Source of the DNA: Sulfuricystis thermophila
Lineage (GTDB): Bacteria > Pseudomonadota > Gammaproteobacteria > Burkholderiales > Rhodocyclaceae
Direction: 5' to 3'
Assembly (NCBI RefSeq): GCF_004323595.1
Contig: NZ_AP019373.1
Location: 1,550,001 to 1,614,000, forward strand
DNA length: 64,000 nt
Shown in pieces: positions 1 through 64,000 of this stretch (position 1 is its first letter; the number at the start of each line of letters is the position of its first letter). The position numbers and the translations under genes were made by a program. Under the pieces are notes generated by a model. That model saw only the letters and a list, made by a program, of their open reading frames with translations, had not been told where the DNA came from and did not search any database.

Positions 1-274
1 AATTGGTGGCATCCAGCGGCTCATCGACGGCGCTGATGATGTCGGCCACCGAGATGGCGGCGAGCGGCTTGGCCAGCGTGTAGCCGCCGCCAGGGCCGCG
101 CGTGCTCGCCACCAGATGGTTGCGGCGCAGCTTGCCGAACAACTGCTCGAGATAGGAAAGCGAAATTTTCTGGCGTTCGGCAATGCCGGCCAGCGTGACG
201 GGACCGGCATGCTGGCGCAGGGCCACGTCGATCATCGCCGTCACGGCAAAACGTCCTTTGGTCGTCAGTCTCAT
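1..274 (-). CDS. iscR: IscR, Rrf2-family Fe-S cluster regulator (3' part cut by window)
   Basis: The first 91 residues begin [19 protein letters not shown], the conserved IscR N-terminus, and continue with a winged helix containing SYLEQLF and the RGPGGGY wing motif. IscR is a [2Fe-2S] transcription factor that controls Fe-S assembly genes. The cysteine ligands lie further downstream and are outside the window. The ATG lies just after a promoter overlapping an IscR-type box, which fits autoregulation. Upstream (to the right) lie cysE and trmJ on the same strand, the usual suhB/trmJ-cysE-iscR arrangement of beta- and gammaproteobacteria; iscS and iscU would be expected beyond position 1. Confidence 0.95.
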
Positions 275-334
275 GGGAATACCTCGTCAGGATCGCGCGT
301 TCGGAATATCAGTCATTCGGACCGATGGCTGGAA

Positions 335-365
335 GATATAGTTCCCGATTAAATTAGTCAAGTAT
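335..365 (-). promoter_or_regulatory. iscR promoter with IscR type-1-like operator
   Basis: On the minus strand TTGACT (356-361) serves as -35 and TATCTT (333-338), 17 bp away, as -10. The stretch 338-365 reads ATACTTGACTAATTTAATCG then GGAACTAT, close to the type-1 IscR box ATAxxxGACTxxxxxAxTCxxxTAT. The overlap of the box with the promoter implies repression by holo-IscR. The match was made by eye. Confidence 0.7.
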
Positions 366-366
366 T

Positions 367-1119
367 TCAATCGACGATTTTCGACAAACGGTTCGGATCG
401 AACTTGTCGGCCGTCGCCACGTCGTCCTCCAAGGAGACGCCGGCCCGCTCGATCGATTTCAGCAGCGCCTCGATGCGACGATCGGTTTCGACCGCATGGT
501 CGAGCAGCCCGTGGATCGCCAGCGCGATCGGATCGTCTTCGTTGCGTGTCACGGCATAGGCGGAAAAGCCCAGGTTCTCGGCTTTTTCCTGCCGCAGCTG
601 CGCCTGGCCCGGCTCGATGATGCGCGCCGGGATGCCCACCGCCGTGGCTCCCGCCGGCACCTCACGCACCACGACGGCGTTCGAGCCGATCTTCGCCCCG
701 GCGCCGACCGTGATCGGTCCGAGCACCTTTGCGCCGGCACCGATGACGACGCCCTTCTCCAGCGTCGGATGGCGCTTGCCCTTGTTCCATGAGGTGCCAC
801 CCAGGGTCACGCCGTGGTAGAGCGTGCAATCATCGCCGATCACCGCGGTCTCGCCGATCACGACCCCCATGCCATGGTCGATGAAGACCCGGCGGCCGAT
901 CGTCGCCCCGGGATGGATCTCGATCCCGGTGAGAAAACGCGTGAAATGCGAAGTGAACCGCGCCAGCCAGCGTAAGCCGTGATGCCACAGCCAATGGGCC
1001 AGGCGATGCATCAACAGGGCATGGAACCCAGGGTAGCAGGTCAGCACTTCCCAGGTCGAGCGGGCGGCAGGATCGCGTTCGAAAACGCAGGCAATGTCTT
1101 CTCGCAGGCGGGAGAACAT
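367..1119 (-). CDS. cysE: serine O-acetyltransferase CysE
   Basis: A 250-residue protein that transfers acetyl from acetyl-CoA to serine, giving O-acetylserine for cysteine synthesis in the cytoplasm. The N-terminal alpha-helical region begins [20 protein letters not shown]. The left-handed beta-helix (hexapeptide repeat) domain contains [23 protein letters not shown] and LYHGVTLGG, with the expected active-site His and Asp, and ends near GIPARII. Length fits the short bacterial CysE class found beside isc operons, where it would supply cysteine for IscS. The start ATG is at 1119, and a perfect 18-bp palindrome lies 29 bp upstream. Confidence 0.97.
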
Positions 1120-1147
1120 GGTTTCCGGGAAGCCTTATAAATTTTGG

Positions 1148-1165
1148 GGGAATTCTAGAATTCCC
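1148..1165. promoter_or_regulatory. perfect 18-bp palindrome upstream of cysE
   Basis: GGGAATTCTAGAATTCCC is fully self-complementary and contains TAGAAT, a plausible -10 element for cysE on the minus strand. It lies in the 83-bp gap between trmJ and cysE. It may be an operator; no regulator can be named. Confidence 0.4.
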
Positions 1166-1202
1166 GATCACACCGGTCAACTTAAGTTCGTTGATGGGGA
1201 TA

Positions 1203-1994
1203 TCAAGCTCCTTGGTGGTAACGCTTGCCAGTGGGTCGCTGAAACGAAGCCAGCAGTCCACGCAGGATGTTGACCTCCTCTCTTTCCAGTCCGGCACGCG
1301 CGAATAGCCGGCGCAGGCGCAGCATCAGCCTTCCCGGCCTTTCCGGATCGAGAAAGCCGCTTGCGACGGCCATGCCTTCGATCTGCGCGAGCAGCCCCTC
1401 GATCTCCTCATGGGTCGCCGGCATGCCGACAGGGCTGAAAGTCGGCGCTGGCGAAACGGCACCTTGCGCCGCCTCGATGCCGAGGCGCAATTCGTAGCAC
1501 AGCACCTGCACCGCCGCGGCGAGATTGAGCGACGCATAGGCCGGATTGGCGGGAATCATCGCCCAGCGGTTGCAAAAAGCCAGCTCTTCATTGCTGAGCC
1601 CAGTGGTCTCGTTGCCGAACACCAGCGCGACCTCAGAACCGGTCACGGCCAGTCGCGCCAGTTCGGCAGCGCCCTCGCGCGCCCACAGCGGTGCCGTGGC
1701 CAGATCACGACGCCGCGAGGTCAGCGCCAAGGCGAGGGTCACGCCTGCGAGCGCAGCAGGGAGCGTTGCGACCGTCTCGGCCGCCGCCAGCACATCGGTC
1801 GCGCCGGAGGCCATCGCCTCCGCCTGCGCATCGGGCAAGGCTTTCGGCGCGACGAGCACCAGGCGCGCGAAACCCATCGTCTTCATCGCCCGCGCCGCCG
1901 CGCCGATGTTGCCCGGATGACTGGGTCGCACCAGCACAATATGCACCCGTCCGAAGGCATCGGGCGTCAGCGGAGTCGAAGGATTAGAATCCAC
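1203..1994 (-). CDS. trmJ: tRNA (cytidine/uridine-2'-O-)-methyltransferase TrmJ
   Basis: A 263-residue SPOUT-class RNA methyltransferase that 2'-O-methylates position 32 of several tRNAs with S-adenosylmethionine. Seen motifs: [23 protein letters not shown] near the N-terminus and [15 protein letters not shown] plus [23 protein letters not shown] forming the knotted SAM site. Start is taken as GTG at 1994 ([10 protein letters not shown]), the only sensible initiator before the conserved domain; only 27 bp separate it from divergent suhB. Between the SPOUT domain and the C-terminal helices it carries an in-frame copy of the dispersed repeat (1442-1462, antisense), encoding AVSPAPT. Confidence 0.95.
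1442..1462 (+). repeat. dispersed 20-bp repeat, copy 1 (inside trmJ, antisense)
   Basis: Core CGGCGCTGGCGAAACGGCAC, matching CGGCGCTGGCGRRACGGCAC. It lies antisense in trmJ, adding AVSPAPT in a linker region. Confidence 0.85.
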
Positions 1995-2021
1995 GCATTT
2001 ACTTCCAGCAAGCCACAAGCC

Positions 2022-2828
2022 ATGCATCCCATGCTCAACACGGCCGTCAAGGCCGCCCGCCGCGCCGGCCACATCATCGGCCGCGCCAGCCTCGACCTCG
2101 GTCAGCTCAAGGTCGGCATCAAGCAGCAGAACGATTTCGTCACCGAAGTGGATCGCGCCGCCGAGGCCGCGATCATCGAAATCCTGCGCGAAGTCTATCC
2201 GAGCCACGCGATCCTCGCCGAGGAATCCGGCCACAGCGACCATCCCGCCGATGCCGAATACCAGTGGATCATCGACCCGCTCGACGGCACCACCAACTTC
2301 ATCCACGGCTTTCCGCAATACGCGGTGTCGATCGCGCTGGTTCACAAAGGCGTGCTGACGCATGCGGTGGTCTTCGACCCGAACCGCAATGAGCTGTTCA
2401 CCGCCAGCAAGGGCGCCGGCGCCTTTCTCAACGACAAGCGCATCCGCGTCAGCCGCTGCGCCAAGCTCGACGAAGCACTCGTCGGTACCGGCTTCCCCTA
2501 CCGCATGTTCGAGCACGTCGATCCCTATCTGGCAATCTTCAAGGAAATGACACGGCGCACGGCCGGCGTGCGCCGCCCTGGCTCTGCCTCGCTGGATCTC
2601 GCCTGGCTCGCCGCCGGCCGCATCGACGGTTTCTGGGAATTCGGCCTCTCGCCCTGGGACATGGCCGCCGGCGCGCTCCTCATCCTCGAAGCCGGAGGAC
2701 TCGTCAGCGATCTGGCCGGTGAAGGCAACTATCTCAAGACCGGCAACATCGTCGCCGGCACGCCGAAAGTCTTCAATCAACTGCTGATGGCCATCCAGCC
2801 GCATCGCACACCAGCGCTGAAAGCATGA
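2022..2828 (+). CDS. suhB: inositol-1-monophosphatase family protein SuhB
   Basis: A 268-residue Mg2+-dependent phosphatase. It begins [16 protein letters not shown], nearly the same as E. coli SuhB. Metal-binding motifs are present: EEAGH-type EESGHS around residue 68, DPLDGTTNF around residue 86, and [15 protein letters not shown] near residue 210. SuhB hydrolyses inositol monophosphate and also takes part in rRNA antitermination complexes in E. coli. It is divergent from trmJ. A TAGAAT -10-like hexamer (1984-1989) lies within the trmJ 5' end, so the two promoters probably overlap the opposing genes. Confidence 0.96.
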
Positions 2829-2847
2829 AAAATCACTGACGACGCGT

Positions 2848-2875
2848 TGACACGGCCGGATTCGTTGGTAGAATG
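2848..2875 (+). promoter_or_regulatory. sigma-70 promoter of the tRNA-Gly/tRNA-Cys pair
   Basis: TTGACA (2848-2853), 16-bp spacer, TAGAAT (2870-2875), ending 11 bp before tRNA-Gly. It probably transcribes both tRNAs. Confidence 0.75.
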
Positions 2876-2886
2876 CGCCCCTCGTT

Positions 2887-2962
2887 GCGGGAGTAGCTCA
2901 GTTGGTAGAGCGCAACCTTGCCAAGGTTGAGGTCGCGAGTTCGAGACTCGTCTCCCGCTCCA
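2887..2962 (+). tRNA. tRNA-Gly(GCC)
   Basis: A 76-nt cloverleaf with acceptor arm GCGGGAG/CTCCCGC, D-arm AGCTCAGTTGGTAGAGC, anticodon loop TTGCCAA and T-loop GTTCGAGAC. The CCA end is encoded. Confidence 0.97.
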
Positions 2963-3026
2963 GATTTCCGGGGAAAGCGCATGCTTTCCCCTTTTCGATT
3001 CAGCCTGGTGTATCTTTGCAGGCCAC

Positions 3027-3100
3027 GGCGCGGTAGCAAAGCGGTTATGCACCGGATTGCAAATCCGAGTAGGTCGGTTCGACTCCGGCCCGCGCCTCCA
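3027..3100 (+). tRNA. tRNA-Cys(GCA), island integration target
   Basis: A 74-nt tRNA with acceptor arm GGCGCGG/CCGCGCC, anticodon loop TTGCAAA (GCA) and encoded CCA. Its last 46 bp are repeated exactly at 21463-21508, so the island entered the 3' end of this gene while leaving a complete tRNA at the left junction. Confidence 0.97.
3055..3100 (+). repeat. attL: 46-bp direct repeat in tRNA-Cys 3' end
   Basis: Runs from the anticodon stem (GATTGCAAATCCG) through the CCA end and is identical over 46 bp to 21463-21508. Flanking bases differ on both sides, which fixes the repeat limits. Confidence 0.95.
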
Positions 3101-3113
3101 AGAAAAATCCTCC

Positions 3114-3148
3114 AAAACCCGCATGGCTACGAGCTTTGCGGGTTTTTT
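3114..3148 (+). terminator. Rho-independent terminator after tRNA-Cys
   Basis: Ten-bp stem AAAACCCGCA / TGCGGGTTTT (3114-3123 / 3137-3146) running into a T-run. It lies on the island side of attL, so the island supplies the terminator for the tRNA transcript. Confidence 0.8.
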
Positions 3149-3203
3149 GCTTTTATGCGTATGGAATCGGCAGCCTGTGGATAAGTGCCATCTTTCGATT
3201 CCG

Positions 3204-3292
3204 AGCGTCCCGCCAGTGTCCCGCGATACGCTCATTCTCCGCCAGTTCCCCGCTTATGTTACGTGCATTGACTGTCCCGTCAGTGTCCCGCG
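3204..3292 (+). repeat. left-end integrase arm-like repeats
   Basis: AGTGTCCCGCG occurs at 3215-3225 and 3282-3292, with related AGCGTCCCGC at 3204-3213 and ACTGTCCCGT at 3271-3280. The same motif recurs beside attR (21370-21392). Repeats near both att sites are expected for arm-type binding by a tyrosine integrase. Confidence 0.6.
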
Positions 3293-3342
3293 CGCTTGAT
3301 AACTATTTATCGCGTAACATAATGATTTGTTACATGTTTTCA

Positions 3343-3371
3343 TTGACAAGCGCTGCGTGTACGAATATACT
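3343..3371 (+). promoter_or_regulatory. consensus sigma-70 promoter at island left end
   Basis: TTGACA (3343-3348), 17-bp spacer, TATACT (3366-3371). The predicted transcript start (about 3378) coincides with the ATG of the next reading frame, so either that mRNA is leaderless or the promoter serves the downstream rep genes. Confidence 0.75.
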
Positions 3372-3377
3372 AACAGC

Positions 3378-3710
3378 ATGCAAAAAGACACGACAGCACG
3401 TCTAGCAAATCGCGCAGCAGCGCGCAGCAATGCGCACTGGCTTCGAAAACTGTCCCGCGCGTTCGGTTTTGATGAAGCGCGCGAGATGGTCAGGGCGCTG
3501 ACGCGCTGCGGCAGCGCTGATACGAAAGCGATTCGCGGCTTGCGCGTATTCGCGCCGATGCTGTTGCAGGCGCTAATCACGATCAATGCCTTGCGCGCGA
3601 TAGCTCTTGTCGCGCATTGCGTCTCACCGCCGCCGCCCCCGGCGGCTGACGGCATACGGTTAGAGATAACACCTCGACTGCTTCCGCTTCCTGCCGCTTG
3701 CCGCGCCTAA
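3378..3710 (+). CDS. hypothetical small protein
   Basis: A 110-residue reading frame starting MQKDTTARLANRAAARSN, basic in its first half with no domain I recognise; the second half ends in a proline-rich stretch. It lies directly behind a consensus promoter and ahead of the rep genes. No Shine-Dalgarno precedes the ATG, so it would need leaderless translation. It may be a real leader gene of the replicon or a chance frame. Confidence 0.35.
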   Translation: MQKDTTARLANRAAARSNAHWLRKLSRAFGFDEAREMVRALTRCGSADTKAIRGLRVFAPMLLQALITINALRAIALVAHCVSPPPPPAADGIRLEITPRLLPLPAACRA

Positions 3711-3794
3711 GCGCGCGGGCAGGCAGCCCACCGCGCGCGACTGGCGCGGTATCAAATCCCGGCAAACGGGCTGCATCTTGCAAAGGATGCAGAA

Positions 3795-4079
3795 ATGGAA
3801 GCAAATCAGAAACTCACGATCAACTCGACAGAGCTCGCGCAAGCTCTAAACATCCCGCGCGTTGCGTTCGCGCGGCATCGCTCCGGCTTGATCAATCATC
3901 CGCTATTGCGCGGCTTGCCGGAGCCGCTGCAGCAGTATCCGCGGCTTGTCTGGTTGCGCGCCGACATCAACGACTGGCTCGCATCCCGCCGCACTTTCCG
4001 CCCCTCCGACGCCCCCGCCCAGGCCCCGACCCCGGCCCCGCGCCGTGGCCGTCCGCGCAAGGAAAGGGGTGCGGTATGA
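3795..4079 (+). CDS. small HTH-like protein preceding repA
   Basis: A 94-residue protein preceded by AAAGGA. The N-terminal half (ELAQALNIPRVAFARHRSGL) looks like a helix-turn-helix, followed by a WLRADINDWLASR segment typical of AlpA/excisionase-like small regulators, then a proline/alanine tail ending RRGRPRKERG, an AT-hook-like basic patch. The stop overlaps the repA start (ATGA), so the two are translationally coupled. In IncQ plasmids a small repressor gene (repF) precedes repA; this protein occupies that place, but homology to RepF is not established. Confidence 0.7.
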   Translation: MEANQKLTINSTELAQALNIPRVAFARHRSGLINHPLLRGLPEPLQQYPRLVWLRADINDWLASRRTFRPSDAPAQAPTPAPRRGRPRKERGAV

Positions 4080-4957
4080 CATGGCAAGCCCTCAGTATCG
4101 CGCATTGCATAGAAACCGAACCGCCGCAACTCGACTTTGTGCTGCCCGGACTGGTGGTCGGCACGGTCGGCTCGATTGTGGCCCCAGGAGCAACAGGGAA
4201 ATCGTGGCTCGCGCTTGAGGCGGCGCTGCTGGTCGCAGTCGGCAAAGACTTTCTCGGCTTGTATTTTGATGAACTACGGTGCGGAAAAGTCGTAATACTG
4301 GCCGCCGAGGACCCTGCACCGGTATTGCATCAACGCGTGCACGCGCTCGCACAGCATTTAACGTCAGCCGAACGCGCGGAATTCGCCAACTATGTGTCGA
4401 TCATTCCGACTTATGGCGAAGTCGGCAATCTGCTCGACGACGGTCAAACCGCCCGTCGAATCTTGGAAGCCGCAACTGGAGCGCGGCTTGTCATTATCGA
4501 CACGCTGTCGCGCTGGCATACCGGCGACGAGAATGATCGCGGAGATGCTTCGAAAGTAATGCGCAAGCTGGAGCACATCGCCGGGCAAACCGGCGCGGCG
4601 ATCGTATTTCTTCATCATACGAACAAAACCGCAGCGCTAGCCGGTGAAGGCGACAAACAGCAATCGGCGCGAGGCAGTAGCGTTTTCGTCGACGAAGCCC
4701 GTTGGGTAGCTTTTCTGCAAACGTGCACGGTGGAAGAAGCGAAAACCTTCGGGATTGAAGAAGAAATGCGACGACATTTTGTGCGCTATGGCGTAAGCAA
4801 GGCCAATTACTGCCCGCCGCTAGAGGATGTCTGGTTGCGGCGCGAGGCGGGCGGCGTGCTCATGAAGTATGACGGAGTAATGAAGCCTCAGAAGCAGCAG
4901 CAAGCAAGCAAGGAGCGGCAGACGAAGGCGAAGGAGGATGACTATGCAGACTTTTGA
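4076..4957 (+). CDS. repA: IncQ-type RepA replicative helicase
   Basis: A 293-residue RecA-fold hexameric helicase similar in length and motif order to RSF1010 RepA (279 aa), which unwinds the replication origin 5' to 3'. Visible motifs: LDFVLPGLVVGTVGSIVAPG, Walker A GATGKS, AAEDPAPVLHQRVHAL, Walker B region LVIIDTLSRWH, VFLHHTNK and the SARGSSVFVDEARW sensor region, ending with RYGVSKANY. The start overlaps the preceding stop (ATGA) and the 3' end overlaps repC by 14 bp. It acts with RepC at oriV. No RepB/primase gene is seen in the island. Confidence 0.9.
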   Translation: MTWQALSIAHCIETEPPQLDFVLPGLVVGTVGSIVAPGATGKSWLALEAALLVAVGKDFLGLYFDELRCGKVVILAAEDPAPVLHQRVHALAQHLTSAERAEFANYVSIIPTYGEVGNLLDDGQTARRILEAATGARLVIIDTLSRWHTGDENDRGDASKVMRKLEHIAGQTGAAIVFLHHTNKTAALAGEGDKQQSARGSSVFVDEARWVAFLQTCTVEEAKTFGIEEEMRRHFVRYGVSKANYCPPLEDVWLRREAGGVLMKYDGVMKPQKQQQASKERQTKAKEDDYADF

Positions 4958-5810
4958 TCGCCCCGCCCTGCCGACCGCGACAGCGCGCGAACATCGGCTA
5001 CGGCTGTTTCAGCCGACGCGCAGGCCGCGCCCTCTGCGCGATGTGGAAATCGCGACCCCCTGGGGCCGGCTCATTATTACCGGCCGCCTTGGACAGTCGC
5101 ATGCCGACGTAATGGACGCGATTTGCTACCACGCAGAACGCCGCGTCGACATGAACGACGGACGGATCAAGCTGCTTGTCGATCCCGCGCGCGTGCGCCG
5201 GGCATGCCGGCTTGGTGGCGAACAGCTCGAGAAAATCGCCCGGGAGTTGCGCGAGGCGACGATCCAGATCAAGGAACCGCAGGAAATCGCTTGCATTGGC
5301 GGCCTTGTCGATCATATCGACACCGCCCTGCGTGCCGACGGCTCGCCCATTACTCGCCACAACCCGCTGCGCGGGGGAGAGCGGGAACTATGGCGGGTGG
5401 AACTTGGAAAAGCGCTATGCAAGCTGATTGCCCGCGATGCCTGGGTCGGCTACGACCCGGCGCCGATTGCACGCTTGCAGCACGGCATAAGTCAGGCTGT
5501 CGCCCGGCACGTGCTCAGTCACAAGACCGCCCCGGCAGGCGGATGGAGGCTCGACACGCTCATCGCCGCCGCAGCCGGCGAGGTCGGCGGACAGGCACTG
5601 TGGGACAAGCGGCGCGAGCTGCGGGCGGACGCGGGCGGGCTGGCGGCGGTCGGGGTGCTGCTCGACGGCGAGCGGGTGCGGCGCCTGGAGCAAACGCCCG
5701 GCGGCATGGAGCAAACGCCCGGTGGCATGGAGCAAACGCCCGGCGGTAGCAGGTACACGTTCAGATGCACTTCAGGTGCATCTTCAGGAGCACCTGCCTG
5801 TCGCCCGTGA
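4944..5810 (+). CDS. repC: IncQ-type RepC origin-binding initiator
   Basis: A 288-residue protein directly after repA, in the place and size class of RSF1010 RepC (283 aa), which binds origin iterons and recruits RepA. The sequence has a winged-helix-like pattern (ELWRVELGKALCKLIARD, then LQHGISQAVARHVLSHK and WRLDTLIAAAAG) similar in layout to RepC. The ATG at 4944 is favoured over 4938 because GGAGG at 4932-4936 gives proper spacing. The C-terminus contains three 7-residue repeats EQTPGGM, unlike classical RepC, made by a 21-bp tandem repeat. Assignment rests on synteny and weak pattern similarity. Confidence 0.7.
   Translation: MQTFDRPALPTATAREHRLRLFQPTRRPRPLRDVEIATPWGRLIITGRLGQSHADVMDAICYHAERRVDMNDGRIKLLVDPARVRRACRLGGEQLEKIARELREATIQIKEPQEIACIGGLVDHIDTALRADGSPITRHNPLRGGERELWRVELGKALCKLIARDAWVGYDPAPIARLQHGISQAVARHVLSHKTAPAGGWRLDTLIAAAAGEVGGQALWDKRRELRADAGGLAAVGVLLDGERVRRLEQTPGGMEQTPGGMEQTPGGSRYTFRCTSGASSGAPACRP
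5688..5750 (+). repeat. 21-bp tandem repeat (3 units) in repC 3' end
   Basis: Three units of GAGCAAACGCCCGGYGGCAT plus one base encode EQTPGGM. The third unit is altered at its end. Such coding repeats can change copy number by slippage. Confidence 0.85.
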
Positions 5811-5958
5811 TGGCGCCTGTCAGGTGCTCAGCGCCTTCGCTTCGCTCAGGCTCGGAGGGGAGGAGCAAAAGGAATTACCTTGCTCCCACCCATCCGCGCC
5901 TGAGTGAAACGAAGGCGATTTATCTCTCTATGATTCTCTCTCGTCGATCAAAAGATTT

Positions 5959-5996
5959 TCTCTCTGACGAAGAATCTCTCTGACGAAGAATCTCTC
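5959..5996 (+). repeat. 16-bp direct repeats (2.4 units), iteron-like
   Basis: TCTCTCTGACGAAGAA occurs twice head to tail, followed by TCTCTC. RepC-binding iterons in IncQ plasmids are about 20 bp; this is shorter, so identity as an iteron is only suggested. Confidence 0.5.
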
Positions 5997-6206
5997 GCTG
6001 TTGACGTATCACTGCCCCAACGCCCTTGCTTCGCTGCGGCGCGGAGGGTAGGAGCAGCGGCTTCCTTTATTGCCTGGCCCACCTTTGCCAGCATTCATTT
6101 CTACCCGTGAAAGCAACGGGGATTCCATTGCTCCACCCCATCCGGGCCGAAGGCGCTTTAGCCGTCGTTTCAAGCTTTCATGCGGTTTTTCCGCTTTGCT
6201 CCTTAT

Positions 6207-6237
6207 AAGTTACTGCGAGTGAGCGCAGGTGTTACTT
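6207..6237. promoter_or_regulatory. inverted repeat upstream of the TraK-like gene
   Basis: AAGTTACTGCG and CGCAGGTGTTACTT form an imperfect dyad (core CTGCG-AGTGAG-CGCAG) 15 bp before the start codon. TraK/StbA-type proteins bind repeats at this place next to oriT, so it may be their operator or part of an oriT. Confidence 0.45.
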
Positions 6238-6251
6238 AAAGGAGATCCTCT

Positions 6252-6566
6252 ATGAAAACCCTTGCTGAAATGGCGACAACTGTTTCCGACCGTCGCACCG
6301 TGAAATTGTGTCAGCTGCTTCCTCAGATCGAGAAGGCCCGCAACAACGGCTGGGCGTGGCGCGAGATCGTTTATGCCTTGCGGGAATACGATCTCGGCAT
6401 CGATCCCAATGGCAAAAACGCAGGTCGGCTACTGAGCAACGCCTACCACCAGGCGAAGAAAGCGGCGGAAAAGGGACTCTATAAGCCTGTTACCCGCCGC
6501 ACAGAGAGTGCGGTCGGGAGCATGCCTGCCCTGAGCTCCAACAAGCGTGAACTGCCTCGTATTTGA
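6252..6566 (+). CDS. TraK/MobC-like small DNA-binding protein
   Basis: A 104-residue basic protein with a good ribosome site (AAAGGAG). The segment IEKARNNGWAWREIVYALREYDLGID followed by RLLSNAYHQAKK resembles the pattern of IncP TraK (short helix-turn-helix that tests a start-and-extend region, then a basic helix). In IncP and IncQ2 plasmids, TraK/MobC binds oriT to assist the relaxase; StbA plays a related role in plasmid positioning. It is the first of three coupled genes with ParA-like and coiled-coil membrane partners, matching TraKLM or StbABC order. Similarity is by pattern only. Confidence 0.6.
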   Translation: MKTLAEMATTVSDRRTVKLCQLLPQIEKARNNGWAWREIVYALREYDLGIDPNGKNAGRLLSNAYHQAKKAAEKGLYKPVTRRTESAVGSMPALSSNKRELPRI

Positions 6567-6582
6567 TGAAAGGAGCGGTGAC

Positions 6583-7317
6583 ATGAACCACAAGGTGCTC
6601 TATTTCTCCCACGGCGACAAGGGGGGTGTCGGGAAGTCCGTTGTCGCTAGCGTCATGACTGACTGGTTGCAGGAGCGGGGCCACTGTCTCGCTGTCGTTG
6701 ATGGTGACGAGTCGAACAATGACGTTGGCCGCAGGTTTCTCGATGCCGAGGGGATTTATGCTGCGGCTCTTCGTCTGAACGACCCGTCGGACGCCGAGGC
6801 TTCCATCGCCCGTTTCTCGAACTGGCTCGAAGCCCGACCCCAGATCGATCGGGTAGTGATCAATTTGCCGGCGAATGCGTCTGAGACGCTCGACGGCCAG
6901 GCCGAGATTCTGCGTGATGTCGCCGAAGCGTTGGGGTTCAAGATGCGAGTCGTATATTCGGTTGGCAAGAGCGTGCCTGCTGCCCAGATGCTGCAGAAGA
7001 GCTTCACCAGTGGATTGATGAGTGTCGTGCACCCGGGAGACCGCATGGTGCTGTTCCCGGAGTTCGACGCCCGTCCTGAGGACACGGCCTGGTATGGGAT
7101 CAAGGACGATTGCGTGGCGCATGAGGCGGTTTTCCCGGCCCTGCGTCCCGCCGAGGCGTTCAACCAGGTCTTGCGGCTCGAAATGCCCTATTCGGCCATC
7201 GTCCGCACGCGCCCGCCCGGCATCACCTTACATACCGTCATTTCCCTTAAACGATGGCTAGACAATGCCCGCAAGGCTCTGGCCCCGATCATGGACATTG
7301 AAGGAGAAGACAAATGA
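6583..7317 (+). CDS. TraL/StbB-like ParA-family P-loop ATPase
   Basis: A 244-residue protein with a deviant Walker A motif SHGDKGGVGKSVVASV at residues 8-23, followed by LAVVDGDESNNDVGRRF, the ParA/MinD substrate-strand pattern, and RVVINLPANASE as Walker B. The GKGGVGKS family includes ParA partition proteins, TraL of IncP, MobD of IncQ2 and StbB of IncW. It is preceded by AAAGGAG and its stop overlaps the next start (ATGA). With the TraK-like and membrane-anchored coiled-coil neighbours, a role in relaxosome assistance or element segregation is likely rather than classical ParAB, because no ParB is present. Confidence 0.75.
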   Translation: MNHKVLYFSHGDKGGVGKSVVASVMTDWLQERGHCLAVVDGDESNNDVGRRFLDAEGIYAAALRLNDPSDAEASIARFSNWLEARPQIDRVVINLPANASETLDGQAEILRDVAEALGFKMRVVYSVGKSVPAAQMLQKSFTSGLMSVVHPGDRMVLFPEFDARPEDTAWYGIKDDCVAHEAVFPALRPAEAFNQVLRLEMPYSAIVRTRPPGITLHTVISLKRWLDNARKALAPIMDIEGEDK

Positions 7318-8102
7318 ACATTCGCGATTCGGTTTTGCGCTCGTTGCCCGGTGAAGTGAGGGAAGAGGCGTTACGGCTTGCGGCTGACCGGAAGCTGGAC
7401 GCCAACGATCCGGTCTGGGAAATCGTGGCGTTGGCGGCGGCGAGCTCAGCCAGTGCTCGCGAGACCATCGAGGCTGCCGAGCGCGTCGAGGCGTATGGCA
7501 ATGAGATGGCGGCTCAGGTATCGAAATCGAGGGATGCGCTGCTCAAACTGGCCGAGCGTGTCGATGGCGCAATGAACCAGTTGGCTGACGACGCTCATAA
7601 GCTGGCCGATCATGCCGCTCAGAACGTGCGCAATGCCGGGAAAGAGGTTAAGGAATCGATCCAGCTACTCTCGCGGGAGTTGGGTTATTCCGCCCAGAGT
7701 GGTGTAGAGAGCGGTTTGATCAAGGTGAACCAGGCGTTCAAGCAGGCTCAGGGTGAGTTTGAGAGGAGCGTCGAGAGCTTGGCACGGAATAAGGCGTCTT
7801 TGATTGCCCGTGAAGCTGCTGCGGAGGCGCTTGCCCTGGACACAGTTGTAAATTGGGGTATTCCGATATTGGTATTCACGTTGGCTATCATGGGCGCCTA
7901 TTACCTGGGCACTCTTAGCTTACTTCATACCAGACCATGGCTTGGCTTCGGGATGTTTGTGATTTCGGCGTCAGCTAGCTCCATATTGGTGACCCTTCGC
8001 AATAGGTACACGCCCTTGTGGTACGCCATCGCCAGTAACTTGGGATGGATTTTGATTGCATTATTTGCGGGGGCGACCTGGCTTATCGATGCCATTCGCT
8101 GA
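7314..8102 (+). CDS. TraM/StbC-like coiled-coil membrane protein
   Basis: A 262-residue protein. The N-terminal 170 residues are rich in Ala, Glu and Lys with heptad-like repeats (ETIEAAERVEAYGNEMAAQV and onward), indicating a long coiled coil. Three hydrophobic segments follow (about 178-197, 208-228 and 237-257: WGIPILVFTLAIMGAYYLG, LGFGMFVISASASSILVTL, AIASNLGWILIALFAGATW). TraM of IncP plasmids and MobE occupy the same third place behind TraL/MobD. The start overlaps the ATPase stop. It probably anchors the upstream ATPase to the inner membrane. Confidence 0.6.
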   Translation: MNIRDSVLRSLPGEVREEALRLAADRKLDANDPVWEIVALAAASSASARETIEAAERVEAYGNEMAAQVSKSRDALLKLAERVDGAMNQLADDAHKLADHAAQNVRNAGKEVKESIQLLSRELGYSAQSGVESGLIKVNQAFKQAQGEFERSVESLARNKASLIAREAAAEALALDTVVNWGIPILVFTLAIMGAYYLGTLSLLHTRPWLGFGMFVISASASSILVTLRNRYTPLWYAIASNLGWILIALFAGATWLIDAIR

Positions 8103-8109
8103 GGCTGGT

Positions 8110-8133
8110 GGGTGCCATAGCCACATGGCACCC
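8110..8133 (+). terminator. strong hairpin after the TraKLM-like operon
   Basis: Nine-bp perfect stem GGGTGCCAT / ATGGCACCC with a 6-nt loop, 7 bp after the stop codon. No T-run follows, so it may be a processing or weak termination structure. Confidence 0.5.
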
Positions 8134-8372
8134 CCATCCTCTCCGATCTTACATCTTCATCGGCGTTGTGCCCGTGTCATGGGTTGTCATCCACCTTCAT
8201 CTTATTGCTTGCAAAATCACTTCCTTTGCGAGGATTTCACGACAAGCGCCATGATCCCAAGTGATCTGGGGTGAGATGCATTGATTTTCGATCAGGCGGC
8301 CAATCCATATGAATGGTGCAGGGTAAGGGCCTGTCCCCACGCTTTGGCAAGCCTTCGCGTGTTCGACCCCCT

Positions 8373-8396
8373 GGTCAGGGCTGCGCCCCGACACCC
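8373..8396 (-). other. plasmid mobilisation-region-like motif
   Basis: The minus strand reads GGTGTCGGGGCGCAGCCCTG. From memory this closely resembles the GTGTCGGGGCGCAGCC stretch next to the ColE1/pBR322 bom (oriT) region and of several mobilisable plasmids. No nic sequence was identified. Confidence 0.35.
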
Positions 8397-8465
8397 CTCC
8401 CGTCTCGCTGCGCTTGACGGCGTGCTTGCTAGCGGCGGGTGGCGAGCATGAAGGGGATTGGAAAT

Positions 8466-8520
8466 TCGACTTTATAAAGTCAACTGTCGACCTTCCACTG
8501 TCTACTGTCGACTTTATAAA
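8466..8520. repeat. palindrome and direct-repeat cluster
   Basis: A perfect 14-bp palindrome GACTTTATAAAGTC (8468-8481). TCGACTTTATAAA is repeated at 8466-8478 and 8508-8520, exactly 42 bp (four helical turns) apart. Between them lie ACTGTCGAC / ACTGTCTAC / ACTGTCGAC units. The phased arrangement looks like a multi-site protein-binding region. Confidence 0.65.
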
Positions 8521-8656
8521 AATCCCGATAGTTTTAGTCGGCTGCTATCTGGCGTCGAAAGACATCATTATGTTATGTGAATTGACTTGACTAAGCGAAA
8601 CTGATAGATATGCCAACTACGCAGCGCATTCCACCTATTCCTTCCAGACCGATATC

Positions 8657-9022
8657 ATGGATAACGCCATGAAAATGCTTAATTATCCAGGACAACCAGA
8701 AGTCGATGATCACACAGAGGCAAAGGCTACCCAAGATAACCGATATGAATGTCCAAAATGTCATCAGCCCTATGTCACCATCACAGCGCCAGACCCCTAC
8801 ACGCTGATGGGCCTCATTGGGTTCCTGATCATCCTGGGTGGAATCATCGCCATGATGCTTGGCGTCTTCCTTCATGGGTTACTGACGATCATCATTGGCA
8901 TCCTCATCAATCGGCTATTTCAAGGCACCAAGATCATATCGGTATGTCCGGTCTGTCACGCCCGCGCACCAGATAGGAGCTCATTCGCCTATATGCTCGG
9001 CAGATATATCGGCCGTCTGTAG
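8657..9022 (+). CDS. zinc-ribbon membrane protein, unknown function
   Basis: A 121-residue protein with a CPKC motif near residue 33 and a CPVC motif near residue 97, flanking two hydrophobic helices (LMGLIGFLIILGGIIAMML and VFLHGLLTIIIGILI). Paired CxxC motifs in this setting suggest a small zinc ribbon split across a membrane hairpin. No ribosome site is obvious; an internal ATG at 8672 is an alternative start. A Rho-independent terminator follows. Not recognised further. Confidence 0.6.
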   Translation: MDNAMKMLNYPGQPEVDDHTEAKATQDNRYECPKCHQPYVTITAPDPYTLMGLIGFLIILGGIIAMMLGVFLHGLLTIIIGILINRLFQGTKIISVCPVCHARAPDRSSFAYMLGRYIGRL

Positions 9023-9048
9023 TAGCCAATCCAGCATGATCTGATCAT

Positions 9049-9070
9049 CCCGCCTTCGAGCGGGTTTTTT
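9049..9070 (+). terminator. Rho-independent terminator
   Basis: CCCGC-CTTCGA-GCGGG stem followed by TTTTTT, 26 bp after the stop of the zinc-ribbon gene. Confidence 0.8.
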
Positions 9071-9135
9071 GTGATGCAGGGCCATTTGTGGCATGGCTTC
9101 GAAAGCCTCTAGGGACGTGAAACCACCACCTAGTT

Positions 9136-9440
9136 TTAGGTCGCCATGAAACGATTCCTCCCCTTTCTCGTTCTGATGATTGCTTCAATCACGCGCGTCT
9201 GGGCTTCGACCTCGGCATCCCACAGATAGCACCACTGTTCGAGCAGCAGCATCTTGAACATGACCAACGGTGGGTGCAAGGGACGGCCAGTATGGCTGTA
9301 GAGACTGCCCAGCGGCAACTCAAAAGCCGACCAGTCGATCAGCCGCTTGATCTTGAGCAGCCAATGATCGCCAGACACCCGCCCTGCCAGCAGGTCGTCG
9401 CCAAAGCCGATTTGACGGTTAAGCTTGCTTCCATTTCTTT
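9136..9440 (-). pseudogene. IS5-family transposase remnant (N-terminal part)
   Basis: The frame carries LKIKRLIDWSAFE and HTGRPLHPPLVMFKMLLLEQW, the DUF772-type N-terminal domain of IS5 transposases, but breaks off after about 100 residues and ends in an unrelated tail (RTRKGRNRFMAT). The catalytic DDE region is missing and no terminal inverted repeats were found, so this is a dead fragment. Confidence 0.75.
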
Positions 9441-9603
9441 CACCTCCGCGAACGATTCATCCTTCATACATGACAGAAGCAAAATCGTTCACGGGTTTCG
9501 CAGAACTTTCGTCACATTTTTTGCCAATTCGTGCAGTGCCTGTCCAGTTTTTGATGGAGTCACTTCCCAGGTCGCGTGCAATGTACAAATTGGTCGCAGC
9601 CCG
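9441..9603. other. intergenic spacer left of IS21 element
   Basis: No gene or convincing signal seen. It ends with CAGCCCG (9597-9603), the left copy of the IS21 target duplication. Before the insertion this stretch continued into the sequence now at 12326, upstream of the copper chaperone gene. Confidence 0.6.
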
Positions 9604-9795
9604 TGCGCATTCCGACGAACGTGACCGACCGCACCGATGAACGTGACCGCTGGGGAAGCGCGGATGCGTGGTGTTCAAATTCTACCTCGACCGGTCACGA
9701 TGCTCCGTGGCAGGGTTGTCCATAGGCGACCGCCAGCGCGCCTCTAACGCTGGCGGGCGGTCGCCTGTGGGGAACCTGTGTTTGGCGCACTGGCA

Positions 9796-10530
9796 TCACG
9801 TCCTTCTCGCCTTGCGCATCGAGTCGCCAGTCAGCTTGAGCCGGTGCGAGGCATGCAGAATGCGATCGAGGATGGCGTCGGCGAGCGTCGGCTCGCCGAG
9901 ATACTCGTGCCAATGCTCGACGGGTAGCTGGCTGGTGATGATGGTCGAGCGCGTGCCGACGCGGTCGTCGAGCACCTCGAGCAAGTCGGAGCGTTCCGCC
10001 GCCGACGGCGGCGCCAATCCCCAATCGTCGATCAGCAATAGGTCGGTCTTCGCCAGCGCTGAGAGGCGACGCGTGAAGCTGCCGTCGCCGTGGGCGATGC
10101 GCAGTTCCTCGAAGAGCCGCGGCAGGCGGACATACAACACCGAGAAGCCCTGCCGGCAGGCAGCGTTGCCGAGCGCGCAGGCGAGCCAGGTCTTGCCGCT
10201 GCCGGTGGAGCCGGTGATCAGGCAGTTCTGGTGATGGCGGATCCAGTCGCCGCCGCCGAGCGAAGCGAGGAGTTTTTTCTCCAGGCCGCGCCCGGGGCGG
10301 TAATCGACATCCTCGAGGCAGGCGCTGCCGACCTTGAGCTTGGCCTGCTTGAGCAGGCGGGTGAGGCGTTTGGAGTCGCGGAACGACATCTCCCGGTCGA
10401 TGATCAGGGCGATGCGCTCCTCGAAGGACAGCGCCGCCGCGCCGGGCTGGGCCAATTGCTCCTCGAGGGCACGGGCCATGCCATCCAGGCGCAGGGTCTT
10501 GAGTTGGGTGAGGCTGTGGTGGGTGAGCAT
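9796..10530 (-). CDS. istB: IS21 transposition helper ATPase IstB
   Basis: A 244-residue AAA+ ATPase with Walker A GSTGSGKT (about residue 107) and Walker B LLLIDDWG (about 170), and the family start [17 protein letters not shown]. IstB assembles on target DNA and stimulates the IstA transposase. It is located 18 bp downstream of istA, as usual in IS21 elements, and full length. Confidence 0.95.
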
Positions 10531-10548
10531 AGGTCTCCTGGGTTGAGG

Positions 10549-12093
10549 TCAGTGGTAGTACGAGGAACCGCGCACGTTACCGTGCGACGGCAGGGTCAGT
10601 TCCGCTTGGGTGTCAGGCAGCGGTTGGCGGTCGAGGCCGGCCTTGAGGATCGAGGCGACCGACTTGTAGCGGCGCGCGCCCAGGGTGACGGCCCGAGTGC
10701 AGGCGGCTTCCAGTCGTTCCTTGCCATAGGTCCTGGCCAGGCGCATGACGCCCAGGCAGGCGCGGTAGCCCTGTTCCGGATGCGGCCGCGACTCGAGCTG
10801 GTAGCGCACGATTTCCGTCGTCGCCGGTCCCACGGTCGCGGCCCAGTTGAGCATCCGGCCCGGTGTCCATTCGGCGTGGGCCCGGTGCGACGCGGGCATG
10901 TGCTCCGGGACGGTGCTGTGGGCGCCATGGCGCGGATTGCGCGCATGGGCCGCCACCCGCTTGCCCTTGAAGAAGCATTCAACGCTGCTGGCGGTCAGGC
11001 GGATCTCGATCTCCTGCCGGACCAGGGTGTGGGGCACGCTGTAGTAATGGCCGTCGACTTCGACGTGATAGTCGATGTTGGCGCGGGCCTTCTTCCACTG
11101 GGCGTACTGGAAGGGAATGGCCGGCAACGGGCGCAGGGCCGGGCGGTCGATGGACTCGAAGGCGTCCCGGCGGCAGCCGGGCAGCTTCTTGAACGGCCGG
11201 CCATTGAGGTCCTCGACCAGGTCGGCGATGGCGGCGTTCAGTTCCGCCAGCGAGAAGAAGCACCGATGCCGCAGCCGGGCGAGGATCCAGCGCTGCACGA
11301 TCTGCACGCCGACTTCGACCTTGGCCTTGTCCTGCGGACGATAGGGACGCGCCGGCAGCACGGCGGTGCCGTAATGGGCGGCGAATTCCGCCACCGCCCG
11401 CTGCGGTTCCGGCTCGTAGCGATTGGCCTCGCCGATCATCGCCCGCGGGTTGTCGGGAACGATCAGTTCGGGGACGCCGCCGATGAAGGCGAGCGCCCGG
11501 CCCAGGGCGCCCAGCCAGTCGGCCTGGGTCTGCGCCGCCGTGGCGCAGGCATAGGTGTAGTTCGAGGCACCGAGCACGGCGACGAAGATCTGGGCGCGGC
11601 AAATCTCGCCCGTGGCGGGGTCGATGACCGGCACGGTGTCACCGGCATAGTCGGCGAACAACTTCTCGCCGGCCCGGTGGATCTGCCGCATCGAGCGCTT
11701 CAGGCTCCGGGCGAAGGCCCGGTAGAGGTCGCAAAAGCGCGAGTACTGGTAGGCAGCATCAGGGTACCCCTGGCGGTACTCCTCCCAGAGCAGCGCCAGC
11801 GTGACGCTCTTGTTCTTCAGTTCCTGATGGACGCGGGCAAAGTCCGGGACCACATGGTCGCTGGCAGCGCCGCGTCCCCGGCGCAGATTCAGACGGCGCT
11901 CCAGCGCGTCCTCATCCAGATCCTTGATCTGCCCCCAGTCCAGACCGACCACTTCCGCCGCCTTCACGTACTTGGCGACGACGCCCTTGGAAACCTTCAG
12001 CGCCCGAGCGATCTGCTCGAAAGACAGCGCGCATTCGTACTTGAGCCGCAACAGCTCCTTGATCTTGTGCATGGCAATCCGTTCTGCCGCCAT
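10549..12093 (-). CDS. istA: IS21 transposase IstA
   Basis: A 514-residue DDE transposase. The N-terminus has a helix-turn-helix (LRLKYECALSFEQIARALKVSKGVVAKYVK). The central retroviral-integrase-like core includes KLFADYAGDTVPV, IFVAVLGASNYTYA, VPDNPRAMI and YRPQDKAKVEVGVQIVQRWI, giving the D-D-E set. Start MAAERIAMHKIKEL at 12093 is chosen for the GAGGG ribosome site just before it. Confidence 0.94.
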   Translation of the reverse strand: MAAERIAMHKIKELLRLKYECALSFEQIARALKVSKGVVAKYVKAAEVVGLDWGQIKDLDEDALERRLNLRRGRGAASDHVVPDFARVHQELKNKSVTLALLWEEYRQGYPDAAYQYSRFCDLYRAFARSLKRSMRQIHRAGEKLFADYAGDTVPVIDPATGEICRAQIFVAVLGASNYTYACATAAQTQADWLGALGRALAFIGGVPELIVPDNPRAMIGEANRYEPEPQRAVAEFAAHYGTAVLPARPYRPQDKAKVEVGVQIVQRWILARLRHRCFFSLAELNAAIADLVEDLNGRPFKKLPGCRRDAFESIDRPALRPLPAIPFQYAQWKKARANIDYHVEVDGHYYSVPHTLVRQEIEIRLTASSVECFFKGKRVAAHARNPRHGAHSTVPEHMPASHRAHAEWTPGRMLNWAATVGPATTEIVRYQLESRPHPEQGYRACLGVMRLARTYGKERLEAACTRAVTLGARRYKSVASILKAGLDRQPLPDTQAELTLPSHGNVRGSSYYH

Positions 12094-12318
12094 CCCGTCC
12101 CTCGCAAAAAGCTCGGGAGAGTAGCGGCTTCTCAAACGTCGTTGCCACACACCCGCATTTCCATTCCGACACCGTAACCGGCGATTCCGACATCGTGACC
12201 GGCCGTTCCGACAATTCGGCCAAATCGGTCACGACTATTTCGGAATTCGCGGTCACGCCCTCGGAATCAGCGGTCACACTTTTTCGGAATCAGCGGTCAC
12301 GTTGCGTCGGAATACGCA

Positions 12319-12379
12319 CAGCCCGGATTCTGTGCCACTGTGGCATCATGAAAAGCCTTTAGTCACGCAAGGAGGATAC
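12319..12379 (+). other. leader of pcuAC with right target duplication
   Basis: CAGCCCG (12319-12325) is the right IS21 target duplication. GGAGGA at 12371-12376 is the ribosome site of the next gene. Only 61 bp remain between the IS and the gene, so the insertion has separated pcuAC from any native upstream promoter and may drive it from the IS end. Confidence 0.6.
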
Positions 12380-12829
12380 ATGAACCATCTCACCCTAATG
12401 ACCGTCCTGACCACCTTTGTCACCAGCAGCGTCCTCGCTCAGGTGGAAGTCAAGGACCCTTGGGTCCGCGCCTCGGTGCCGGCGCAGAACGCCACCGGCG
12501 CCTTCCTGGAACTCACAGCCAAAGAGGATGCGCGACTGGTGGCTGCGCGGTCGCCCGTGGCCAGGACCGTGGAGATCCACGAAATGAAAATGGAAGGTGT
12601 TGTCATGAAAATGCGCGCCATCCCCGGGTTGGATCTGCCGGCAGGCAAACCAGTGGCCCTCACCCCCAGCGGCTACCACATCATGCTTTTGGGCCTTAAA
12701 AGCCAAGTCAAGGTGGGTGACAGCGTACCTTTGACCTTGGTCGTGGAAACGAGGGAAGGCAAGCAGGAAATCGAAGTCAACGCACAAGTCAAGCCACTGG
12801 GTGAAGCCCACGGCCATCACCACCACTGA
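12380..12829 (+). CDS. PCu(A)C periplasmic copper chaperone
   Basis: A 149-residue secreted protein. Residues 1-20 form a signal peptide (LTLMTVLTTFVTSSVLAQ). The mature part follows the PCuAC/DUF461 pattern: VKDPWVRASVPAQNATGAFLEL, TVEIHEMKMEGVVMKMR and GYHIMLLGLK, giving the Met/His Cu(I) ligands (H..M...H.M), plus a His-rich tail HGHHHH that may bind Cu(II). PCu(A)C hands copper to cuproenzymes together with SCO proteins. In this cassette the likely client is the copper-dependent methanethiol oxidase encoded next. The ribosome site is GGAGGA. Confidence 0.92.
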   Translation: MNHLTLMTVLTTFVTSSVLAQVEVKDPWVRASVPAQNATGAFLELTAKEDARLVAARSPVARTVEIHEMKMEGVVMKMRAIPGLDLPAGKPVALTPSGYHIMLLGLKSQVKVGDSVPLTLVVETREGKQEIEVNAQVKPLGEAHGHHHH

Positions 12830-13016
12830 AACAGCATTGGGGTGGCAGGCCAGCGCGGCCGACGCCATTCTCATGAACATCTGGGGTTTGGCCTTTTCCC
12901 GCTTGCTCTTTCATATGAAACGGTCCTGAGCAAACAACTGCTCAGCGCTGGCGAAGCGGGTCGGACCCTCCTGTTCCCAGCCATGATCTACTCTTCGCGT
13001 GAGCAGGGGATATTGC

Positions 13017-13054
13017 TGCGACAAATTGTCACAGGTGTTGATCCGATTGTCACA
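13017..13054 (+). promoter_or_regulatory. putative upstream activator sites for the sigma-54 regulator
   Basis: TGCGACAAATTGTCACA (13017-13033) is a near-perfect dyad. A second TTGTCACA half-site lies at 13047-13054, 21 bp (two helical turns) from the first. The boxes lie about 65-105 bp upstream of the -24 element, the usual distance for enhancer sites bound by AcoR-type activators. Confidence 0.65.
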
Positions 13055-13119
13055 GCTAGGCCACGCTGCAAAGCCAGAGAGGCGATTTAACGCTCTGATG
13101 AATAATGAATTATCGTTTG

Positions 13120-13135
13120 TGGCACGAGCTTTGCT
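13120..13135 (+). promoter_or_regulatory. sigma-54 (-24/-12) promoter of mtoX operon
   Basis: TGGCACGAGCTTTGCT matches the consensus TGGCAC-N5-TTGCW at every fixed position. The transcript would start near 13147, leaving about 100 nt of leader before mtoX. The only sigma-54 activator in the window is encoded in the same cassette. Confidence 0.9.
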
Positions 13136-13244
13136 GATCAACGATGCAAAGCTGATGTGCGAAGACAAGCGTCCGCCACTTGCGGCAGGAAACCGCTGCG
13201 TTGTGCTCAGCACGAAACCATGTTCATAACAACGGAGGAGACAG

Positions 13245-14618
13245 ATGATGAGCAAGAACTACCGATTCACGAGAGGCTTGAAAGCGGTCCTCACCGCGGC
13301 GATGGCGATGGCGTTGGCGTTTCAGCCACCGGCAGCTCACGCCGACGAAACCAGTTGTTCTCCTTTCACCCCCCTGATCAAGGGGCAGGAGGACTTCGTT
13401 TATGTCTGGACACTGGGGGTGGAAGGCGTAGGCGACGGCTCTGACAAGCTGGTCACCGTTGACGTGAATCCAAAATCGAAAACCTTCGGCAAGGTTATAC
13501 ACACCCTCTCCGTGGGTGGGCGCAACGAAGCCCACCACCTAGGCTTGTCCGATGATCGAAGGTATCTGTGGGGCGGTGGTCTGGATACCAGCAAAATTTT
13601 TATTTTTGACATTCACACGGACCCAGCCAAGCCAAGACTGGTGAAGATCATCACCGATTTCGTCGAAAAATCAGGTGGCGTCGTCGGTCCTCACACCTTC
13701 TATGCGATCCCTGGCCGAATGATCATCACCGGGCTGTCGAATAACAAGGATCATGGTGGGGAAACCGCTCATGTGATCTACAACAACAAGGGTGAATACG
13801 TCAAAACCGTCTGGATTCCCACGAGCGAAATGAACGGCGTCAAGGGCGACGGCTACAACTACGACGTGGCAATCAACCCCAGGAAAAGCGTCATGTTATC
13901 CACTTCCTTCACTGGATGGAATAATTACATGATGGATCTTGGGAAACTGGTGAAAGACCAAGAGGCCATGAAGCGGTTTGGCAGTACTTCGGTCATGTGG
14001 GACTACAAGACGCTGATACCGCTCAAGATCTTTAACACACCCGGAGCACCTCTGGAAGCTCGTTGGAACTGGGGGGGCGGCAAGGATTTTGCTGTAACGA
14101 CGGCCGCGCTGACTTCAAAGATCTGGGTGTATACACAGGATGAGAAGGGAGAGTGGCAAGCACATGAGGTGGGCACTATTGGCAACCCGAGCGAAATTCC
14201 ATTGCCCGTTGATATTTCCATCACAAGCGACGGAAAGGGCATGTGGATCAACACATTCATGGATGGCACCACGCGCTATTGGGATTTCTCGGACCCAATG
14301 AAACCTATAGAGGTGTACAAAAAGAAAATCGGTTCGCAGGTCAATATGGTCTCGCAAAGCTATGACGGCAAGCGCATTTACTTCACCTCGTCTTTGCTCG
14401 CGAACTGGGACAAAAAGGGACAGGACGACGAGCAATTTCTCAAGATGTATTACTGGGACGGAAAGGAACTCAAGCTTGGCTTTGCGATTGACTTCTACAA
14501 GGAGAAACTCGGGCGAGCTCACCATATGAAATTTCAGGCGCGCGACATGAGCCGACTCCGGCCTCTTCATGCCGACGCAGGGGAGCATGAATACGCCAAG
14601 CTGACCTTGGCAGAGTAA
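13245..14618 (+). CDS. mtoX: methanethiol oxidase, SBP56 family (MtoX)
   Basis: A 457-residue periplasmic enzyme of the selenium-binding-protein-56 family. Bacterial members (MtoX of Hyphomicrobium) are copper-dependent methanethiol oxidases: CH3SH + O2 + H2O to formaldehyde, H2S and H2O2. A signal peptide covers about residues 1-30 (LTAAMAMALAFQPPAAHA). Family motifs seen: GGRNEAHHLGLSDDRRYLWGG, GPHTFYAIPGRMIITGLSN, GYNYDVAINPRKSVMLSTSF, WDYKTLIPLKIF and GRAHHMKFQARDM. It contains His-rich sites fitting metal binding. The ATG at 13245 follows GGAGGAG; 13248 is an alternative. A sigma-54 promoter precedes it, and SCO1 and mauG follow as in Hyphomicrobium. It is not a selenoprotein (no in-frame TGA). 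Confidence 0.93.
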   Translation: MMSKNYRFTRGLKAVLTAAMAMALAFQPPAAHADETSCSPFTPLIKGQEDFVYVWTLGVEGVGDGSDKLVTVDVNPKSKTFGKVIHTLSVGGRNEAHHLGLSDDRRYLWGGGLDTSKIFIFDIHTDPAKPRLVKIITDFVEKSGGVVGPHTFYAIPGRMIITGLSNNKDHGGETAHVIYNNKGEYVKTVWIPTSEMNGVKGDGYNYDVAINPRKSVMLSTSFTGWNNYMMDLGKLVKDQEAMKRFGSTSVMWDYKTLIPLKIFNTPGAPLEARWNWGGGKDFAVTTAALTSKIWVYTQDEKGEWQAHEVGTIGNPSEIPLPVDISITSDGKGMWINTFMDGTTRYWDFSDPMKPIEVYKKKIGSQVNMVSQSYDGKRIYFTSSLLANWDKKGQDDEQFLKMYYWDGKELKLGFAIDFYKEKLGRAHHMKFQARDMSRLRPLHADAGEHEYAKLTLAE

Positions 14619-14632
14619 TCCGTTCCATCGTG

Positions 14633-15382
14633 ATGGGTAAGTCGGCCTTGATGGCAATGTCCCGTCCCCTTCCGGGGGGCGGGCGTTGTCGCCTTGCGAT
14701 AGTGGGACTCTCATTCGGATTTTGGCTTTTCTTCCAGACAGCGCTGCTTTTCGCCGCGGAGACGAAGGCGGAGGATAAAGTGGCAGACCACAGCACAAGG
14801 GGTTTGCTTCCAGCGCCCGGTAGCTATGAACTTCAGCACATCATGAGGGCGGGTGATGGCAGTGTCCTGGATACTGAAGGTATCTCGCACAAGCTTACGG
14901 AATTCACCGGTGCCAAGGTAACCTTGCTTTCCTTCATTTACAGCACCTGTGCCGACCCGCAGGGTTGTCCGTACGTTTATGCGGTATTCCATGGTTTACG
15001 CGAGCGTTTGGCGCGGGAGCCGAAAGCGCGCAACCGCGTCCGATTGGTGAGTCTTTCGTTCGACCCCATGCGTGACACACCCGAAATGCTACGTCTTTAT
15101 GCGGGTGAGCACTCAAGTCCTGACCACCCAGTCGAATGGTGTTTCCTGACGACGGCGGGTCCGCGCGATCTCGTGCCAATTCTGGATGACTTTGGCCAGG
15201 ATGTGTTCCTCGAAGTGGATCCGGTGACCAAGGCGCACCTGGGTACATACAGCCACGTTGTCAAGGTGTTTCTGATAGATGCTCGGCATTGGGTGCGCGA
15301 GATCTATACGACGACCTACCTCAACCCGGACATGGTGTACAACGATGTCATCACCCTCCTCATGGAAGACGGATGGAGATGA
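14633..15382 (+). CDS. SCO1/SenC-type copper-insertion protein, variant motif
   Basis: A 249-residue thioredoxin-fold protein with an N-terminal membrane/signal segment (LAIVGLSFGFWLFFQTALLFA). The copper site reads CADPQGCP, with five residues between the cysteines rather than the usual three; the partner His is in GTYSHVVKVFLID. The LVSLSFDPMRDTPEML segment is typical of SCO1. SCO proteins reduce thiols or insert copper into cuproenzymes. It lies 14 bp after mtoX, and its stop overlaps the mauG start, so it probably loads copper into MtoX. GTG at 14630 is an alternative start. Confidence 0.9.
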   Translation: MGKSALMAMSRPLPGGGRCRLAIVGLSFGFWLFFQTALLFAAETKAEDKVADHSTRGLLPAPGSYELQHIMRAGDGSVLDTEGISHKLTEFTGAKVTLLSFIYSTCADPQGCPYVYAVFHGLRERLAREPKARNRVRLVSLSFDPMRDTPEMLRLYAGEHSSPDHPVEWCFLTTAGPRDLVPILDDFGQDVFLEVDPVTKAHLGTYSHVVKVFLIDARHWVREIYTTTYLNPDMVYNDVITLLMEDGWR

Positions 15383-16614
15383 AAGACAGAGCCATACGAA
15401 GGCACTGCAGCAGGATGAGAGTGTCAGAGCTTGGCAGAACGCTTTTGGCACTGTTCGCCGTTACCCTGGTTTGCAATCTGGCGCTGGCGGGCGCTTTGGC
15501 ACCGATCCCACCGTTGGGCCTGCCGGCCTTGCCGGTTCCCGCCGACAATCCTCTCACCGAAGAGAAAGTCGATCTCGGTCGGCGGTTGTTTATGGATCGT
15601 CGCCTTTCCCACAACAACACCATGTCCTGCGCCATGTGTCATGTGCCGGAGCAGGGATTTACCTCAAACGAACTTGGTACGGCGATTGGCGCCGAGGGCC
15701 GGAGTTTGCGCCGCAATGCGCCCAGCCTGTACAACGTGGCGTACCAGAAAACGCTGTTCCACGACGGTCGCGAGCTTCATCTGGAAGCGCAGGTATGGGG
15801 TCCTCTTTTGAACAGGACGGAAATGGCCATGCCGTCGGTTGGCTATGTGGTGGAAAAGGTCCGTCGCCTGCCCGAGTATGGCAGCCTATTTCAGCGGGCG
15901 TTTGGTGGCCCGGCTACCGCAGAACGGATCGGGCAGGCACTGGCAGCCTATCAACGTACCTTGCTGTCGGCTAACTCACGCTTTGATCAATGGTATTACA
16001 GCGGCGACAAGACAGCGTTGAATGTTCAGGAACAGCAAGGTTTTATGATTTTCGTGGGCAAGGGGCGCTGTGCCACATGTCACCTAGTCGGGGAGAAGGC
16101 GGCGCTCTTTACCGATAACAAGTTCCACAATACAGGGGTCGGATGGGAGCGCAGCATGTACCCCGAGCGTGCAAGTTACAAGGTGCAGCTCGCTCCAGGG
16201 GTCACCGTTGATGTCAAGGGGGAGCTGTTGCAGTCCTTCGAACCGCCCCAGCCGGACGTCGGGCGCTATGAGGTGACTCTCAACCCCAAGGATCGTTGGG
16301 CCTATAAGACACCCTCGCTACGCAATGTCGCCCTGACCGCTCCTTACATGCACGATGGTTCGTTTGCCACACTGGAGGCCGTTGTCGAGTTATACGACAA
16401 AGGTGGCATCGACAACGAATACAAGTCGCCCCTTTTGGCCCCACTGCATCTCAGCCCGGGGGAAAAAGCCGACCTTGTGGCTTTTCTCAAGACGTTGACT
16501 GGTAACAACATCGATGCATTGGCGCAGGACGCCCGGGCAGCGCCTGTGAACTTGCCATTGCTGCAGAAGGATCCTGCAGACGACTTCCTCGATCAGGCTC
16601 AGCAGCATCCTTGA
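15379..16614 (+). CDS. MauG/bacterial cytochrome c peroxidase-family di-heme protein
   Basis: A 411-residue periplasmic c-type cytochrome with two CxxCH heme sites, CAMCH (about residue 89) and CATCH (about 232), and the family motif APYMHDGSFATLEAVVELYDKGG near the C-terminus. A signal segment LLALFAVTLVCNLALAG lies near the N-terminus. MauG uses high-valent di-heme iron to oxidise tryptophans of methylamine dehydrogenase to TTQ. In Hyphomicrobium a mauG-like gene sits beside mtoX and has been suggested to mature the enzyme; the same role is inferred here. The start at 15379 overlaps the SCO1 stop (ATGA); 15415 would give a shorter leader and is possible. Peroxidase activity against the H2O2 product is another option. 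Confidence 0.9.
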   Translation: MKDRAIRRHCSRMRVSELGRTLLALFAVTLVCNLALAGALAPIPPLGLPALPVPADNPLTEEKVDLGRRLFMDRRLSHNNTMSCAMCHVPEQGFTSNELGTAIGAEGRSLRRNAPSLYNVAYQKTLFHDGRELHLEAQVWGPLLNRTEMAMPSVGYVVEKVRRLPEYGSLFQRAFGGPATAERIGQALAAYQRTLLSANSRFDQWYYSGDKTALNVQEQQGFMIFVGKGRCATCHLVGEKAALFTDNKFHNTGVGWERSMYPERASYKVQLAPGVTVDVKGELLQSFEPPQPDVGRYEVTLNPKDRWAYKTPSLRNVALTAPYMHDGSFATLEAVVELYDKGGIDNEYKSPLLAPLHLSPGEKADLVAFLKTLTGNNIDALAQDARAAPVNLPLLQKDPADDFLDQAQQHP

Positions 16615-16667
16615 GCGTCCTTTGGACGACACGAGTGATGGGTTCCGAGCATCACTTGAACTGTCGA

Positions 16668-18635
16668 TCACGTCTCCGTGCGCCCCTGGATACCCAGTTG
16701 TCTCATCTTGCGGTAAAGCGTGTTGCGGCTGATGCCCAAACTGCGCGCAGCGACGGTAACGTTCCAGCGACAACGCTCCAGCTGGTCAAGAATGGCATCC
16801 CTCTCCGCCTGTTCCAGGGCAGTCATATCAGCCTCTTGGAGGTTTCCCGCAGAAGACCCTTTTTTGGTCAATCGTTGTTCACCCCGGATCTCGATCGGCA
16901 GATCGGCAACGTCGATGACTTTGCCGTCACACAATGCTAGACATGTACGCAGGACATTGCGCAACTGCCGAATGTTGCCAGGCCAGGAATAAGCCTCCAG
17001 GCAACGCAGCGCAGCCTCGCTCAACTGCACCGGTTCACGGTCGCGGCATTCCATGCGCAGCAGATGCCAAATCAGGGCTTGCTTGTCCTGGCGCTGACGC
17101 AACGGAGGCAAATTTAGCATCAAGCCGGCGAGACGGTAATAGAGATCCTCCCGAAATCTGCCCTCTGCAACCAACTCCCTGAGATTTCGATGGGTTGCGC
17201 TGATGACCTTGATATCCACACGGAGAGGGGTCTCCCCGCCAAGAGGAACTACCTCCCGCGTCTCGAGCACCCGCAGGAGGCGGGCTTGCAGCGGCAGTGG
17301 CATGTCACCAATTTCGTCCAAAAATAGCGTGCCGCCATTGGCCTGGACGATTTTGCCCCGACGCCCGTCGCGCACGGCTCCGGTAAACGCACCCGCTTTA
17401 TAGCCGAACAGCTCGCTTTCGATCAGCGATTCCGGAATCGCCGCGCAGTTCACCGCGACAAAGGGCTTCTCCGGGCCGAGTCCTTCGGCATGGATTGCCA
17501 GCGCGAACCACTCTTTCCCAGTACCCGTCTCACCCGTCAGCAGAACGGGGATATCTTTCCCCACTATGCGGCGTGCGCAGCGTATGTTGTATTGCATGGT
17601 CGGATCCCCGAATTCCATTTGGTAAAGCTCGATCCCATACCGCCCGCTCGTATCCCCTTCCGGCGCCGAAAACCGCCTGACGAATACCGGTGTAGAAGTG
17701 AGCCGGCGTTCGGGCAGCCTGAGCAATCCAAAGAAACGCTTGCCTTTGCCTGCTTCATACAGGGGCAACGGACTAAGCCACGCCTGGCCCCTTTTCCCAA
17801 AGAGCGTGTTTACGCTGACGTCGAACAACTCCTCGACATTCCGGCCCACGACGTCGCGGGACTCCTTGAGCCCCAATTGAAAAAGGGCGCTGCGATTTGC
17901 AGCAATAATCTGGCCGTCTTCCGCCAAAGCCAGCAGTCCCTCCCATAATGTCCAAATGAACTCGGGCCGGCTGTGAAAGCGCAGCGCGAATTGGTCGCCA
18001 AACTGATACAGGAAAAATCTGTTTTCGATCATCTGCGCCGACATGTTGACCAGCACGAGAGTATGCTGCTGTCCCAAATGCGAATAACTCGACGCATCCA
18101 AGACCGCCAACAGGCTTCCATCGTGGGCGAAGATGGGAGCCGCGGAGCAAGTCAGGCCGATGTTTCGGAACAGATAGTGCTCGTTGTGGTGCACCGAGAC
18201 AGGACGCCGCTCAATGGCGCAGGTACCCATACCGTTTGTACCCTGATGACGCTCGCTCCAGACGGCTCCTTCCATCATGCCGCAGTCGGCGGCGCTGTCG
18301 GTGAACGATGGATCCCCCAGTAGGTCGAGAATCACGCCATCCGCGTCGGTCAAGAGCACAGAGAAGCCAGAGCCGGCCAACTGCTGATATAGGCTGACCA
18401 TCTCACCCTGCGCGATGTCGCGCAGGCCCTTCAACTGCTCCTGCCGGGCGTGAAGCTCAGTTCCGTTAACGACTGGAGGTTGCTGATGGTCGGCCGGATC
18501 CAGACCAAAATCGTTGTAACAACGCCTCCAAGAGCGAACGATGACCGGGGCCATTGTCGCCATTTCCAACGGACCCTGCGAGCTGACAACCGCGTTTACC
18601 AGATGAACATGCTCCAAGACCTGTCCCCGTTCCAT
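16668..18635 (-). CDS. AcoR-type sigma-54-dependent transcriptional activator
   Basis: A 655-residue activator. The N-terminal region (about 30-230) has the AcoR layout with SWRRC and a GAF-like sensor (GVILDLLGDP, GTNGMGTCAIERRPVSVHHNEHY). A PAS-like segment follows (LLALAEDGQIIAANRSALFQLGL). The AAA+ domain has GETGTGKE, the sigma-54 contact loop GAFTGA and LFLDEIGDMPLPLQARLLR. A Fis-type helix-turn-helix lies at the end (WNVTVAARSLGISRNTLYRKM). The ATG at 18635 is chosen for AGGAGG 10 bp upstream. It is convergent with mtoX-sco-mauG and the obvious candidate to activate the mtoX -24/-12 promoter. The ligand is unknown; methanethiol or a product is plausible. Confidence 0.93.
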   Translation of the reverse strand: MERGQVLEHVHLVNAVVSSQGPLEMATMAPVIVRSWRRCYNDFGLDPADHQQPPVVNGTELHARQEQLKGLRDIAQGEMVSLYQQLAGSGFSVLLTDADGVILDLLGDPSFTDSAADCGMMEGAVWSERHQGTNGMGTCAIERRPVSVHHNEHYLFRNIGLTCSAAPIFAHDGSLLAVLDASSYSHLGQQHTLVLVNMSAQMIENRFFLYQFGDQFALRFHSRPEFIWTLWEGLLALAEDGQIIAANRSALFQLGLKESRDVVGRNVEELFDVSVNTLFGKRGQAWLSPLPLYEAGKGKRFFGLLRLPERRLTSTPVFVRRFSAPEGDTSGRYGIELYQMEFGDPTMQYNIRCARRIVGKDIPVLLTGETGTGKEWFALAIHAEGLGPEKPFVAVNCAAIPESLIESELFGYKAGAFTGAVRDGRRGKIVQANGGTLFLDEIGDMPLPLQARLLRVLETREVVPLGGETPLRVDIKVISATHRNLRELVAEGRFREDLYYRLAGLMLNLPPLRQRQDKQALIWHLLRMECRDREPVQLSEAALRCLEAYSWPGNIRQLRNVLRTCLALCDGKVIDVADLPIEIRGEQRLTKKGSSAGNLQEADMTALEQAERDAILDQLERCRWNVTVAARSLGISRNTLYRKMRQLGIQGRTET

Positions 18636-18851
18636 CGCAACCAAACCTCCTCATGTGCAGCAAATTCTAGACCACGTACATTGTCGCGTTGGAGACGGAT
18701 CTGTTCCTTAGTTACTACCCAAAAGTGTCCCTGCCATGACACTCTGTCTCGCAGGTGGAGCACCCAGCCTTGGCACTCGGCAAGGAACCCTTTTTGAAGA
18801 CAGAATTTCTTATGCCTTCGCAAAATCGGCGTTTTTTTTGCTTGTACTAGC

Positions 18852-18864
18852 CATTGGACCAATG
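18852..18864. promoter_or_regulatory. 13-bp palindrome upstream of second SCO1
   Basis: CATTGGACCAATG is perfectly symmetrical, 17 bp before the ATG of the second SCO1 gene, in the 246-bp region divergent from the sigma-54 activator. Role unknown. No clear -24/-12 element was found in this region. Confidence 0.35.
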
Positions 18865-18881
18865 AAAGCACAAGAGGTAGT

Positions 18882-19424
18882 ATGAAATATCGACAGGCAA
18901 TTCTGACTGCGCTGTTGCTTTGTGTCCTTCTTCCCGCGTGGGCGGGCATTCCGGGTGGCGATTTCTTGTTGCACACCCCGGATGGAAGACCCGTTAGTCT
19001 GACCTCCTTGCGCGGTCGCGTTGTCCTTTTGTACTTTGGTTTTACCGCCTGTCCCGTTATGTGCCCTACAGAATTGCTAACCTTCCAGCGCCTCCTCGCC
19101 AGCATGCCAGCCGACAAACGCCATCGCGTACAACCCGTATTCGTCAGTGTAGATCCCAGACGAGACACGCCAGAAGCCCTAGAGTCTTATGTTGCCAACT
19201 TCGGAAATGGGATTTTGGCTTTGACTGGAAACGAAGACGAACTTCGCCGGATTGCGCAGCGGTACGGAGCATATTTTCGCTATGTGGATACGGGCTCCGA
19301 TTACACTGTGGATCATACGGTGAACACTTACGTGATCGATCCCAACGGCCGCTTGGTGCGCATATTGCCCTATGGCACGCCGTTACATGAGCTGCAAGAC
19401 ACCGTGCTACGCCTGCTGCCCTAG
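18882..19424 (+). CDS. SCO1/SenC-type copper chaperone, canonical motif
   Basis: A 180-residue secreted thioredoxin-fold protein with signal peptide ILTALLLCVLLPAWA. The copper motif is CPVMCP (CxxxCP), with the partner His in YTVDHTVNTYVID and the FVSVDPRRDTPEAL segment typical of the family. Ribosome site AGAGG. It is divergent from the sigma-54 activator. Its final stop TAG spans the junction with the downstream IS5-type element; the pre-insertion sequence CTAGCATC would also have given TAG, so the protein is not shortened. It probably shares the copper-delivery task with PCu(A)C and the first SCO1. Confidence 0.93.
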   Translation: MKYRQAILTALLLCVLLPAWAGIPGGDFLLHTPDGRPVSLTSLRGRVVLLYFGFTACPVMCPTELLTFQRLLASMPADKRHRVQPVFVSVDPRRDTPEALESYVANFGNGILALTGNEDELRRIAQRYGAYFRYVDTGSDYTVDHTVNTYVIDPNGRLVRILPYGTPLHELQDTVLRLLP

Positions 19425-20330
19425 AGCCTATTCTCAATTGATGAAATCCTGACATGCCATATGCAAGCTAGCCGAGAGATATTGTTCCCAGTCAATGACA
19501 TGGCGAGGGGCTGTTCACAGTGGGTGAATTATGGTCATATCCTGACTTTTGCGCAGGAGTCAGGATGGACCGGACGATGTTACGAGATGACCAGTGGGCA
19601 CGCATTGAACAGCTCTTGCCAGGCAAGAAAGGCGATCCCGGCCGTACCGCGAAAGACAACCGACGCTTCGTCGAAGCCGTTCTCTGGATCATGCGTACGG
19701 GCAGTCCGTGGCGTGACCTGCCGAAAGAGCTGGGCCATTGGCATCGGACCTATGTGCGCTTCGCGCGCTGGCGTGAGAAAGGTGTCTGGGAACGTGTGGC
19801 AACCGCACTGCAAGGCGATGCTGACATGGAGCATCTGTTCATCGACTCGACCATCGTGCGCGCCCACCAGCATTCCGCCGGCGCCCAAAAAAAGCCGGCC
19901 AACAGGAGATCGGCCGCTCGCGGGGCGGACTGACGACGAAACTGCATGTCGCCGTGGATGCCTTGGGCAATCCACTGCGGGTCATTCTCTCGGCCGGGCA
20001 GGTCGCCGACATCGAGCAGGCGGCAGCGCTGATTCAGGATCAGCCGGCCGAGTTCATCGTCGCCGACAAGGGCTACGATTCGGATGCCTTCGTCGAATCG
20101 ATTACGACGCAAGGCAGCCAGGCGGTCATTCCACCGCGCTCGAACCGACTCAACCCCCGCTCGTTCGACCGGCATATCTACAAGAGCTGCAATCTGATCG
20201 AGCGCTTCTTCTGCCGAATCAAGCAATTCAGACGCATCGCCACGCGCTACGACAAACTCGCAGCATCCTTCTTGTCGTTCATTCATCTGGCCTGCACTAT
20301 CGTCTGGTTGGCTTGATTGAGAACACACCC
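19424..20330 (+). mobile_element. IS5-family (IS427-type) insertion sequence, 907 bp
   Basis: Ends GAGCCTATTCTCAATTGA and, reversed from the right, GGGTGTGTTCTCAATCAA share the TTCTCAAT core. TA (possibly CTA) is duplicated at the target (19422-19423 and 20331-20332). The element holds two overlapping transposase frames joined by a -1 slippery site. It inserted exactly between the stop codons of the second SCO1 and the integrase, harming neither. Confidence 0.85.
19565..20316 (+). CDS. IS427-type transposase made by -1 frameshift (OrfA/OrfB)
   Basis: OrfA (19565-19933, start MDRTMLRDDQWARIEQLLPG, ribosome site AGGAG) carries the DUF4096-type domain and the first catalytic Asp (HLFIDSTIVRAHQHSAG). 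At 19888-19894 the heptamer A AAA AAG lies in the correct phase for -1 slippage. After the shift the frame reads GQQEIGRSRGGLTTKLHVAVDALG, the canonical continuation of IS5-group transposases, through VADKGYDSD and NLIERFFCRIKQFRRIATRYDK with the remaining DDE residues. No other damage is seen, so it is likely functional. Confidence 0.88.
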
Positions 20331-20335
20331 TAGCA

Positions 20336-21334
20336 TCAGCCGATCTTCCGCGCCAGGTCTTCGGCGCGCGGATGGTAATACCGCTTGAGCATGCGCAAGT
20401 CTTTGTGTCCGGTAACCGCCGAGAGTTCGACGACGTTGGGCAGCTTCTCGGCTAGTCGACTGGTGGCTTCGTGGCGTAGGTCGTGGAAATGCAGATCATC
20501 GATACCGGCGCGCTTGCATGCGCTGATCCAGGCAAATTTGAGTGCGACTGACGTAGTCGCGAATACTCGACCATCGATGCTACGCGGCAGGTCTTGCAGG
20601 ATCGCAACGGCGCGGCTGGATAGCGGCACCGTCCGGGCTTCGCCGTTTTTGGTCGCCGGTAAATGGGCAACTCGGCGCTTGAGATCGACGTTCTCCCATT
20701 GCAGCGCCAGGAGTTCTCCGCGCCGCATGGCGGTTTCCAAGGCTAGCTGCACAAATGCCAGGATGTAAGGGTTGCGGCTTTGCGCAAGCGATGCCATCAA
20801 TCGCGCCTCTTCGTCGGCATCGAGCCGGCGATTGCGCGCATTGTTCGCCTGGGGCAGACGCACCGACGCAACCGGATTGCGCACCGGCAGGCCCCATTCT
20901 TTTGCGGCAATCGTATAGAGATGCGAGATTACCGCGAGATCGAGGCGCACCGTCGCGGCAGACGCGCCAGCTTCTAACCGTTCGTCCCGATACTTGGCAA
21001 TGTCAGTCGCGCGTATCGTTGCCAACGATCGCTTGGACAGTGGATACTCTTTCCATAGGCGGATCCGGCTTGCTTCCTGGGCGTGTCCCTTTTTCTTGAT
21101 CGAGACTTCCCGCAGATAACGATCCAGGGCCTCACCCAGCGTAACGGCTTCGGCTTCCTCGGTCGGCACGAATACGCCGCGATCCATTTCCGCCTCGACT
21201 TGACGCGCGTAACGCTCGGCATCGGCACGCCGAACGAATGTTCGAGATACCGGCGCATGACCCCGCCGCCGAACCTTTACTTGCCAGCCGGTGACCTCTC
21301 CGACGGCGTTTTTTCTCGCAACGATGCTTGCCAT
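20336..21334 (-). CDS. int: site-specific tyrosine integrase of the island
   Basis: A 332-residue phage-type integrase. An N-terminal arm-binding domain (WQVKVRRRGHAPVSRTF) precedes a SAM-like core-binding domain and the catalytic domain with Arg in ETAMRRGELLALQW, Lys in PATKNGEARTVPL, HDLRHEATS, GHKDLRM and the Tyr nucleophile in RYYHPR. Start MASIVARKN at 21334 has GGAGGGC upstream. It reads inward from attR, 128 bp away. It should recombine the tRNA-Cys 3' end with the element. No excisionase was identified nearby; the HTH protein at 3795 could be one. Confidence 0.95.
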   Translation of the reverse strand: MASIVARKNAVGEVTGWQVKVRRRGHAPVSRTFVRRADAERYARQVEAEMDRGVFVPTEEAEAVTLGEALDRYLREVSIKKKGHAQEASRIRLWKEYPLSKRSLATIRATDIAKYRDERLEAGASAATVRLDLAVISHLYTIAAKEWGLPVRNPVASVRLPQANNARNRRLDADEEARLMASLAQSRNPYILAFVQLALETAMRRGELLALQWENVDLKRRVAHLPATKNGEARTVPLSSRAVAILQDLPRSIDGRVFATTSVALKFAWISACKRAGIDDLHFHDLRHEATSRLAEKLPNVVELSAVTGHKDLRMLKRYYHPRAEDLARKIG

Positions 21335-21369
21335 TTGCGCCCTCCGATAATAACCACACGCTTTAGTCA

Positions 21370-21392
21370 AGTGTCCCGCGAGCGTCCCCGCG
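21370..21392 (+). repeat. right-end integrase arm-like repeats
   Basis: AGTGTCCCGCG (21370-21380) followed directly by AGCGTCCCCGCG (21381-21392), matching the motifs near attL. Confidence 0.6.
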
Positions 21393-21462
21393 AGCCGGTA
21401 ATTTATCGCTGAATTGACGCGAAAGCAAGTAATGATGCGGGTTTTAAAAATTCACGTTTTCA

Positions 21463-21508
21463 GATTGCAAATCCGAGTAGGTCGGTTCGACTCCGGCCCG
21501 CGCCTCCA
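21463..21508 (+). repeat. attR: 46-bp direct repeat (tRNA-Cys 3' fragment)
   Basis: Exact copy of 3055-3100. It ends in the encoded CCA and is followed by chromosomal sequence leading to the M20 amidohydrolase gene. Confidence 0.95.
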
Positions 21509-21525
21509 GATTCCCCCGTTCGGAT

Positions 21526-22704
21526 TTACGGCGCCAGCGCCTTCTCCACCAGCCGCACCCAGTAGCGGATGCCGGTGGCGATGATTTCGTCATTGAAATC
21601 GTAGTGCGGGCTGTGCAGCATGCAGCCGCCCTCGCCGGGCCCGTTGCCGAGCCAGACATAGCAGCCCGGCACGACGCGTGACAGGTAGGCGAAGTCTTCG
21701 GCGCCCATGCTTGGTTTGAGATGCGTCAGCACCTGTTCGCCGCCAACGACCTGGCGCGCCACCTCGCGGCAGAGGAAGCTCGGCTCCGGGGCATTGATCG
21801 TTGGCGGGTAACCACGTTCGTATTTGAGCTCGATGCGCACACGGTGCATCGCTTCGATGCCGCTGCAGATGCGCTCCAGACCCGCTTCGAGCGTGTCCTG
21901 CAACTCTGGGCGGAAGCAGCGCACCGTGCCGCCCAGCACTGCCTGCTCGGGCAGGATGTTGTCGGCATGGCCGGCCTGAAAGCGCGTGACGCTGACCACG
22001 GCAGCCTCGAGCGGATCGACGCTGCGGCTCACCAGCGATTGCACCGCCTGCACCAGTTCGGCGCCGGCCAGGATCGCGTCGCTGCCCTGATGCGGCATCG
22101 CGGCATGTGCGCCGCGGGCGCTGATGACGATCTCGAAACGGTCTGCGCCCGCCATCACCGGCCCTTCGATCACAGCGATGCTGCCCGCCGGCAGCCCCGG
22201 CCAGTTGTGCAGGCCGAACACCATCTGCATCGGAAAGCGCTCGAACAGCCCCTCCTCGACCATCACGCGGCCGCCTCCCTCGTGCTCCTCGGCCGGCTGG
22301 AAGATGAAATAGACGCTGCCGGAACCGTTCAGGCGCCCCACCTCATGCAGGCGCACCAGCGCCTCGGCGGCGCCGAGCAGCATCGCCGTATGGCCATCGT
22401 GCCCGCAGGCGTGCATGCGCCCCTCGTGGCGCGAGCGGTGCGGGAAGGTGTTCAACTCGGGCAATGGCAGCGCATCCATGTCGGCGCGCAGGCCGATCGC
22501 GCGGTCACCCTTGCCCAGCTTCAGACGCGCGACGACGCCGGTTTTCGCGATGCCTTCGAAGACTTCGAGGCCGAGTTTTTTCAGATGCTCGGCAACCACG
22601 GACGCGGTGCGCGACTCCTGGAAGGCGAGCTCGGGATGGGCATGCAGATCGCGCCGCAACGTGGCGATGCGGGCGGACAATTCGGGCAGAAAATCGAGAT
22701 TCAT
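21526..22704 (-). CDS. M20-family amidohydrolase (hippurate hydrolase-like)
   Basis: A 392-residue cytoplasmic metallo-amidohydrolase of the M20D/HipO group, which removes N-acyl groups from amino acids. Metal-site motifs: IGLRADMDALPL, MHACGHDGHTAMLLG and PAEEHEGGGRVMVEEG; the dimerisation insert ISARGAHAAMPHQGSD is present and the last ligand is in SMGAEDFAYL. Start MNLDFLPELS at 22704 is chosen over an ATG 6 bp upstream because GAGGA is then well spaced. It is the first chromosomal gene to the right of the island. The physiological substrate is unknown. Confidence 0.9.
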   Translation of the reverse strand: MNLDFLPELSARIATLRRDLHAHPELAFQESRTASVVAEHLKKLGLEVFEGIAKTGVVARLKLGKGDRAIGLRADMDALPLPELNTFPHRSRHEGRMHACGHDGHTAMLLGAAEALVRLHEVGRLNGSGSVYFIFQPAEEHEGGGRVMVEEGLFERFPMQMVFGLHNWPGLPAGSIAVIEGPVMAGADRFEIVISARGAHAAMPHQGSDAILAGAELVQAVQSLVSRSVDPLEAAVVSVTRFQAGHADNILPEQAVLGGTVRCFRPELQDTLEAGLERICSGIEAMHRVRIELKYERGYPPTINAPEPSFLCREVARQVVGGEQVLTHLKPSMGAEDFAYLSRVVPGCYVWLGNGPGEGGCMLHSPHYDFNDEIIATGIRYWVRLVEKALAP

Positions 22705-22709
22705 GATCA

Positions 22710-22728
22710 TTTCCTCACAATGAGGAAA
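22710..22728. promoter_or_regulatory. perfect inverted repeat between M20 gene and nnrD
   Basis: TTTCCTC-ACAAT-GAGGAAA (7-bp arms) lies in the 49-bp divergent gap and includes the Shine-Dalgarno of the M20 gene. It may act as an operator or shield that ribosome site. Confidence 0.45.
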
Positions 22729-22753
22729 CACTCTATCACCTACAATCACCGGA

Positions 22754-24205
22754 ATGCACACCGCAATCCTGCAAGCGCAGGCGCTACGCGCCCTCGAAGC
22801 GGCCCATGCCGATGCCACGCCCTCGTTGATGGAACGGGCCGGCGCCTGCGCCGCACGCATCGCGCTGGAAATGCTGGAAGGTCGAGCCCTGATTCTCGCC
22901 GGCCCCGGCAACAACGGCGGCGATGCCTTCGTCGTCGCCCGCCTTCTCAAAGAAGCCGGCCACACGCCCGTCGTGCTGTTCGCCGGTGACTCGAACAAAC
23001 TGCCCGCGGATGCCCGCGCCGCCCATGCCGCCTGGATGGAATGCGGCGGCCAATGCCTTGCCGATTACCCGGTCGAGCATTTCGGCCTGATCATCGACGG
23101 GCTGTTCGGCATCGGGCTCGCGCGGCCGATCGAGGGCCCGTATGCGGAATGGATCGAGCGCGCCAATGCCAGCGGCGCCCCGATCCTCGCGCTCGACACA
23201 CCGAGCGGCCTGAATGCGCTGACCGGCCAGGTCACCGGCCCGACGATCCGCGCGACCCGCACCGCCACCTTCATCGCCCTGAAGCCGGGCTTGCTGACCG
23301 GCGAAGGGCCGGATTTTTGCGGCAAACTCGACCTCTGTGACCTCGGCTTAAATGTCGGCAACGGCGACGGCCAAGTCGTCACGCCTGAGTCGTTCCGCGC
23401 CTGCCTGAAGCCCCGGCCGCGCAACAGCCACAAGGGCAGCTTCGGCAACGTCGCGATCCTCGGCGGCGCGCCGGGCATGGCTGGCGCCGCGCTGCTCGCC
23501 GGCCGTGCCGCACTCAGGCTCGGCGCGGGACGGGTGTATCTCGGCATGCTGGAAACCCTCGCCGTCGATGTCGCCCAGCCGGAGCTGATGCTGCGCTCGC
23601 CCGACGAAGCGCAACGCTTGGCCAGCGTGCTCGCGATCGGGCCGGGGCTCGGCCAATCGCCCTCCGCCGAAGCGCTGCTCGCGCAGGCATTCGATGGCGG
23701 TTTGCCGCTCATCATCGACGCCGACGGCCTCAATCTGCTGGCCAAGACCCCACAACTGCAACGCAAGTGTGCCGTCTCGCCAGCGCCGACTTTGCTCACC
23801 CCGCATCCTGCCGAAGCCGCACGGCTGCTGGGTTGCCTGCCCGGCGCGATCCAGGCCGATCGCGTCAAGGCAGCGCTGGAACTGGCCAAGCGTTTTTCTG
23901 CTCACGTCGCACTGAAGGGCTGCGGCACGGTCATCGCCACCCCGGATGGGCGCTGGTTCATCAACACGAACGGCAACCCCGGCCTGGCGAGCGCCGGCAC
24001 GGGCGACGTGCTCACCGGCATGCTCGCCGCCCTGCTCGCCCAACGCTGGCCGCCGCTCGAAGCCATGCTCGCCGCGGTGCACCTGCACGGCGCGGCGGCG
24101 GATGCCTGCGTCGCCACCGGCGATGGTCCCGTCGGGCTGACCGCCGGCGAACTGATCGACCCGGCGCGCCGCATCCTCAACCAATGGATCGCTGAGAGCT
24201 TGTGA
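22754..24205 (+). CDS. nnrD: bifunctional NAD(P)H-hydrate repair enzyme Nnr
   Basis: A 483-residue two-domain protein. Residues 1-210 are the YjeF-N epimerase (ILAGPGNNGGDAFVVARLL, LIIDGLFGIGLARPI, ALDTPSGLNA), which interconverts R and S NAD(P)H hydrates. Residues 220-483 are the ADP-dependent dehydratase of ribokinase fold (SHKGSFGNVAILGGAPGMAGAA, IGPGLGQ, IIDADGLNLLA, LTPHPAEAARLLG, NTNGNPGLASAGTGDVLTGML). Immediately before LTPHP the in-frame dispersed repeat adds CAVSPAPT. The 3' end overlaps a MITE-like element. Confidence 0.93.
   Translation: MHTAILQAQALRALEAAHADATPSLMERAGACAARIALEMLEGRALILAGPGNNGGDAFVVARLLKEAGHTPVVLFAGDSNKLPADARAAHAAWMECGGQCLADYPVEHFGLIIDGLFGIGLARPIEGPYAEWIERANASGAPILALDTPSGLNALTGQVTGPTIRATRTATFIALKPGLLTGEGPDFCGKLDLCDLGLNVGNGDGQVVTPESFRACLKPRPRNSHKGSFGNVAILGGAPGMAGAALLAGRAALRLGAGRVYLGMLETLAVDVAQPELMLRSPDEAQRLASVLAIGPGLGQSPSAEALLAQAFDGGLPLIIDADGLNLLAKTPQLQRKCAVSPAPTLLTPHPAEAARLLGCLPGAIQADRVKAALELAKRFSAHVALKGCGTVIATPDGRWFINTNGNPGLASAGTGDVLTGMLAALLAQRWPPLEAMLAAVHLHGAAADACVATGDGPVGLTAGELIDPARRILNQWIAESL
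23769..23789 (-). repeat. dispersed 20-bp repeat, copy 2 (inside nnrD, antisense)
   Basis: Reads CGGCGCTGGCGAGACGGCAC on the minus strand and encodes AVSPAP in nnrD. It lies just before the conserved LTPHP motif, at a loop position. Confidence 0.85.
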
Positions 24206-24340
24206 AAAAATTCGTCGCGAGCGGGCTGATGGCAAGGCGCACGGAGCGCAGCGACCGAGACATAACATGGAGTTAGGCGAGGGAGCGAGCACCGCGCAAC
24301 GCAGCCAGCAGACCGCGCAGCAGAATTTTCCACAAGCGCT
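24197..24340. repeat. 144-bp MITE-like element with terminal inverted repeats
   Basis: Left end AGCTTGTGAAAAAATTC and right end (reversed) AGCGCTTGTGGAAAATTCT are imperfect inverted repeats. The inside is GC-rich with short repeated GAGCGAG/GCGCAGCGACC units and no frame of its own. It covers the nnrD stop codon and the proposed start codon of the next gene. Only one copy is visible in this window, so mobility is an inference. Confidence 0.5.
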
Positions 24341-25208
24341 GAAGTTGGCTGCTGAACACCACCCTTTCCGCGGCATGCTGTTGATGCTCGCGGCGGTACT
24401 CTGTTTCGCGCTGCTCGACGCCACGGCCAAGCATCTGTCGCAGACTTATCCGGTGCCGATGCTGGTCTGGGCGCGTTACACGCTGCATTGCCTGCTGATG
24501 CTGATCTTCCTCGCGCCTTCGCTGCGCTGGAAACTGGTGCAGACGAAACGCCCGCTGATGCAGGTGGTGCGCGCCTTGATGCTGGTCGTCACCACCGGTT
24601 TCGCGATGGCGGCCTTCCGTCACCTGCCATTGGCGGAAACCACCGCGCTGATCTTCGTCACGCCGCTGATCGTCGCCCTGCTCGCCGGCCCTTTCCTCGG
24701 CGAAAAACTGCGACCATTGCACTGGGGCGCGAGCCTGTGCGGCTTCGCCGGCGCACTTCTGATCGCGCGCCCGGACGGTGCGCTCAATCTCACCGGCATC
24801 CTGCTGGTGCTGGGTGCGGCGCTGTGCTACAGCATCTACCAGATCCAGACCCGCCTGCTCTCGCCGAGTGAAAACACGCTCACGCTGCTGTTCTACACCG
24901 CGCTGGTCGGCACGCTGAGCATGACGCTGGCCGCCCCTCTCTACTGGGGCGGGCCGATGCCGGACCTGCGCGATGGCCTAATGATCGCCGCGCTCGGCAT
25001 CTTCGGCGGCAGTGGCCATTTCCTGCTCACCAAGGCTTTCCGTCTCGCGCCGGCCACGGTGCTATCGCCCTTTCTCTACGCCCAATTGATCTGGGCGACC
25101 CTATTGGGCTGGCTCGTCTTCGATCACTGGCCGGATGGTGCCACCCTCTCCGGCATGGCGATCATCGCGGCATCCAGCATCGTGCTGGCGCTGACGCAAA
25201 GACGTTAG
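24267..25208 (+). CDS. DMT-superfamily (EamA) transporter
   Basis: A 313-residue inner-membrane protein with about ten hydrophobic helices in two EamA repeats (first starting LLMLAAVLCFALLDATAKHL, second LTGILLVLGAALCYSIYQIQ). Such proteins export or import metabolites; the substrate cannot be told. The first 36 residues (MELGEGASTAQRS and onward) are polar and come from the MITE-like element, so the native start may be MLLMLAAV at 24375. Neither start has a strong ribosome site. nadC follows 9 bp downstream. Confidence 0.88.
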   Translation: MELGEGASTAQRSQQTAQQNFPQALKLAAEHHPFRGMLLMLAAVLCFALLDATAKHLSQTYPVPMLVWARYTLHCLLMLIFLAPSLRWKLVQTKRPLMQVVRALMLVVTTGFAMAAFRHLPLAETTALIFVTPLIVALLAGPFLGEKLRPLHWGASLCGFAGALLIARPDGALNLTGILLVLGAALCYSIYQIQTRLLSPSENTLTLLFYTALVGTLSMTLAAPLYWGGPMPDLRDGLMIAALGIFGGSGHFLLTKAFRLAPATVLSPFLYAQLIWATLLGWLVFDHWPDGATLSGMAIIAASSIVLALTQRR

Positions 25209-25217
25209 AATTTTCCC

Positions 25218-26069
25218 ATGAAAAAACACAACCCGACGTTGGCCGAAGCCATCGAACAGAACGTCCGCGCCGCGCTCGCCGAAGACATCGGCAGCGGCGA
25301 TCTCACCGCCCGGCTGGCGCCCGCACAGCGCACTGCGCGCGGCATCGTCATCACCCGTGAGGCCGCGATCCTCTGCGGCACCGCCTGGTTCGACGCCTGC
25401 CTGCGTCAGCTCGACCCGGCCGCCCAGATCAACTGGCTGGCGCGCGACGGTGATCGCATCGAAGCCGGCCAGGTGCTATGCGAGCTGGAAGCCGACACCC
25501 GCGCGCTCTTGACCGCAGAGCGCAGCGCGCTCAATTTCCTGCAGCTGCTTTCCGGCACGGCAACGCAAACCCGGCGCTACGTCGAAGCCGTCGCCGGCAC
25601 GCGCGCCAAGATCGTCGACACGAGGAAGACCATCCCCGGCCTGCGTCTGGCACAGAAATATGCCGTGGCCTGCGGCGGCGGCACCAATCACCGTCTCGGC
25701 CTCTATGACGGCATCCTGATCAAGGAAAACCACATCCTCGCCGCCGGCGGCGTGACCGCCGCCTTCCAGCAAGCGCAGCGACTGGCGCCACCCGACGTGT
25801 TCATCCAGATCGAGGTCGAGACGCTCGAACAGCTCGCCGAAGCCCTCGATGCCGGCGCGACGCTGATCCTGCTCGACAACATGGATCTGCACCAGATGCG
25901 CCAGGCCGTCGGCCTCACGGCCGGCCGCGCCCAGCTCGAAGCCTCCGGCGGCGTGCGTCTCGAAACCGTGCGCGCGATCGCGGAAACCGGCATCGACCGC
26001 ATCTCGATCGGCAGCCTGACCAAAGACGTGCGCGCGATCGATCTTTCGCTGCGGCACAGCGAAGGCTGA
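25218..26069 (+). CDS. nadC: quinolinate phosphoribosyltransferase (nicotinate-nucleotide pyrophosphorylase)
   Basis: A 283-residue enzyme making nicotinate mononucleotide, CO2 and PPi from quinolinate and PRPP in NAD synthesis. Motifs: [12 protein letters not shown] near the N-terminus, [62 protein letters not shown] and the phosphate-binding [25 protein letters not shown]. Full length and typical. A TAGAAT box ends 6 bp before the ATG, so its own transcript would be nearly leaderless. Confidence 0.97.
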
Positions 26070-26095
26070 GTCTGCTAGAATCTGGCCCCTCGCGC

Positions 26096-26186
26096 GGAGA
26101 GGTGGATGAGTGGTTTAAGTCGCACGCCTGGAAAGCGTGTTCAGGGTAATACCCTGACGCGGGTTCGAATCCCGCCCTCTCCGCCA
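26096..26186 (+). tRNA. tRNA-Ser(GGA)
   Basis: A 91-nt class II tRNA with acceptor arm GGAGAGG/CCTCTCC, anticodon GGA in CTGGAAA, a long variable arm and encoded CCA. A TAGAAT -10-like box lies at 26076-26081. Confidence 0.97.
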
Positions 26187-26224
26187 GCCCCGCACCCCAT
26201 ACGGCTGGCGATCGTCATTACTGA

Positions 26225-27643
26225 TCAACACCGACCGTAATTGTCTTCCAGCCGCACGATGTCGTCCTCGCCGACATAGTCGCCGGACTGCACCTCGATC
26301 ATCACACAGTCGATCTTGCCGGGATTGGAGAGCCGGTGTGGCGTACCGGAAGGAATGTAGGTCGATTCGTCGGTGCGCACGAAGATCTCGCGCTCGCCAT
26401 TGACCACGCGCGCCATGCCGGAGATCACCACCCAGTGCTCGCTGCGGTGATGATGCATCTGCAGGCTGAGGCTCGCGCCGGGCTTGACGACGATGCGCTT
26501 GATCTTGAAACGCGGACCTTCTTCGAGCACGGTATAGCTGCCCCACGGGCGATGCACGGTGCGGTGATGACGCACGCTGTCGTGCGCGGTGAGCTTGAGC
26601 TGCTGCACCACCGCCTTGACGTCCTGGGCACGATCGCGATCCGCCACCAAGAGCGCATCGGCGGTATCGACGATCAACAGGTTGTCGACGCCGACCGCGG
26701 CGACGACGCGATCCTCGCCCTGCAGGTAACAGTTTTTCGCATCGACGAGCACCGCCTCACCGGCGACACGGTTGCCGCAGCCGTCGGGCGGTGTCAGCTC
26801 GGCCAGCGCATTCCACGAGCCGATGTCGCTCCAATCGAAAGCCGCGGGCACGACGGCGACCCGCCCGGACTTTTCCATCACCGCGTAATCGATCGAGACA
26901 TCCGGGGCCAGCTTGAAATGTTCGGCCGACAGCACTGCCGGCAGCTTGGCGAAATCGGTCGCGGCGAGCGTCTGTTCGACTGCATCGAGCAAATCGGGTG
27001 CATGGGCACGCAGCGCATCGAGCATCGTCGCTGCGGTAAAGCAGAACATGCCGGCATTCCAGCTGAAATTGCCCGCCGCGAGATAGGTCTGCGCCTTCTC
27101 CAGGCTCGGCTTTTCGACGAAGCGGGCGACTTTGAAACCAGCGCCGAGCGGCGTTCCGGCCTCGATGTAGCCGAAGCCGGTCTCCGGCGCGGTCGGCCGG
27201 ATGCCGAAGGTCACCAGCCAGCCCTGCTGGGCCAGTTGCCGCGCCGTATCGACCGCTGCGGCGAAGGCCGTCTGATCGCCGATCAGGTGGTCGGCCGGCA
27301 GCACCAGCAGCGTGCTGTCGGCGCCGAAGCGGCTGATGGCATGCAGGGTGGCAGCGGCGATGGCCGGCGCGGTATTGCGGCCGAAAGGCTCGAGCAGATA
27401 ATCGAGCGGCGGCGTATCAGGCACCGCTGCGTATTCGTCGCGGGTCAGAAAGTAATGATCGCGGTTGGTGACGGTCAACAGCGCCGTCACGCCGGGCAGG
27501 CCGACGGCGCGCTTGAGCGTCTTCAAAAGCAGGCTCTCGCCGTCGGGGAGCTTGATGAAAGGTTTCGGTAATGCCTCGCGGGAAACCGGCCACAGCCGTG
27601 TTCCGGCGCCGCCGGACAGTATGACGGGTATGAATGCGCTCAT
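26225..27643 (-). CDS. manC: mannose-1-phosphate guanylyltransferase / mannose-6-phosphate isomerase
   Basis: A 472-residue bifunctional type II enzyme (ManC/AlgA/CpsB class). The N-terminal nucleotidyltransferase has FIPVILSGGAGTRLWPVSRE, then FGRNTAPAIA, LVLPADHLI, FVEKPS and FDWSDIGSW. The C-terminal cupin isomerase domain has RPWGSYTVLEEG, LSLQMHHHRSEHWVVISG and PHRLSNPG. It supplies GDP-mannose, a precursor for the EPS made by this locus. It is the first gene of the locus and convergent with tRNA-Ser. Confidence 0.96.
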   Translation of the reverse strand: MSAFIPVILSGGAGTRLWPVSREALPKPFIKLPDGESLLLKTLKRAVGLPGVTALLTVTNRDHYFLTRDEYAAVPDTPPLDYLLEPFGRNTAPAIAAATLHAISRFGADSTLLVLPADHLIGDQTAFAAAVDTARQLAQQGWLVTFGIRPTAPETGFGYIEAGTPLGAGFKVARFVEKPSLEKAQTYLAAGNFSWNAGMFCFTAATMLDALRAHAPDLLDAVEQTLAATDFAKLPAVLSAEHFKLAPDVSIDYAVMEKSGRVAVVPAAFDWSDIGSWNALAELTPPDGCGNRVAGEAVLVDAKNCYLQGEDRVVAAVGVDNLLIVDTADALLVADRDRAQDVKAVVQQLKLTAHDSVRHHRTVHRPWGSYTVLEEGPRFKIKRIVVKPGASLSLQMHHHRSEHWVVISGMARVVNGEREIFVRTDESTYIPSGTPHRLSNPGKIDCVMIEVQSGDYVGEDDIVRLEDNYGRC

Positions 27644-27652
27644 GCGCGCAAT

Positions 27653-27898
27653 CTAGCACAAGCCATCGGTTTCGCGGTCGTTGGGTGTCAGGCGCAGCGA
27701 GAACAAACGCAAGGCGAAGGGCAGCAACGGCAGCACGAGCCATCCCACTACCACCACCCACATCAGCGGCGCATGGATGAATTTCCAGAGCAGGAGGAAC
27801 AGGCCGGCCAGCAGCACGACCACCAGCACGCCGGCGATCAGTGCCCCATCTCGCTGCCCGCTCATCGTCTTGTCCATGTCGCTCCCCACCACCTGCAT
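27653..27898 (-). CDS. small two-helix membrane protein, unknown
   Basis: An 81-residue protein with two hydrophobic segments (ALIAGVLVVVLLAGLFLLLW and LMWVVVVGWLVLPLLPFAL) joined by a short loop and ending in a charged tail (LRLTPNDRETDG). It lies 9 bp upstream of manC on the same strand, so it is probably co-transcribed. The start may be the internal Met at MDKTMSG. No family is recognised. Confidence 0.65.
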   Translation of the reverse strand: MQVVGSDMDKTMSGQRDGALIAGVLVVVLLAGLFLLLWKFIHAPLMWVVVVGWLVLPLLPFALRLFSLRLTPNDRETDGLC

Positions 27899-28004
27899 TT
27901 TCGCACCTTAGCAAAATCTAGTCCAAAAGTTATAGAAATTATACGGGGTGATCATGCCTTATTTCTATGCTTTACAGCGACATGGCAGAGATGGAGGACG
28001 AAAA

Positions 28005-28025
28005 CCGGCGCTGGCAAAACGGCAT
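28005..28025 (+). repeat. dispersed 20-bp repeat, copy 3 (intergenic)
   Basis: CGGCGCTGGCAAAACGGCAT, two changes from the consensus. It ends 9 bp beyond the stop codon of the YdcF-like gene. Confidence 0.7.
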
Positions 28026-28034
28026 CACCGCCGC

Positions 28035-28811
28035 TCAAGGAACGAAGCGGCGCAGGCGCAGGGCGAGGAGCCCCGCCCATTCGTGCGCGGCATACCAGGC
28101 CGCAAAGGCAGCCGTCGGGCTCGGCAGATAGTCGAGGAAGGCCATTTCCTGCAGTTCGTGCCCCTGGCGGGAAAGGAAGCCGAGCGGAGCGGGAATCACC
28201 TCCAAATCGCCCGGCAGCCGGGCGAATTCGGCCAGCGCGCGGCGCATGTGGGCCGCATGCGTCACCAGCACGATGCGGCGAATACCGGCGCGCTCGAGGA
28301 TGGCCAGGGTGTTGGCGGCATTGTCCTGGGTATCGAGCGCAGCGCCGTCCAGCCAGCGTGGCGCAATGCCGAAATCGTTGCGCAGCACGTCCGCCATCGG
28401 CCCGATCTCGCCGCTCAGCAGCACCGGCAGGCCGCTCGCCCGCGCCAGGCGCGCGCCGTAGCGCAAGCGTTCGAGCGCCAGCCGGTTGGGCGCCGAACCA
28501 CCGCCATATTCCGGCAGGTGGCGGTAGGCGCCGGCACCGAGGATGACGATCGCCTCGGCGCGCATCAGGTCGCGTTCCTGCAACACCGGCACGTCCTCGA
28601 GCGGCGCGACGATTGGATTGACGAAGGCAGGCGTGCTCATCAGCCAGGCCAGCGTCATGCCACCCCACGCGAACAGCCTGCCCAGCCGCGGCCGGCGGCG
28701 CATCAGCAGCAATCCGACGAGGATGCACAGCAACAACCCGCCCGGCGGCAAAAACAGCGCCGAGACGAATTTCTTCAACACGAAACTGGTCGGCAGGGAA
28801 TCCATTTGCAT
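28035..28811 (-). CDS. YdcF/ElyC (DUF218) family envelope protein
   Basis: A 258-residue protein with two N-terminal membrane helices (SALFLPPGGLLLCILVGLLL and LFAWGGMTLAWLMSTPAFV), then a DUF218 domain: AEAIVILGAGAYRH, RYGARLARASGLPVLLSG, ALDTQDNAANTL and IVLVTHAAHMRRAL. E. coli ElyC acts in lipid-carrier and envelope homeostasis. In EPS loci this family may recycle undecaprenyl-linked intermediates; that is inference. Start MQMDSLPTSF at 28811; a Met two residues later is possible. Confidence 0.85.
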   Translation of the reverse strand: MQMDSLPTSFVLKKFVSALFLPPGGLLLCILVGLLLMRRRPRLGRLFAWGGMTLAWLMSTPAFVNPIVAPLEDVPVLQERDLMRAEAIVILGAGAYRHLPEYGGGSAPNRLALERLRYGARLARASGLPVLLSGEIGPMADVLRNDFGIAPRWLDGAALDTQDNAANTLAILERAGIRRIVLVTHAAHMRRALAEFARLPGDLEVIPAPLGFLSRQGHELQEMAFLDYLPSPTAAFAAWYAAHEWAGLLALRLRRFVP

Positions 28812-28863
28812 GTTCGTGGCCAATGGGTGCATTATGCTGCAATACCCCCATGGGGAGGCCCAC

Positions 28864-30189
28864 ATGACAGACTCGTATTCGAAACTCGGCGCTGGCGAGA
28901 CGGCACGCCATCCCGCTTCCACCCTTTGCCGCCGCATCCTCGCCCTCTTCGCCCTGACGGGCGTTTGGCTGACCTGTCAGGCCAACGACCTGCCCGGCGC
29001 GCCGCAATACTTGGGCGAAGTGCGCCGCGATGCCAGCGGCCGGCTCGTCACCGTCCCCTCGCCGGCGGCCGGCGAAACCGCCACCCGCCCCAGCGGCAAG
29101 GTCCTGAAGGTCGGGCCGAATCAGGAGATCCGCCTCATCTCCACCGCGGCGAAGCTCGCCCAGGACGGCGACACCGTCGAGATCGAAGCCGGTGATTACC
29201 CGGCCGATGTCGCGGTATGGAAGCAAAACGACCTGACGATCCGCGGCGTCGGCGGGCGTCCGCGACTGATCGCCGCCGGCGCCAGCGCCGAGGGCAAGGG
29301 CATCTGGGTGATCCGCGGTGGTCGCATCGTCGTCGAGAATCTCGAATTCACCGGCGCTCGCGTGCCGGACAGAAACGGCGCCGGCATCCGTTTCGAGCGC
29401 GGCCACCTCATCGTGCGCAATTGCCGCTTCCACGACAACGAGAACGGCATCCTCAGCGGCAGCGGCAACATGATGTTGGAAATCGAGGACAGCGAATTCG
29501 GCCACAACGGCGCCGGCGACGGCTACAGCCACAACCTCTACGTCGGCGCGATCCAAAGCCTGCGCGTGACCGGCAGCTATTTCCATCACGCCAAGGCGGG
29601 ACATCTGTTGAAGAGCCGCGCCGCGGAAAACTTCATCCTCTACAACCGACTCACCGACGAGGCCGGCGGCCGCGCCAGCTACGAGCTCGAATTCCCCAAT
29701 GGCGGCATCGCCTATGCGATCGGCAACATCATCCAGCAAAACGCCACACCGGAAAACGCGGTGCTCATCTCCTATGGCGCCGAGGGATACAAGCATGCCG
29801 CCAATCAGCTCTATCTGATCAACAACACGATGCACGATGAACGCCCGCAGGGCGGCTATTTCCTCGTCGCCAAGCCCGGCTTCCAGGTCGTCAAGGCCTA
29901 CAACAACCTGCTGATCGGCAAGCGGCCGCTCAACAGCGGCGGCATCGATGGCGAATTCGTCAACAATCCGAACGTCGAATGGGAGCCCTTCGTGCTACCG
30001 CAACGCCATGACTATCGCATCAAGCGCGAAAGTCCGCTCCATCGCACCTGGCGCGACCCCGGCAGCGCCAACGGCTTCAGCCTCGTGCCGGTGCGCGAAT
30101 ACGTGCATCCCGCCTCGACCCGGCCGCTGACTACCACACCGACGCTGCCCGGGGCAAAGCAGACGCTGCAGCCCGACAATTCGAATTGA
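28864..30189 (+). CDS. right-handed parallel beta-helix protein (paralog 1)
   Basis: A 441-residue secreted protein. After MTDSYSK comes the repeat-encoded LGAGETA, then a signal segment (ILALFALTGVWLTCQA). The body has PbH1-type repeats: AKLAQDGDTVEIEAGDY, GKGIWVIRGGRIVVENLEF, NGAGIRFERGHLIVRNCRF and HLLKSRAAENFILYNR. It is clearly related to the protein at 40815 (shared GIRFE, LKSRA/IKSRA, PNGGIA and VLISYGAEG motifs). Beta-helix proteins in EPS loci are often polysaccharide lyases or epimerases, but no catalytic residues can be assigned. GGAGG precedes the ATG. Confidence 0.85.
   Translation: MTDSYSKLGAGETARHPASTLCRRILALFALTGVWLTCQANDLPGAPQYLGEVRRDASGRLVTVPSPAAGETATRPSGKVLKVGPNQEIRLISTAAKLAQDGDTVEIEAGDYPADVAVWKQNDLTIRGVGGRPRLIAAGASAEGKGIWVIRGGRIVVENLEFTGARVPDRNGAGIRFERGHLIVRNCRFHDNENGILSGSGNMMLEIEDSEFGHNGAGDGYSHNLYVGAIQSLRVTGSYFHHAKAGHLLKSRAAENFILYNRLTDEAGGRASYELEFPNGGIAYAIGNIIQQNATPENAVLISYGAEGYKHAANQLYLINNTMHDERPQGGYFLVAKPGFQVVKAYNNLLIGKRPLNSGGIDGEFVNNPNVEWEPFVLPQRHDYRIKRESPLHRTWRDPGSANGFSLVPVREYVHPASTRPLTTTPTLPGAKQTLQPDNSN
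28886..28906 (+). repeat. dispersed 20-bp repeat, copy 4 (5' end of beta-helix gene 1)
   Basis: CGGCGCTGGCGAGACGGCAC, codons 8-14 of the gene, encoding GAGETA ahead of the signal peptide core. Confidence 0.85.
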
Positions 30190-30229
30190 GAGTCGGTGCC
30201 TGAAGTTGCGAGCAACCCCGGGACGGCGC

Positions 30230-31471
30230 CTAGACCAGTATTTCGGTGACGGGCGGGTGCCCTAAAAACGCCTGCGGACTGGCGCTGGCGCCATAGGCGC
30301 CGGACTGGAAGATCACGACGAGATCGCCCGGCTCTGCCCTGGCCAGTTCCATCCGGTCGGCCAGCAAGTCGAGCGGCGTGCACAACGGGCCGACGACCGA
30401 GGCGATTTCCTTCTCCGTCGCATCCATCTTGTTGCCAATGGCGACCGGATAATTCTTGCGGATCACCTGGCCGAAGTTGCCTGATGCCGAGAGGTGGTGG
30501 TTCAGCCCGCCATCGCAGACGAGGAACACCTGGCCGCGCGAGACCTTGCGGTCGAGCACGCGCGTGACATACACGCCCGCCTCGCCGACCAGATAACGCC
30601 CCAGCTCGATCACCAGTTCGGCCTGCGGCAACTCGGTCTGCGCCCGCTCGACCAGCGCGGCGAGATTGGCGCCGATCGGCGCCAGATCGAGACGCCCTTC
30701 GCCCGGAAAATAGGGAATGCCAAAGCCGCCGCCGAGATTCAGGAAGCGCACCGGCGCGGGCGCATCCCCGGCCAGTCGCAGCGCGAGTTCATAGGATTTC
30801 TGCTGCGCCTCGACGATCGCCGCGGCCTTCAGGTTCTGCGAGCCGGCGAAGAGATGGAAACCCTCGAACGCGAGTCCGTTCCTGCCGATTTCGGCCAGCG
30901 CCTGCGGCACCGCTTCGGCGTCGATGCCGAACTGCTTCGGCCCGCCGCCCATCTTCATGCCCGAGGCCTTGAGCTCAAAATCGGGATTGACGCGCACCGC
31001 GACACGCGCCGGCAGGCCGAGCCGCTGTGAGATTGCCGCCAGCAGACGAATCTCGCGGAAGGATTCGACATTGACGACGATCCCCGCGGCGACCGCCTGC
31101 ACGAGCTCATTCTCACGCTTGCCCGGCCCGGCAAAGCTGATCTCGCGCGGATCGGCGCCGGCATCGAGCGCCCCCTTCAATTCACCGCCCGAGGCGACAT
31201 CGATGCCATCGACCAGCCGCACCATGTGCGCCACCAGTGCCGGCATCGGGTTGGCCTTCATCGCATAGTGGAGCTTCACCGCCGGCGGCAGAATCGCGCG
31301 CAATTCCGCCACCCGCCGCGAGAGCAGACTGCGGTCATAGGCATAGAAAGGCGTCGTGCCGACACGAGCGGCGAGCCGTGTCAGCGGCAGACCGCCGACG
31401 ACCAGCTCGCCGGATTCGACCGGAAACTGGCTCATCGGCGCATGGGCAGGTGGGGTCTTGTCAGTGGCCAT
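30230..31471 (-). CDS. PLP-dependent decarboxylase, exosortase A system-associated
   Basis: A 413-residue fold-type III (alanine racemase-like) decarboxylase of the group related to diaminopimelate and ornithine decarboxylases and catalogued as exosortase A system-associated (TIGR03099). The PLP Lys is in LHYAMKANPMP. Also seen: DVASGGELKGAL, ISFAGPGKRENEL, NLGGGFGIPYF and the glycine-rich phosphate site, with a C-terminal GDLVVIFQSGAYGAS. It overlaps the acyl-CoA ligase gene by 11 bp. With that ligase and the divergent ACP it probably makes an acyl or aminoacyl modification of the EPS; the substrate is unknown. Confidence 0.9.
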   Translation of the reverse strand: MATDKTPPAHAPMSQFPVESGELVVGGLPLTRLAARVGTTPFYAYDRSLLSRRVAELRAILPPAVKLHYAMKANPMPALVAHMVRLVDGIDVASGGELKGALDAGADPREISFAGPGKRENELVQAVAAGIVVNVESFREIRLLAAISQRLGLPARVAVRVNPDFELKASGMKMGGGPKQFGIDAEAVPQALAEIGRNGLAFEGFHLFAGSQNLKAAAIVEAQQKSYELALRLAGDAPAPVRFLNLGGGFGIPYFPGEGRLDLAPIGANLAALVERAQTELPQAELVIELGRYLVGEAGVYVTRVLDRKVSRGQVFLVCDGGLNHHLSASGNFGQVIRKNYPVAIGNKMDATEKEIASVVGPLCTPLDLLADRMELARAEPGDLVVIFQSGAYGASASPQAFLGHPPVTEILV

Positions 31472-33047
31472 GACGTTCGATCCATTCCGTGCTCAAGGTC
31501 TTGCGGTCGATCTTGCCGTTCGGGTTGCGCGGCAGCGGGCCATCCCGCACCGCGATGCCCGCCGGCACCATGTAGGCCGGCATGCGCGCCCGGCACTCGG
31601 CGAGCAGCGCCTCGACGTCGAGCTGGCCGCCGTCGGGTGGGGTAGCGATCACCTGGATCGCCTGGCCGAGTGTCGGATGTTCGACCCCGAAGGCGACGCA
31701 TTCGCCGACCAGCTTCGTCGCATAGAGGATTTCCTCGACTTCGGTCGGACTGACGCGATAGCCCGAGGTCTTGATCATTTCGTCACGGCGGCCGATGAAA
31801 TACAGGAAACCCTCCTCGTCCATCTTCACCGTATCGCCGGAGAACACCGCCAGCTCGGGAATCACCAGCCCCGGCTCGCGGCCGGGCAACGGCCTGTAGC
31901 GTTCGGCCGTCTTTTCCGGATCGCTCCAGTAACCCATGCCCACCAGCGCGCCGCGATGCACCAGCTCGCCCGGCTCGTTCGGCGCACAGGGTGTGCCGTC
32001 CTCGCGCAACACGAGGATCTCGGCGTTCGGAATAGCCTTGCCGATCGAATCCGGTCGCCGGTCGACCTCCTCGGGCGGCAGATAGGTCGAGCGGAACGCC
32101 TCGGTGAGGCCATACATCAGATACGGCTTCGACTTCGGCAGCCTGGCGCGCAAGGCGGCGAGCGTCTCGCGCGGCATGCGCCCGCCGGTGTTGGCGAAGT
32201 AACGCAGATGCTCGGTGATCGTCGCCGGCCAGTCGAGCTGCGCGAGCTGGATGTAGAGCGGCGGCACGGCGGTGAGCCCGGTCACCTTTTCGCGCTCCAG
32301 CGCCTTGAGCACGTCGCGCGGCAGCAGGTAGTTGAGCAGCACCACACGCGCGCCGACATGGAACGCGGTGGTGAGCTGGGAGAAGCCGGCGTCGAACGAC
32401 AAGGGCAGCGCGGCGAGCAGCGTGTCGCCGGCATGGTTTTCGAGATAGCTCGCGACGCTCTTCGCACCCGCCACCATGTTGCGGTGGGAAAGCACGACGC
32501 CCTTCGGCTTGCCGGTGCTGCCGGAGGTGTAGAGGATCGCCACCATGTCGGTGTCGATCACCCGGTGGCCGGCCCGCGTTGGCTGCGCCAGCAGCTCGTC
32601 CCAGCGCAGACAGGCGGGCGCCTTCATCGTCGGCCATGCCGCACCGTCCCCGATCACCACGACATGACGCAGATCGTGGCAGGCCGGCAGCACGTCGGCG
32701 AGCAGTTTGAGCCGTTCGCTCGAGGTGACCAGCACACGCACGTTGCAATCGCGCAGGATGTAGCCCACCTGCTCGGGTTTCAACAGCGGATTGAGCGGCA
32801 CGAACACGCCGCCGGCGGCCGGTGCGCCGAAACTGGCGATCACCGTCTCGAAACGCTTTTCGAGATAGATGCCGACGCGCTCGCCGCGTTGCAGACCGAG
32901 CGCCATCAGGCCGCTGGCGAAGCCGCTCATGGCTTCCTGCAAGGCGCCGTAGGCGAGCGACTGTTTGCCGTAGGTGAGCGCGATCGCGGCCGCATCGCGC
33001 TCGGCGGCAAGGGTCACCAGATGGGGGAGCAGAAAAGCATCGCGCAT
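31461..33047 (-). CDS. acyl-CoA/ACP ligase (AMP-forming), exosortase A system-associated
   Basis: A 528-residue ANL-superfamily adenylating enzyme (TIGR03098 type). Motifs: AILYTSGSTGKPKGVVLSH (P-loop A3), YLMYGLTEAF (A5), FSGDTVKMDEEGFLYFIGR (A7) and NGKIDRKTL near the C-terminus with the catalytic Lys. It probably activates an acid for transfer to the ACP encoded divergently at 33131. Start MRDAFLLPHL at 33047 is preferred to an upstream Met. The stop overlaps the decarboxylase start. Confidence 0.92.
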   Translation of the reverse strand: MRDAFLLPHLVTLAAERDAAAIALTYGKQSLAYGALQEAMSGFASGLMALGLQRGERVGIYLEKRFETVIASFGAPAAGGVFVPLNPLLKPEQVGYILRDCNVRVLVTSSERLKLLADVLPACHDLRHVVVIGDGAAWPTMKAPACLRWDELLAQPTRAGHRVIDTDMVAILYTSGSTGKPKGVVLSHRNMVAGAKSVASYLENHAGDTLLAALPLSFDAGFSQLTTAFHVGARVVLLNYLLPRDVLKALEREKVTGLTAVPPLYIQLAQLDWPATITEHLRYFANTGGRMPRETLAALRARLPKSKPYLMYGLTEAFRSTYLPPEEVDRRPDSIGKAIPNAEILVLREDGTPCAPNEPGELVHRGALVGMGYWSDPEKTAERYRPLPGREPGLVIPELAVFSGDTVKMDEEGFLYFIGRRDEMIKTSGYRVSPTEVEEILYATKLVGECVAFGVEHPTLGQAIQVIATPPDGGQLDVEALLAECRARMPAYMVPAGIAVRDGPLPRNPNGKIDRKTLSTEWIERHGH

Positions 33048-33130
33048 GGCAGTGACATCGGCACGCAAATGCCGGCAAGTATCGCACAGCTCGTATAATC
33101 CGCGCCGTTCGATGATCTCCCGGAGCCGCC

Positions 33131-33382
33131 GTGAACACCCAGCAAGAAGTCCTCGCCCTGCTCGACGACATCCTCAGCCTCAAGGGGCGCGCCGCCGGCT
33201 TCACCGCCGACACCCCACTGCTCGGCGCGATCCCCGAGCTCGATTCGATGGCCGTCGTCGCGGTGATCACCGGCCTCGAAGAACGTTTCGGCTTCGTCGT
33301 CGAGGATGACGAAATCGATGGCAGCACCTTCGCCACGGTCGGCGCGCTGGTCGACTTCGTCGACGCCAAACTCGCCGGCTGA
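33131..33382 (+). CDS. acyl carrier protein, exosortase A system-associated
   Basis: An 83-residue four-helix carrier protein with the phosphopantetheine Ser in PELDSMAVVAV (about residue 39). It starts with GTG behind CGGAG. A TATAAT box lies at 33094-33099. It stands divergent to the adenylating ligase and 9 bp before hydrolase 2, so acid activation, carriage and hydrolysis form one module. Confidence 0.9.
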   Translation: MNTQQEVLALLDDILSLKGRAAGFTADTPLLGAIPELDSMAVVAVITGLEERFGFVVEDDEIDGSTFATVGALVDFVDAKLAG

Positions 33383-33391
33383 TGCTTGCCG

Positions 33392-34195
33392 ATGGCGGCC
33401 GAAGCCTTCTTCCTCCCGGTCGCCGCAGCCCAGCGCTTCTGCCTCTACCACGCCCCCGCCGGCGTTGCCCGCGGGGCATTCCTCTATCTGCACCCCTTCG
33501 CCGAGGAGATGAACAAGTCGCGCCGCATGGCCGCGCTGATGGCGCGCCGGCTGGCGGAAAGCGGCCATGCGGTGCTGCAGATCGATCTCGCCGGCTGCGG
33601 CGACAGCAGCGGCGATTTCGGCGATGCGAGCTGGCAAGACTGGTTGCAGGACGTCCTGAGCGCGCTCGACTGGCTACGCGCCCGTCATGAGGCCCCGCTG
33701 TGGCTGTGGGGCCTGCGCAGCGGCTGCCTGCTGGCGGCCGAGGCCGCACGCCGTTTCGACATTCCCGCCCACTTTCTGTTCTGGCAGCCGGTGGTTTCCG
33801 GCAAGCCGTTCCTGCAGCAGTTCCTGCGCCTGAAAGTCGCCGGCGAAATGCTCGGCGGCGAAGCCAAGGGGGTGATGGAAAAACTCAAAGCGCGGCTCGC
33901 CGGTGGGGAGCCGGTCGAAATCGCCGGCTATGCGCTCTCCCCGGCACTGGCGCAGGGGCTCGAAGCCACGGAACTCGCGCCGCCGGCACGCCCCGGCCGC
34001 CTCGTCTGGTTCGAAGTGTCAGCGCGGGAGGGCGCCACGCTCGCCCCGGCATCAACCAAGCGCATCGAACAGTGGCAGGCGGCGGGCTTTTCGGTCATGA
34101 GTGCCGTCCTGCCAGCGCCGAGTTTCTGGCAGACGACGGAAATCGAGGAAGCGCCGGCGCTCATCGACGCGACGCTGGCCGCGCTGCAGTCATGA
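33392..34195 (+). CDS. alpha/beta hydrolase 2, exosortase A system-associated
   Basis: A 267-residue alpha/beta-hydrolase fold protein (TIGR03101 type) with FLYLHPFAEEMNKSRRM at the oxyanion region, LQIDLAGCGDSSGDF and WLWGLRSGCLLAAEAA at the nucleophile elbow (GLRSG, with Ser rather than the classical GxSxG spacing). Start MAAEAFFLPV at 33392. Near the C-terminus the antisense repeat adds AVLPAPS in frame (34101-34121). The stop overlaps the start of hydrolase 1 (ATGA). Function in EPS acyl handling is inferred from context. Confidence 0.88.
   Translation: MAAEAFFLPVAAAQRFCLYHAPAGVARGAFLYLHPFAEEMNKSRRMAALMARRLAESGHAVLQIDLAGCGDSSGDFGDASWQDWLQDVLSALDWLRARHEAPLWLWGLRSGCLLAAEAARRFDIPAHFLFWQPVVSGKPFLQQFLRLKVAGEMLGGEAKGVMEKLKARLAGGEPVEIAGYALSPALAQGLEATELAPPARPGRLVWFEVSAREGATLAPASTKRIEQWQAAGFSVMSAVLPAPSFWQTTEIEEAPALIDATLAALQS
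34101..34121 (-). repeat. dispersed 20-bp repeat, copy 5 (3' part of hydrolase 2)
   Basis: Minus strand CGGCGCTGGCAGGACGGCAC. It encodes AVLPAPS in the hydrolase, 74 bp before the stop. Confidence 0.85.
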
Positions 34196-35049
34196 AAATC
34201 CGCGAAGAGCCGCTGTGCTTCGACTGCGAGGGTGAGCGCCTGTTCGGCATTCTGGCCAGGCCAGAGCAACCGGCCGACCTCGGCGTCGTCATCGTCGTCG
34301 GCGGGCCGCAGACGCGCGTCGGCAGCCACCGGCAATTCGTCCTGCTCGCCCGCACACTCGCCGCAGCGGGTTTTCCCACGCTGCGCTTCGATGTGCGCGG
34401 CATGGGCGACAGCACCGGCGCGCCCCGCGATTTCGAGCAGATTCAGCCCGACATCGCGGCCGCGATCGCCACGCTGCAAGGCGCCTGCCCGGGTGTTGCG
34501 CGTGTCGTGCTCTGGGGCTTGTGCGATGCCGCTTCCGCCGCGCTGCTCTACGTCGATGCCACGCACGACCCGCGCATCGCGGGCCTCTGTCTGCTCAACC
34601 CCTGGGTGCGCTCGGCAGCCACGCTGGCGAAAACCCAGGTCAAGCACTATTACGGTCAGCGCCTGCTGCAACGGGAATTCTGGACGAAGCTGTTTTCGGG
34701 CCGCATCGACATCCTTTCCGCGCTCGGCGAACTGCTGCGCAAACTCGTTCAGGCGAGGAGCCGACCCACTGTCGCCCTATGCTTCCAGGAGCGCATGGCG
34801 CGCGGCTGGCGGCATTTCCCCGGCCGCATCCTGCTGATCCTGAGCGGCAACGACTACACCGCCAAAGAGTTCCTCGAATATGCCGCCAGCGATGCAAACT
34901 GGCATGGGCTGCTCGAACACGCCGGCGTCACGCGCATCGATCTGCCCGAGGCCGACCACACGTTTTCTTCACGAGAATGGCGTGATGCGGTGGCGAAGGC
35001 CTGTGTAACGTGGCTCGGCGCTATCTCGGCACGACCACCGGCGGCATGA
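34192..35049 (+). CDS. alpha/beta hydrolase 1, exosortase A system-associated
   Basis: A 285-residue alpha/beta-hydrolase (TIGR03100 type). Motifs: VVIVVGGPQTRVGSHRQFVLLAR, LRFDVRGMGDSTGAP and VVLWGLCDAASAALLY, where the nucleophile elbow is GLCDAAS with Cys or Asp at the nucleophile place. The late EADHTFSSREW supplies the catalytic His. It is translationally coupled to hydrolase 2. The 3' end overlaps the convergent PIN toxin gene by 29 bp. Confidence 0.88.
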   Translation: MKIREEPLCFDCEGERLFGILARPEQPADLGVVIVVGGPQTRVGSHRQFVLLARTLAAAGFPTLRFDVRGMGDSTGAPRDFEQIQPDIAAAIATLQGACPGVARVVLWGLCDAASAALLYVDATHDPRIAGLCLLNPWVRSAATLAKTQVKHYYGQRLLQREFWTKLFSGRIDILSALGELLRKLVQARSRPTVALCFQERMARGWRHFPGRILLILSGNDYTAKEFLEYAASDANWHGLLEHAGVTRIDLPEADHTFSSREWRDAVAKACVTWLGAISARPPAA

Positions 35050-35437
35050 AACCAAGCCGTTTCGCCCGGCGCGCGAACTTGCGGTCGTCGAACGAGCTCA
35101 TGCGCCGACAATCGCGGTAACTGGCATGATGCAAGGCATCGGCGAAGTCGAGCCCTGCCCGGCAATGCGCGACGGCCTGAAGCACCGCTTCGCGGTCCTC
35201 GATCGTGACATTGGGCAGGGCACACAAATGTTCCATCACCGCCAGCGTCTGCGCGGTCTTGAAACCATAGTAGCCGCGCATCAGCCATTCGAATTCCAGC
35301 AGCACCGTCTTGCAGACCATCAGCGGCTGGCCGGATTCGATCAACTGGCGGGCCAGTTCACGCTGTCGCTGCGCCTCTGCATCAGCCGCGTCGGCAATGT
35401 AATAGCGTGCCAGCACGTTGGTATCGAGACCGATCAT
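35021..35437 (-). CDS. vapC: VapC-type PIN-domain ribonuclease toxin
   Basis: A 138-residue PIN protein beginning MIGLDTNVLARYYIADD-like, with the acidic residues in LDTNVL, LEFEWLM and DFADALH plus SSFDDRKFAR near the end. VapC toxins cleave tRNA or rRNA. The start overlaps the antitoxin stop (ATGA). It lies between two EPS gene blocks. Confidence 0.9.
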   Translation of the reverse strand: MIGLDTNVLARYYIADAADAEAQRQRELARQLIESGQPLMVCKTVLLEFEWLMRGYYGFKTAQTLAVMEHLCALPNVTIEDREAVLQAVAHCRAGLDFADALHHASYRDCRRMSSFDDRKFARRAKRLGFMPPVVVPR

Positions 35438-35667
35438 GGTTTGGCGAGCGATGCCGGATCGAAATCCGCGGGCACGGCTTTGCGACGGCTCTTCAACATG
35501 CCGAAGCCGCTTTCCGGCACGGCCACCGGCGTGCTCCTGACGCGCACTTCGATATGGTCGTCCACCAGTGCGAATTCCACTTTGGTGCCTTGCCGGATAC
35601 CCAGCTTCTGCCGCACCGACTTGGGAATCGTCACCTGGCCCTTACTCGTGACCGAGCATGTCTCCAT
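35434..35667 (-). CDS. vapB: AbrB/VapB-type antitoxin
   Basis: A 77-residue swapped-hairpin AbrB-fold protein: CSVTSKGQVTIPKSVRQKLG is the typical DNA-binding half, and the C-terminal tail would bind the toxin. It precedes and overlaps vapC. A perfect palindrome (35676-35690) just upstream is its likely operator. Confidence 0.9.
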   Translation of the reverse strand: METCSVTSKGQVTIPKSVRQKLGIRQGTKVEFALVDDHIEVRVRSTPVAVPESGFGMLKSRRKAVPADFDPASLAKP

Positions 35668-35675
35668 TGCACCCC

Positions 35676-35690
35676 CTTCGTAATACGAAG
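35676..35690. promoter_or_regulatory. vapBC operator palindrome
   Basis: CTTCGTAATACGAAG, a perfect 15-bp dyad 9 bp before the antitoxin start. AbrB-type antitoxins repress their own operon through such sites. Confidence 0.6.
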
Positions 35691-35754
35691 TAAGAATATC
35701 ATTGCGGCATCGGCGCCACAACCGCCCCATCCCCCCCCCTATAATCTCCGGCAA

Positions 35755-37422
35755 ATGACCATGGAACCCCCCCTCTGCCTCGGCCACCCGCGCTTCGGCG
35801 ACCGCGAGCTCGCCGATCTCGCCGCCCGCGAAGGCGACGTCGCCGCCTGGCGTGCCGCCTTCCAGAAGCATGGCGTCAGCGCGCCCGCCCGGGTGACGGG
35901 TGATTTCGCCGTCGCCGTGACCCTCGATGACGGCCGGCACTTCCTCGCCATCGACCGCTTCGCGATCCGAACGCTCTGCTACCGCATCACCGAGAGCCGG
36001 ATCGCCGTCGCCGCGCGCGCCGACGAACTCGGCGCCAGCGAGCTCGACGCGCAGGCGATCTTCGACTACCTCTATTTCCACGTCATTCCCTCGCCGCGTA
36101 CCATCTTTCAGGGCGTTTTTCGCCTGCCGCCCGGCCATTGCGCGCTATTCGAAAATCGTCGCCTGACGCTCGCACCCTACTGGCAGCCCGATTTCGCCGA
36201 AGTGCGCAATCCCTCGTTCCCGGCGCTGGCCGAGGAATTCCGTGCGCTGATCAAACAGGCCGTCACCGAGCGGCTCGCCGCCGGCCCCGCCGGCTGCTAT
36301 CTCTCCGGCGGCACCGACAGCTCGACCGTGGCCGGCATGGTCACGCAAATCAGCGGCCAGCCGGCCGACACCTACTCGATCGGCTTCGACGTCGCCGGCT
36401 ATGACGAAATGGAATATGCGCGCATCGCGGCCCGGCACTTCGGCACGCGCCATCACGAGTACTACGTCACGCCGGACGACCTCGTCGCCGGCATGCCCAA
36501 GGTCGCACAAAGCTACGACCAGCCCTTTGGCAACTCATCCGCGGTGCCGGCCTTCTATTGCGCGCAGATGGCGAAGCGGGACGGCTTCGATCGCATGCTC
36601 GCCGGCGACGGCGGCGACGAGCTGTTCGGCGGCAACACCCGTTATGCCAAGCAGCGCGTCTTTGGTATATACGAGCATCTGCCGCTGATCCTGCGCGAAG
36701 GACTGCTCGAACCCGCCTTCGCCGACAGCACGGTGTTCGACCACGTGCCGCTGCTCAAGAAAGTCGCCAGCTACATCCGCCAGGCGCGCGTGCCGATGCC
36801 CGAGCGCATGCAGACCTATAACCTGCTGATGCGCATGGGGCTCGAAAACGTCTTCGTCCCCGATTTCCTCGCCCGCGTCGATGCCGCCGAACCCGCGCGC
36901 CACCAGCGCGAGGTCTACGAGGCCGCGCCGGCTTCGTCTTCACTGGTCAATAAAATGCTCGCCTACGACTGGCGCTACACGCTGGCCGAAAACGATCTGC
37001 CCAAGGTCATCGGCTCGGCGCGGCTCGCCGGCATCGAACCCGCTTTCCCGCTGCTCGACGATCGCCTGCTGGAGTTCTCGCTCAAACTGCCGACCTCCTA
37101 CAAGCTGAAAGGCCTGAAGCTGCGCTGGTTCTTCAAGGAAGCGCTGCGCGGCTTCCTGCCGGATGCGATCATCACCAAGAAGAAACACGGCTTCGGCCTG
37201 CCCTTCGGCCCGTGGGCGGTCGAGCACCCGGCGCTCAACCGACTGGCGACCGACGCCCTACACGGCCTCGCCGACCGCAACATCATCCGGCGCTACTTCA
37301 TCGACCGCCTGCTCAAGGAACACCTGCCCGCGCATCCAGGCTTCTATGGCGAATTGGTCTGGATCCTGACGATGCTGGAGCTGTGGCTGCGCGTCCACCA
37401 GAGCGAAAAGCCGTTATTTTGA
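35755..37422 (+). CDS. asparagine synthase-related protein lacking the glutaminase Cys
   Basis: A 555-residue protein. The C-terminal synthetase domain is intact: PP-loop GCYLSGGTDSSTVAGM (about residue 183), TYSIGFDVAGYDEMEYAR, LAGDGGDELFGGNTRY and PLLDDRLLEFSLKLP. The N-terminal class II amidotransferase-like region is present (GDFAVAVTLDDGRHFLAIDRF) but begins MTMEPPLCLGHP, without the Cys-2 nucleophile. It may therefore use ammonia or another amine, or ligate a sugar acid, as several EPS-locus homologues are thought to do. TATAAT at 35740-35745 lies 9 bp before the ATG. Confidence 0.88.
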   Translation: MTMEPPLCLGHPRFGDRELADLAAREGDVAAWRAAFQKHGVSAPARVTGDFAVAVTLDDGRHFLAIDRFAIRTLCYRITESRIAVAARADELGASELDAQAIFDYLYFHVIPSPRTIFQGVFRLPPGHCALFENRRLTLAPYWQPDFAEVRNPSFPALAEEFRALIKQAVTERLAAGPAGCYLSGGTDSSTVAGMVTQISGQPADTYSIGFDVAGYDEMEYARIAARHFGTRHHEYYVTPDDLVAGMPKVAQSYDQPFGNSSAVPAFYCAQMAKRDGFDRMLAGDGGDELFGGNTRYAKQRVFGIYEHLPLILREGLLEPAFADSTVFDHVPLLKKVASYIRQARVPMPERMQTYNLLMRMGLENVFVPDFLARVDAAEPARHQREVYEAAPASSSLVNKMLAYDWRYTLAENDLPKVIGSARLAGIEPAFPLLDDRLLEFSLKLPTSYKLKGLKLRWFFKEALRGFLPDAIITKKKHGFGLPFGPWAVEHPALNRLATDALHGLADRNIIRRYFIDRLLKEHLPAHPGFYGELVWILTMLELWLRVHQSEKPLF

Positions 37423-37423
37423 C

Positions 37424-37448
37424 AATACTAAAATCAGCTTTTAGTATT
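37424..37448. promoter_or_regulatory. 25-bp inverted repeat before the DUF4143 ATPase gene
   Basis: AATACTAAAA-TCAGC-TTTTAGTATT, perfect 10-bp arms, ending 5 bp before the start codon and starting 1 bp after the previous stop. It could be an autoregulatory operator or a weak terminator; it also spans the ribosome-binding region. Confidence 0.55.
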
Positions 37449-37453
37449 TCAAA

Positions 37454-38638
37454 ATGTATGTTCAGCGCCAACTCGCCGCCACCCTGCGACAAGCCATTAC
37501 CGGCTTCCCGGCAATCCTGGTCACCGGGCCACGCCAATCCGGCAAAACCACTTTCCTCAGGCATGAAGCGGGCGAAGAAGTCGACTACGTCAGCTTCGAT
37601 GACCCGTTGGAACGCGATTTCGCTACGCACGATCCCAGCGGCTTTTTGGGGCGGTTTTCGGCACGGCCGGTCATTCTCGATGAAATCCAGTACGTTCCCT
37701 CACTCCTGCCCTACTTGAAATTGCGCATCGATGCCGAACCCGGTCGGGTTGGCCGCTGGTTGCTCACCGGCTCGCAACAATTCGGTCTGATGCGTGACAT
37801 CGGCGAGTCTCTGGCCGGTCGGGTCGCCATTTTGGAACTGCCGCCTTTTTCGCATCTCGAGCACTCCGCCCCCAGTCTCGAAGCCACTTTGTGGAACGGA
37901 GGCTATCCGATTCCTGCGCTTTATCCAGAACGCCGTGACCTTTGGCTGCGCAGTTATCTTGCCACCTATATCGAGCGCGATGTCCGCCAGATCCGCAACA
38001 TTCCCGATCTACACGCTTTCAACCAGTTTCTCGGCTTGGCGGCCGCGCGGCATGGCCAAATCTTCCACCCTGCCGATTTGGCGCGGGAACTGGGCATCAG
38101 CCAACCGACGGTCAAGTCGTGGGCGAGCGTGCTCGAAGCTTCCTACTTGGCTTTTTTTCTGCCGCCGTGGTTTCGCAACTATGGCAAACGCATCGTCAAA
38201 TCGGCAAAGTTCTATTTTCTCGACTCAGCCCTGGTCACCTTGCTGACCCGACTGCCGAATGCCACGGCGGCACTGGCCGGCCCGATGGGTGGCGCCTTGC
38301 TGGAAGGATGGATAGTCACCGAGGCCGTCAAAGCCTTCATGGCGCACGGCCGCAAGCCGGAGCTTTATTTCTGGCGTTCTCACGATGGACTCGAAGTCGA
38401 CCTGCTCATCGTCATCGACGGTCGCTTGCAGCCCATCGAGATCAAGCTCACCGCAACGCCCAGCTCCGGTCATGTCGAACCGCTCAACCGCTTCATTGCT
38501 GCAGCAGGGCAGGAAGCAAGCCAGCAGGGGCTCCTCGTTTGCCGCACAGAAAAGCAGCAGCCCCTACCCAATGGCCATCTCGCCGTGCCCTGGCAAGCAT
38601 TCCCTGGCTGGCTGAACGACCGACTCTTGCAGCAATGA
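37454..38638 (+). CDS. AAA-type ATPase with DUF4143 domain
   Basis: A 394-residue protein. Walker A is VTGPRQSGKTTFLRHE (about residue 23), Walker B VILDEIQYVPSLL (about 75), and sensor RWLLTGSQQF. The C-terminal DUF4143 part includes a winged-helix-like LARELGISQPTVKSWASVLE and the nuclease-like FWRSHDGLEVDLLIVIDGRLQPIEIK (D...E.K). The family is widespread and mobile with no settled function. It stands apart from EPS synthesis but its stop overlaps the VanZ-like gene start (ATGA). Confidence 0.9.
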   Translation: MYVQRQLAATLRQAITGFPAILVTGPRQSGKTTFLRHEAGEEVDYVSFDDPLERDFATHDPSGFLGRFSARPVILDEIQYVPSLLPYLKLRIDAEPGRVGRWLLTGSQQFGLMRDIGESLAGRVAILELPPFSHLEHSAPSLEATLWNGGYPIPALYPERRDLWLRSYLATYIERDVRQIRNIPDLHAFNQFLGLAAARHGQIFHPADLARELGISQPTVKSWASVLEASYLAFFLPPWFRNYGKRIVKSAKFYFLDSALVTLLTRLPNATAALAGPMGGALLEGWIVTEAVKAFMAHGRKPELYFWRSHDGLEVDLLIVIDGRLQPIEIKLTATPSSGHVEPLNRFIAAAGQEASQQGLLVCRTEKQQPLPNGHLAVPWQAFPGWLNDRLLQQ

Positions 38639-40818
38639 ACACACTCGGCGCTGGCGGAACGTCATCTTCCTCGCTCGCTCGCCAGCGACAGACACCCATC
38701 GGCTTCTGGGTCTTTTTGTCCTTCGTCGTCGTGACGATCGTCTATGGCTCATTGTTTCCGTTCGATTTCAGCGACCAGCCGAAACCTTTCGACAGCCTTT
38801 ATTCCAACGCCAATCTCTTCGGCAACGTTGCCGACGCCATCGAAAACTTTTTTCTTTTCGCACCGCTCGGGATCGCCCTCTACGCCTGTTTTCCGCGAAC
38901 GCACGAGCGGATGATTGCCGCGCTGCTGGCCATCCTGCTGCTCGGTTTCGGCATCCAGGTCATCCAGCTTTATCTCCCCAGCCGGACGGCCTCGCTTTCC
39001 GATGTCTTCTGGAACACCATCGGCCTGCTTTTCGGATTGCTCGCCGGAAGGGCATTCCACGGCTGGCTTGCCAAGCGCTTTGCACCTCGGACGAGCGCAA
39101 ACACGTTCGCGTTGCTGCTCGTCCTGCTGTGGTTTTGCTATGAATCATTTCCCTTCGTACCGACACTCGATTACGGCCTGCTCCGGGAGCATGTCAAATC
39201 GGCGATCTACGCTCCGCCCTTCGAAGCGATTCGCTTCTTTCAGCACCTCCTGGCTGGAACGCTCGCCGGCATCGCCCTGCAGCGCTCACGTCTCGCTGCC
39301 AATACAGGCTTGCTAACCGCTTTCGCCGGCATCCTCGCCGTAGGGCTGGAAATCTTCGTTGCCTATGGCAGTCTGCGCCGCGAAACGCTGCTCGGCATCA
39401 TCGTCGGCCTTGTCGGCGGGCACCTGCTTTCCAAAAGCGGTGACAAACCCGCCCGCATCGCGCTTGCCAGCGTCGCTCTGGCTGCCTATCTGATAACCAT
39501 GGCCACCCCCTATCGTGGCCAAATCGCCGATGGTGGCTTCACCTTCACCCCATTTTCGAAATTCCTCTGGCACAACGTGACGAGCGATTTGCCACCACTC
39601 GCTTACGAAGCTCTCGCCATCGGTTCGCTGATCTGGGCCGGACTTCTCGTGCCGGGCAGGATCGCCCGGCAGCCGATCGGATGGATCATGCTGATCGTTC
39701 TGATCATTGCTGGACTGGAAGCGTATCGAACCCTGATCATCGGTTTGCATGGCGACACCACGACGATGCTAGTCACGGTAATACTCGGGACATTCGCGCT
39801 GGGCAGGCGGACGACCGCGGCCCCAGCGGCTTTCGCCCTACCCGCGACGCCATCGTCCTCGCCCCATGACCATCACGACAATTCTTTTCACGCATGGCCC
39901 CAAGGCGGCATGAGCCATGTCCTCACGATCGCCTTGCTCGCATTCCTGGCCTATGTTGTCGGCCATCTGCCGGGCGTGCCGTACAACGTGCGCGAACTGT
40001 TTCCGGCAGGAGGCGGCGGCATCATCGCTGCACTGGCCCTCGCCACGGCCCTGTACCTGGCAGTGAACTCGGCCTTCGTCTTCCTGGAGTCTGGGAATTG
40101 GCGGCGACTGGTGGCGTTTCCGCTGCTATTGCCCGTGCAAGGCATCATCATCTGGACCCTGCTGCGCATGGGCGTTCCGCTCGAAAGCATCCATGACATC
40201 GTCGGCGCACCGATTCTGGACTGGCCGTGGGAATGGGAAATGCTCCTGCGCTTTCTCGCACTGCATCAAGCCATCGCCACCCAGATGCTTGGTGCCGTCT
40301 TGCTGGTGGCGACCCTCTGTCATCCTTCGCTGTTTGCCGGTCTTCTTTATTGGCTGGCCGTCAGCCTGGTTTTCTCCTGGCCGCTACATTTGATCGTGGT
40401 CGAAAAAGCCGCCACCGACAATCTCGTCGAACTGATGCGCAACCATGCGGCCTTCAGCGCCAGCAGTCTGCTCGCGGCCGGCATCTTTTCGGCATTCGTT
40501 GGTGGTGCCGCGCTGAGCGCCGCATTCGTCATTCCGCACCGGCGGTTGGCGCTCCTTGCCACTACCATCCTTGCAGCACCGTTGGCTGCGCTTTGCTTCC
40601 ACGCCGGGCTCGAACCAGTCATCGTCAAATACGGCAAGGTCTTTTCGGCTGCCCAATTTCTCCTCAGTCCCGATCGCAGCCATTACATACATTCAGGTGA
40701 GCTTCTGGTCAGGGCTGCCATTGCATATCTGGCCCTCACGACCAGTATCGCGATGTTGCAATGGCAGGCATGGCGACGCATGACATCACTCGCTGGCAAC
40801 GGAAACAAAACCCGATGA
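38635..40818 (+). CDS. VanZ-like multi-spanning membrane protein
   Basis: A 727-residue polytopic protein. After MNT the repeat encodes LGAGGTS. A VanZ-type unit follows (VYGSLFPFDFSDQP, NLFGNVADAIENFFLFAPLGIALY, ASLSDVFWNTIGLLFGLLAG), then many further hydrophobic helices in a region unlike classical short VanZ. VanZ-domain proteins occur in many exosortase EPS loci, with unknown role. It is coupled on both sides by ATGA overlaps (DUF4143 upstream, beta-helix 2 downstream). Confidence 0.85.
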   Translation: MNTLGAGGTSSSSLARQRQTPIGFWVFLSFVVVTIVYGSLFPFDFSDQPKPFDSLYSNANLFGNVADAIENFFLFAPLGIALYACFPRTHERMIAALLAILLLGFGIQVIQLYLPSRTASLSDVFWNTIGLLFGLLAGRAFHGWLAKRFAPRTSANTFALLLVLLWFCYESFPFVPTLDYGLLREHVKSAIYAPPFEAIRFFQHLLAGTLAGIALQRSRLAANTGLLTAFAGILAVGLEIFVAYGSLRRETLLGIIVGLVGGHLLSKSGDKPARIALASVALAAYLITMATPYRGQIADGGFTFTPFSKFLWHNVTSDLPPLAYEALAIGSLIWAGLLVPGRIARQPIGWIMLIVLIIAGLEAYRTLIIGLHGDTTTMLVTVILGTFALGRRTTAAPAAFALPATPSSSPHDHHDNSFHAWPQGGMSHVLTIALLAFLAYVVGHLPGVPYNVRELFPAGGGGIIAALALATALYLAVNSAFVFLESGNWRRLVAFPLLLPVQGIIIWTLLRMGVPLESIHDIVGAPILDWPWEWEMLLRFLALHQAIATQMLGAVLLVATLCHPSLFAGLLYWLAVSLVFSWPLHLIVVEKAATDNLVELMRNHAAFSASSLLAAGIFSAFVGGAALSAAFVIPHRRLALLATTILAAPLAALCFHAGLEPVIVKYGKVFSAAQFLLSPDRSHYIHSGELLVRAAIAYLALTTSIAMLQWQAWRRMTSLAGNGNKTR
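38645..38665 (+). repeat. dispersed 20-bp repeat, copy 6 (5' end of VanZ-like gene)
   Basis: CGGCGCTGGCGGAACGTCAT, codons 4-10, encoding GAGGTS; two changes from the consensus at its right end. Confidence 0.8.
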
Positions 40819-41780
40819 GATCGGCAATCGGCGCTGGCGGAACGGCACCCAAGCTGGCCTTGGCCCTGCTGATGGCTCTCGCCCTCCCCCTTGCACAAGC
40901 CGATACCCTGCGCGTCGGCCCGCACGAAGCCCTCAGCCGCATCGCCGATGCCGCCCGGCTGGCCAAGGATGGCGACACGGTCGAAATCCTGCCCGGCGAA
41001 TATCGTGCTGATGTCGCCGTCTGGCTGCAAAAGCGGCTCACGCTGCGCGGCATCGGTCAGCGACCCGTTTTGATCGCCGATGGTATGAGCGCGGAAGGCA
41101 AGGCCATCTGGGTCATCCGCAACGGCGAATTCCACCTCGAAAACCTCGAATTCCGTGGCAGCCGTGTGCCCGCCGGCAACGGTGCCGGTATCCGTTTCGA
41201 AGGCGGCAGGCTGACGGTGCGCCACTGTGCCTTCATCGACAACCAGATGGGTATCCTCACCAGCAATGACGGCGTTTCCGAACTCGTCATCGAACACAGC
41301 CGCTTCGCCGATGCCCCGCAGCAAATGCATGCGCTGCCGCATCTGCTCTATGTCGGCCGCATCGCCCGTGTCGAAATCCGCCACAGCCGCTTCGAGCACG
41401 GCTACCGCGGCCACCTGATCAAGTCGCGCGCACGGCAGAGCAGCATCCGCGACAACGTCATCGTCGATGGCCCACAAGGCGAGGCCTCCTACGAAATCGA
41501 CCTGCCCAACGGCGGCATCGCCATGATCACCGGCAACACCATCGGCCAGAGCGCCAAGACCCAAAACCCCGTGCTGATCTCCTACGGCGCCGAAGGCAAC
41601 GTCTGGCCCGACAATCGCCTCAGCCTGCGCAACAACGTGCTGATCAGCGACTACCTGCCCGGCGGCTGGTTCCTGCGCATCCATGGCGACAAATTCCCCA
41701 CCCCGCCCCGCCTCGACATCGGCGACAATGAAACGCACGGCATCGGCATCCTGACGCCAACCGAAGAAACAGGCCGATGA
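40815..41780 (+). CDS. right-handed parallel beta-helix protein (paralog 2)
   Basis: A 321-residue secreted protein. It begins MRSAI, then the repeat-encoded GAGGTA, then a signal segment (LALALLMALALPLAQA). The body is homologous to the protein at 28864: AKDGDTVEILPGEYRADVAVW, IWVIRNGEFHLENLEFRGSRVP, NGAGIRFEGGRLTVRHC, GHLIKSRARQSS and NGGIAMITGNTIG. It is shorter, lacking about 80 C-terminal residues of paralog 1. The start overlaps the VanZ-like stop. A beta-helix of this kind may bind or cut the polysaccharide. Confidence 0.85.
   Translation: MRSAIGAGGTAPKLALALLMALALPLAQADTLRVGPHEALSRIADAARLAKDGDTVEILPGEYRADVAVWLQKRLTLRGIGQRPVLIADGMSAEGKAIWVIRNGEFHLENLEFRGSRVPAGNGAGIRFEGGRLTVRHCAFIDNQMGILTSNDGVSELVIEHSRFADAPQQMHALPHLLYVGRIARVEIRHSRFEHGYRGHLIKSRARQSSIRDNVIVDGPQGEASYEIDLPNGGIAMITGNTIGQSAKTQNPVLISYGAEGNVWPDNRLSLRNNVLISDYLPGGWFLRIHGDKFPTPPRLDIGDNETHGIGILTPTEETGR
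40828..40848 (+). repeat. dispersed 20-bp repeat, copy 7 (5' end of beta-helix gene 2)
   Basis: CGGCGCTGGCGGAACGGCAC, exact consensus, codons 6-11, encoding GAGGTA. Confidence 0.88.
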
Positions 41781-41787
41781 CGCGAAT

Positions 41788-41808
41788 CCGGCGCTGACAG
41801 GACGGCAT
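41788..41808 (+). repeat. dispersed 20-bp repeat, copy 8 (over the start codon of the DegT-like gene)
   Basis: CGGCGCTGACAGGACGGCAT; its last AT belongs to the ATG at 41807. It fills nearly the whole 26-bp gap between the two genes. Confidence 0.75.
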
Positions 41809-43003
41809 GCTGCTCGACACCCTGATCTTCGATCCCAGCCCTTGCGGCTTTCCCAGGCCGCGCCTGCCGTTGTTGCCCGTCGGCTTCGCCGGCATCGCAT
41901 TCGCCGCCCCGCCGGCATGGGTGCCCGCCGCACATTTCCGCCACTTTTCACGCGGCCGCTATGCCCTGCGCGAAGCCTATCGTCTGGCTGGCATCGGCCC
42001 GGGCAGCACCCTCTTCGCGCCGGCCTATCATTGCCGCACGATGCTCGATCCGGCGCTGGCGCTGGGCGCCGGCGTGGCACTCTACCCGCTGCGACCCGAC
42101 CTGTCGCCCGATCTCGCCGCGCTCGATGCCCTGTTTGATGCGGCGCCCACCCCCGTCAAGGCATTGCTCGCCACGCACTTCTTCGGCATAGCGCGCGACT
42201 TCGCGGCGCTCGCCGACTGGTGCGCCGGACGGAATGTCACATTGATCGAAGACGCCTCACACGCCTTCTTCACCCAGCAACACAGACCCCCTGCGATTGG
42301 CGGGTTTGGCGCATTCGTCGTCAGCAGCCCATACAAATTCCTTCCCAGCCCCGATGGCGGGCTGCTCTACGCGAAAGATGCCCGGCATCTGCAGGGCCTC
42401 AACCCCGCGGCAGCAGGCTGGGGCGATGAGCTGCGCGGAATCGTCGGTTTCTGGCAAAAGACGCGAAGCCACCAACGTCCCGATATCGCGACCCTCGACG
42501 CCGAGCTCGCCGCCATCGCTGCTCACCCCTGCCGGCCCGTCATCGACCGGCGCGAACTTGCCGGTACTTCGGCAGACTACTCTTCGGCCCGCGCAGGCCG
42601 CGCAAGTCTGCGCTTCTCGCGGCTCATTTGCCGCCACCCCGACATCGAGTTCATCATTCAGAAACGACGCGACAACTATCAGCGCTGGTCCATGGCGACG
42701 ATGAATCTGCCATACTGTCGGCCGCTCTACCCCGAATTGCCGGAAGGCTGCATCCCCTACATGTTTCCACTGATCATCGATCAAGCCGAGACGCACTTCT
42801 ACTGGCTCAAGCGGCTGGGCGTGCCGATCTGGCGCTGGGACAGCATGGCCGCTGCGACCTGTCCGACGGCGACGCACTACCGCTTACACTTGTTGCACCT
42901 GCCCTGCCACCAATCCCTCGATGAAAGCGAGATGGACTGGATGATCTCGGCTCTCACCAAAGTCGGCGCTGGTGGCACGGCACTTCTCCAAGCACGCCAA
43001 TGA
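41807..43003 (+). CDS. DegT/DnrJ/EryC1-like PLP-dependent protein
   Basis: A 398-residue protein of aspartate-aminotransferase fold. RYALREAYRLAGIGPGS and LFAPAYHCRTMLDPALALG form the cofactor-binding start, LIEDASHAFFT the PLP ring site, and VVSSPYKFLPSPDGGLLY contains the Schiff-base Lys. Such enzymes aminate keto-sugars, but the sequence is more divergent than typical sugar aminotransferases. The start codon lies within repeat copy 8 and the C-terminus (KVGAGGTA...) within copy 9. Its stop overlaps the ATP-grasp start. Confidence 0.82.
   Translation: MLLDTLIFDPSPCGFPRPRLPLLPVGFAGIAFAAPPAWVPAAHFRHFSRGRYALREAYRLAGIGPGSTLFAPAYHCRTMLDPALALGAGVALYPLRPDLSPDLAALDALFDAAPTPVKALLATHFFGIARDFAALADWCAGRNVTLIEDASHAFFTQQHRPPAIGGFGAFVVSSPYKFLPSPDGGLLYAKDARHLQGLNPAAAGWGDELRGIVGFWQKTRSHQRPDIATLDAELAAIAAHPCRPVIDRRELAGTSADYSSARAGRASLRFSRLICRHPDIEFIIQKRRDNYQRWSMATMNLPYCRPLYPELPEGCIPYMFPLIIDQAETHFYWLKRLGVPIWRWDSMAAATCPTATHYRLHLLHLPCHQSLDESEMDWMISALTKVGAGGTALLQARQ
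42963..42983 (+). repeat. dispersed 20-bp repeat, copy 9 (3' end of DegT-like gene)
   Basis: CGGCGCTGGTGGCACGGCAC, codons for GAGGTA, 20 bp before the stop. Confidence 0.8.
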
Positions 43004-44112
43004 ATCTGCTCGCCACTGCAAAGGCTGTCCGGAATCTGACCGGAAAAACCCTCGGCCGACAGCTGCGCGAAGCCATCGCGTTACGACTTGGCAAACAACG
43101 CATCGGCATCTCGGAATATTTCGAATACGGCATTTGGGATCCCAAACTGACTGCTGAGCAGCGCGCTGCATTCATCAGCTGGCGGACCAGCGCAGAACTG
43201 GACCGCCGTTTCAACAGCGATCATGCACGTGTGCTGGCAAATGACAAGCTGATCAACTACATCATCCTCGATTCACTGGGCTTTCCCTTCCCGCGCCCGC
43301 TGGCGACATATTCGGTCAGTGGCAGGCGCATCGCCAAAGAAACCCTGCTGAAGAGCCGCGGAGATGTCTTCCAATACCTTCAGACCGCCCCCTATCCGCT
43401 ATTCGTCAAGCCCATTTCGGCCGGCTATGGTCGCGGGGCTGCCGGGTTGGCTGGCTTCGATGGCGAGCAGGTGCGGTTGTTGGATGGCAACAGGGTCGAG
43501 TTTGACAAATTTTTCGCCCCCTTCGATTTCCTTCCCTTCCAGGGCATGCTGTTTCAGGAGTGTGCAGAATCCCATCCGGCCATTCGCGAACTGACCGGCA
43601 GCGCCGCCATTTGCTGCATTCGGATGATCTGCATCGTTGCACGCTGCGAAACACTCGTTCATACCGCTTTTTTCAAGATCGTCACGGGACACAACATGCT
43701 CGACAATTTTTCCCATGGCGATTATGGCAATCTGCTCGCCGCCCTCGATACCGAACGGGGCGTCATTACACACGCCATTCGGCGCATGGGGCCGCAAGGT
43801 GCCATCGACAGACATCCTGATACCGGAAAGTCTTTGATCGGCTTCGAAATACCGCTTTGGAGCGAGGCCATTGCCTTGGCCAAGGAAGCATCACGTCATT
43901 TTCCAGGGCTGGGCATTCAGAATTGGGATGTCGCCATCACACCGCAGGGCCCCCTGCTGATCGAACTCAACACCGAATCGGAACTCGCCGTACCCCAGGC
44001 CATTAGCCACAGAGGACTGATGGATGCACGCCTGGTCGAGGCGCTACAAATCCTCGAAGCAGAACGCCAGGCCATTTTTGAAGCCATGCGCTTGGGTTGG
44101 CATTCGAAATGA
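43000..44112 (+). CDS. sugar-transfer associated ATP-grasp protein
   Basis: A 370-residue ATP-grasp enzyme of the sugar-transfer-associated type (PF14397 pattern). Seen: VLANDKLINYIILDSLGFPFPRP, PLFVKPISAGYGRGAAG with the ATP-binding Lys, FQGMLFQECAESHPAIRELTG, the metal-site region GLGIQNWDVAITPQGPLLIELNTE and a final helical tail. ATP-grasp ligases join a carboxylate to an amine or other nucleophile, so it may add an amino acid or acid group to a sugar. Coupled by ATGA overlap at both ends. Confidence 0.85.
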   Translation: MNLLATAKAVRNLTGKTLGRQLREAIALRLGKQRIGISEYFEYGIWDPKLTAEQRAAFISWRTSAELDRRFNSDHARVLANDKLINYIILDSLGFPFPRPLATYSVSGRRIAKETLLKSRGDVFQYLQTAPYPLFVKPISAGYGRGAAGLAGFDGEQVRLLDGNRVEFDKFFAPFDFLPFQGMLFQECAESHPAIRELTGSAAICCIRMICIVARCETLVHTAFFKIVTGHNMLDNFSHGDYGNLLAALDTERGVITHAIRRMGPQGAIDRHPDTGKSLIGFEIPLWSEAIALAKEASRHFPGLGIQNWDVAITPQGPLLIELNTESELAVPQAISHRGLMDARLVEALQILEAERQAIFEAMRLGWHSK

Positions 44113-46232
44113 TGGGGTGGGATCTCAAACCGGCACGCGAGCACTTCCCAGCCTTCGCCGAAGCATGGGATCGGCTCAATGCCGAGCTTTATGCAAGCCA
44201 TCCCATGTTCGACAGCCGCTTCGTCGGTTCCCTGCTCGAACACTTCGGTAATGGCGACGAACTGCTTTGCATCCATCACGGCGCCGGAAGTGTCGATGGT
44301 GCTTTGATCGTCCGTCCACGGGGCCGCGGCCGCTGGGCGCTTTTTCTGCCTTCGCAAGCCCAGGCCGGTGCGGTGATGCTGAAAAACGCCAAGTTGCTCG
44401 AAACCCTGCTGCTGGCTTTGCCCGGCTACGCCTGGAGCCTCGATCTCCTTTCCATAGACCCGCTCTACTCGCCCGATTGGACGCAGCTAGGCTTGCCACG
44501 CATCGTCATGCCACATGCCAACACGATGGCAATTAGCACCCGAGGCGATTTCGCCGCCTATTGGCAAGCGCGTCCAAAAAACTTGCGACACAATATCAGC
44601 CGTTATCTACGGCGTGCCAAACAAGTCGCAGGCGCGATTTCGGTTCACTGCTTCACCAAACCGAATGAAATCGCTGAAGCACTGAAGCGCTACGGCGTGC
44701 TCGAATCGGCTGGCTGGAAAGGCGAAGAGGGCACCGCCATCGCGCCGGACAATGCGCAAGGCAGGTTCTACACCGACATGCTCGGCCGCTTCGGCGCCAC
44801 CGGTCAGGCAATGGTCATGGAACTGCATGCCGGCGAACGGCTGGTTGCCTCGCGCCTATTCATTGGCCACCCAACGATGTGGATCGCCCTCAAAACCACC
44901 TATGACGAAACACAATCCGCCTTTGCGCCGGGCCGATTGCTGCTGCACGACATGATCGAACGCGCCTTCAACGAAATACCGGATGGCAGCATCGAGTTCT
45001 ATACCAATGCCACGCGTGACCAGGCCGACTGGGCGACCAGCTTGCGTCCCATCCCGCACCACCAAATCTTGCGCAACGAGCCCATCGCGACTGCACTCAT
45101 CACCAGCAAATCCCTGCCTCATCGCCTGGCAAAAAACCAGAATCGCAATGCTTTCGATCCATTGCAGATTCACAGCTTTCCGAACGTCTCATCCCTGCCG
45201 TCCAGCGCCCTGGAACTTTTCGAGCAAGCCGAAACGCGCTATCCGGAATTCGCTGCCGGGTGGTTCGACAACCTCCATCGCAGCGTGTTCGCGGAAGACC
45301 CAGGGATGCGTTATTACGTGGCAGAACGCGCCGGAAAAGCCGTCGCCATCCTGCCGGTGCGCCTCGCCCGCTATGGTCTCGTGCGGCGCGTAGAGGCGCT
45401 TGGCAACTTCTACACGTCGCTATACAGCCCCATCCTCGGCGACGATGCCACCGAAGTCGAACTCGCCGCATTGCTGGAAACCGCCAGCCGCAATCATGAG
45501 GGCGCCCATGAAATGCGCTTCGCCCCGATGGACCCAGAGGCGCCCGCCTATGCCGCCACACTCGCTGCTTTACGCAGCATCGGCTGGATACCTTTCCGCT
45601 ATTTCTGCTTTGGCAACTGGCATCTGCCCGTCTCTGGCAGCCGGCAGGATTATTTCCAGCAGCGCGAAGGGCAGCTACGCAACACGATCAAACGCAAAGG
45701 CAAGAAATTCGCCGCTGCTGGCGGCACGCTGGAAATCATCACCGAGCCGACGCAAGCCGAAGCCGCGATTGCCGACTTCATTCACGTCTACTCACGCAGT
45801 TGGAAGAAGCCAGAGCCTTATCCAGAATTCATTCCAGGGCTGATCTGCTGGCTGGCAGCCAAAGGCTGGCTACGCCTCGGTATCGCGCGGTTCGGTGGTC
45901 AGCCCATCGCGGCCCAGCTCTGGATCGTCGCCCATGGCAAGGCCTACATTTACAAACTTGCTTACGACGAAGCCCATGCCCAATATGCCCCCGGTACCCT
46001 ACTCACGGCACACCTGATGGAACACACAATCGATCGCGATCGCGTGCGAGAAGTCGATTACCTGATCGGGGACGATGAATACAAAAAGACCTGGATGAGC
46101 AACCGAAGGGAACGCTGGGGAATCGTCGCCTTCAACCCAAGAACTTTTCAAGGAGCCTTACAGCTCCCTAAACAAATCATTGGCCAGGTGATCCGTCTGA
46201 CGCGCGAGAAGAAGGAAGCTCAGGCTGGCTGA
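44109..46232 (+). CDS. tandem FemAB/GNAT-like acyltransferase (two modules)
   Basis: A 707-residue protein made of two Acetyltransf_6 (BcsL/FemAB-like) units, about 1-345 and 350-690. Each has a YWQARPKNLRHNISRYLRRAKQ-like or YFQQREGQLRNTIKRKGKKF-like segment, then an acceptor-side motif (LVASRLFIGHPTMWIALKTTYDE in unit 1; IAAQLWIVAHGKAYIYKLAYDE in unit 2) and an APGRLLLHDMIERAF/APGTLLTAHLMEHTI helix. Homologues transfer acyl or aminoacyl groups to sugars or peptides in EPS loci. The fusion of two units is notable. The 3' end overlaps the convergent TPR gene by 56 bp. Confidence 0.85.
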   Translation: MMGWDLKPAREHFPAFAEAWDRLNAELYASHPMFDSRFVGSLLEHFGNGDELLCIHHGAGSVDGALIVRPRGRGRWALFLPSQAQAGAVMLKNAKLLETLLLALPGYAWSLDLLSIDPLYSPDWTQLGLPRIVMPHANTMAISTRGDFAAYWQARPKNLRHNISRYLRRAKQVAGAISVHCFTKPNEIAEALKRYGVLESAGWKGEEGTAIAPDNAQGRFYTDMLGRFGATGQAMVMELHAGERLVASRLFIGHPTMWIALKTTYDETQSAFAPGRLLLHDMIERAFNEIPDGSIEFYTNATRDQADWATSLRPIPHHQILRNEPIATALITSKSLPHRLAKNQNRNAFDPLQIHSFPNVSSLPSSALELFEQAETRYPEFAAGWFDNLHRSVFAEDPGMRYYVAERAGKAVAILPVRLARYGLVRRVEALGNFYTSLYSPILGDDATEVELAALLETASRNHEGAHEMRFAPMDPEAPAYAATLAALRSIGWIPFRYFCFGNWHLPVSGSRQDYFQQREGQLRNTIKRKGKKFAAAGGTLEIITEPTQAEAAIADFIHVYSRSWKKPEPYPEFIPGLICWLAAKGWLRLGIARFGGQPIAAQLWIVAHGKAYIYKLAYDEAHAQYAPGTLLTAHLMEHTIDRDRVREVDYLIGDDEYKKTWMSNRRERWGIVAFNPRTFQGALQLPKQIIGQVIRLTREKKEAQAG

Positions 46233-46872
46233 CAGCAGGTGATGGCAGATCTTTCCATTTCCCGATTTTTTCCAGCTTGTTGCGCAAACCCGGCAACTGA
46301 AAGCCCAACTGATAGGCCTTATGCGCGCTGGCAAGCGCCTTGTCGTAATCCCTCAGATCGAAATAAGCCAAACCAAGGTTGTAATACACATTGGCATTGT
46401 CACCAGCAAGGGTCAATGCTTCTTCCAGCTTTTTGGCACCTTGCTCCGTTTCACCCCGTCTGAGCAAATACACCCCATAGAGCATCTTCACCATGCCATC
46501 GTCGGGTGCGAAACGTTCTGCCCGGTCGAGCCAACAGCTGATGCTATAGCGCGATCCCCTCGGTTTTTCAGTTTTCTCCTTCTTCGCCAGATTCATCATT
46601 GCCAGCAAGGCCCGATGGTGATTGGGCGAAGCCCGCAGGGTGTAATCGATGTCCCCGCCCGGCGTGGTAGAGGTGTTTCCTCGTTGCAGATTTTCGACGA
46701 ACGGAAGGAAATGAGCGCCTTCGACGATTTCGAGCTTGGGTTTCTCAGTGCGGTAATCGAAAGGACCATACCCATTTCGCAGACTGCCGCAGGTTTCCTG
46801 CGCCTGCACCGACGGCACAAAAATCGAAATGCCAAAGAAAAACGTCATCAATATTGAATACCAATGCATCAT
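46177..46872 (-). CDS. periplasmic TPR-repeat protein
   Basis: A 231-residue protein with signal peptide ILMTFFFGISIFVPSVQAQ. Residues about 100-190 hold tetratricopeptide repeats (MVKMLYGVYLLRRGETEQGAKKLEEAL, NVYYNLGLAYFDLRDYDKALASAHKAYQLG). TPR proteins in EPS loci act as periplasmic scaffolds or co-polymerase partners. It is on the minus strand, opposite to its neighbours, and overlaps the FemAB/GNAT gene tail-to-tail. Confidence 0.82.
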   Translation of the reverse strand: MMHWYSILMTFFFGISIFVPSVQAQETCGSLRNGYGPFDYRTEKPKLEIVEGAHFLPFVENLQRGNTSTTPGGDIDYTLRASPNHHRALLAMMNLAKKEKTEKPRGSRYSISCWLDRAERFAPDDGMVKMLYGVYLLRRGETEQGAKKLEEALTLAGDNANVYYNLGLAYFDLRDYDKALASAHKAYQLGFQLPGLRNKLEKIGKWKDLPSPAVSQPELPSSRASDGSPGQ

Positions 46873-46950
46873 TGTGTCCTTTCAACGGTATTCTGACCGG
46901 CGAGATAACGTTGCTATCATAGCCTGATAACCTTCACATACGCTTTCCTC

Positions 46951-48183
46951 ATGAAGTGCATCCTGATGATTGCCTATCACTTCCCACCATTAGCGGGAAG
47001 CAGCGGTATCCAGCGCACTCTGCGTTTCGTTCAGCACCTACCCGAATTCGGCTGGGAACCGATCGTTCTGACAACACAGCCTTTTGCTTACGAGCGCACC
47101 AGTGACGATCTGCTCGCTGACATCCCTGCGGGGACAATCGTGAGCCGTGCCTTTGCACTCGACACCGCGCGACACCTGTCGATCGCCAAGCGCTACCCCG
47201 GCTTTCTTGCACGTCCCGATCGATGGATGAGCTGGAAGTTCGACGGTATCCGTCGAGGATTGAAGTTGATTCGCCAATACCAGCCGCAGGTTATCTGGAG
47301 CACCTATCCAATCGCCACTGCGCACATCATCGGCGCCGAGCTTCAAAAACGCACCAAGTTGCCTTGGGTCGCCGATTTCCGCGATCCGATGGCTCAAGAT
47401 GGCTATCCGCCCGACCCGATCACTTGGCAACACTTCAAACGTATCGAAATGACAGCCATGCAAAGTGCGAGCGTTGCTCTGTTCACAACGCCGGGTGCGG
47501 CGCGCATTTACCGGGAGCGATACCCGGAAGCAAAAGCGCGCATCGAAGTGCTCGAAAACGGCTATGACGAAGAGACTTTTGCGAAAGCAGAAGCCGAGCT
47601 TCATGATCGTGCGCCTTTGAATCCAGGCAAGTTGACGCTGTTGCATAGCGGCATCGTTTATCCCACGGAACGTGACCCGACGGCACTATTCCAAGCTTTG
47701 GCACAACTCAGGCATTCGCATCCCGATCTCGCATCGAAATTGAAGCTGCGGTTTCGCGCAGCAGCACATGACGATCTTTTGCGAACATTGGCAAGCAAAT
47801 ATGATGTCATGGAAAACATCGAGATATTTCCAGCCATTCCCTATCGAGAAGCTCTTGCCGAAATGCTGCGCGCAGACGGCTTATTACTGCTCCAAGCCGC
47901 CAATTGCAATGATCAGATTCCTGCCAAGTTGTATGAATATCTGCGCGCCAAGCGACCCATCATCGCACTCACCCCATTGGAAGGTGACACGGGATCGACC
48001 CTTCGCCACGCGGGGATTTCGACGATCGCGCCGCTCGATGATCCTTCCGCCATTGAAAAGTTGTTGTTTGATTTTGCAATCAATCCCCGTGTAGGGTCAC
48101 TAGCCACCGACATTGCAATCAGAGCAGCATCCCGAAAAGGCAGGAGTGCTTTACTTGCGAAGCTTTTAGAAGAAATCGCTTGA
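46951..48183 (+). CDS. glycosyltransferase, GT4-like
   Basis: A 410-residue GT-B fold protein. The N-terminal acceptor domain begins MKCILMIAYHFPPLAGSSGIQRTLRF, with IWSTYPIATAHIIG and WVADFRDPM. The C-terminal donor domain has LTLLHSGIVYPTERDPTALFQAL, IFPAIPYREALAEMLRADGLLLLQ and the GT4 C-terminal NDQIPAKLYEYLRAKRPIIAL with the Glu-rich sugar-nucleotide site. It transfers a sugar to a lipid-linked EPS precursor at the inner membrane. The sugar is not predictable. Confidence 0.9.
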   Translation: MKCILMIAYHFPPLAGSSGIQRTLRFVQHLPEFGWEPIVLTTQPFAYERTSDDLLADIPAGTIVSRAFALDTARHLSIAKRYPGFLARPDRWMSWKFDGIRRGLKLIRQYQPQVIWSTYPIATAHIIGAELQKRTKLPWVADFRDPMAQDGYPPDPITWQHFKRIEMTAMQSASVALFTTPGAARIYRERYPEAKARIEVLENGYDEETFAKAEAELHDRAPLNPGKLTLLHSGIVYPTERDPTALFQALAQLRHSHPDLASKLKLRFRAAAHDDLLRTLASKYDVMENIEIFPAIPYREALAEMLRADGLLLLQAANCNDQIPAKLYEYLRAKRPIIALTPLEGDTGSTLRHAGISTIAPLDDPSAIEKLLFDFAINPRVGSLATDIAIRAASRKGRSALLAKLLEEIA

Positions 48184-48214
48184 TCCATTTAACCTAAACC
48201 ACCACACTGAAGCC

Positions 48215-48892
48215 ATGGATCGCCTGCAAGCATATACAACCTCCCGTCCTGACATTTGTGCAATGGTGCCTGAAAATGCACTTTTGATACTCGACCTTGG
48301 ATGCAGTGATGGCAGTCTTGGTGCCGCACTTAAACAGATGGGAAAGAATCGCCGAGTTTATGGAATCGAATTGTCATCTGAACTGGCATGCATAGCCGAG
48401 TCTCGTTTGGATATGGTGATTGTTGAAGATTTAAATCATGAAAACTGTTTAGCGAAGTTCGCTGATGAAAGATTCGATTGCGTAGTTGCAGCGGATGTAT
48501 TGGAACATTTAGTTGCACCAGAAAGACTGTTAGCACAAATCACGAATATCATGGCAGATAATGCAACCTTGATCGTCAGCCTGCCAAATATTCGGCATCA
48601 CTCAGCATTCACTTCCATTTATCTTGCAGGCAGATTTCCTCGTCGCGATAGAGGAATTTTTGACTACAATCACTTGCGCTGGTTCACTCTAAAAGATGCA
48701 AGATATTTATTGCAATCTGCTGGATTTACCATTGAGGCCGAACATTACACGCTGCGCGTGGGTGACAAGGGAAGCGGTTTGATCAACAAAATAGCTCTAC
48801 GCACCTTGTCACCGATTGCTTCTTTTGCTCCAGTACGTGAATTCATGACATATCAGTTTGTTCTTCGCGCACACAATAAATGCCACGGATGA
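48215..48892 (+). CDS. class I SAM-dependent methyltransferase
   Basis: A 225-residue methyltransferase. Motif I is LLILDLGCSDGSLGAALKQMG, followed by FDCVVAADVLEHLVAPERLL, LIVSLPNIRHHSAF and HLRWFTLKDARYLLQSAGF. These methylate sugars or lipid ends in EPS and O-antigen loci. Its sequence is visibly AT-rich (A/T in most third positions), unlike the manC-to-GNAT block, which suggests separate acquisition. The stop overlaps the next start (ATGA). Confidence 0.88.
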   Translation: MDRLQAYTTSRPDICAMVPENALLILDLGCSDGSLGAALKQMGKNRRVYGIELSSELACIAESRLDMVIVEDLNHENCLAKFADERFDCVVAADVLEHLVAPERLLAQITNIMADNATLIVSLPNIRHHSAFTSIYLAGRFPRRDRGIFDYNHLRWFTLKDARYLLQSAGFTIEAEHYTLRVGDKGSGLINKIALRTLSPIASFAPVREFMTYQFVLRAHNKCHG

Positions 48893-49830
48893 AAACAAAC
48901 CGGCTCACCATTCTGACTGTCTCGTATGGCCATAAGGCTCTGCTACTTGAAAACATGCGGCTCTCCCAACTATTACACAAAGATTTCCTAAACGATGTCG
49001 AATGGCATGTTGCAGAGAATAGTCCGATCGATCATCCGGAGCGCTTCACTGAAAGCGAGGCAGGATTTTATTTACATCCAGGGGACGGTGAGAATGATAA
49101 AGGCATCAGCCATCATCACGCCTCTGCACTCAACAATCTGCTGCGCACAGTCAACCTCAATCGTTATGTATTGATTCTTGACCCTGATTTTTTCTTATTA
49201 TTGCCAGAGTGGGCAAAAGTCATTCCAGATTACATGCATTCTCGTGCCCTCAGTTTTTTTGGAGTGCCATGGCATCCGCGGCATCATGAGAACTATCGCT
49301 ATTTTCCTGCAGTGCATTGTTTCGCTTTTGACAGTCATGTAATTGATCGTGATTCGCTCGACTTTACGCCTCAACTAGATTTACTCGAATGGAAAGAAGG
49401 AAGACTTGCAAAACTTCTCACAAAGATTCCAGTTCTGGGATATCGCATATCGAGAAGAAGCTGGGATACTGGAACACGGGTTTGGAGACGTTATTCCATA
49501 CTGTCGAACAAGTATGAAGTTGTTACACCCATATACCATCCAGACCCCAGTTTCCTTACTCTCAAAAATCGCCTGATCGAGTCTTTGCTTCCTGATTGGA
49601 TGTGCTTACTTCCAAAAAGAACAGGTTATTTTGATGAGACGTCTTTCGAAAAACGAGGATGGGTGAATGAACAAATCCCTAATAATTGGGAGGCCTTCAT
49701 GTGGAAGGACCAACCTTTTGGGCTGCATGTTCGTCGCAGTTTTGCACATCATATGCGTAGTGAAGCAGATGAATTGTCTAAGTTACCTATTATTTTGAAA
49801 TCAATTATTACCAAAGTCAAGCTGAAATAG
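48889..49830 (+). CDS. glycosyltransferase family 2-like protein
   Basis: A 313-residue protein beginning MKTNRLTILTVSYGHKALLLENM, the usual GT-A opening. A DPDFFLLLPEWAKVIPDYM segment provides the DxD-like nucleotide-sugar site (YVLILDPDFFLL), and the middle has HASALNNLLRTVNLNRYV. The second half (SRRSWDTGTRVWRRYS and onward) is divergent. It is AT-rich like the upstream methyltransferase and coupled to it. An alternative start lies at 48880. Confidence 0.75.
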   Translation: MKTNRLTILTVSYGHKALLLENMRLSQLLHKDFLNDVEWHVAENSPIDHPERFTESEAGFYLHPGDGENDKGISHHHASALNNLLRTVNLNRYVLILDPDFFLLLPEWAKVIPDYMHSRALSFFGVPWHPRHHENYRYFPAVHCFAFDSHVIDRDSLDFTPQLDLLEWKEGRLAKLLTKIPVLGYRISRRSWDTGTRVWRRYSILSNKYEVVTPIYHPDPSFLTLKNRLIESLLPDWMCLLPKRTGYFDETSFEKRGWVNEQIPNNWEAFMWKDQPFGLHVRRSFAHHMRSEADELSKLPIILKSIITKVKLK

Positions 49831-49867
49831 CGACATTTTCATATGATTTTTTTGCTACACTTTAGTA

Positions 49868-51352
49868 GTGATAATTAAGAACTCCAGTAAGTTCACACAA
49901 CCAGTTTCTGTTGTCCGAGGGGCAGCCCTGGTCATTGCCATGCGCTGGACCGATCGGCTGATCGGCATCGCCAGCACGCTGATACTTGCCCGTCTCCTGG
50001 TGCCAGCTGATTTCGGCATCGTCGCGATGGCCTCTTTGGTCGTTGCACTCATCGACACATTACTCGATTTGGGCGTTGGCTCTGCGCTGATCCAAAACCC
50101 CAATGCCGACCGAGAGGATTTCGATACTGCCTGGACGCTGCGTTTATGCCAAGCCCTGGCCGCAGGATTACTGATCGCCTTGCTCGGCGCACCTCTTGCT
50201 GCGGAATATTTCAAGGAACCTCGGGTAGAAAACGTCCTCTATTTGATGTCGCTGACGATCGCGCTTGGCGGCCTGGAAAACATCGGTATCGTCGCTTTCC
50301 AGAAAAACATGGAATTCGGACGCGATTTTCGCTTCTTTTTTTTGCGCAGGCTGTCAGGCTTTGCAATCACCGTCGTCTTGGCATTCTGGCTGCGGTCCTA
50401 TTGGGCCATGGTCATCGGTGCGCTCTGCGGCCGCATTGCGGGCGTCTGGCTCAGTTATTTGCTGCATAATTTTCGGCCTCGCTTTTCCTTTGCGCGCATC
50501 GGTCGAATTTGGTCGTTCTCGCAATGGATACTCGTCCGTAACTTGGGCACATATGGTGCGCAACAGACTGACAAATTACTCGTCGGTCGTTTCAATGATG
50601 CAGGAGCCATGGGCGCTTACTCACTTGCCGACGAGATCTCGGCAATGCCGACGAACGAGGTGTTGATGCCTTTAGGGCGGGTATTGTTCCCCGCCTTCGT
50701 GCGTGTGATCGACAAACCCGCCGAGTTGCGGCGTGCATTTTGTCTTGCCTTGGGCGTGCAAGCTCTTATCGCGCTGCCTGCCGGCATTGGTCTTGCACTG
50801 GTGGCACCGATCGCAGTTCCTCTGCTACTTGGTCCACAGTGGGCTGCGGCAATTCCGTTCGTGCAATTGCTCGCTTTGATGAACATTGCGGTGGCATTGA
50901 CACATAGCAGCGGTTATCTACTTCTCGCTCTTGGCAAGGTACGCTTGCAGGCGGTGATCTCGTGGTTGCAATTTGGCGTGTTAGCCACTCTGGCCGTATT
51001 CGTTTTTCCATCGGGTAATGCTTTATGGATCGCAGGAATCAGGCTGGCCGTTTCTTTCATCGCGATGAGCCTGTTGCTCGTCCTTGTGCTCAAGGCGCTT
51101 CCTTTTCTGACCTGGCGCGAGCTATTTGCACATGCTTGGCGACCGGTTTGCGCATCAGCGGCCATGGTTGGGGTGTTTTCGATTATGCAATGGTCTTCTC
51201 AGTGGGAAAGCGCTGTAATCTTGAGCGCTGAAATCGCTCTTGGTATCGCCACTTATACGTTAGCTATTCTGGTGCTTTGGCTTCTTGCAGGCAAACCAGA
51301 TGGCGCGGAATGCTATCTGTTGGAAAAGACACACTTGATACGCTGGAAATAA
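49868..51352 (+). CDS. Wzx-type polysaccharide flippase
   Basis: A 494-residue membrane protein with about 12-14 helices of the polysaccharide transport (MOP/Wzx, LPS O-unit flippase) family. N-terminal WTDRLIGIASTLILARLLVPADFGIVAMASL is typical of the RfbX/lipid III-flippase group; conserved segments follow (GALCGRIAGVWLSYLL, EISAMPTNEVLMPLGRVLFPAFVR, VAPIAVPLLLGPQWAAAIPF). It flips undecaprenyl-linked EPS units to the periplasm. GTG start at 49868. Its composition is less AT-rich than that of its neighbours on either side. Confidence 0.88.
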   Translation: MIIKNSSKFTQPVSVVRGAALVIAMRWTDRLIGIASTLILARLLVPADFGIVAMASLVVALIDTLLDLGVGSALIQNPNADREDFDTAWTLRLCQALAAGLLIALLGAPLAAEYFKEPRVENVLYLMSLTIALGGLENIGIVAFQKNMEFGRDFRFFFLRRLSGFAITVVLAFWLRSYWAMVIGALCGRIAGVWLSYLLHNFRPRFSFARIGRIWSFSQWILVRNLGTYGAQQTDKLLVGRFNDAGAMGAYSLADEISAMPTNEVLMPLGRVLFPAFVRVIDKPAELRRAFCLALGVQALIALPAGIGLALVAPIAVPLLLGPQWAAAIPFVQLLALMNIAVALTHSSGYLLLALGKVRLQAVISWLQFGVLATLAVFVFPSGNALWIAGIRLAVSFIAMSLLLVLVLKALPFLTWRELFAHAWRPVCASAAMVGVFSIMQWSSQWESAVILSAEIALGIATYTLAILVLWLLAGKPDGAECYLLEKTHLIRWK

Positions 51353-51353
51353 A

Positions 51354-53570
51354 TTAATGCAGATAAATGCTTGTAGCCCAAATACCTATCAACAGCCAAC
51401 CTAATAAGAATAGCGCATGTATAACCAACACATTCCGCTGAACAGACTCATGAAATTTTCTAATTGCAATTGCATAAGCTACTTCATAAATGATTCCTAG
51501 CATAACGAGCAAGGCGGATAACTTGATTCGGTAATACGTTAAGTCTCGCCATTGAGGATACAACCCTATAGCTTCCTCATAGGCACGCGCTAGTTTTTCC
51601 CTCATAGCATCTACAGGCGGAATTTCATCAAGACCTATCATAGCAACAAGATGAGAACCGTTCCGATCATTTTCAGATCGAACCTTTAGCTCCGACAACA
51701 CTCGCGATAAAGTAATCGTATCATCAGCGCCGGTCCTGATAGTCAAACTCCACTGTTCGGGTGAGGCATCAGCAGACAAAATAGCTGTTGCTGGTTCATC
51801 GTCACTCTCCTCAGTTATGCGAAATAAAGAAGCTACAGTAGAATCTGGTTCAGAAAGAACGATTCGAAGAGCATCCGTTGGAGTCGGCTTGCCTTTAACT
51901 GCCACCCAACCAGCAAACGGCTGTGTCTCACCTCGGTAAATACCAATGTCCATACTATTTGGGGATGCAAAAGTAACATTCATCTTTCGCCCGCCCCTAG
52001 GTGGATTAGTAACAAACCCTTGCCCAAACCCATACTGATAAAAATTACTCACTGGGGCAGTTGTCCAGATTATTTCTGATCCATTATGCGCATTACTTGA
52101 AAAATCGACAATAATTAATAGCCGACTCTCGATTCCAATCACTTGGCGATTAAATTTAGCACCATCCGAATTTATACGTTCAATTTCAATAAAACGGATA
52201 CCATCTTTACATCCGCTCATCAATGCACGAACAGTACGCTTGGACTGTGAAGATTCGTTTATTTCATGCTGAGCATTAGATGCTGTCCATCCATACGAGG
52301 CATCAGTTAAACTATCTCCATAAGGCCAATAACCTGTATTTGTCAGCCAGTCGACTCCATTTGACCACCACGTTACTGACCCCTCATCAGCATGCTTATG
52401 ACCATGCCCATCGTGCTTGGCCCATGCTATTACCGTTTGGGAGATATCATTGTTCTGCGATATATTCCACCAGACGGAATATCCTGAAACCGGGAAGAGA
52501 TATAAACCATTAAACAGGATCGAAGGCGCATCTGCACCATTGGACAGAGGAATTTGACCATTGCTAAGTCCTGATGGGAAGGAATATTGAGTTCCCTGCC
52601 TTGTATTACCAACAGCTGGCAAAGTACCATCAGGGCGTTTAAGTAATTCTAAAAATTCTCGTGCTTTTTCAATTTTAAAAGCCAATTCTTGGCTTGGAGA
52701 CAATCCATTTAAAGCATATAAGCGAGCAATCATCAATAGCAACTCATATCCAAGTCTGTGATATTCAGCAGAATGCTCAAGGGTTACACCTTCTATCGAA
52801 ACATAAAAAGGCAGTTGGATTGCCAGCCGCTCTAAAGCTAGATTTTTCCATGCTGGAGAATCAGGTAACGAAGGGAAGGCAGTAGCAAGTTGCAACAAGG
52901 CAATATTTTGCATTACACCATGATTAGTACGAACGGTAAAATGTGATGGCTTTGCAAGCAACCTGCCGCTGCGAACAATCAATCCAAATAAAGCCTCCCG
53001 TATCTTTATTTCAAGGTCAGGACGGTCGCGTACATGCATCCATAGCCGCACAAGAATAGGCACACGCGCAGCGATCGCATGATCATTCCAAAGAAACCCA
53101 TCGTTTATACGACGACGATTTTCGTATTCAGAGAAATTTTTGATCCTAACAAGAGCCTTTTCCAGATAACGTAAATCGTTAGTCATCTCAAATGCATCTA
53201 GTAATATTGATTCAATACCAAAACCGGCTTTCGCAAGCTGGAATGATGGCGGTCCACCTCGCATATCATCTGGATACCCTTGTAAATTAGTGATACCAAT
53301 ATTGAAGGCACTAGAAAACAAACCCCCATTGAGAATTTCCTCAGCAGCAGGAATTACAGCTGTCGCTGAATCAAGCAAGGGAATACCCAAAGTCATACGA
53401 CCTATTTCAGAAAGTATTCTGGTATTAGGCACAGTTTTTGCAGATTCCATTATCTCTTTTGGCGGAAATTTACGATCAATATCGTAATGAAGCCAAACAG
53501 GAATCCAAACACTTGCAACAACAGAGACAACTACAGCTATCCTTAAAATAACCTGAAATCTTCCGCTCAT
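51354..53570 (-). CDS. membrane-anchored heparinase II/III-like lyase
   Basis: A 738-residue protein. An N-terminal membrane segment (VILRIAVVVSVVASVWIPVW) is followed by an alpha/alpha-toroid region (FTVRTNHGVMQNIALLQLATAF, GVTLEHSAEYHRLGYELLLMIARLY) and a heparinase II/III beta-sheet domain (AWAKHDGHGHKHADEGSVTWWSNGVDWL, giving catalytic His/Tyr and the zinc-like HGHKHAD cluster). Two further hydrophobic helices lie at the C-terminus (LSALLVMLGIIYEVAYAIAI, VLVIHALFLLGWLLIGIWAT), unusual for secreted lyases. It is strongly AT-rich. The start overlaps the deacetylase stop. It may trim the EPS during export. Confidence 0.87.
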   Translation of the reverse strand: MSGRFQVILRIAVVVSVVASVWIPVWLHYDIDRKFPPKEIMESAKTVPNTRILSEIGRMTLGIPLLDSATAVIPAAEEILNGGLFSSAFNIGITNLQGYPDDMRGGPPSFQLAKAGFGIESILLDAFEMTNDLRYLEKALVRIKNFSEYENRRRINDGFLWNDHAIAARVPILVRLWMHVRDRPDLEIKIREALFGLIVRSGRLLAKPSHFTVRTNHGVMQNIALLQLATAFPSLPDSPAWKNLALERLAIQLPFYVSIEGVTLEHSAEYHRLGYELLLMIARLYALNGLSPSQELAFKIEKAREFLELLKRPDGTLPAVGNTRQGTQYSFPSGLSNGQIPLSNGADAPSILFNGLYLFPVSGYSVWWNISQNNDISQTVIAWAKHDGHGHKHADEGSVTWWSNGVDWLTNTGYWPYGDSLTDASYGWTASNAQHEINESSQSKRTVRALMSGCKDGIRFIEIERINSDGAKFNRQVIGIESRLLIIVDFSSNAHNGSEIIWTTAPVSNFYQYGFGQGFVTNPPRGGRKMNVTFASPNSMDIGIYRGETQPFAGWVAVKGKPTPTDALRIVLSEPDSTVASLFRITEESDDEPATAILSADASPEQWSLTIRTGADDTITLSRVLSELKVRSENDRNGSHLVAMIGLDEIPPVDAMREKLARAYEEAIGLYPQWRDLTYYRIKLSALLVMLGIIYEVAYAIAIRKFHESVQRNVLVIHALFLLGWLLIGIWATSIYLH

Positions 53571-54526
53571 ATCTGACTCAATAGGCAATTTCTTAGCAGA
53601 CGTATGCCATAACCAACCCTCGACCGCTCCCACGGTGTAAAACGAGATAATTGAAACTCATCCGATGAAAAGCTATTGATGCCCCAGTTGGTTGTTACAG
53701 CGGCAGAAAAACCAATCTCTTTTACCATCGAGGCATGCTTGGGCAGGTAGTCACGATCCAACTTGCCATTCGGGTAAGCGAACAGAGCAATCCGCTCTTT
53801 GAGAAGATCTTCTAGGATTTCTCGGCTATTTGCTATTTCTTCCCTCGCATCGCTGTCGGGTAGCTTGGCAAGAATTGGGTGTGTCACCGTGTGAGCGCCA
53901 ATACTCATGCCGTGATGCATCAACTCCCGCAATTGCGCCGATGTCAGCATCAGATCGTGAGGTACCGGAGCTGCACAGGAGGAGCGAACGTGCTCGACGA
54001 CTACACTGCGCTCCGCAGGTTGCCGGTGCTTGATGTCGCCAAGTATCAACTCGATCGCAATTTTTTTTTCTTCGATGGTACCAATGGCAACCGTTCCAAT
54101 CCCATATGACTCCAGGTCGAGATGGTCTTTTCGTGCCGCGCGGATCGACTCGATGACGATGTCGTTCCACATGATGCCACCATCGAGGAAGCCCGTGGCG
54201 ATGAAAAATGTCGCAGTCAAGCCATGCTTTTTGAGAATAGGGGCTGCAAAAAGCAGATTGTCGGCATAGCCGTCATCAAAGGTGATCGCCGCTGCCCTCG
54301 CTGGCAACTGGCCTCGTTTCAGCATTTCAATGGCTGTATCGAGCGGCAGGACATTGAACCAATCCGCCACCCAGCTCATCATCTGGTCAAAGCGGCGGAC
54401 ACAGGGCTCGTCCGGAAAAAGCGGATCAGGTGCCGGCAGCACTCGGTGGAAAATAAAGATCGACAATTTCGCTGAATGACCAGCAGGCGAGCATAGGTTA
54501 AGGAGGCCCTTTATCAGCATTGCCAT
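53567..54526 (-). CDS. polysaccharide deacetylase (NodB-like)
   Basis: A 319-residue protein with a NodB homology domain: motif 1 AAITFDDGYADNLLFAAPIL, motif 2 IGAHTVTHPILAKL (HxxxH metal ligands), motif 3 LFAYPNGKLDRDYLP and motif 4 (FSAAVTTNWG). It removes N-acetyl or O-acetyl groups from the EPS. Start MAMLIKGLLNL at 54526 overlaps the stop of the upstream O-ligase-like gene (TGATG), and the stop overlaps the heparinase-like start. Confidence 0.92.
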   Translation of the reverse strand: MAMLIKGLLNLCSPAGHSAKLSIFIFHRVLPAPDPLFPDEPCVRRFDQMMSWVADWFNVLPLDTAIEMLKRGQLPARAAAITFDDGYADNLLFAAPILKKHGLTATFFIATGFLDGGIMWNDIVIESIRAARKDHLDLESYGIGTVAIGTIEEKKIAIELILGDIKHRQPAERSVVVEHVRSSCAAPVPHDLMLTSAQLRELMHHGMSIGAHTVTHPILAKLPDSDAREEIANSREILEDLLKERIALFAYPNGKLDRDYLPKHASMVKEIGFSAAVTTNWGINSFSSDEFQLSRFTPWERSRVGYGIRLLRNCLLSQI

Positions 54527-55836
54527 CAGCGATGCGCTACAACTACGGGTTTGTTGCGCCGGAAACTGAGCATTTCCCACAGCGTGACATCTTTCTCGGT
54601 TTCCCAGGCGCGCTTTTCCACCCACTTGCGTGCCAGCACCACCATCACCATGAGGTTGTAAGGCAGGTCGAAATAGGGCAGCGAGAGAAAGGCACCCCCG
54701 ACAGCGAAGCCCACAAAACTGACTTGAGCCATTGCACCAAGGTCGCTGACCCATTTAGCCTGTGGAATTTTTGTTCCTTCCTCGCGCAGCCAGCCGGCCG
54801 AACGATAGGTGGTAAGCCATATCAGCAGATATAGCATTAGCCCCACGAAACCGTGATTACCCAAGATCTGGAAATAGATGCTGTGCGCGGCACGCGCGAT
54901 GTCTTCATACACGCCATACTGCATGAAATAGAAAGGATGTTGATAAGACATGCCGCCACCGAAGAAATGGTTCTTGGCCACTTCCCAGGCCACGATCCAC
55001 GCATTGATGCGCCCCATTGCCGAAGCATCCTGCTCATAGGTCTGAATGGTGCGCATCCGCTCCCACCATGTTTCCGGCATGAAGGGTAAGAAGACTGCCA
55101 CCATCAGAATGATCAGCATGCCCAGCAGCAGTTTCCTTTCGCTGCGCCACCACAAAAGGGCAGTCATTGCCGCAATGGCCAGCAAGGCACCCCGTGAGTA
55201 ACTACCAATTGCCGAGATGGCGCACAACACCATGATTGCCGTGACTAAATGCCGTTGCCACGCCGAATGCAGCTGCAGCTGAAGGAAATGCAGCAGCGGG
55301 ATCGTCATGATCAGGGCAAGGGCGAAATGGTTGTTATCCGCCACGAAAGATCCCGGCGGGCCCCAAACACGATAATTGCCTGCCGTCAGCAGGGTAAACA
55401 GCCCACCCTTGGCTCCAAGCAAAGCCAGTGACAGCGCCGTTACCCAAGCGAAAGCGATGATTTTCTGTTTGTGATTCAGCAACATCAGGGCGACGAAGGT
55501 CATGAGATAAATTTTGATTACCTTGTCCCACTGTGGATAGTCACCGGCCGTGTCGTAACCCGCCAGCCAGGAAATCGTCATCCAGATGGCGAACAAAAAA
55601 AGGATGAGGGTGGGCGCCCCCTGAAAAGGGGATTGCCGGTATTTCGTAAACAACGTACCGATCAGCACCGACACCGCTGCAATCGCCGCCACCGGCGCGT
55701 CGTAAGCGATGCCCCAAGCGTAACGATGAGGGTTCATGAGGCTGACCCACGTCCAGAGCAAGATACCGATCCATGGCCGCCAGAGTGCCACGGCTGCGCC
55801 GGCAATAACGATGGCAAGGATGATCAAGTCACGCAT
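54526..55836 (-). CDS. O-antigen ligase-like protein, exosortase A system-associated
   Basis: A 436-residue membrane protein with about 11 helices and the Wzy/WaaL-type long periplasmic loop (RMRTIQTYEQDASAMGRINAWIVAW and HPFYFMQYGVYEDIARAAHSIYFQILGNHGFVGLMLY). The beginning LIILAIVIAGAAVALWRPWIGILLWTW and SLMNPHRYAWGIAYDAPVA are typical of the putative O-glycosylation ligase of exosortase A systems (TIGR03097). It may polymerise or ligate the EPS. It overlaps both flanking genes by a few bp. Confidence 0.93.
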   Translation of the reverse strand: MRDLIILAIVIAGAAVALWRPWIGILLWTWVSLMNPHRYAWGIAYDAPVAAIAAVSVLIGTLFTKYRQSPFQGAPTLILFLFAIWMTISWLAGYDTAGDYPQWDKVIKIYLMTFVALMLLNHKQKIIAFAWVTALSLALLGAKGGLFTLLTAGNYRVWGPPGSFVADNNHFALALIMTIPLLHFLQLQLHSAWQRHLVTAIMVLCAISAIGSYSRGALLAIAAMTALLWWRSERKLLLGMLIILMVAVFLPFMPETWWERMRTIQTYEQDASAMGRINAWIVAWEVAKNHFFGGGMSYQHPFYFMQYGVYEDIARAAHSIYFQILGNHGFVGLMLYLLIWLTTYRSAGWLREEGTKIPQAKWVSDLGAMAQVSFVGFAVGGAFLSLPYFDLPYNLMVMVVLARKWVEKRAWETEKDVTLWEMLSFRRNKPVVVAHR

Positions 55837-56752
55837 GCTTTTCGTCTTTGCGGAAGGCTATCCAAAAACCCTGCCAACTCAAGATTTCGTCATCGACCAA
55901 CCGAAAGGGTTTGGCAAGGTTTGGGCGCTGTTCTGCTACAACATCATTGGAATATTTCCCTGTTGGGAAAAAGATAAAAGGATGAAGTCCCAAATGTGCC
56001 ATGATGTCGATGTAACGATTCGCTCGCCAGCGATTCGGGACACCTTTGTGAGAATGCATCAATCGCCATAGCCACTGTGCCGGAGAAAGGAAATCAAGAG
56101 GGTTGACCACATGAAGCCCGTGACTGCGCAAATCGACTTGATGAATGGCAAGCGCTCCAGGTTTCATGGCACGCAGCATGTCGTCAAATGTGGCATTGAG
56201 GTCATTGACATGCTCCAACACTGCTCGCGAAATCACGATATCCGCTTTGTCTCGTAGTTCTGATAAACCATCCGGATGCACCAAGTACTCGATGTGTTCC
56301 GGATTGAAACCATCATCAAGCGCTTGCTGGTTCTTAAAACATTGAACGAAGCGCTGTCTTTCTCGCTCGTCGAGAAAATCATGCAGACATCGAATGACAT
56401 CAACGTTTTTTTGAGTAAAGCTGACGAGGGGAAAACGGTCGACGCAATAAACTTTGCTTGCGCCATGAGCGACTAGAAGCAAAGCAACACCCGGTATATC
56501 TCCAGGCCCATATTCCAGTATCACCTTGTCTTTCAGATAACTAGCCCACTCATGCCGTGGAATAGATAACGTTTCCAGGTAGTCACTCACGCATTGCTGA
56601 AAATAATGGGCGATATCGGCCGCTGTTTCCTTTGCGCTGTCGCCTCGTCCAGTTTGTCCCGTGAGTTTGACATAAAGTCCTGGAGCAAACCGCGCCAACT
56701 GGTTGCTTGCTATCGCTCTTAATATCACGGGAAGGCTGTAGCTCATTGCCAA
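55829..56752 (-). CDS. class I SAM-dependent methyltransferase
   Basis: A 307-residue protein with ILEYGPGDIPGVALLLVAHGASKVYCVDRF as the SAM site, then ADIVISRAVLEHVNDLNATFDDMLRAMKPGALAIHQVDLRSHG. It is likely to methylate a sugar or small molecule in EPS assembly; some homologues are annotated only as hypothetical. The stop overlaps the start of the ligase-like gene by 8 bp, so the two are co-translated. Confidence 0.85.
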   Translation of the reverse strand: MAMSYSLPVILRAIASNQLARFAPGLYVKLTGQTGRGDSAKETAADIAHYFQQCVSDYLETLSIPRHEWASYLKDKVILEYGPGDIPGVALLLVAHGASKVYCVDRFPLVSFTQKNVDVIRCLHDFLDERERQRFVQCFKNQQALDDGFNPEHIEYLVHPDGLSELRDKADIVISRAVLEHVNDLNATFDDMLRAMKPGALAIHQVDLRSHGLHVVNPLDFLSPAQWLWRLMHSHKGVPNRWRANRYIDIMAHLGLHPFIFFPTGKYSNDVVAEQRPNLAKPFRLVDDEILSWQGFWIAFRKDEKHA

Positions 56753-56761
56753 ATTATGTCT

Positions 56762-58561
56762 TCAAAGTAATTTTCTTGTAACCGCTTCGAACGTCATCAA
56801 ACGTCGCCATTGTTCAAATCGCGGCCCTCTGATAGAGCTATTGTTACCGAGAATCTTATCCAGAGCATCCTCATCGAACAGACCGGTCTGAATCATGATG
56901 GGTGCTTGCCTCCATTCGGCAATGCCAGTTTCACGCATCAAGGTGGAGTCGTCGGGTAGCGCTGTCGGCCTAACTCGTTTCGCATGCAAACCCAATTTGG
57001 CGGCGACTTTGCCCCAGACCTTGTGGCCATAATGCCCCAGCAGCGGTGTGAAGCGCCATAGGTTGAACGGCGAAGCCGGCACCGGCGGATAGCCATGTTC
57101 TAGTGGAATGTTTGCCAATGGTGGGACAAAGCGTTGAAACAGGCGCCGCACGAGCAGGCTGCGAAAGCGCGCGTCGGCGCGGGCAGCGAGGATCGGTTCA
57201 AGCACCTGGGAAAAACCGATCGGCGAAAACGCCGGCCACAGCTGGTTGGTGCTGCTGGCAATGCGCCCCTGCCAACGCTGCATGCGCAAGGTGTAATAAA
57301 CGCAGTCCATTTGCGTCGTGTTGGGATAGTTGATGATGGGCGCAATGGCACGGCTGGCGACTTCGGCCATATGGGACGCGAGATCGAGCCGTGCGGCAGG
57401 TGAAAAAATCGAATTGTCGTAGGGAATGGCGGCAAAGCGTTTGCGCGCGACCATTGCAACATCGAGCGGATGACGTCGTGCCAAGCGGGGCCAAAGCAGT
57501 TCCCACCAATAACCGCGCGCCAGCTCACCGAACGAGCCGTTGAGGCTTATGCCATGTCCGTTGGCGAGTCGGCGGTGGATGTGGAGGATGCGAGCGAAGT
57601 CGAAAGCATCATATTCGCCATCGGTCATGCGCACGGCAACATCGAATTCCTCGGCGGTCGGCAGCGGCGGTGAGCTGATGTTCTGGTGCTGCAGACCGAG
57701 TGTCGAGGCAATTCGCCTAGCAACCGTGACATCCGGATGATCGCTGCTTCCCGAGACGGTGGTATGGAATGGCCGCTGTGCATCGAGCAGGCCAGCCAGC
57801 AGCAGACGTGAATCGTAGCCGCCGGTGAGATCGGAAATGAGGGGCTCGCGGGTATCAGGCAAGGCTTTGAGCACCTCGACCAGACCGGCATGGGTTCGTT
57901 CGACAGCTTCGTCGAGCTCCAGGCTTTCCGGCTCGACCGCCGAAAAATCCCAGTAGCGACGGTTCCGCGCGCCATCGGCATCGATGGTCAGCACCGTGGC
58001 CGGGCCGATCTTGCGGACATCGCGCCACAACGACCGGTCTTCGTAGATGATGCCAGTCGCGATGAATTCATGCACTGCAACGGGATCGAACGTGCTCGGT
58101 GCGCATTGCGCCAATACAGCGGAAGAAGTACTGACGGCTACGCCATCCGCCAACTGTCGCCAATAGATGTGCAGGCTGCCGCAGCGATCGGTGATGACAT
58201 GCACCTGACGGCCACGTTGGTCGACGATGAATATCGCAAACAAGCCCTGCAGGCGGCACGCCAACCCTTCCGCGCCATGGGCGAGGTATTGCTCGATCAG
58301 CCAGCTTCCGTCGCGGCCTTTTTCAGCCGACAGAGGTAGCCAGGTGCCGAAATCGGCGATCCAGATTTGGTCGTCTGTTGAACGGGTGATGCGTTTGTCG
58401 GTTGCCTTTGCCGGCGGCGCCACCGCGAGGGAAGCGTTGGCAGAAATTGCGCTATCGCTGATCTGCACGCGCTTGAAGCTGCATAACGCTTGTACGCCTT
58501 TCTGGAAACTCGGCACTTCAAATTGACCGGCAGCAGGAATGAACAGGAAGGCGTGGCTCAT
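56762..58561 (-). CDS. asparagine synthase-related protein, second copy in locus
   Basis: A 599-residue protein. The N-terminal amidotransferase-like region (IADFGTWLPLSAEKGRDGSW, GLFAIFIVDQRGRQVHVITDRCGS) starts MSHAFLFIPAAG and lacks Cys-2, so glutaminase activity is not expected. The synthetase domain has PLISDLTGGYDSRLLLAGLL, a TGGYDS version of the PP-loop, and later RIASTLGLQHQNI. The GDGGDE motif of true asparagine synthetases is not evident. It may be an ATP-dependent ligase of the EPS or its small-molecule partner. It is divergent from the protein at 35755. Confidence 0.8.
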   Translation of the reverse strand: MSHAFLFIPAAGQFEVPSFQKGVQALCSFKRVQISDSAISANASLAVAPPAKATDKRITRSTDDQIWIADFGTWLPLSAEKGRDGSWLIEQYLAHGAEGLACRLQGLFAIFIVDQRGRQVHVITDRCGSLHIYWRQLADGVAVSTSSAVLAQCAPSTFDPVAVHEFIATGIIYEDRSLWRDVRKIGPATVLTIDADGARNRRYWDFSAVEPESLELDEAVERTHAGLVEVLKALPDTREPLISDLTGGYDSRLLLAGLLDAQRPFHTTVSGSSDHPDVTVARRIASTLGLQHQNISSPPLPTAEEFDVAVRMTDGEYDAFDFARILHIHRRLANGHGISLNGSFGELARGYWWELLWPRLARRHPLDVAMVARKRFAAIPYDNSIFSPAARLDLASHMAEVASRAIAPIINYPNTTQMDCVYYTLRMQRWQGRIASSTNQLWPAFSPIGFSQVLEPILAARADARFRSLLVRRLFQRFVPPLANIPLEHGYPPVPASPFNLWRFTPLLGHYGHKVWGKVAAKLGLHAKRVRPTALPDDSTLMRETGIAEWRQAPIMIQTGLFDEDALDKILGNNSSIRGPRFEQWRRLMTFEAVTRKLL

Positions 58562-58637
58562 CGCGAGAGGTGCTTCCGGGAAAAGTGTTGCGATCGATTA
58601 TACGGACTGCATGGAGGTAACAGTTTTATCTGAGAAG

Positions 58638-58658
58638 GTGCCGTTCCGCCAGCGCCGA
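58638..58658 (-). repeat. dispersed 20-bp repeat, copy 10 (abutting a stop codon)
   Basis: Minus strand CGGCGCTGGCGGAACGGCAC, exact consensus, immediately next to the stop codon of the glycosyltransferase at 58659. Confidence 0.88.
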
Positions 58659-59837
58659 CTATGCGCTGGCGAGAATCTGCCGGAATAGTGCCAGTTGCCC
58701 GTCGGTGGTCGGCTGCCAACTGAAGCGCTCGGCATAGGCACGGGTGAGGCTGCGGGACGGCATGCCGGATCGCAGCTGGGCGATGGCACGCACGATGCCG
58801 TTGGCGCTGCGTTCATCCATCAGCACACCCGCTTCGGGGGCTGCGACGACTTCCGGCGTGCCCCAGACGTTGCTGGCGACGACCGGTGTGCCGCAGGCCA
58901 TCGCTTCGAGCAGCACGTTGGCCCAGCCTTCCCGGCTGGAGGCGAGCACCAGGCAATCGACAGCGCTGTAGAGGGTGCGCAGCTGGGTTTGCGGCATGGC
59001 GCCCAGGAAATGCACTCGCTCCGTCACGCCCAGACGTGCAGCCAGCGCGCGCAGGCGGCTTTCCTCTTCGCCGCCGCCGGCGATGAAAAGCTCGGCATCG
59101 GGAATCTGCGCCAGTGCTTCGATGACGAGGTGGTGGCCCTTGCGTTCGATGAGGTGGCCGACCGAAGCGATCGTGAAACGGTCGCTCATGCCGAAGGCAA
59201 CACGGGCCTGTCCACGATCCTCCGGATGAAAGAGTTCCAGATCGACGCCGTTGCGCAGCACGGTGATCTTTTCCGCCGGGGCGCCGAGTTCCACCAGCGC
59301 ATCTTTGAGCGCCTGGCAGACGGTGATCATGTGGTCGCACTCGTGGGCGGCCTGCAGGATCATGCGGCGCGGTTTTGCGAATTGTGGGATCAGGTTGATG
59401 TCGGTACCGCGCGCGGTGATGACCACGGGTTTCTTTAGCGCCTTGCCGATCAAGGTGGCGGCGACACCGTCCGGATAGAAGTAATGGGCATCGATGAGAT
59501 CGAAATCGAAGCCCGCAGCGATGAGCTTTCTTGCCGCTGCCAGTCCGCATCGGGCGAGGCTCGCGGGCGCCAGGTTCATGCCAATCTTCGGCAGCAGCAG
59601 GTAGCGCGGATGACTGACCTTGATGCCGTGGCGACTTTCATGGGCCGGCACGGCGGCATGCTTGGCGTATTCACCGAATCGCGGGTGTTTGAAGGGAAAC
59701 CACGGCACGGGGGCTACGACGCGGGTTTCGACTGCGCCGCTGGCCAGCAGATGCCGCAGCCTCGTTTCGACGAAGATGCCGTGGCTCGGCCGTACGCTGC
59801 TGGGATAGAGGGTGGAGAAGAGGAGCGTGCGGATCAT
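58659..59837 (-). CDS. glycosyltransferase family 4
   Basis: A 392-residue GT-B enzyme. N-terminus LLFSTLYPSSVRPSHGIFVETRLRHLL, DFDLIDAHYFYPDGVAATL and PVVITARGTDINLIP; C-terminal domain with VGHLIERKGHHLVIEAL, LFIAGGGEEESRLRALA and SSREGWANVLLEAMACGTPVVAS (EGxxNxxLEAMA donor motif). It is the type associated with EPS loci of the exosortase kind. It is flanked on both sides by copies of the dispersed repeat (58638-58658 and 59848-59868). Confidence 0.93.
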   Translation of the reverse strand: MIRTLLFSTLYPSSVRPSHGIFVETRLRHLLASGAVETRVVAPVPWFPFKHPRFGEYAKHAAVPAHESRHGIKVSHPRYLLLPKIGMNLAPASLARCGLAAARKLIAAGFDFDLIDAHYFYPDGVAATLIGKALKKPVVITARGTDINLIPQFAKPRRMILQAAHECDHMITVCQALKDALVELGAPAEKITVLRNGVDLELFHPEDRGQARVAFGMSDRFTIASVGHLIERKGHHLVIEALAQIPDAELFIAGGGEEESRLRALAARLGVTERVHFLGAMPQTQLRTLYSAVDCLVLASSREGWANVLLEAMACGTPVVASNVWGTPEVVAAPEAGVLMDERSANGIVRAIAQLRSGMPSRSLTRAYAERFSWQPTTDGQLALFRQILASA

Positions 59838-59847
59838 GGAGATCGCT

Positions 59848-59868
59848 GTGCCGTCCCGCCAGCGCCGG
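59848..59868 (-). repeat. dispersed 20-bp repeat, copy 11 (11 bp upstream of a start codon)
   Basis: Minus strand CGGCGCTGGCGGGACGGCAC. It lies between the PIN toxin gene and the glycosyltransferase start at 59837, in sense with both. Confidence 0.88.
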
Positions 59869-59890
59869 GTTTTGACCTTACCTGCATTTT

Positions 59891-60304
59891 TTACACAGCC
59901 TCGATCCGTAGTCCAGCCCTCCCTGCTGCTTCGAGCTGTCGTGCGTCTGCCGATACGAAAACATCCGCCTGCAATGCAACGGCGCTACCGATATGAAGGG
60001 CATCCATGCCACGCAGAGCATTCGATTCGAGGCAGGCTATCGATTGGGCCAGCACCTCTGGCGTCAGATCACAAATCGCGGCATCTTCGATGTCCGCCAG
60101 CAGCAGGGTTTTTAACTGTCGATATTGTGTGTCGTCGACTTTGCCCTCACGGCGCAGGCGACAGAAAACAGAAACAATCTCGGGCAGCGCAATCGCGGAA
60201 AGCCCGATTTCCGTCGCCTGATCGCACCACTCTAGTACTTTGTCGGTACCGGCTTCGCTGATGTAGCGCTTGGCGAAGGCCGAACTGTCGAAGAAAACGC
60301 GCAC
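59891..60304 (-). CDS. PIN-domain toxin (VapC family)
   Basis: A 137-residue PIN protein beginning MRVFFDSSAFAKRYI (first Asp in FFDSSA), with IALPEIVSVFCRL, ALRGMDALHIGSA and the last acidic site FVSADARQL. It lies 12 bp downstream of a PHD-type antitoxin gene, forming a toxin-antitoxin operon within the EPS locus. Confidence 0.88.
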   Translation of the reverse strand: MRVFFDSSAFAKRYISEAGTDKVLEWCDQATEIGLSAIALPEIVSVFCRLRREGKVDDTQYRQLKTLLLADIEDAAICDLTPEVLAQSIACLESNALRGMDALHIGSAVALQADVFVSADARQLEAAGRAGLRIEAV

Positions 60305-60316
60305 CGGAAAGCACTC

Positions 60317-60544
60317 TTACAAGCCGGCCTGGCGTTGTTCGAGAATCATGCGGCTGATCGAAACGCCATCCAACACCAAAGGCTGCGCCTTGCGGCGTTT
60401 CCATGAGGGCAGATCAGCCACCACGGGAACGATATCGGCAATCGGCTTGCCATTGCGCAGCACACGCACGGTCTCTCCCGATTCGACAATGTCGAAATAG
60501 GCTTTGGCGTGGTTACGGACTTCGGTGAAGGTAGCCTGTCTCAT
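60317..60544 (-). CDS. PHD/YefM-type antitoxin
   Basis: A 75-residue protein with MRQATFTEVRNHAKAYFDIVESGETVRVLRNGKPIADIVPV, the characteristic PHD N-terminal DNA-binding fold, and a C-terminal tail for toxin contact. It precedes the PIN toxin on the same strand. Confidence 0.87.
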   Translation of the reverse strand: MRQATFTEVRNHAKAYFDIVESGETVRVLRNGKPIADIVPVVADLPSWKRRKAQPLVLDGVSISRMILEQRQAGL

Positions 60545-60682
60545 ATCCGTCTAGTAATCAGATTCGTGTAATCATACATCTTCATCTGGTACTGCCAGCG
60601 GCTGGATTTTTCGTGGTCTGACACTGGATTTTTATTGTTGTTTGCAATCTTGGGAGTCACCCTCCCAATTTTGCAAGGATGT

Positions 60683-61882
60683 TTATCCTTTGGCCACCAA
60701 CACTTCATAAACACGCTGGTAATTCGCCACGCTGTTCCTCCAGTTCCGCTCTTGCTCGACGAAGCGGCGACCGGCGGCCCGGTAGGCAGGCCACTGCTCG
60801 CGTCGTGACAGCATGTCTTCGACTGCAGCGGCCAGCGCGCCGGCATCGCCGGCCTTGAACAGGCGACCGGTTTCACCGTCACGGATCAGTTCCTTGTGGC
60901 CACCGACATCCGAGGCGACGAAGATGCGCCCCTGCGCCATCGCTTCGAGCGGCTTGAGCGGGGTGACGAGCTCGGTGAGCCGCATCGAATGGCGCGGATA
61001 GACCAGCAGGTCGATCAGATCGTAGTAACGGCTGACCTCCTGATGCGGCACGCGGCCGGTAAAGACGACCTTGTCGGCAATGCCTAGACGTTCTGCCTGC
61101 TCTTTGAGGCTCGCCTCCTGCGGGCCACCGCCGACGAGCAGGATGCGCAGATCGGGGCGGCACGCGAGCATCGCGGGAAAGGCTTCGAGCAGCAGGTCGA
61201 GGCCTTCATAGGCATAGAACGAGCCGATGAAACCGATCACCGTCGTGCCGTCGAGCGAAAGCCGAGTTTTGAGCGCGGGATCGGGCGCGCCGGAAAGCTG
61301 GAAGTTTTCGATGTCGACGGCGTTGGGAATGACCGTGACCTTCTCGGCGGGGATGCCGCGGGCGAGGATGTCCTGGCGCAACCCTTCGCAGATCGTGAAG
61401 GCATGGGCGACACGCTGCAACACCCAGGTTTCGAGCTTGCGTGTCAGGCGATAACGCAGGCTGCCTTCGCGCGTCGTGCCGTGATCGACGGCGGCATCTT
61501 CCCAGAAGGCGCGGATTTCATAGACCACCGGGATTCCCAAGCGTCTGCCGACGCGCAGTGCCGGGATGGCATTCAGCACCGGGGAATGGGCGTGGAGGAT
61601 GTCGGGGCGCAGTGTGCGGGCAAGCTGTTCGAGCCGGGCCGCGGTGGCCTCGATCTGGCGCAGTTCGTTGAAGATCGGCGGTGCGGGCGGTGGCACCGCG
61701 GTGCGGTGGAATAGCAGGCCGTCGACTAGTTCGGCTTCGGCTGTCACGCTGCCCTGCTTGGGCGAGGTGAGATGATGGGTTTCCCACCCCAACGCACGCT
61801 GTTCGCGCAGGATGGCAGCCGTGCGGAAAGTGTAGCCGCTGTGCAGCGGAATCGAATGGTCGAGGATGTGCAGGATGCGCAT
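60683..61882 (-). CDS. glycosyltransferase, exosortase A system-associated
   Basis: A 399-residue GT4 enzyme of the type catalogued as exosortase A system-associated (TIGR04063): MRILHILDHSIPLHSGYTFRT at the start, then LRPDILHAHSPVLNAIPAL, IPVVYEIRAFWEDAAVDHGTT, GFIGSFYAYEGLDLLLEAFPAML, LRILLVGGGPQEASLKEQAERL and TPLKPLEAMAQGRIFVASDVGGHKELI. The start at 61882 overlaps the wecB stop (TGATG). Confidence 0.95.
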   Translation of the reverse strand: MRILHILDHSIPLHSGYTFRTAAILREQRALGWETHHLTSPKQGSVTAEAELVDGLLFHRTAVPPPAPPIFNELRQIEATAARLEQLARTLRPDILHAHSPVLNAIPALRVGRRLGIPVVYEIRAFWEDAAVDHGTTREGSLRYRLTRKLETWVLQRVAHAFTICEGLRQDILARGIPAEKVTVIPNAVDIENFQLSGAPDPALKTRLSLDGTTVIGFIGSFYAYEGLDLLLEAFPAMLACRPDLRILLVGGGPQEASLKEQAERLGIADKVVFTGRVPHQEVSRYYDLIDLLVYPRHSMRLTELVTPLKPLEAMAQGRIFVASDVGGHKELIRDGETGRLFKAGDAGALAAAVEDMLSRREQWPAYRAAGRRFVEQERNWRNSVANYQRVYEVLVAKG

Positions 61883-62988
61883 CAGCGGTTCCCGGCTGCC
61901 AACGCGTCCGCCAAGATGGCGACGATACGCTCCGCCGCCCGGCCATCCCACAGTTGCGGTCGGCGGCCTTGCTTGCCCTGTCCGGCGAGCACCTTGCGAG
62001 CTTCCGTGACGATGCGCGCCGGATCGGTGCCGACCAGGGTGTTGGTGCCCTCCTCGATGGTGATCGGGCGTTCTGTGTTTTCGCGGATCGTCAGGCAGGG
62101 CACGCCGAGGGCGGTGGTTTCTTCCTGCAAGCCGCCGCTGTCGGTGAGCACCACCACGGCATCCTTCCAGAGGTTGAGGAAGGGCATGTAACCTTGTGGC
62201 GCGACGAGGGTGATGTCGGGTCCCAGATCGATGCCGAATTTTTCGAGGTTGGCGCGCGTGCGCGGATGCACCGGAAAGATCAACGGCAGTTCGGCAGCGA
62301 TTTCCTTCAACGCCGCGGCGATGCGCGTCATCGTCTCTGATTCGTCGACGTTGCTCGGCCGGTGCAGGGTGAGCACGCCGTAGCGCGCATGGCGGCGCTT
62401 GAAGGCATCGGTTTCGAAGTCGGTCTCCATGCGCGCGAGTTTTTCGGCCTGATAGAGCAGGTTGTCGACCATCACATGGCCGACGTGGTGAATCGCACTG
62501 TCGGGCTTGCCTTCACGGCGCAGATGTTCGATGCCGCTCGGTTCGGTGACGAAAAACCAGTCGGAGATGCTGTCGGTGACGAGACGGTTGATTTCCTCGG
62601 GCATCGACATGTCGCCACTGCGCAGGCCGGCTTCGACATGGGCGACCGGGATGTGCAACTTCTTGGCGACGATGGAACAGGCCAGCGTGGAATTGACGTC
62701 ACCGACGACGAGCACTGCGTCGGGCGTTTCGGCCTGACAGAGTTCTTCGAAGGCGACCATGATCTTCGCGGTCTGCTGGGCATGGCTGCCGCCGCCCGCA
62801 CCCATGAACACATCGGGCGCCGGGATGCCGAGCTCTTCGAAGAAGACGTCGTTCATCTCGCGGTCGTAATGCTGGCCGGTGTGGATGATCTTGAAGCCGA
62901 GCCCGCCGTGGGCCTGCAAGGCGCGCACGATCGGGGCGATTTTCATGAAATTGGGCCGGGCGCCGGCGACGAGATAAAGTGTGCTCAT
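61882..62988 (-). CDS. wecB: UDP-N-acetylglucosamine 2-epimerase
   Basis: A 368-residue non-hydrolysing epimerase that makes UDP-ManNAc from UDP-GlcNAc. Motifs: LVAGARPNFMKIAPIVRAL at the N-terminus, HTGQHYDREMNDVFFEELG, VVGDVNSTLAC, IPVAHVEAGLRSGDMSMPEEINR, LTLHRPSNVDE, VHPRTRANLEKFGI and VLTDSGGLQEETTALGVPCLTIRENTERPIT. The start overlaps the HEPN gene stop (ATGA), and the stop overlaps the next glycosyltransferase. Confidence 0.96.
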   Translation of the reverse strand: MSTLYLVAGARPNFMKIAPIVRALQAHGGLGFKIIHTGQHYDREMNDVFFEELGIPAPDVFMGAGGGSHAQQTAKIMVAFEELCQAETPDAVLVVGDVNSTLACSIVAKKLHIPVAHVEAGLRSGDMSMPEEINRLVTDSISDWFFVTEPSGIEHLRREGKPDSAIHHVGHVMVDNLLYQAEKLARMETDFETDAFKRRHARYGVLTLHRPSNVDESETMTRIAAALKEIAAELPLIFPVHPRTRANLEKFGIDLGPDITLVAPQGYMPFLNLWKDAVVVLTDSGGLQEETTALGVPCLTIRENTERPITIEEGTNTLVGTDPARIVTEARKVLAGQGKQGRRPQLWDGRAAERIVAILADALAAGNR

Positions 62989-63410
62989 AGGGATGCCATT
63001 CCATCAGGCCGATGATCTTTGCTCATACTTTGCGCAAGCCGGTCGAGCCAATCGTGCATGAGTCGGCGGTAAACCGGTATTTGTCTGTAGATCTCATTGG
63101 CAAGATCTTCATTGTAGGTATGCGCAGTGAGGTTGCGATGATCGACCATGGCCAGTCCAGTGCGGGCTTCGTTTTCGTCGAGCAGGCCATTTTCGAAACA
63201 AGCGCGCACGACGGGTTTGGGCGAGGCGAGCTCGATACCAAAAAGCTCGGAAAGAACTGCCTGAGCAGCCTTCCATACCGCTTCGAAGGAATACTCGAAA
63301 CGCTGGATCGTTGCATCACGCACCACGTCGCCATCCTCGAGCGCTGCCAGCGCTTCGAGGCTGGCCAATGCGCGACGTGCCGTCGCTAGGCGTTGCTGTG
63401 CTCGGGCCAT
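62985..63410 (-). CDS. HEPN-domain protein (HI0074-like, MNT partner)
   Basis: A 141-residue all-helical protein of the nucleotidyltransferase-substrate-binding group: RFEYSFEAVWKAAQAVLSELFG and MVDHRNLTAHTYNEDLANEIYRQIP. The Rx4H motif (RNLTAH) is the HEPN ribonuclease signature. It overlaps the MNT gene by 25 bp upstream and wecB by 4 bp downstream. HEPN-MNT pairs act as toxin and antitoxin, the MNT AMPylating the HEPN. Confidence 0.9.
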   Translation of the reverse strand: MARAQQRLATARRALASLEALAALEDGDVVRDATIQRFEYSFEAVWKAAQAVLSELFGIELASPKPVVRACFENGLLDENEARTGLAMVDHRNLTAHTYNEDLANEIYRQIPVYRRLMHDWLDRLAQSMSKDHRPDGMASL

Positions 63411-63715
63411 GGGATGCCCTCCTGATCGATCGCCGCTTGCAGAGAGGGTGAAGCACGCGAATAATCGATCAGATCGATTCGAAACGGCACGTTCGATTCT
63501 TCGAGCGCTTCGCGGATCGCCGCCAGTTCGGCAGCATCGAAGTTTTGGTTGGCAATGATCGCGAGATCGATGTCCGAGGTGCGTCGCGCATCACCCCGAG
63601 CACGGGAACCAAATAGCTTCAGCTTTGCCCCCGTGCGCATCAACAATGGAGCGAGGATGCGCTCGATGGCAATCTGGTCGGCTGGGTTCAGCAGGCTTTC
63701 GATCGATTTATTCAT
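63386..63715 (-). CDS. minimal nucleotidyltransferase (MNT) antitoxin
   Basis: A 109-residue polymerase-beta-fold protein with LFGSRARGDARRTSDIDLAI (GSx10DxD catalytic motif) and a third acidic residue in PFRIDLIDYS. It precedes and overlaps the HEPN partner. Confidence 0.9.
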   Translation of the reverse strand: MNKSIESLLNPADQIAIERILAPLLMRTGAKLKLFGSRARGDARRTSDIDLAIIANQNFDAAELAAIREALEESNVPFRIDLIDYSRASPSLQAAIDQEGIPWPEHSNA

Positions 63716-63742
63716 ATGCTTGGATGCTGTGAATCGCCTTGC

Positions 63743-63763
63743 TTGCCGTCCCGCCAGCGCCGA
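63743..63763 (-). repeat. dispersed 20-bp repeat, copy 12 (between MNT and ugd)
   Basis: Minus strand CGGCGCTGGCGGGACGGCAA, one change from the consensus, 3 bp after the ugd stop codon and 27 bp before the MNT start. Confidence 0.85.
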
Positions 63764-63766
63764 CTT

Positions 63767-64000
63767 TCAATCCTGTCCGAACAGGTCGCGGCTGTAGACC
63801 TTGTCCGCCACGTCGCGGATCTCGTCGGTGATGCGGTTGGCGACGATGACATCGGCAAGACGCTTGAATTCCGCCAGGTCGCTGATGACGCGCGAGCGGT
63901 AGAACTCGGGCTCGCTGAGCACCGGCTCATAGACGATCACCTCGATGCCCTTGGCCTTGATGCGCTTCATGATGCCCTGGATCGAGGAGGCGCGGAAATT
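63767..64000 (-). CDS. ugd: UDP-glucose 6-dehydrogenase, C-terminal part (cut by window)
   Basis: The last 77 residues contain [38 protein letters not shown] and [13 protein letters not shown], close to the end of E. coli Ugd. The enzyme oxidises UDP-glucose to UDP-glucuronate with two NAD+, feeding uronic acid to the EPS. The catalytic Cys and NAD domain lie beyond the window. Confidence 0.93.

Follow-up and report, generated by a model that had tools for sequence, protein, structure and literature searches.

Methanethiol oxidation and its possible spread

Methanethiol is a smelly gas and a hub of the sulfur cycle. The locus described here raises the question of how genes for its oxidation reached the chromosome of a Rhodocyclaceae-type sulfur oxidiser, and whether enzyme, accessory proteins and control arrived together. 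All coordinates refer to the window, the whole 64-kb stretch of DNA that was analysed.

An integrative island in a tRNA-Cys gene

An 18.4-kb element (3055-21508) is seated in a tRNA-Cys gene between two identical 46-bp repeats, the sole direct repeat of at least 30 nt reported within the 64-kb window. The following features define its ends:

3027..3100, + strand: tRNA-Cys (GCA), the target gene, rebuilt by the element (ARAGORN and Rfam)
3055..3100, + strand: attL, 46-bp core (exact direct repeat; the unoccupied sites of two relatives contain the identical 46 bp)
21463..21508, + strand: attR, 46-bp core (exact direct repeat)
20336..21370, - strand: tyrosine integrase (Phage_integrase 4.9e-28; phrog_1 7.6e-62)

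The repeated 46 bp are the 3' portion of the tRNA-Cys gene at 3027-3100. Two close relatives (L139 and L140) carry the unoccupied site, in which the left and right flanks overlap by exactly 46 bp. The hallmarks of an integrative element, namely an integrase, att repeats and an empty site that can be reconstructed, were all found, and the claim of exact att repeats with an integrase in an earlier sequence-only reading was borne out. All six cargo genes that it had listed were also recovered by Pfam searches at the same positions. The G+C content of the cargo is 53-58%, compared to about 63-68% in the flanks. The region is quite likely an integrative genomic island in tRNA-Cys that carries a methanethiol regulon and a partial replicon. 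Its integrase would have inserted a circular form by recombination at the 3' end of tRNA-Cys, as is indirectly indicated by attL, attR and the relatives' empty sites.

A predicted methanethiol oxidase with copper chaperones and a di-heme partner

The catalytic part of the cargo and its accessory genes are arranged as follows:

12380..12829, + strand: PCu(A)C copper chaperone (PF04314 2.9e-36; ORF from 12302, ATG at 12380)
13245..14618, + strand: mtoX, copper methanethiol oxidase (NF052453, SBP56 in Pfam, invariant histidines)
14630..15382, + strand: SCO1-like copper chaperone with a CX5C motif (PF02630)
15379..16614, + strand: MauG/MbnH-like di-heme protein (CCP_MauG 4.9e-56; ORF 15289-16614)
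18882..19424, + strand: second SCO1 with the canonical CX3C (PF02630 8.1e-40)

The mtoX gene is the genome's only SBP56 match. Its product scored 735.3 bits against NF052453, the curated NCBI methanethiol-oxidase model (cut-off 650), and the family model thereby agrees with the predicted function that had been proposed for it. His97, His98, His150 and His426 are invariant in all 44 alignment rows and, by a residue matching made here, are read as the counterparts of the copper ligands His89, His90, His140 and His412 given in the accessible part of PMC5739008. The N-terminal cysteine occupies either of two adjacent columns (26/44 and 18/44 rows), which explains why Cys38 of the window protein matches Cys28 of R. 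pomeroyi MtoX, essential there, with a shift of one residue. The four histidines and the N-terminal cysteine that were used to judge membership are all present.

The SCO1 and MauG partners that had been assigned to mtoX were supported by Pfam. The CX5C motif of the first SCO1 is kept in 67 of the 67 relatives found. The di-heme protein contains two CXXCH motifs in its translation and misses the cut-offs of both MauG TIGR03791 (212.9 vs 443.85 bits) and MbnH TIGR04039 (255.4 vs 362.85 bits). Published work on relatives suggests that MtoX would be exported and receive its copper from the SCO and PCu(A)C proteins, with the di-heme protein acting in its maturation. In Hyphomicrobium sp. VS and Ruegeria pomeroyi DSS-3, the operon has the same order mtoX-SCO1-mauG (PMC5739008; L217). 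R. pomeroyi MtoX is 62% identical to the window protein and shares its histidines. The R. pomeroyi gene lies on a megaplasmid, and no integrase is annotated within about 6 kb of it.

Fate of the methanethiol products

MtoX is expected to split methanethiol into formaldehyde and sulfide or sulfane sulfur. The sequence-only reading had described the cassette as self-contained for the use of carbon and sulfur. This was overstated, as the element shows no formaldehyde dehydrogenase gene, unlike the R. pomeroyi mtoX cluster, no dimethyl sulfide gene was seen among its ORFs, and the model searched for class-III (GSH-) formaldehyde dehydrogenase had no match in the host. Use of methanethiol carbon is unproven because of this missing class-III match. 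The sulfide or sulfane sulfur could feed the Sox system of the host, whose SoxB scored 902 bits, and methanethiol oxidases of Rhodobacteraceae yield sulfane sulfur according to the portion consulted of PMC10936201. These three observations make it somewhat probable that the main role of the cassette is detoxification or the supply of electrons from sulfur rather than growth on methanethiol carbon, even though the formaldehyde search covered the class-III dehydrogenase only. Such a role is compatible with the island account.

Origin of mtoX

Matches to mtoX were detected in 5 of 61 genomes, the host's own included, and in none of 18 genomes of the same genus (six of them less than 90% complete). 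In the MtoX tree, the window protein falls into a five-row clade with Gallionellaceae and Thiobacillaceae proteins (support 100/99), apart from the proteins of the host family, and is therefore considered to be acquired, with a lineage of the Thiobacillaceae/Gallionellaceae type as the probable source. A tree in which MtoX is grouped with ten Rhodocyclales-type rows, a group picked after seeing the tree, was rejected (AU p 0.0027). One could argue that mtoX was inherited vertically in the host lineage and lost in sister lineages, the surrounding island being unrelated, as the same-family member G019 has a chromosomal mtoX operon (75%). This is extremely unlikely, and vertical descent was rejected, given that the site is empty and the element missing in the relatives, that all 18 same-genus genomes are without a match, and that tree and AU test disagree with it. 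The mtoX tree, the sole tree of the mtoX, integrase and repA trio, thus contradicts vertical descent and favours the horizontal origin that had been claimed for the cassette.

A predicted regulator, operators and sigma-54 promoter

The element also encodes a candidate regulator of the cluster with putative target sites:

16668..18644, - strand: GAF-AAA+-Fis sigma-54 activator, proposed cluster regulator (Pfam Sigma54_activat, GAF and HTH_8; orthologs)
13017..13033, + strand: predicted operator palindrome TGCGACAAATTGTCACA (GACAnnnTGTC, upstream of mtoX)
13120..13135, + strand: predicted sigma-54 promoter TGGCACGAGCTTTGCT with perfect -24/-12 elements (upstream of mtoX)
18735..18751, + strand: predicted operator palindrome CATGACACTCTGTCTCG with one mismatch (between the activator and second-SCO1 genes)

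The sigma-54 site at 13120..13135 is the single exact occurrence within the 64 kb (expectation 0.14; 13 of 100 shuffles contained an exact site), and the host encodes RpoN. With up to one mismatch allowed, just the two operators listed were found in the window; three more exact palindromes occur elsewhere in the genome. Paired operators were present in 6 of 78 mtoX upstream regions; of 15600 stretches of 500 bp taken at random, 120 had any operator match. Orthologs of the activator (66-68% identity) were identified in five other genomes, all five with paired palindromes before mtoX, and in 5/5 genomes looked at the second-SCO1 ortholog is divergent from the activator gene with a palindrome between them. 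The window has a single palindrome before mtoX, not a pair. Its mtoX module adjoins the activator-SCO1 module; in the other five genomes the two modules are separated by 7-47 kb or located on different contigs, and the activator genes there had no PCu(A)C ortholog next to them. In L005, operators occur together with a sigma-54 site, yet the best activator match reaches only 44%. With one mismatch allowed, a sigma-54 site was missing in L004 despite its operators, whereas L011, L015, L020 and L073 have such a site without an operator.

Judged by this conservation, from which operator function is inferred, the mtoX regulon looks wired to its own activator, and the dedicated regulator that had been suggested gains backing from the shared operator and sigma-54 site. 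The activator, responding to methanethiol or a product, would bind the GACAnnnTGTC palindromes and open the -24/-12 promoter, which would drive transcription of mtoX-SCO1-mauG. As the palindrome is shared, the activator's own gene and the divergent second SCO1 are probably under its control as well. The R. pomeroyi cluster, as far as the available text of PMC5739008 describes it, has an IclR regulator, in contrast to the sigma-54 activator and predicted operators of the window. This provides mtoX with a predicted regulator and operator distinct from the IclR system. A wired mtoX regulon of activator, promoter and palindromes appears to be new here, with trait and control appearing to travel as one package. 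Should the mtoX genes travel together with a dedicated regulator, a lineage can gain the trait in a single step, and surveys of methanethiol consumers that use mtoX must allow for such moves.

A partial IncQ2-like replicon

The left part of the element resembles a plasmid replicon:

3795..4079, + strand: small ORF, possible AlpA/excisionase-like protein, a lead only (weak PHROG matches)
4070..4957, + strand: repA, IncQ-type helicase (AAA_25; 44-45% to plasmid RepA)
4938..5810, + strand: repC, initiator, overlapping repA (plasmid RepC relatives)
5683..5746, + strand: three repeats of 21 nt at the 3' end of repC, probably iterons of oriV (placement as in L206/L207)
6252..6566, + strand: small ORF ahead of the ParA-like gene (ORF only, no family match)
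6547..7317, + strand: ParA/MinD-like ATPase (weak CbiA/ParA matches)
7314..8102, + strand: ORF that by eye appears to contain coiled-coil and membrane segments (no plasmid match)

RepA is 44-45% identical to plasmid RepA proteins (best 30 of 808 records) and RepC shares 47-55% identity with the five best among 8 plasmid records, the 47% record being typed IncQ2; the repC product had no Pfam match. The candidate iterons sit inside the repC reading frame and differ in sequence from the repeats of plasmids L206 and L207, which have four copies with 20-21 nt spacing at the repC stop. IncQ2 plasmids (L206; pTC-F14 in the consulted part of PMC12375680) likewise have repA overlapping repC and ~21-nt repeats at the end of repC, whereas the window replicon is chromosomally integrated and shows no RepB-position or Mob match. 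Five L206/L207 proteins of three kinds had no match at E 1 in 3001-21600, and a comparison at E 1e-3 with the 42 ORFs from two related plasmids gave matches to repA/repC and overlapping stretches alone. The RepB-position protein (a 311-aa protein upstream of repA, RepB by inference and hypothetical in the record), MobC and the other plasmid ORFs were thus not found in the element. While RepA and RepC of an IncQ plasmid are present, a true IncQ plasmid, with RepB primase and Mob module, was rejected. The term IncQ-like holds only for a repA-repC fragment with probable iterons. This fragment probably maintains the circular state, and transfer would require a helper because a relaxase of the element's own was not found.

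The ORF at 3795..4079 matched a PHROG family without an assigned function (1.8e-5) and an excisionase family (0.086), with no Pfam match. The region 6252-8102 might, as a lead only, be a TraKLM/StbABC-like mobilization module; its TraL match is weak (35 residues, E 0.011). Among 399 genomes of the order, the ParA-like gene was found in its own genome only (E 1e-15). No relatives of mtoX, the ParA-like gene or RepC were found in viral contigs by a scan that reaches close relatives only.

A tyrosine integrase and RepA are also common to integrative mobilizable elements of the GIsul2/IncP-island type, according to the accessible portions of PMC5704250 and PMC9376610. By its description there, GIsul2 (15.4 kb; RepA and RepC, without relaxase) is like the window element in pattern and size, and its excision by its own integrase was shown. 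GIsul2 is inserted in guaA and contains sul2, arsenic and TrbJ/K/L genes, in contrast to the tRNA-Cys target and methanethiol regulon of the window, where no Trb-type Pfam match was obtained in the ORFs scanned.

Insertion sequences and mobility

Two insertion sequences absent from the sequence-only reading lie within the element:

9604..12318, - strand: IS21-family insertion (istB 9796-10530, istA 10549-12150; Pfam, ends mapped)
19425..20329, + strand: IS5-like insertion with a two-frame transposase (Pfam; ends between CTAG copies)

The IS21 end is located about 60 bp upstream of the PCu(A)C start. One insertion sequence on either side of the cargo could mean that an IS-bounded composite transposon moved the cassette, the tRNA island being incidental. 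However, the two belong to different families, so that two like copies around the cargo were not found. IS21 has its own 7-bp target duplication (CAGCCCG) at both ends and the IS5-like insertion lies between CTAG copies, and each therefore looks like a simple insertion. A composite transposon bounding the cargo was rejected and is considered very unlikely.

It is possible rather than probable that the integrative island is a dead remnant, fixed and gathering insertion sequences, with a partial replicon and cargo that works and no longer moves. The two insertions, a transposase fragment at 9136-9378, the missing RepB-position, MobC and other plasmid ORFs and the confinement of the ParA-like gene to this genome are consistent with such decay. 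On the other hand, attL equals attR across 46 bp, the reading frames of integrase, repA and repC are all open, and relatives still have the empty site, which indicates an insertion that is not old within the genus. Since only repA/repC and their overlaps matched among the 42 plasmid ORFs, the island may be immobile now.

At seven RepA loci (L142-L148) and eight RepC loci (L198-L205), a crude motif scan located an integrase only at L148 (29% match plus motif). L149-L157, nine of the 20 listed loci with a related integrase and several of them on short contigs, lacked the att core of the window element as well as repA, repC and mtoX. A parallel in arrangement is the Methylococcaceae contig L059 (UBA1147), missed by a stricter integrase motif scan, where mtoX and a SCO1 gene follow tRNA-Cys and the gene for an integrase with 41% identity to that of the window. 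L059 differs in its own TetR-type regulator and in having no RepA/RepC match, and the contig ends before the right end. We tentatively propose that tRNA-Cys-directed islands spread methanethiol oxidation between proteobacterial classes, with the mtoX operon and a regulator as a unit (sigma-54 activator here, TetR in L059) and with the partial, relaxase-less IncQ2 replicon sustaining the circular form of the window island during transfer. The view that no mobile form of the cluster had been described holds for an integrated mtoX element, which was not found in the literature searched; it does not extend to mtoX on a replicon as such, as the R. pomeroyi megaplasmid gene was already known.

Insertion of the element at tRNA-Cys

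The host genome is a single contig of 2,737,315 bases, of which the window spans 1550001-1614000. An 18.4-kb stretch inserted at tRNA-Cys is bordered by two identical 46-bp copies (3055-3100 and 21463-21508) of the sole direct repeat of at least 30 nt reported in the whole window; the left copy forms the 3' part of the intact tRNA gene. Two relatives, G002 and G004, lack the 18.4 kb: their left flank reaches the end of tRNA-Cys, and their right flank begins 46 bp earlier. As the two flanks overlap by 46 bp, these genomes have a single copy of the core. A third relative (G017) lacks the element too, and its tRNA sequence at the site has diverged. From left to right, the element contains a small ORF that weakly matches excisionases, repA, repC, a ParA-like gene between two companion ORFs, IS21, the six cargo genes, the IS5-like element and the gene for a tyrosine integrase. 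The family names IS21 and IS5-like go beyond the Pfam assignments. The cargo genes, repeats, integrase and repA/repC named in the sequence-only reading were all found in place, and the G+C content of the cargo is lower than that of the flanks.

A conserved activator-palindrome arrangement

The candidate regulatory wiring, conserved in other genomes, appears to be the strongest part of the finding. The sequence TGGCACGAGCTTTGCT, located ~110 bp upstream of mtoX, is the sole exact sigma-54 site in 64 kb, where 0.14 such sites were expected and at least one occurred in 13 of 100 shuffles. RpoN is encoded by the host. The palindrome TGCGACAAATTGTCACA, a candidate operator, lies ~90 bp further upstream. 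With at most one mismatch allowed, the window holds only two copies, one before mtoX and the other in the gap that separates the activator gene from that of the second SCO1; a single palindrome, not a pair, precedes the window mtoX. The host genome contains four exact palindromes, of which three lie outside the mtoX site (376370, 812709 and 1766526).

Upstream regions were surveyed in 78 mtoX loci with at least 300 bp of upstream sequence. Paired palindromes preceded mtoX in six (L002, L003, L004, L005, L018 and L019), all except L004 also having a sigma-54 site with at most one mismatch. One weak palindrome was found before mtoX in L014, and L011, L015, L020 and L073 have a sigma-54 site there and no palindrome. 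As background, the palindrome was matched in 120 of 15600 stretches of 500 bp drawn at random from these loci and in 55 of 15600 shuffled upstream regions.

The activator was searched in its own genome and 28 others, to which 29 of the 80 mtoX loci belong. Homologs at E 1e-100 were detected in 20 of the 28, and orthologs of 66-68% in exactly five, each among the six paired-palindrome loci; the exception is L005, which has the palindromes and a best activator match of just 44%. In all five ortholog genomes the activator gene is divergent from an ortholog of the second SCO1, with a palindrome in between. Two fetched loci with activator homologs of 52-54% had neither the divergent second SCO1 nor the palindrome. 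The mtoX and activator modules are adjacent in the window and separated in all five ortholog genomes.

Separation of the mtoX and activator modules in the ortholog genomes
L004: ~7 kb apart
L003: ~30 kb apart, same contig as judged by its length
L018: ~43 kb apart, same contig as judged by its length
L019: ~47 kb apart, same contig as judged by its length
L002: different contigs

The sequence-only reading was right in outline and overlooked this wiring.

MtoX, its putative copper partners and its origin

MtoX scored 735 bits against the NCBI equivalog model for methanethiol oxidase and passes its cut-off of 650. His97, 98, 150 and 426 are present in all 44 aligned rows, and the N-terminal cysteine falls in either of two neighbouring columns (26 rows in one, 18 in the other). 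Copper delivery is the function of PCu(A)C and SCO proteins. In the mtoX-linked SCO1 (14630-15382) the motif is CX5C, seen in 67 of 67 best matches per locus, and in the second SCO1 it is the usual CX3C (22 of 23). Among the 80 best mtoX loci of 237 relatives found, mtoX, SCO1 and mauG-type genes were grouped downstream in 63; 14 of the 80 have less than 2.5 kb after mtoX. The di-heme protein scores below the cut-offs of both the MauG and MbnH models and is therefore a relative of both and by this test a member of neither. According to the available text of PMC5739008, copper was assigned to His89/90/140/412 in Hyphomicrobium sp. VS. That of PMC10936201 describes the N-terminal cysteine of R. 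pomeroyi MtoX as essential and the product as sulfane sulfur, rather than sulfide and peroxide.

A search of 18 genomes from the same genus, six of them less than 90% complete, found no mtoX. Matches were obtained in 5 of 61 genomes, including the host's own.

mtoX matches in the other four genomes
G019, same family as the host: 75%
G052, other family of the same order: 63%
G057, other family of the same order: 61%, one internal stop
G058, other family of the same order: 32%, one internal stop

A tree was built from 43 proteins: the window MtoX and 42 others, picked among the 80 best loci and among the matches in the genomes searched. In it, the window MtoX shares a clade (support 100/99) with proteins from a Gallionellaceae MAG, from two Thiobacillaceae and from one betaproteobacterium, and the MtoX of the host's own family (G019, its sequence contained in L010) falls into a separate supported clade. 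Constraining the window MtoX into the G019 clade, a group named after the tree was seen, was rejected (AU p 0.0027). Tree and constraint contradict vertical descent of mtoX, in keeping with the horizontal origin first proposed; the window mtoX most probably came from elsewhere.

The replicon backbone

RepA and RepC of the element resemble small-plasmid proteins, one such plasmid being typed IncQ2; repA and repC overlap in the element as in related plasmids, and in the element ~21-nt repeats that may be iterons lie at the repC end, where such plasmids also have repeats of about this length. Matches to the 42 ORFs of two related plasmids were confined to repA, repC and overlapping stretches. The plasmid protein before repA, MobC and one further protein had no element match even at E 1, and Pfam scans of the element ORFs detected no relaxase family. 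The IncQ label is justified for RepA and RepC and too strong for the element. The ParA-like ATPase and two companions behind repA-repC (3795-8102) could serve in partition or mobilization; for the ParA-like gene, a comparison with R388/RP4 suggests itself. RepC was found in 8 other genomes of 399 from the order and RepA in 10 others of 249 from the family; the ParA-like gene was found in none of the others among the 399, so this exact backbone is rare. GIsul2 is described, in the available text, as an integrative element that encodes RepA and RepC and lacks a relaxase (PMC5704250), excised by its own integrase (PMC9376610). Like GIsul2, the element has an integrase, RepA and RepC, and no relaxase was found. 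As such elements are known, the vehicle is of a known kind; cargo and site are new.

A possible second mtoX island

Of the 80 mtoX loci, seven contain a tRNA gene of any kind. The Methylococcaceae MAG contig L059 is the only one with a tRNA-Cys and the only one with an integrase clearly related to that of the window (41%).

L059, 5970-10737: tRNA-Gly, then in sequence tRNA-Cys, integrase, TetR gene, mtoX and SCO1
L018, 1627-2934: integrase with Arm DNA-binding domain; the mtoX operon, of Thiobacillus type, lies 7 kb downstream

L059 is possibly a second mtoX island at tRNA-Cys, suggestive only, since the contig ends before the right att site. Alternatively, an integrase may have landed next to a resident mtoX. 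L059 is one of 19 loci among the 80 in which the TetR gene precedes mtoX, so this regulator accompanies the operon there too. The L018 integrase is a different one, matching that of the window weakly (29% over 116 aa, E 3.6e-4); a 24% relative is present in L061.

Role for the host

The host SoxB scored 902 bits against a cut-off of 550, so the host could oxidise the reduced sulfur that methanethiol yields. No host protein matched the model for class-III formaldehyde dehydrogenase, the one formaldehyde route covered by the search. Use of methanethiol to supply sulfur and electrons, or its detoxification, is favoured over growth on its carbon. The carbon use first proposed was too strong a claim, and 'self-contained' overstated the cassette.

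Elsewhere in the window, a second low-G+C stretch (46951-59837, down to 43%) contains polysaccharide genes, encoding glycosyltransferases, a flippase-type protein, an O-antigen ligase, and heparinase-like and asparagine-synthase-like proteins.
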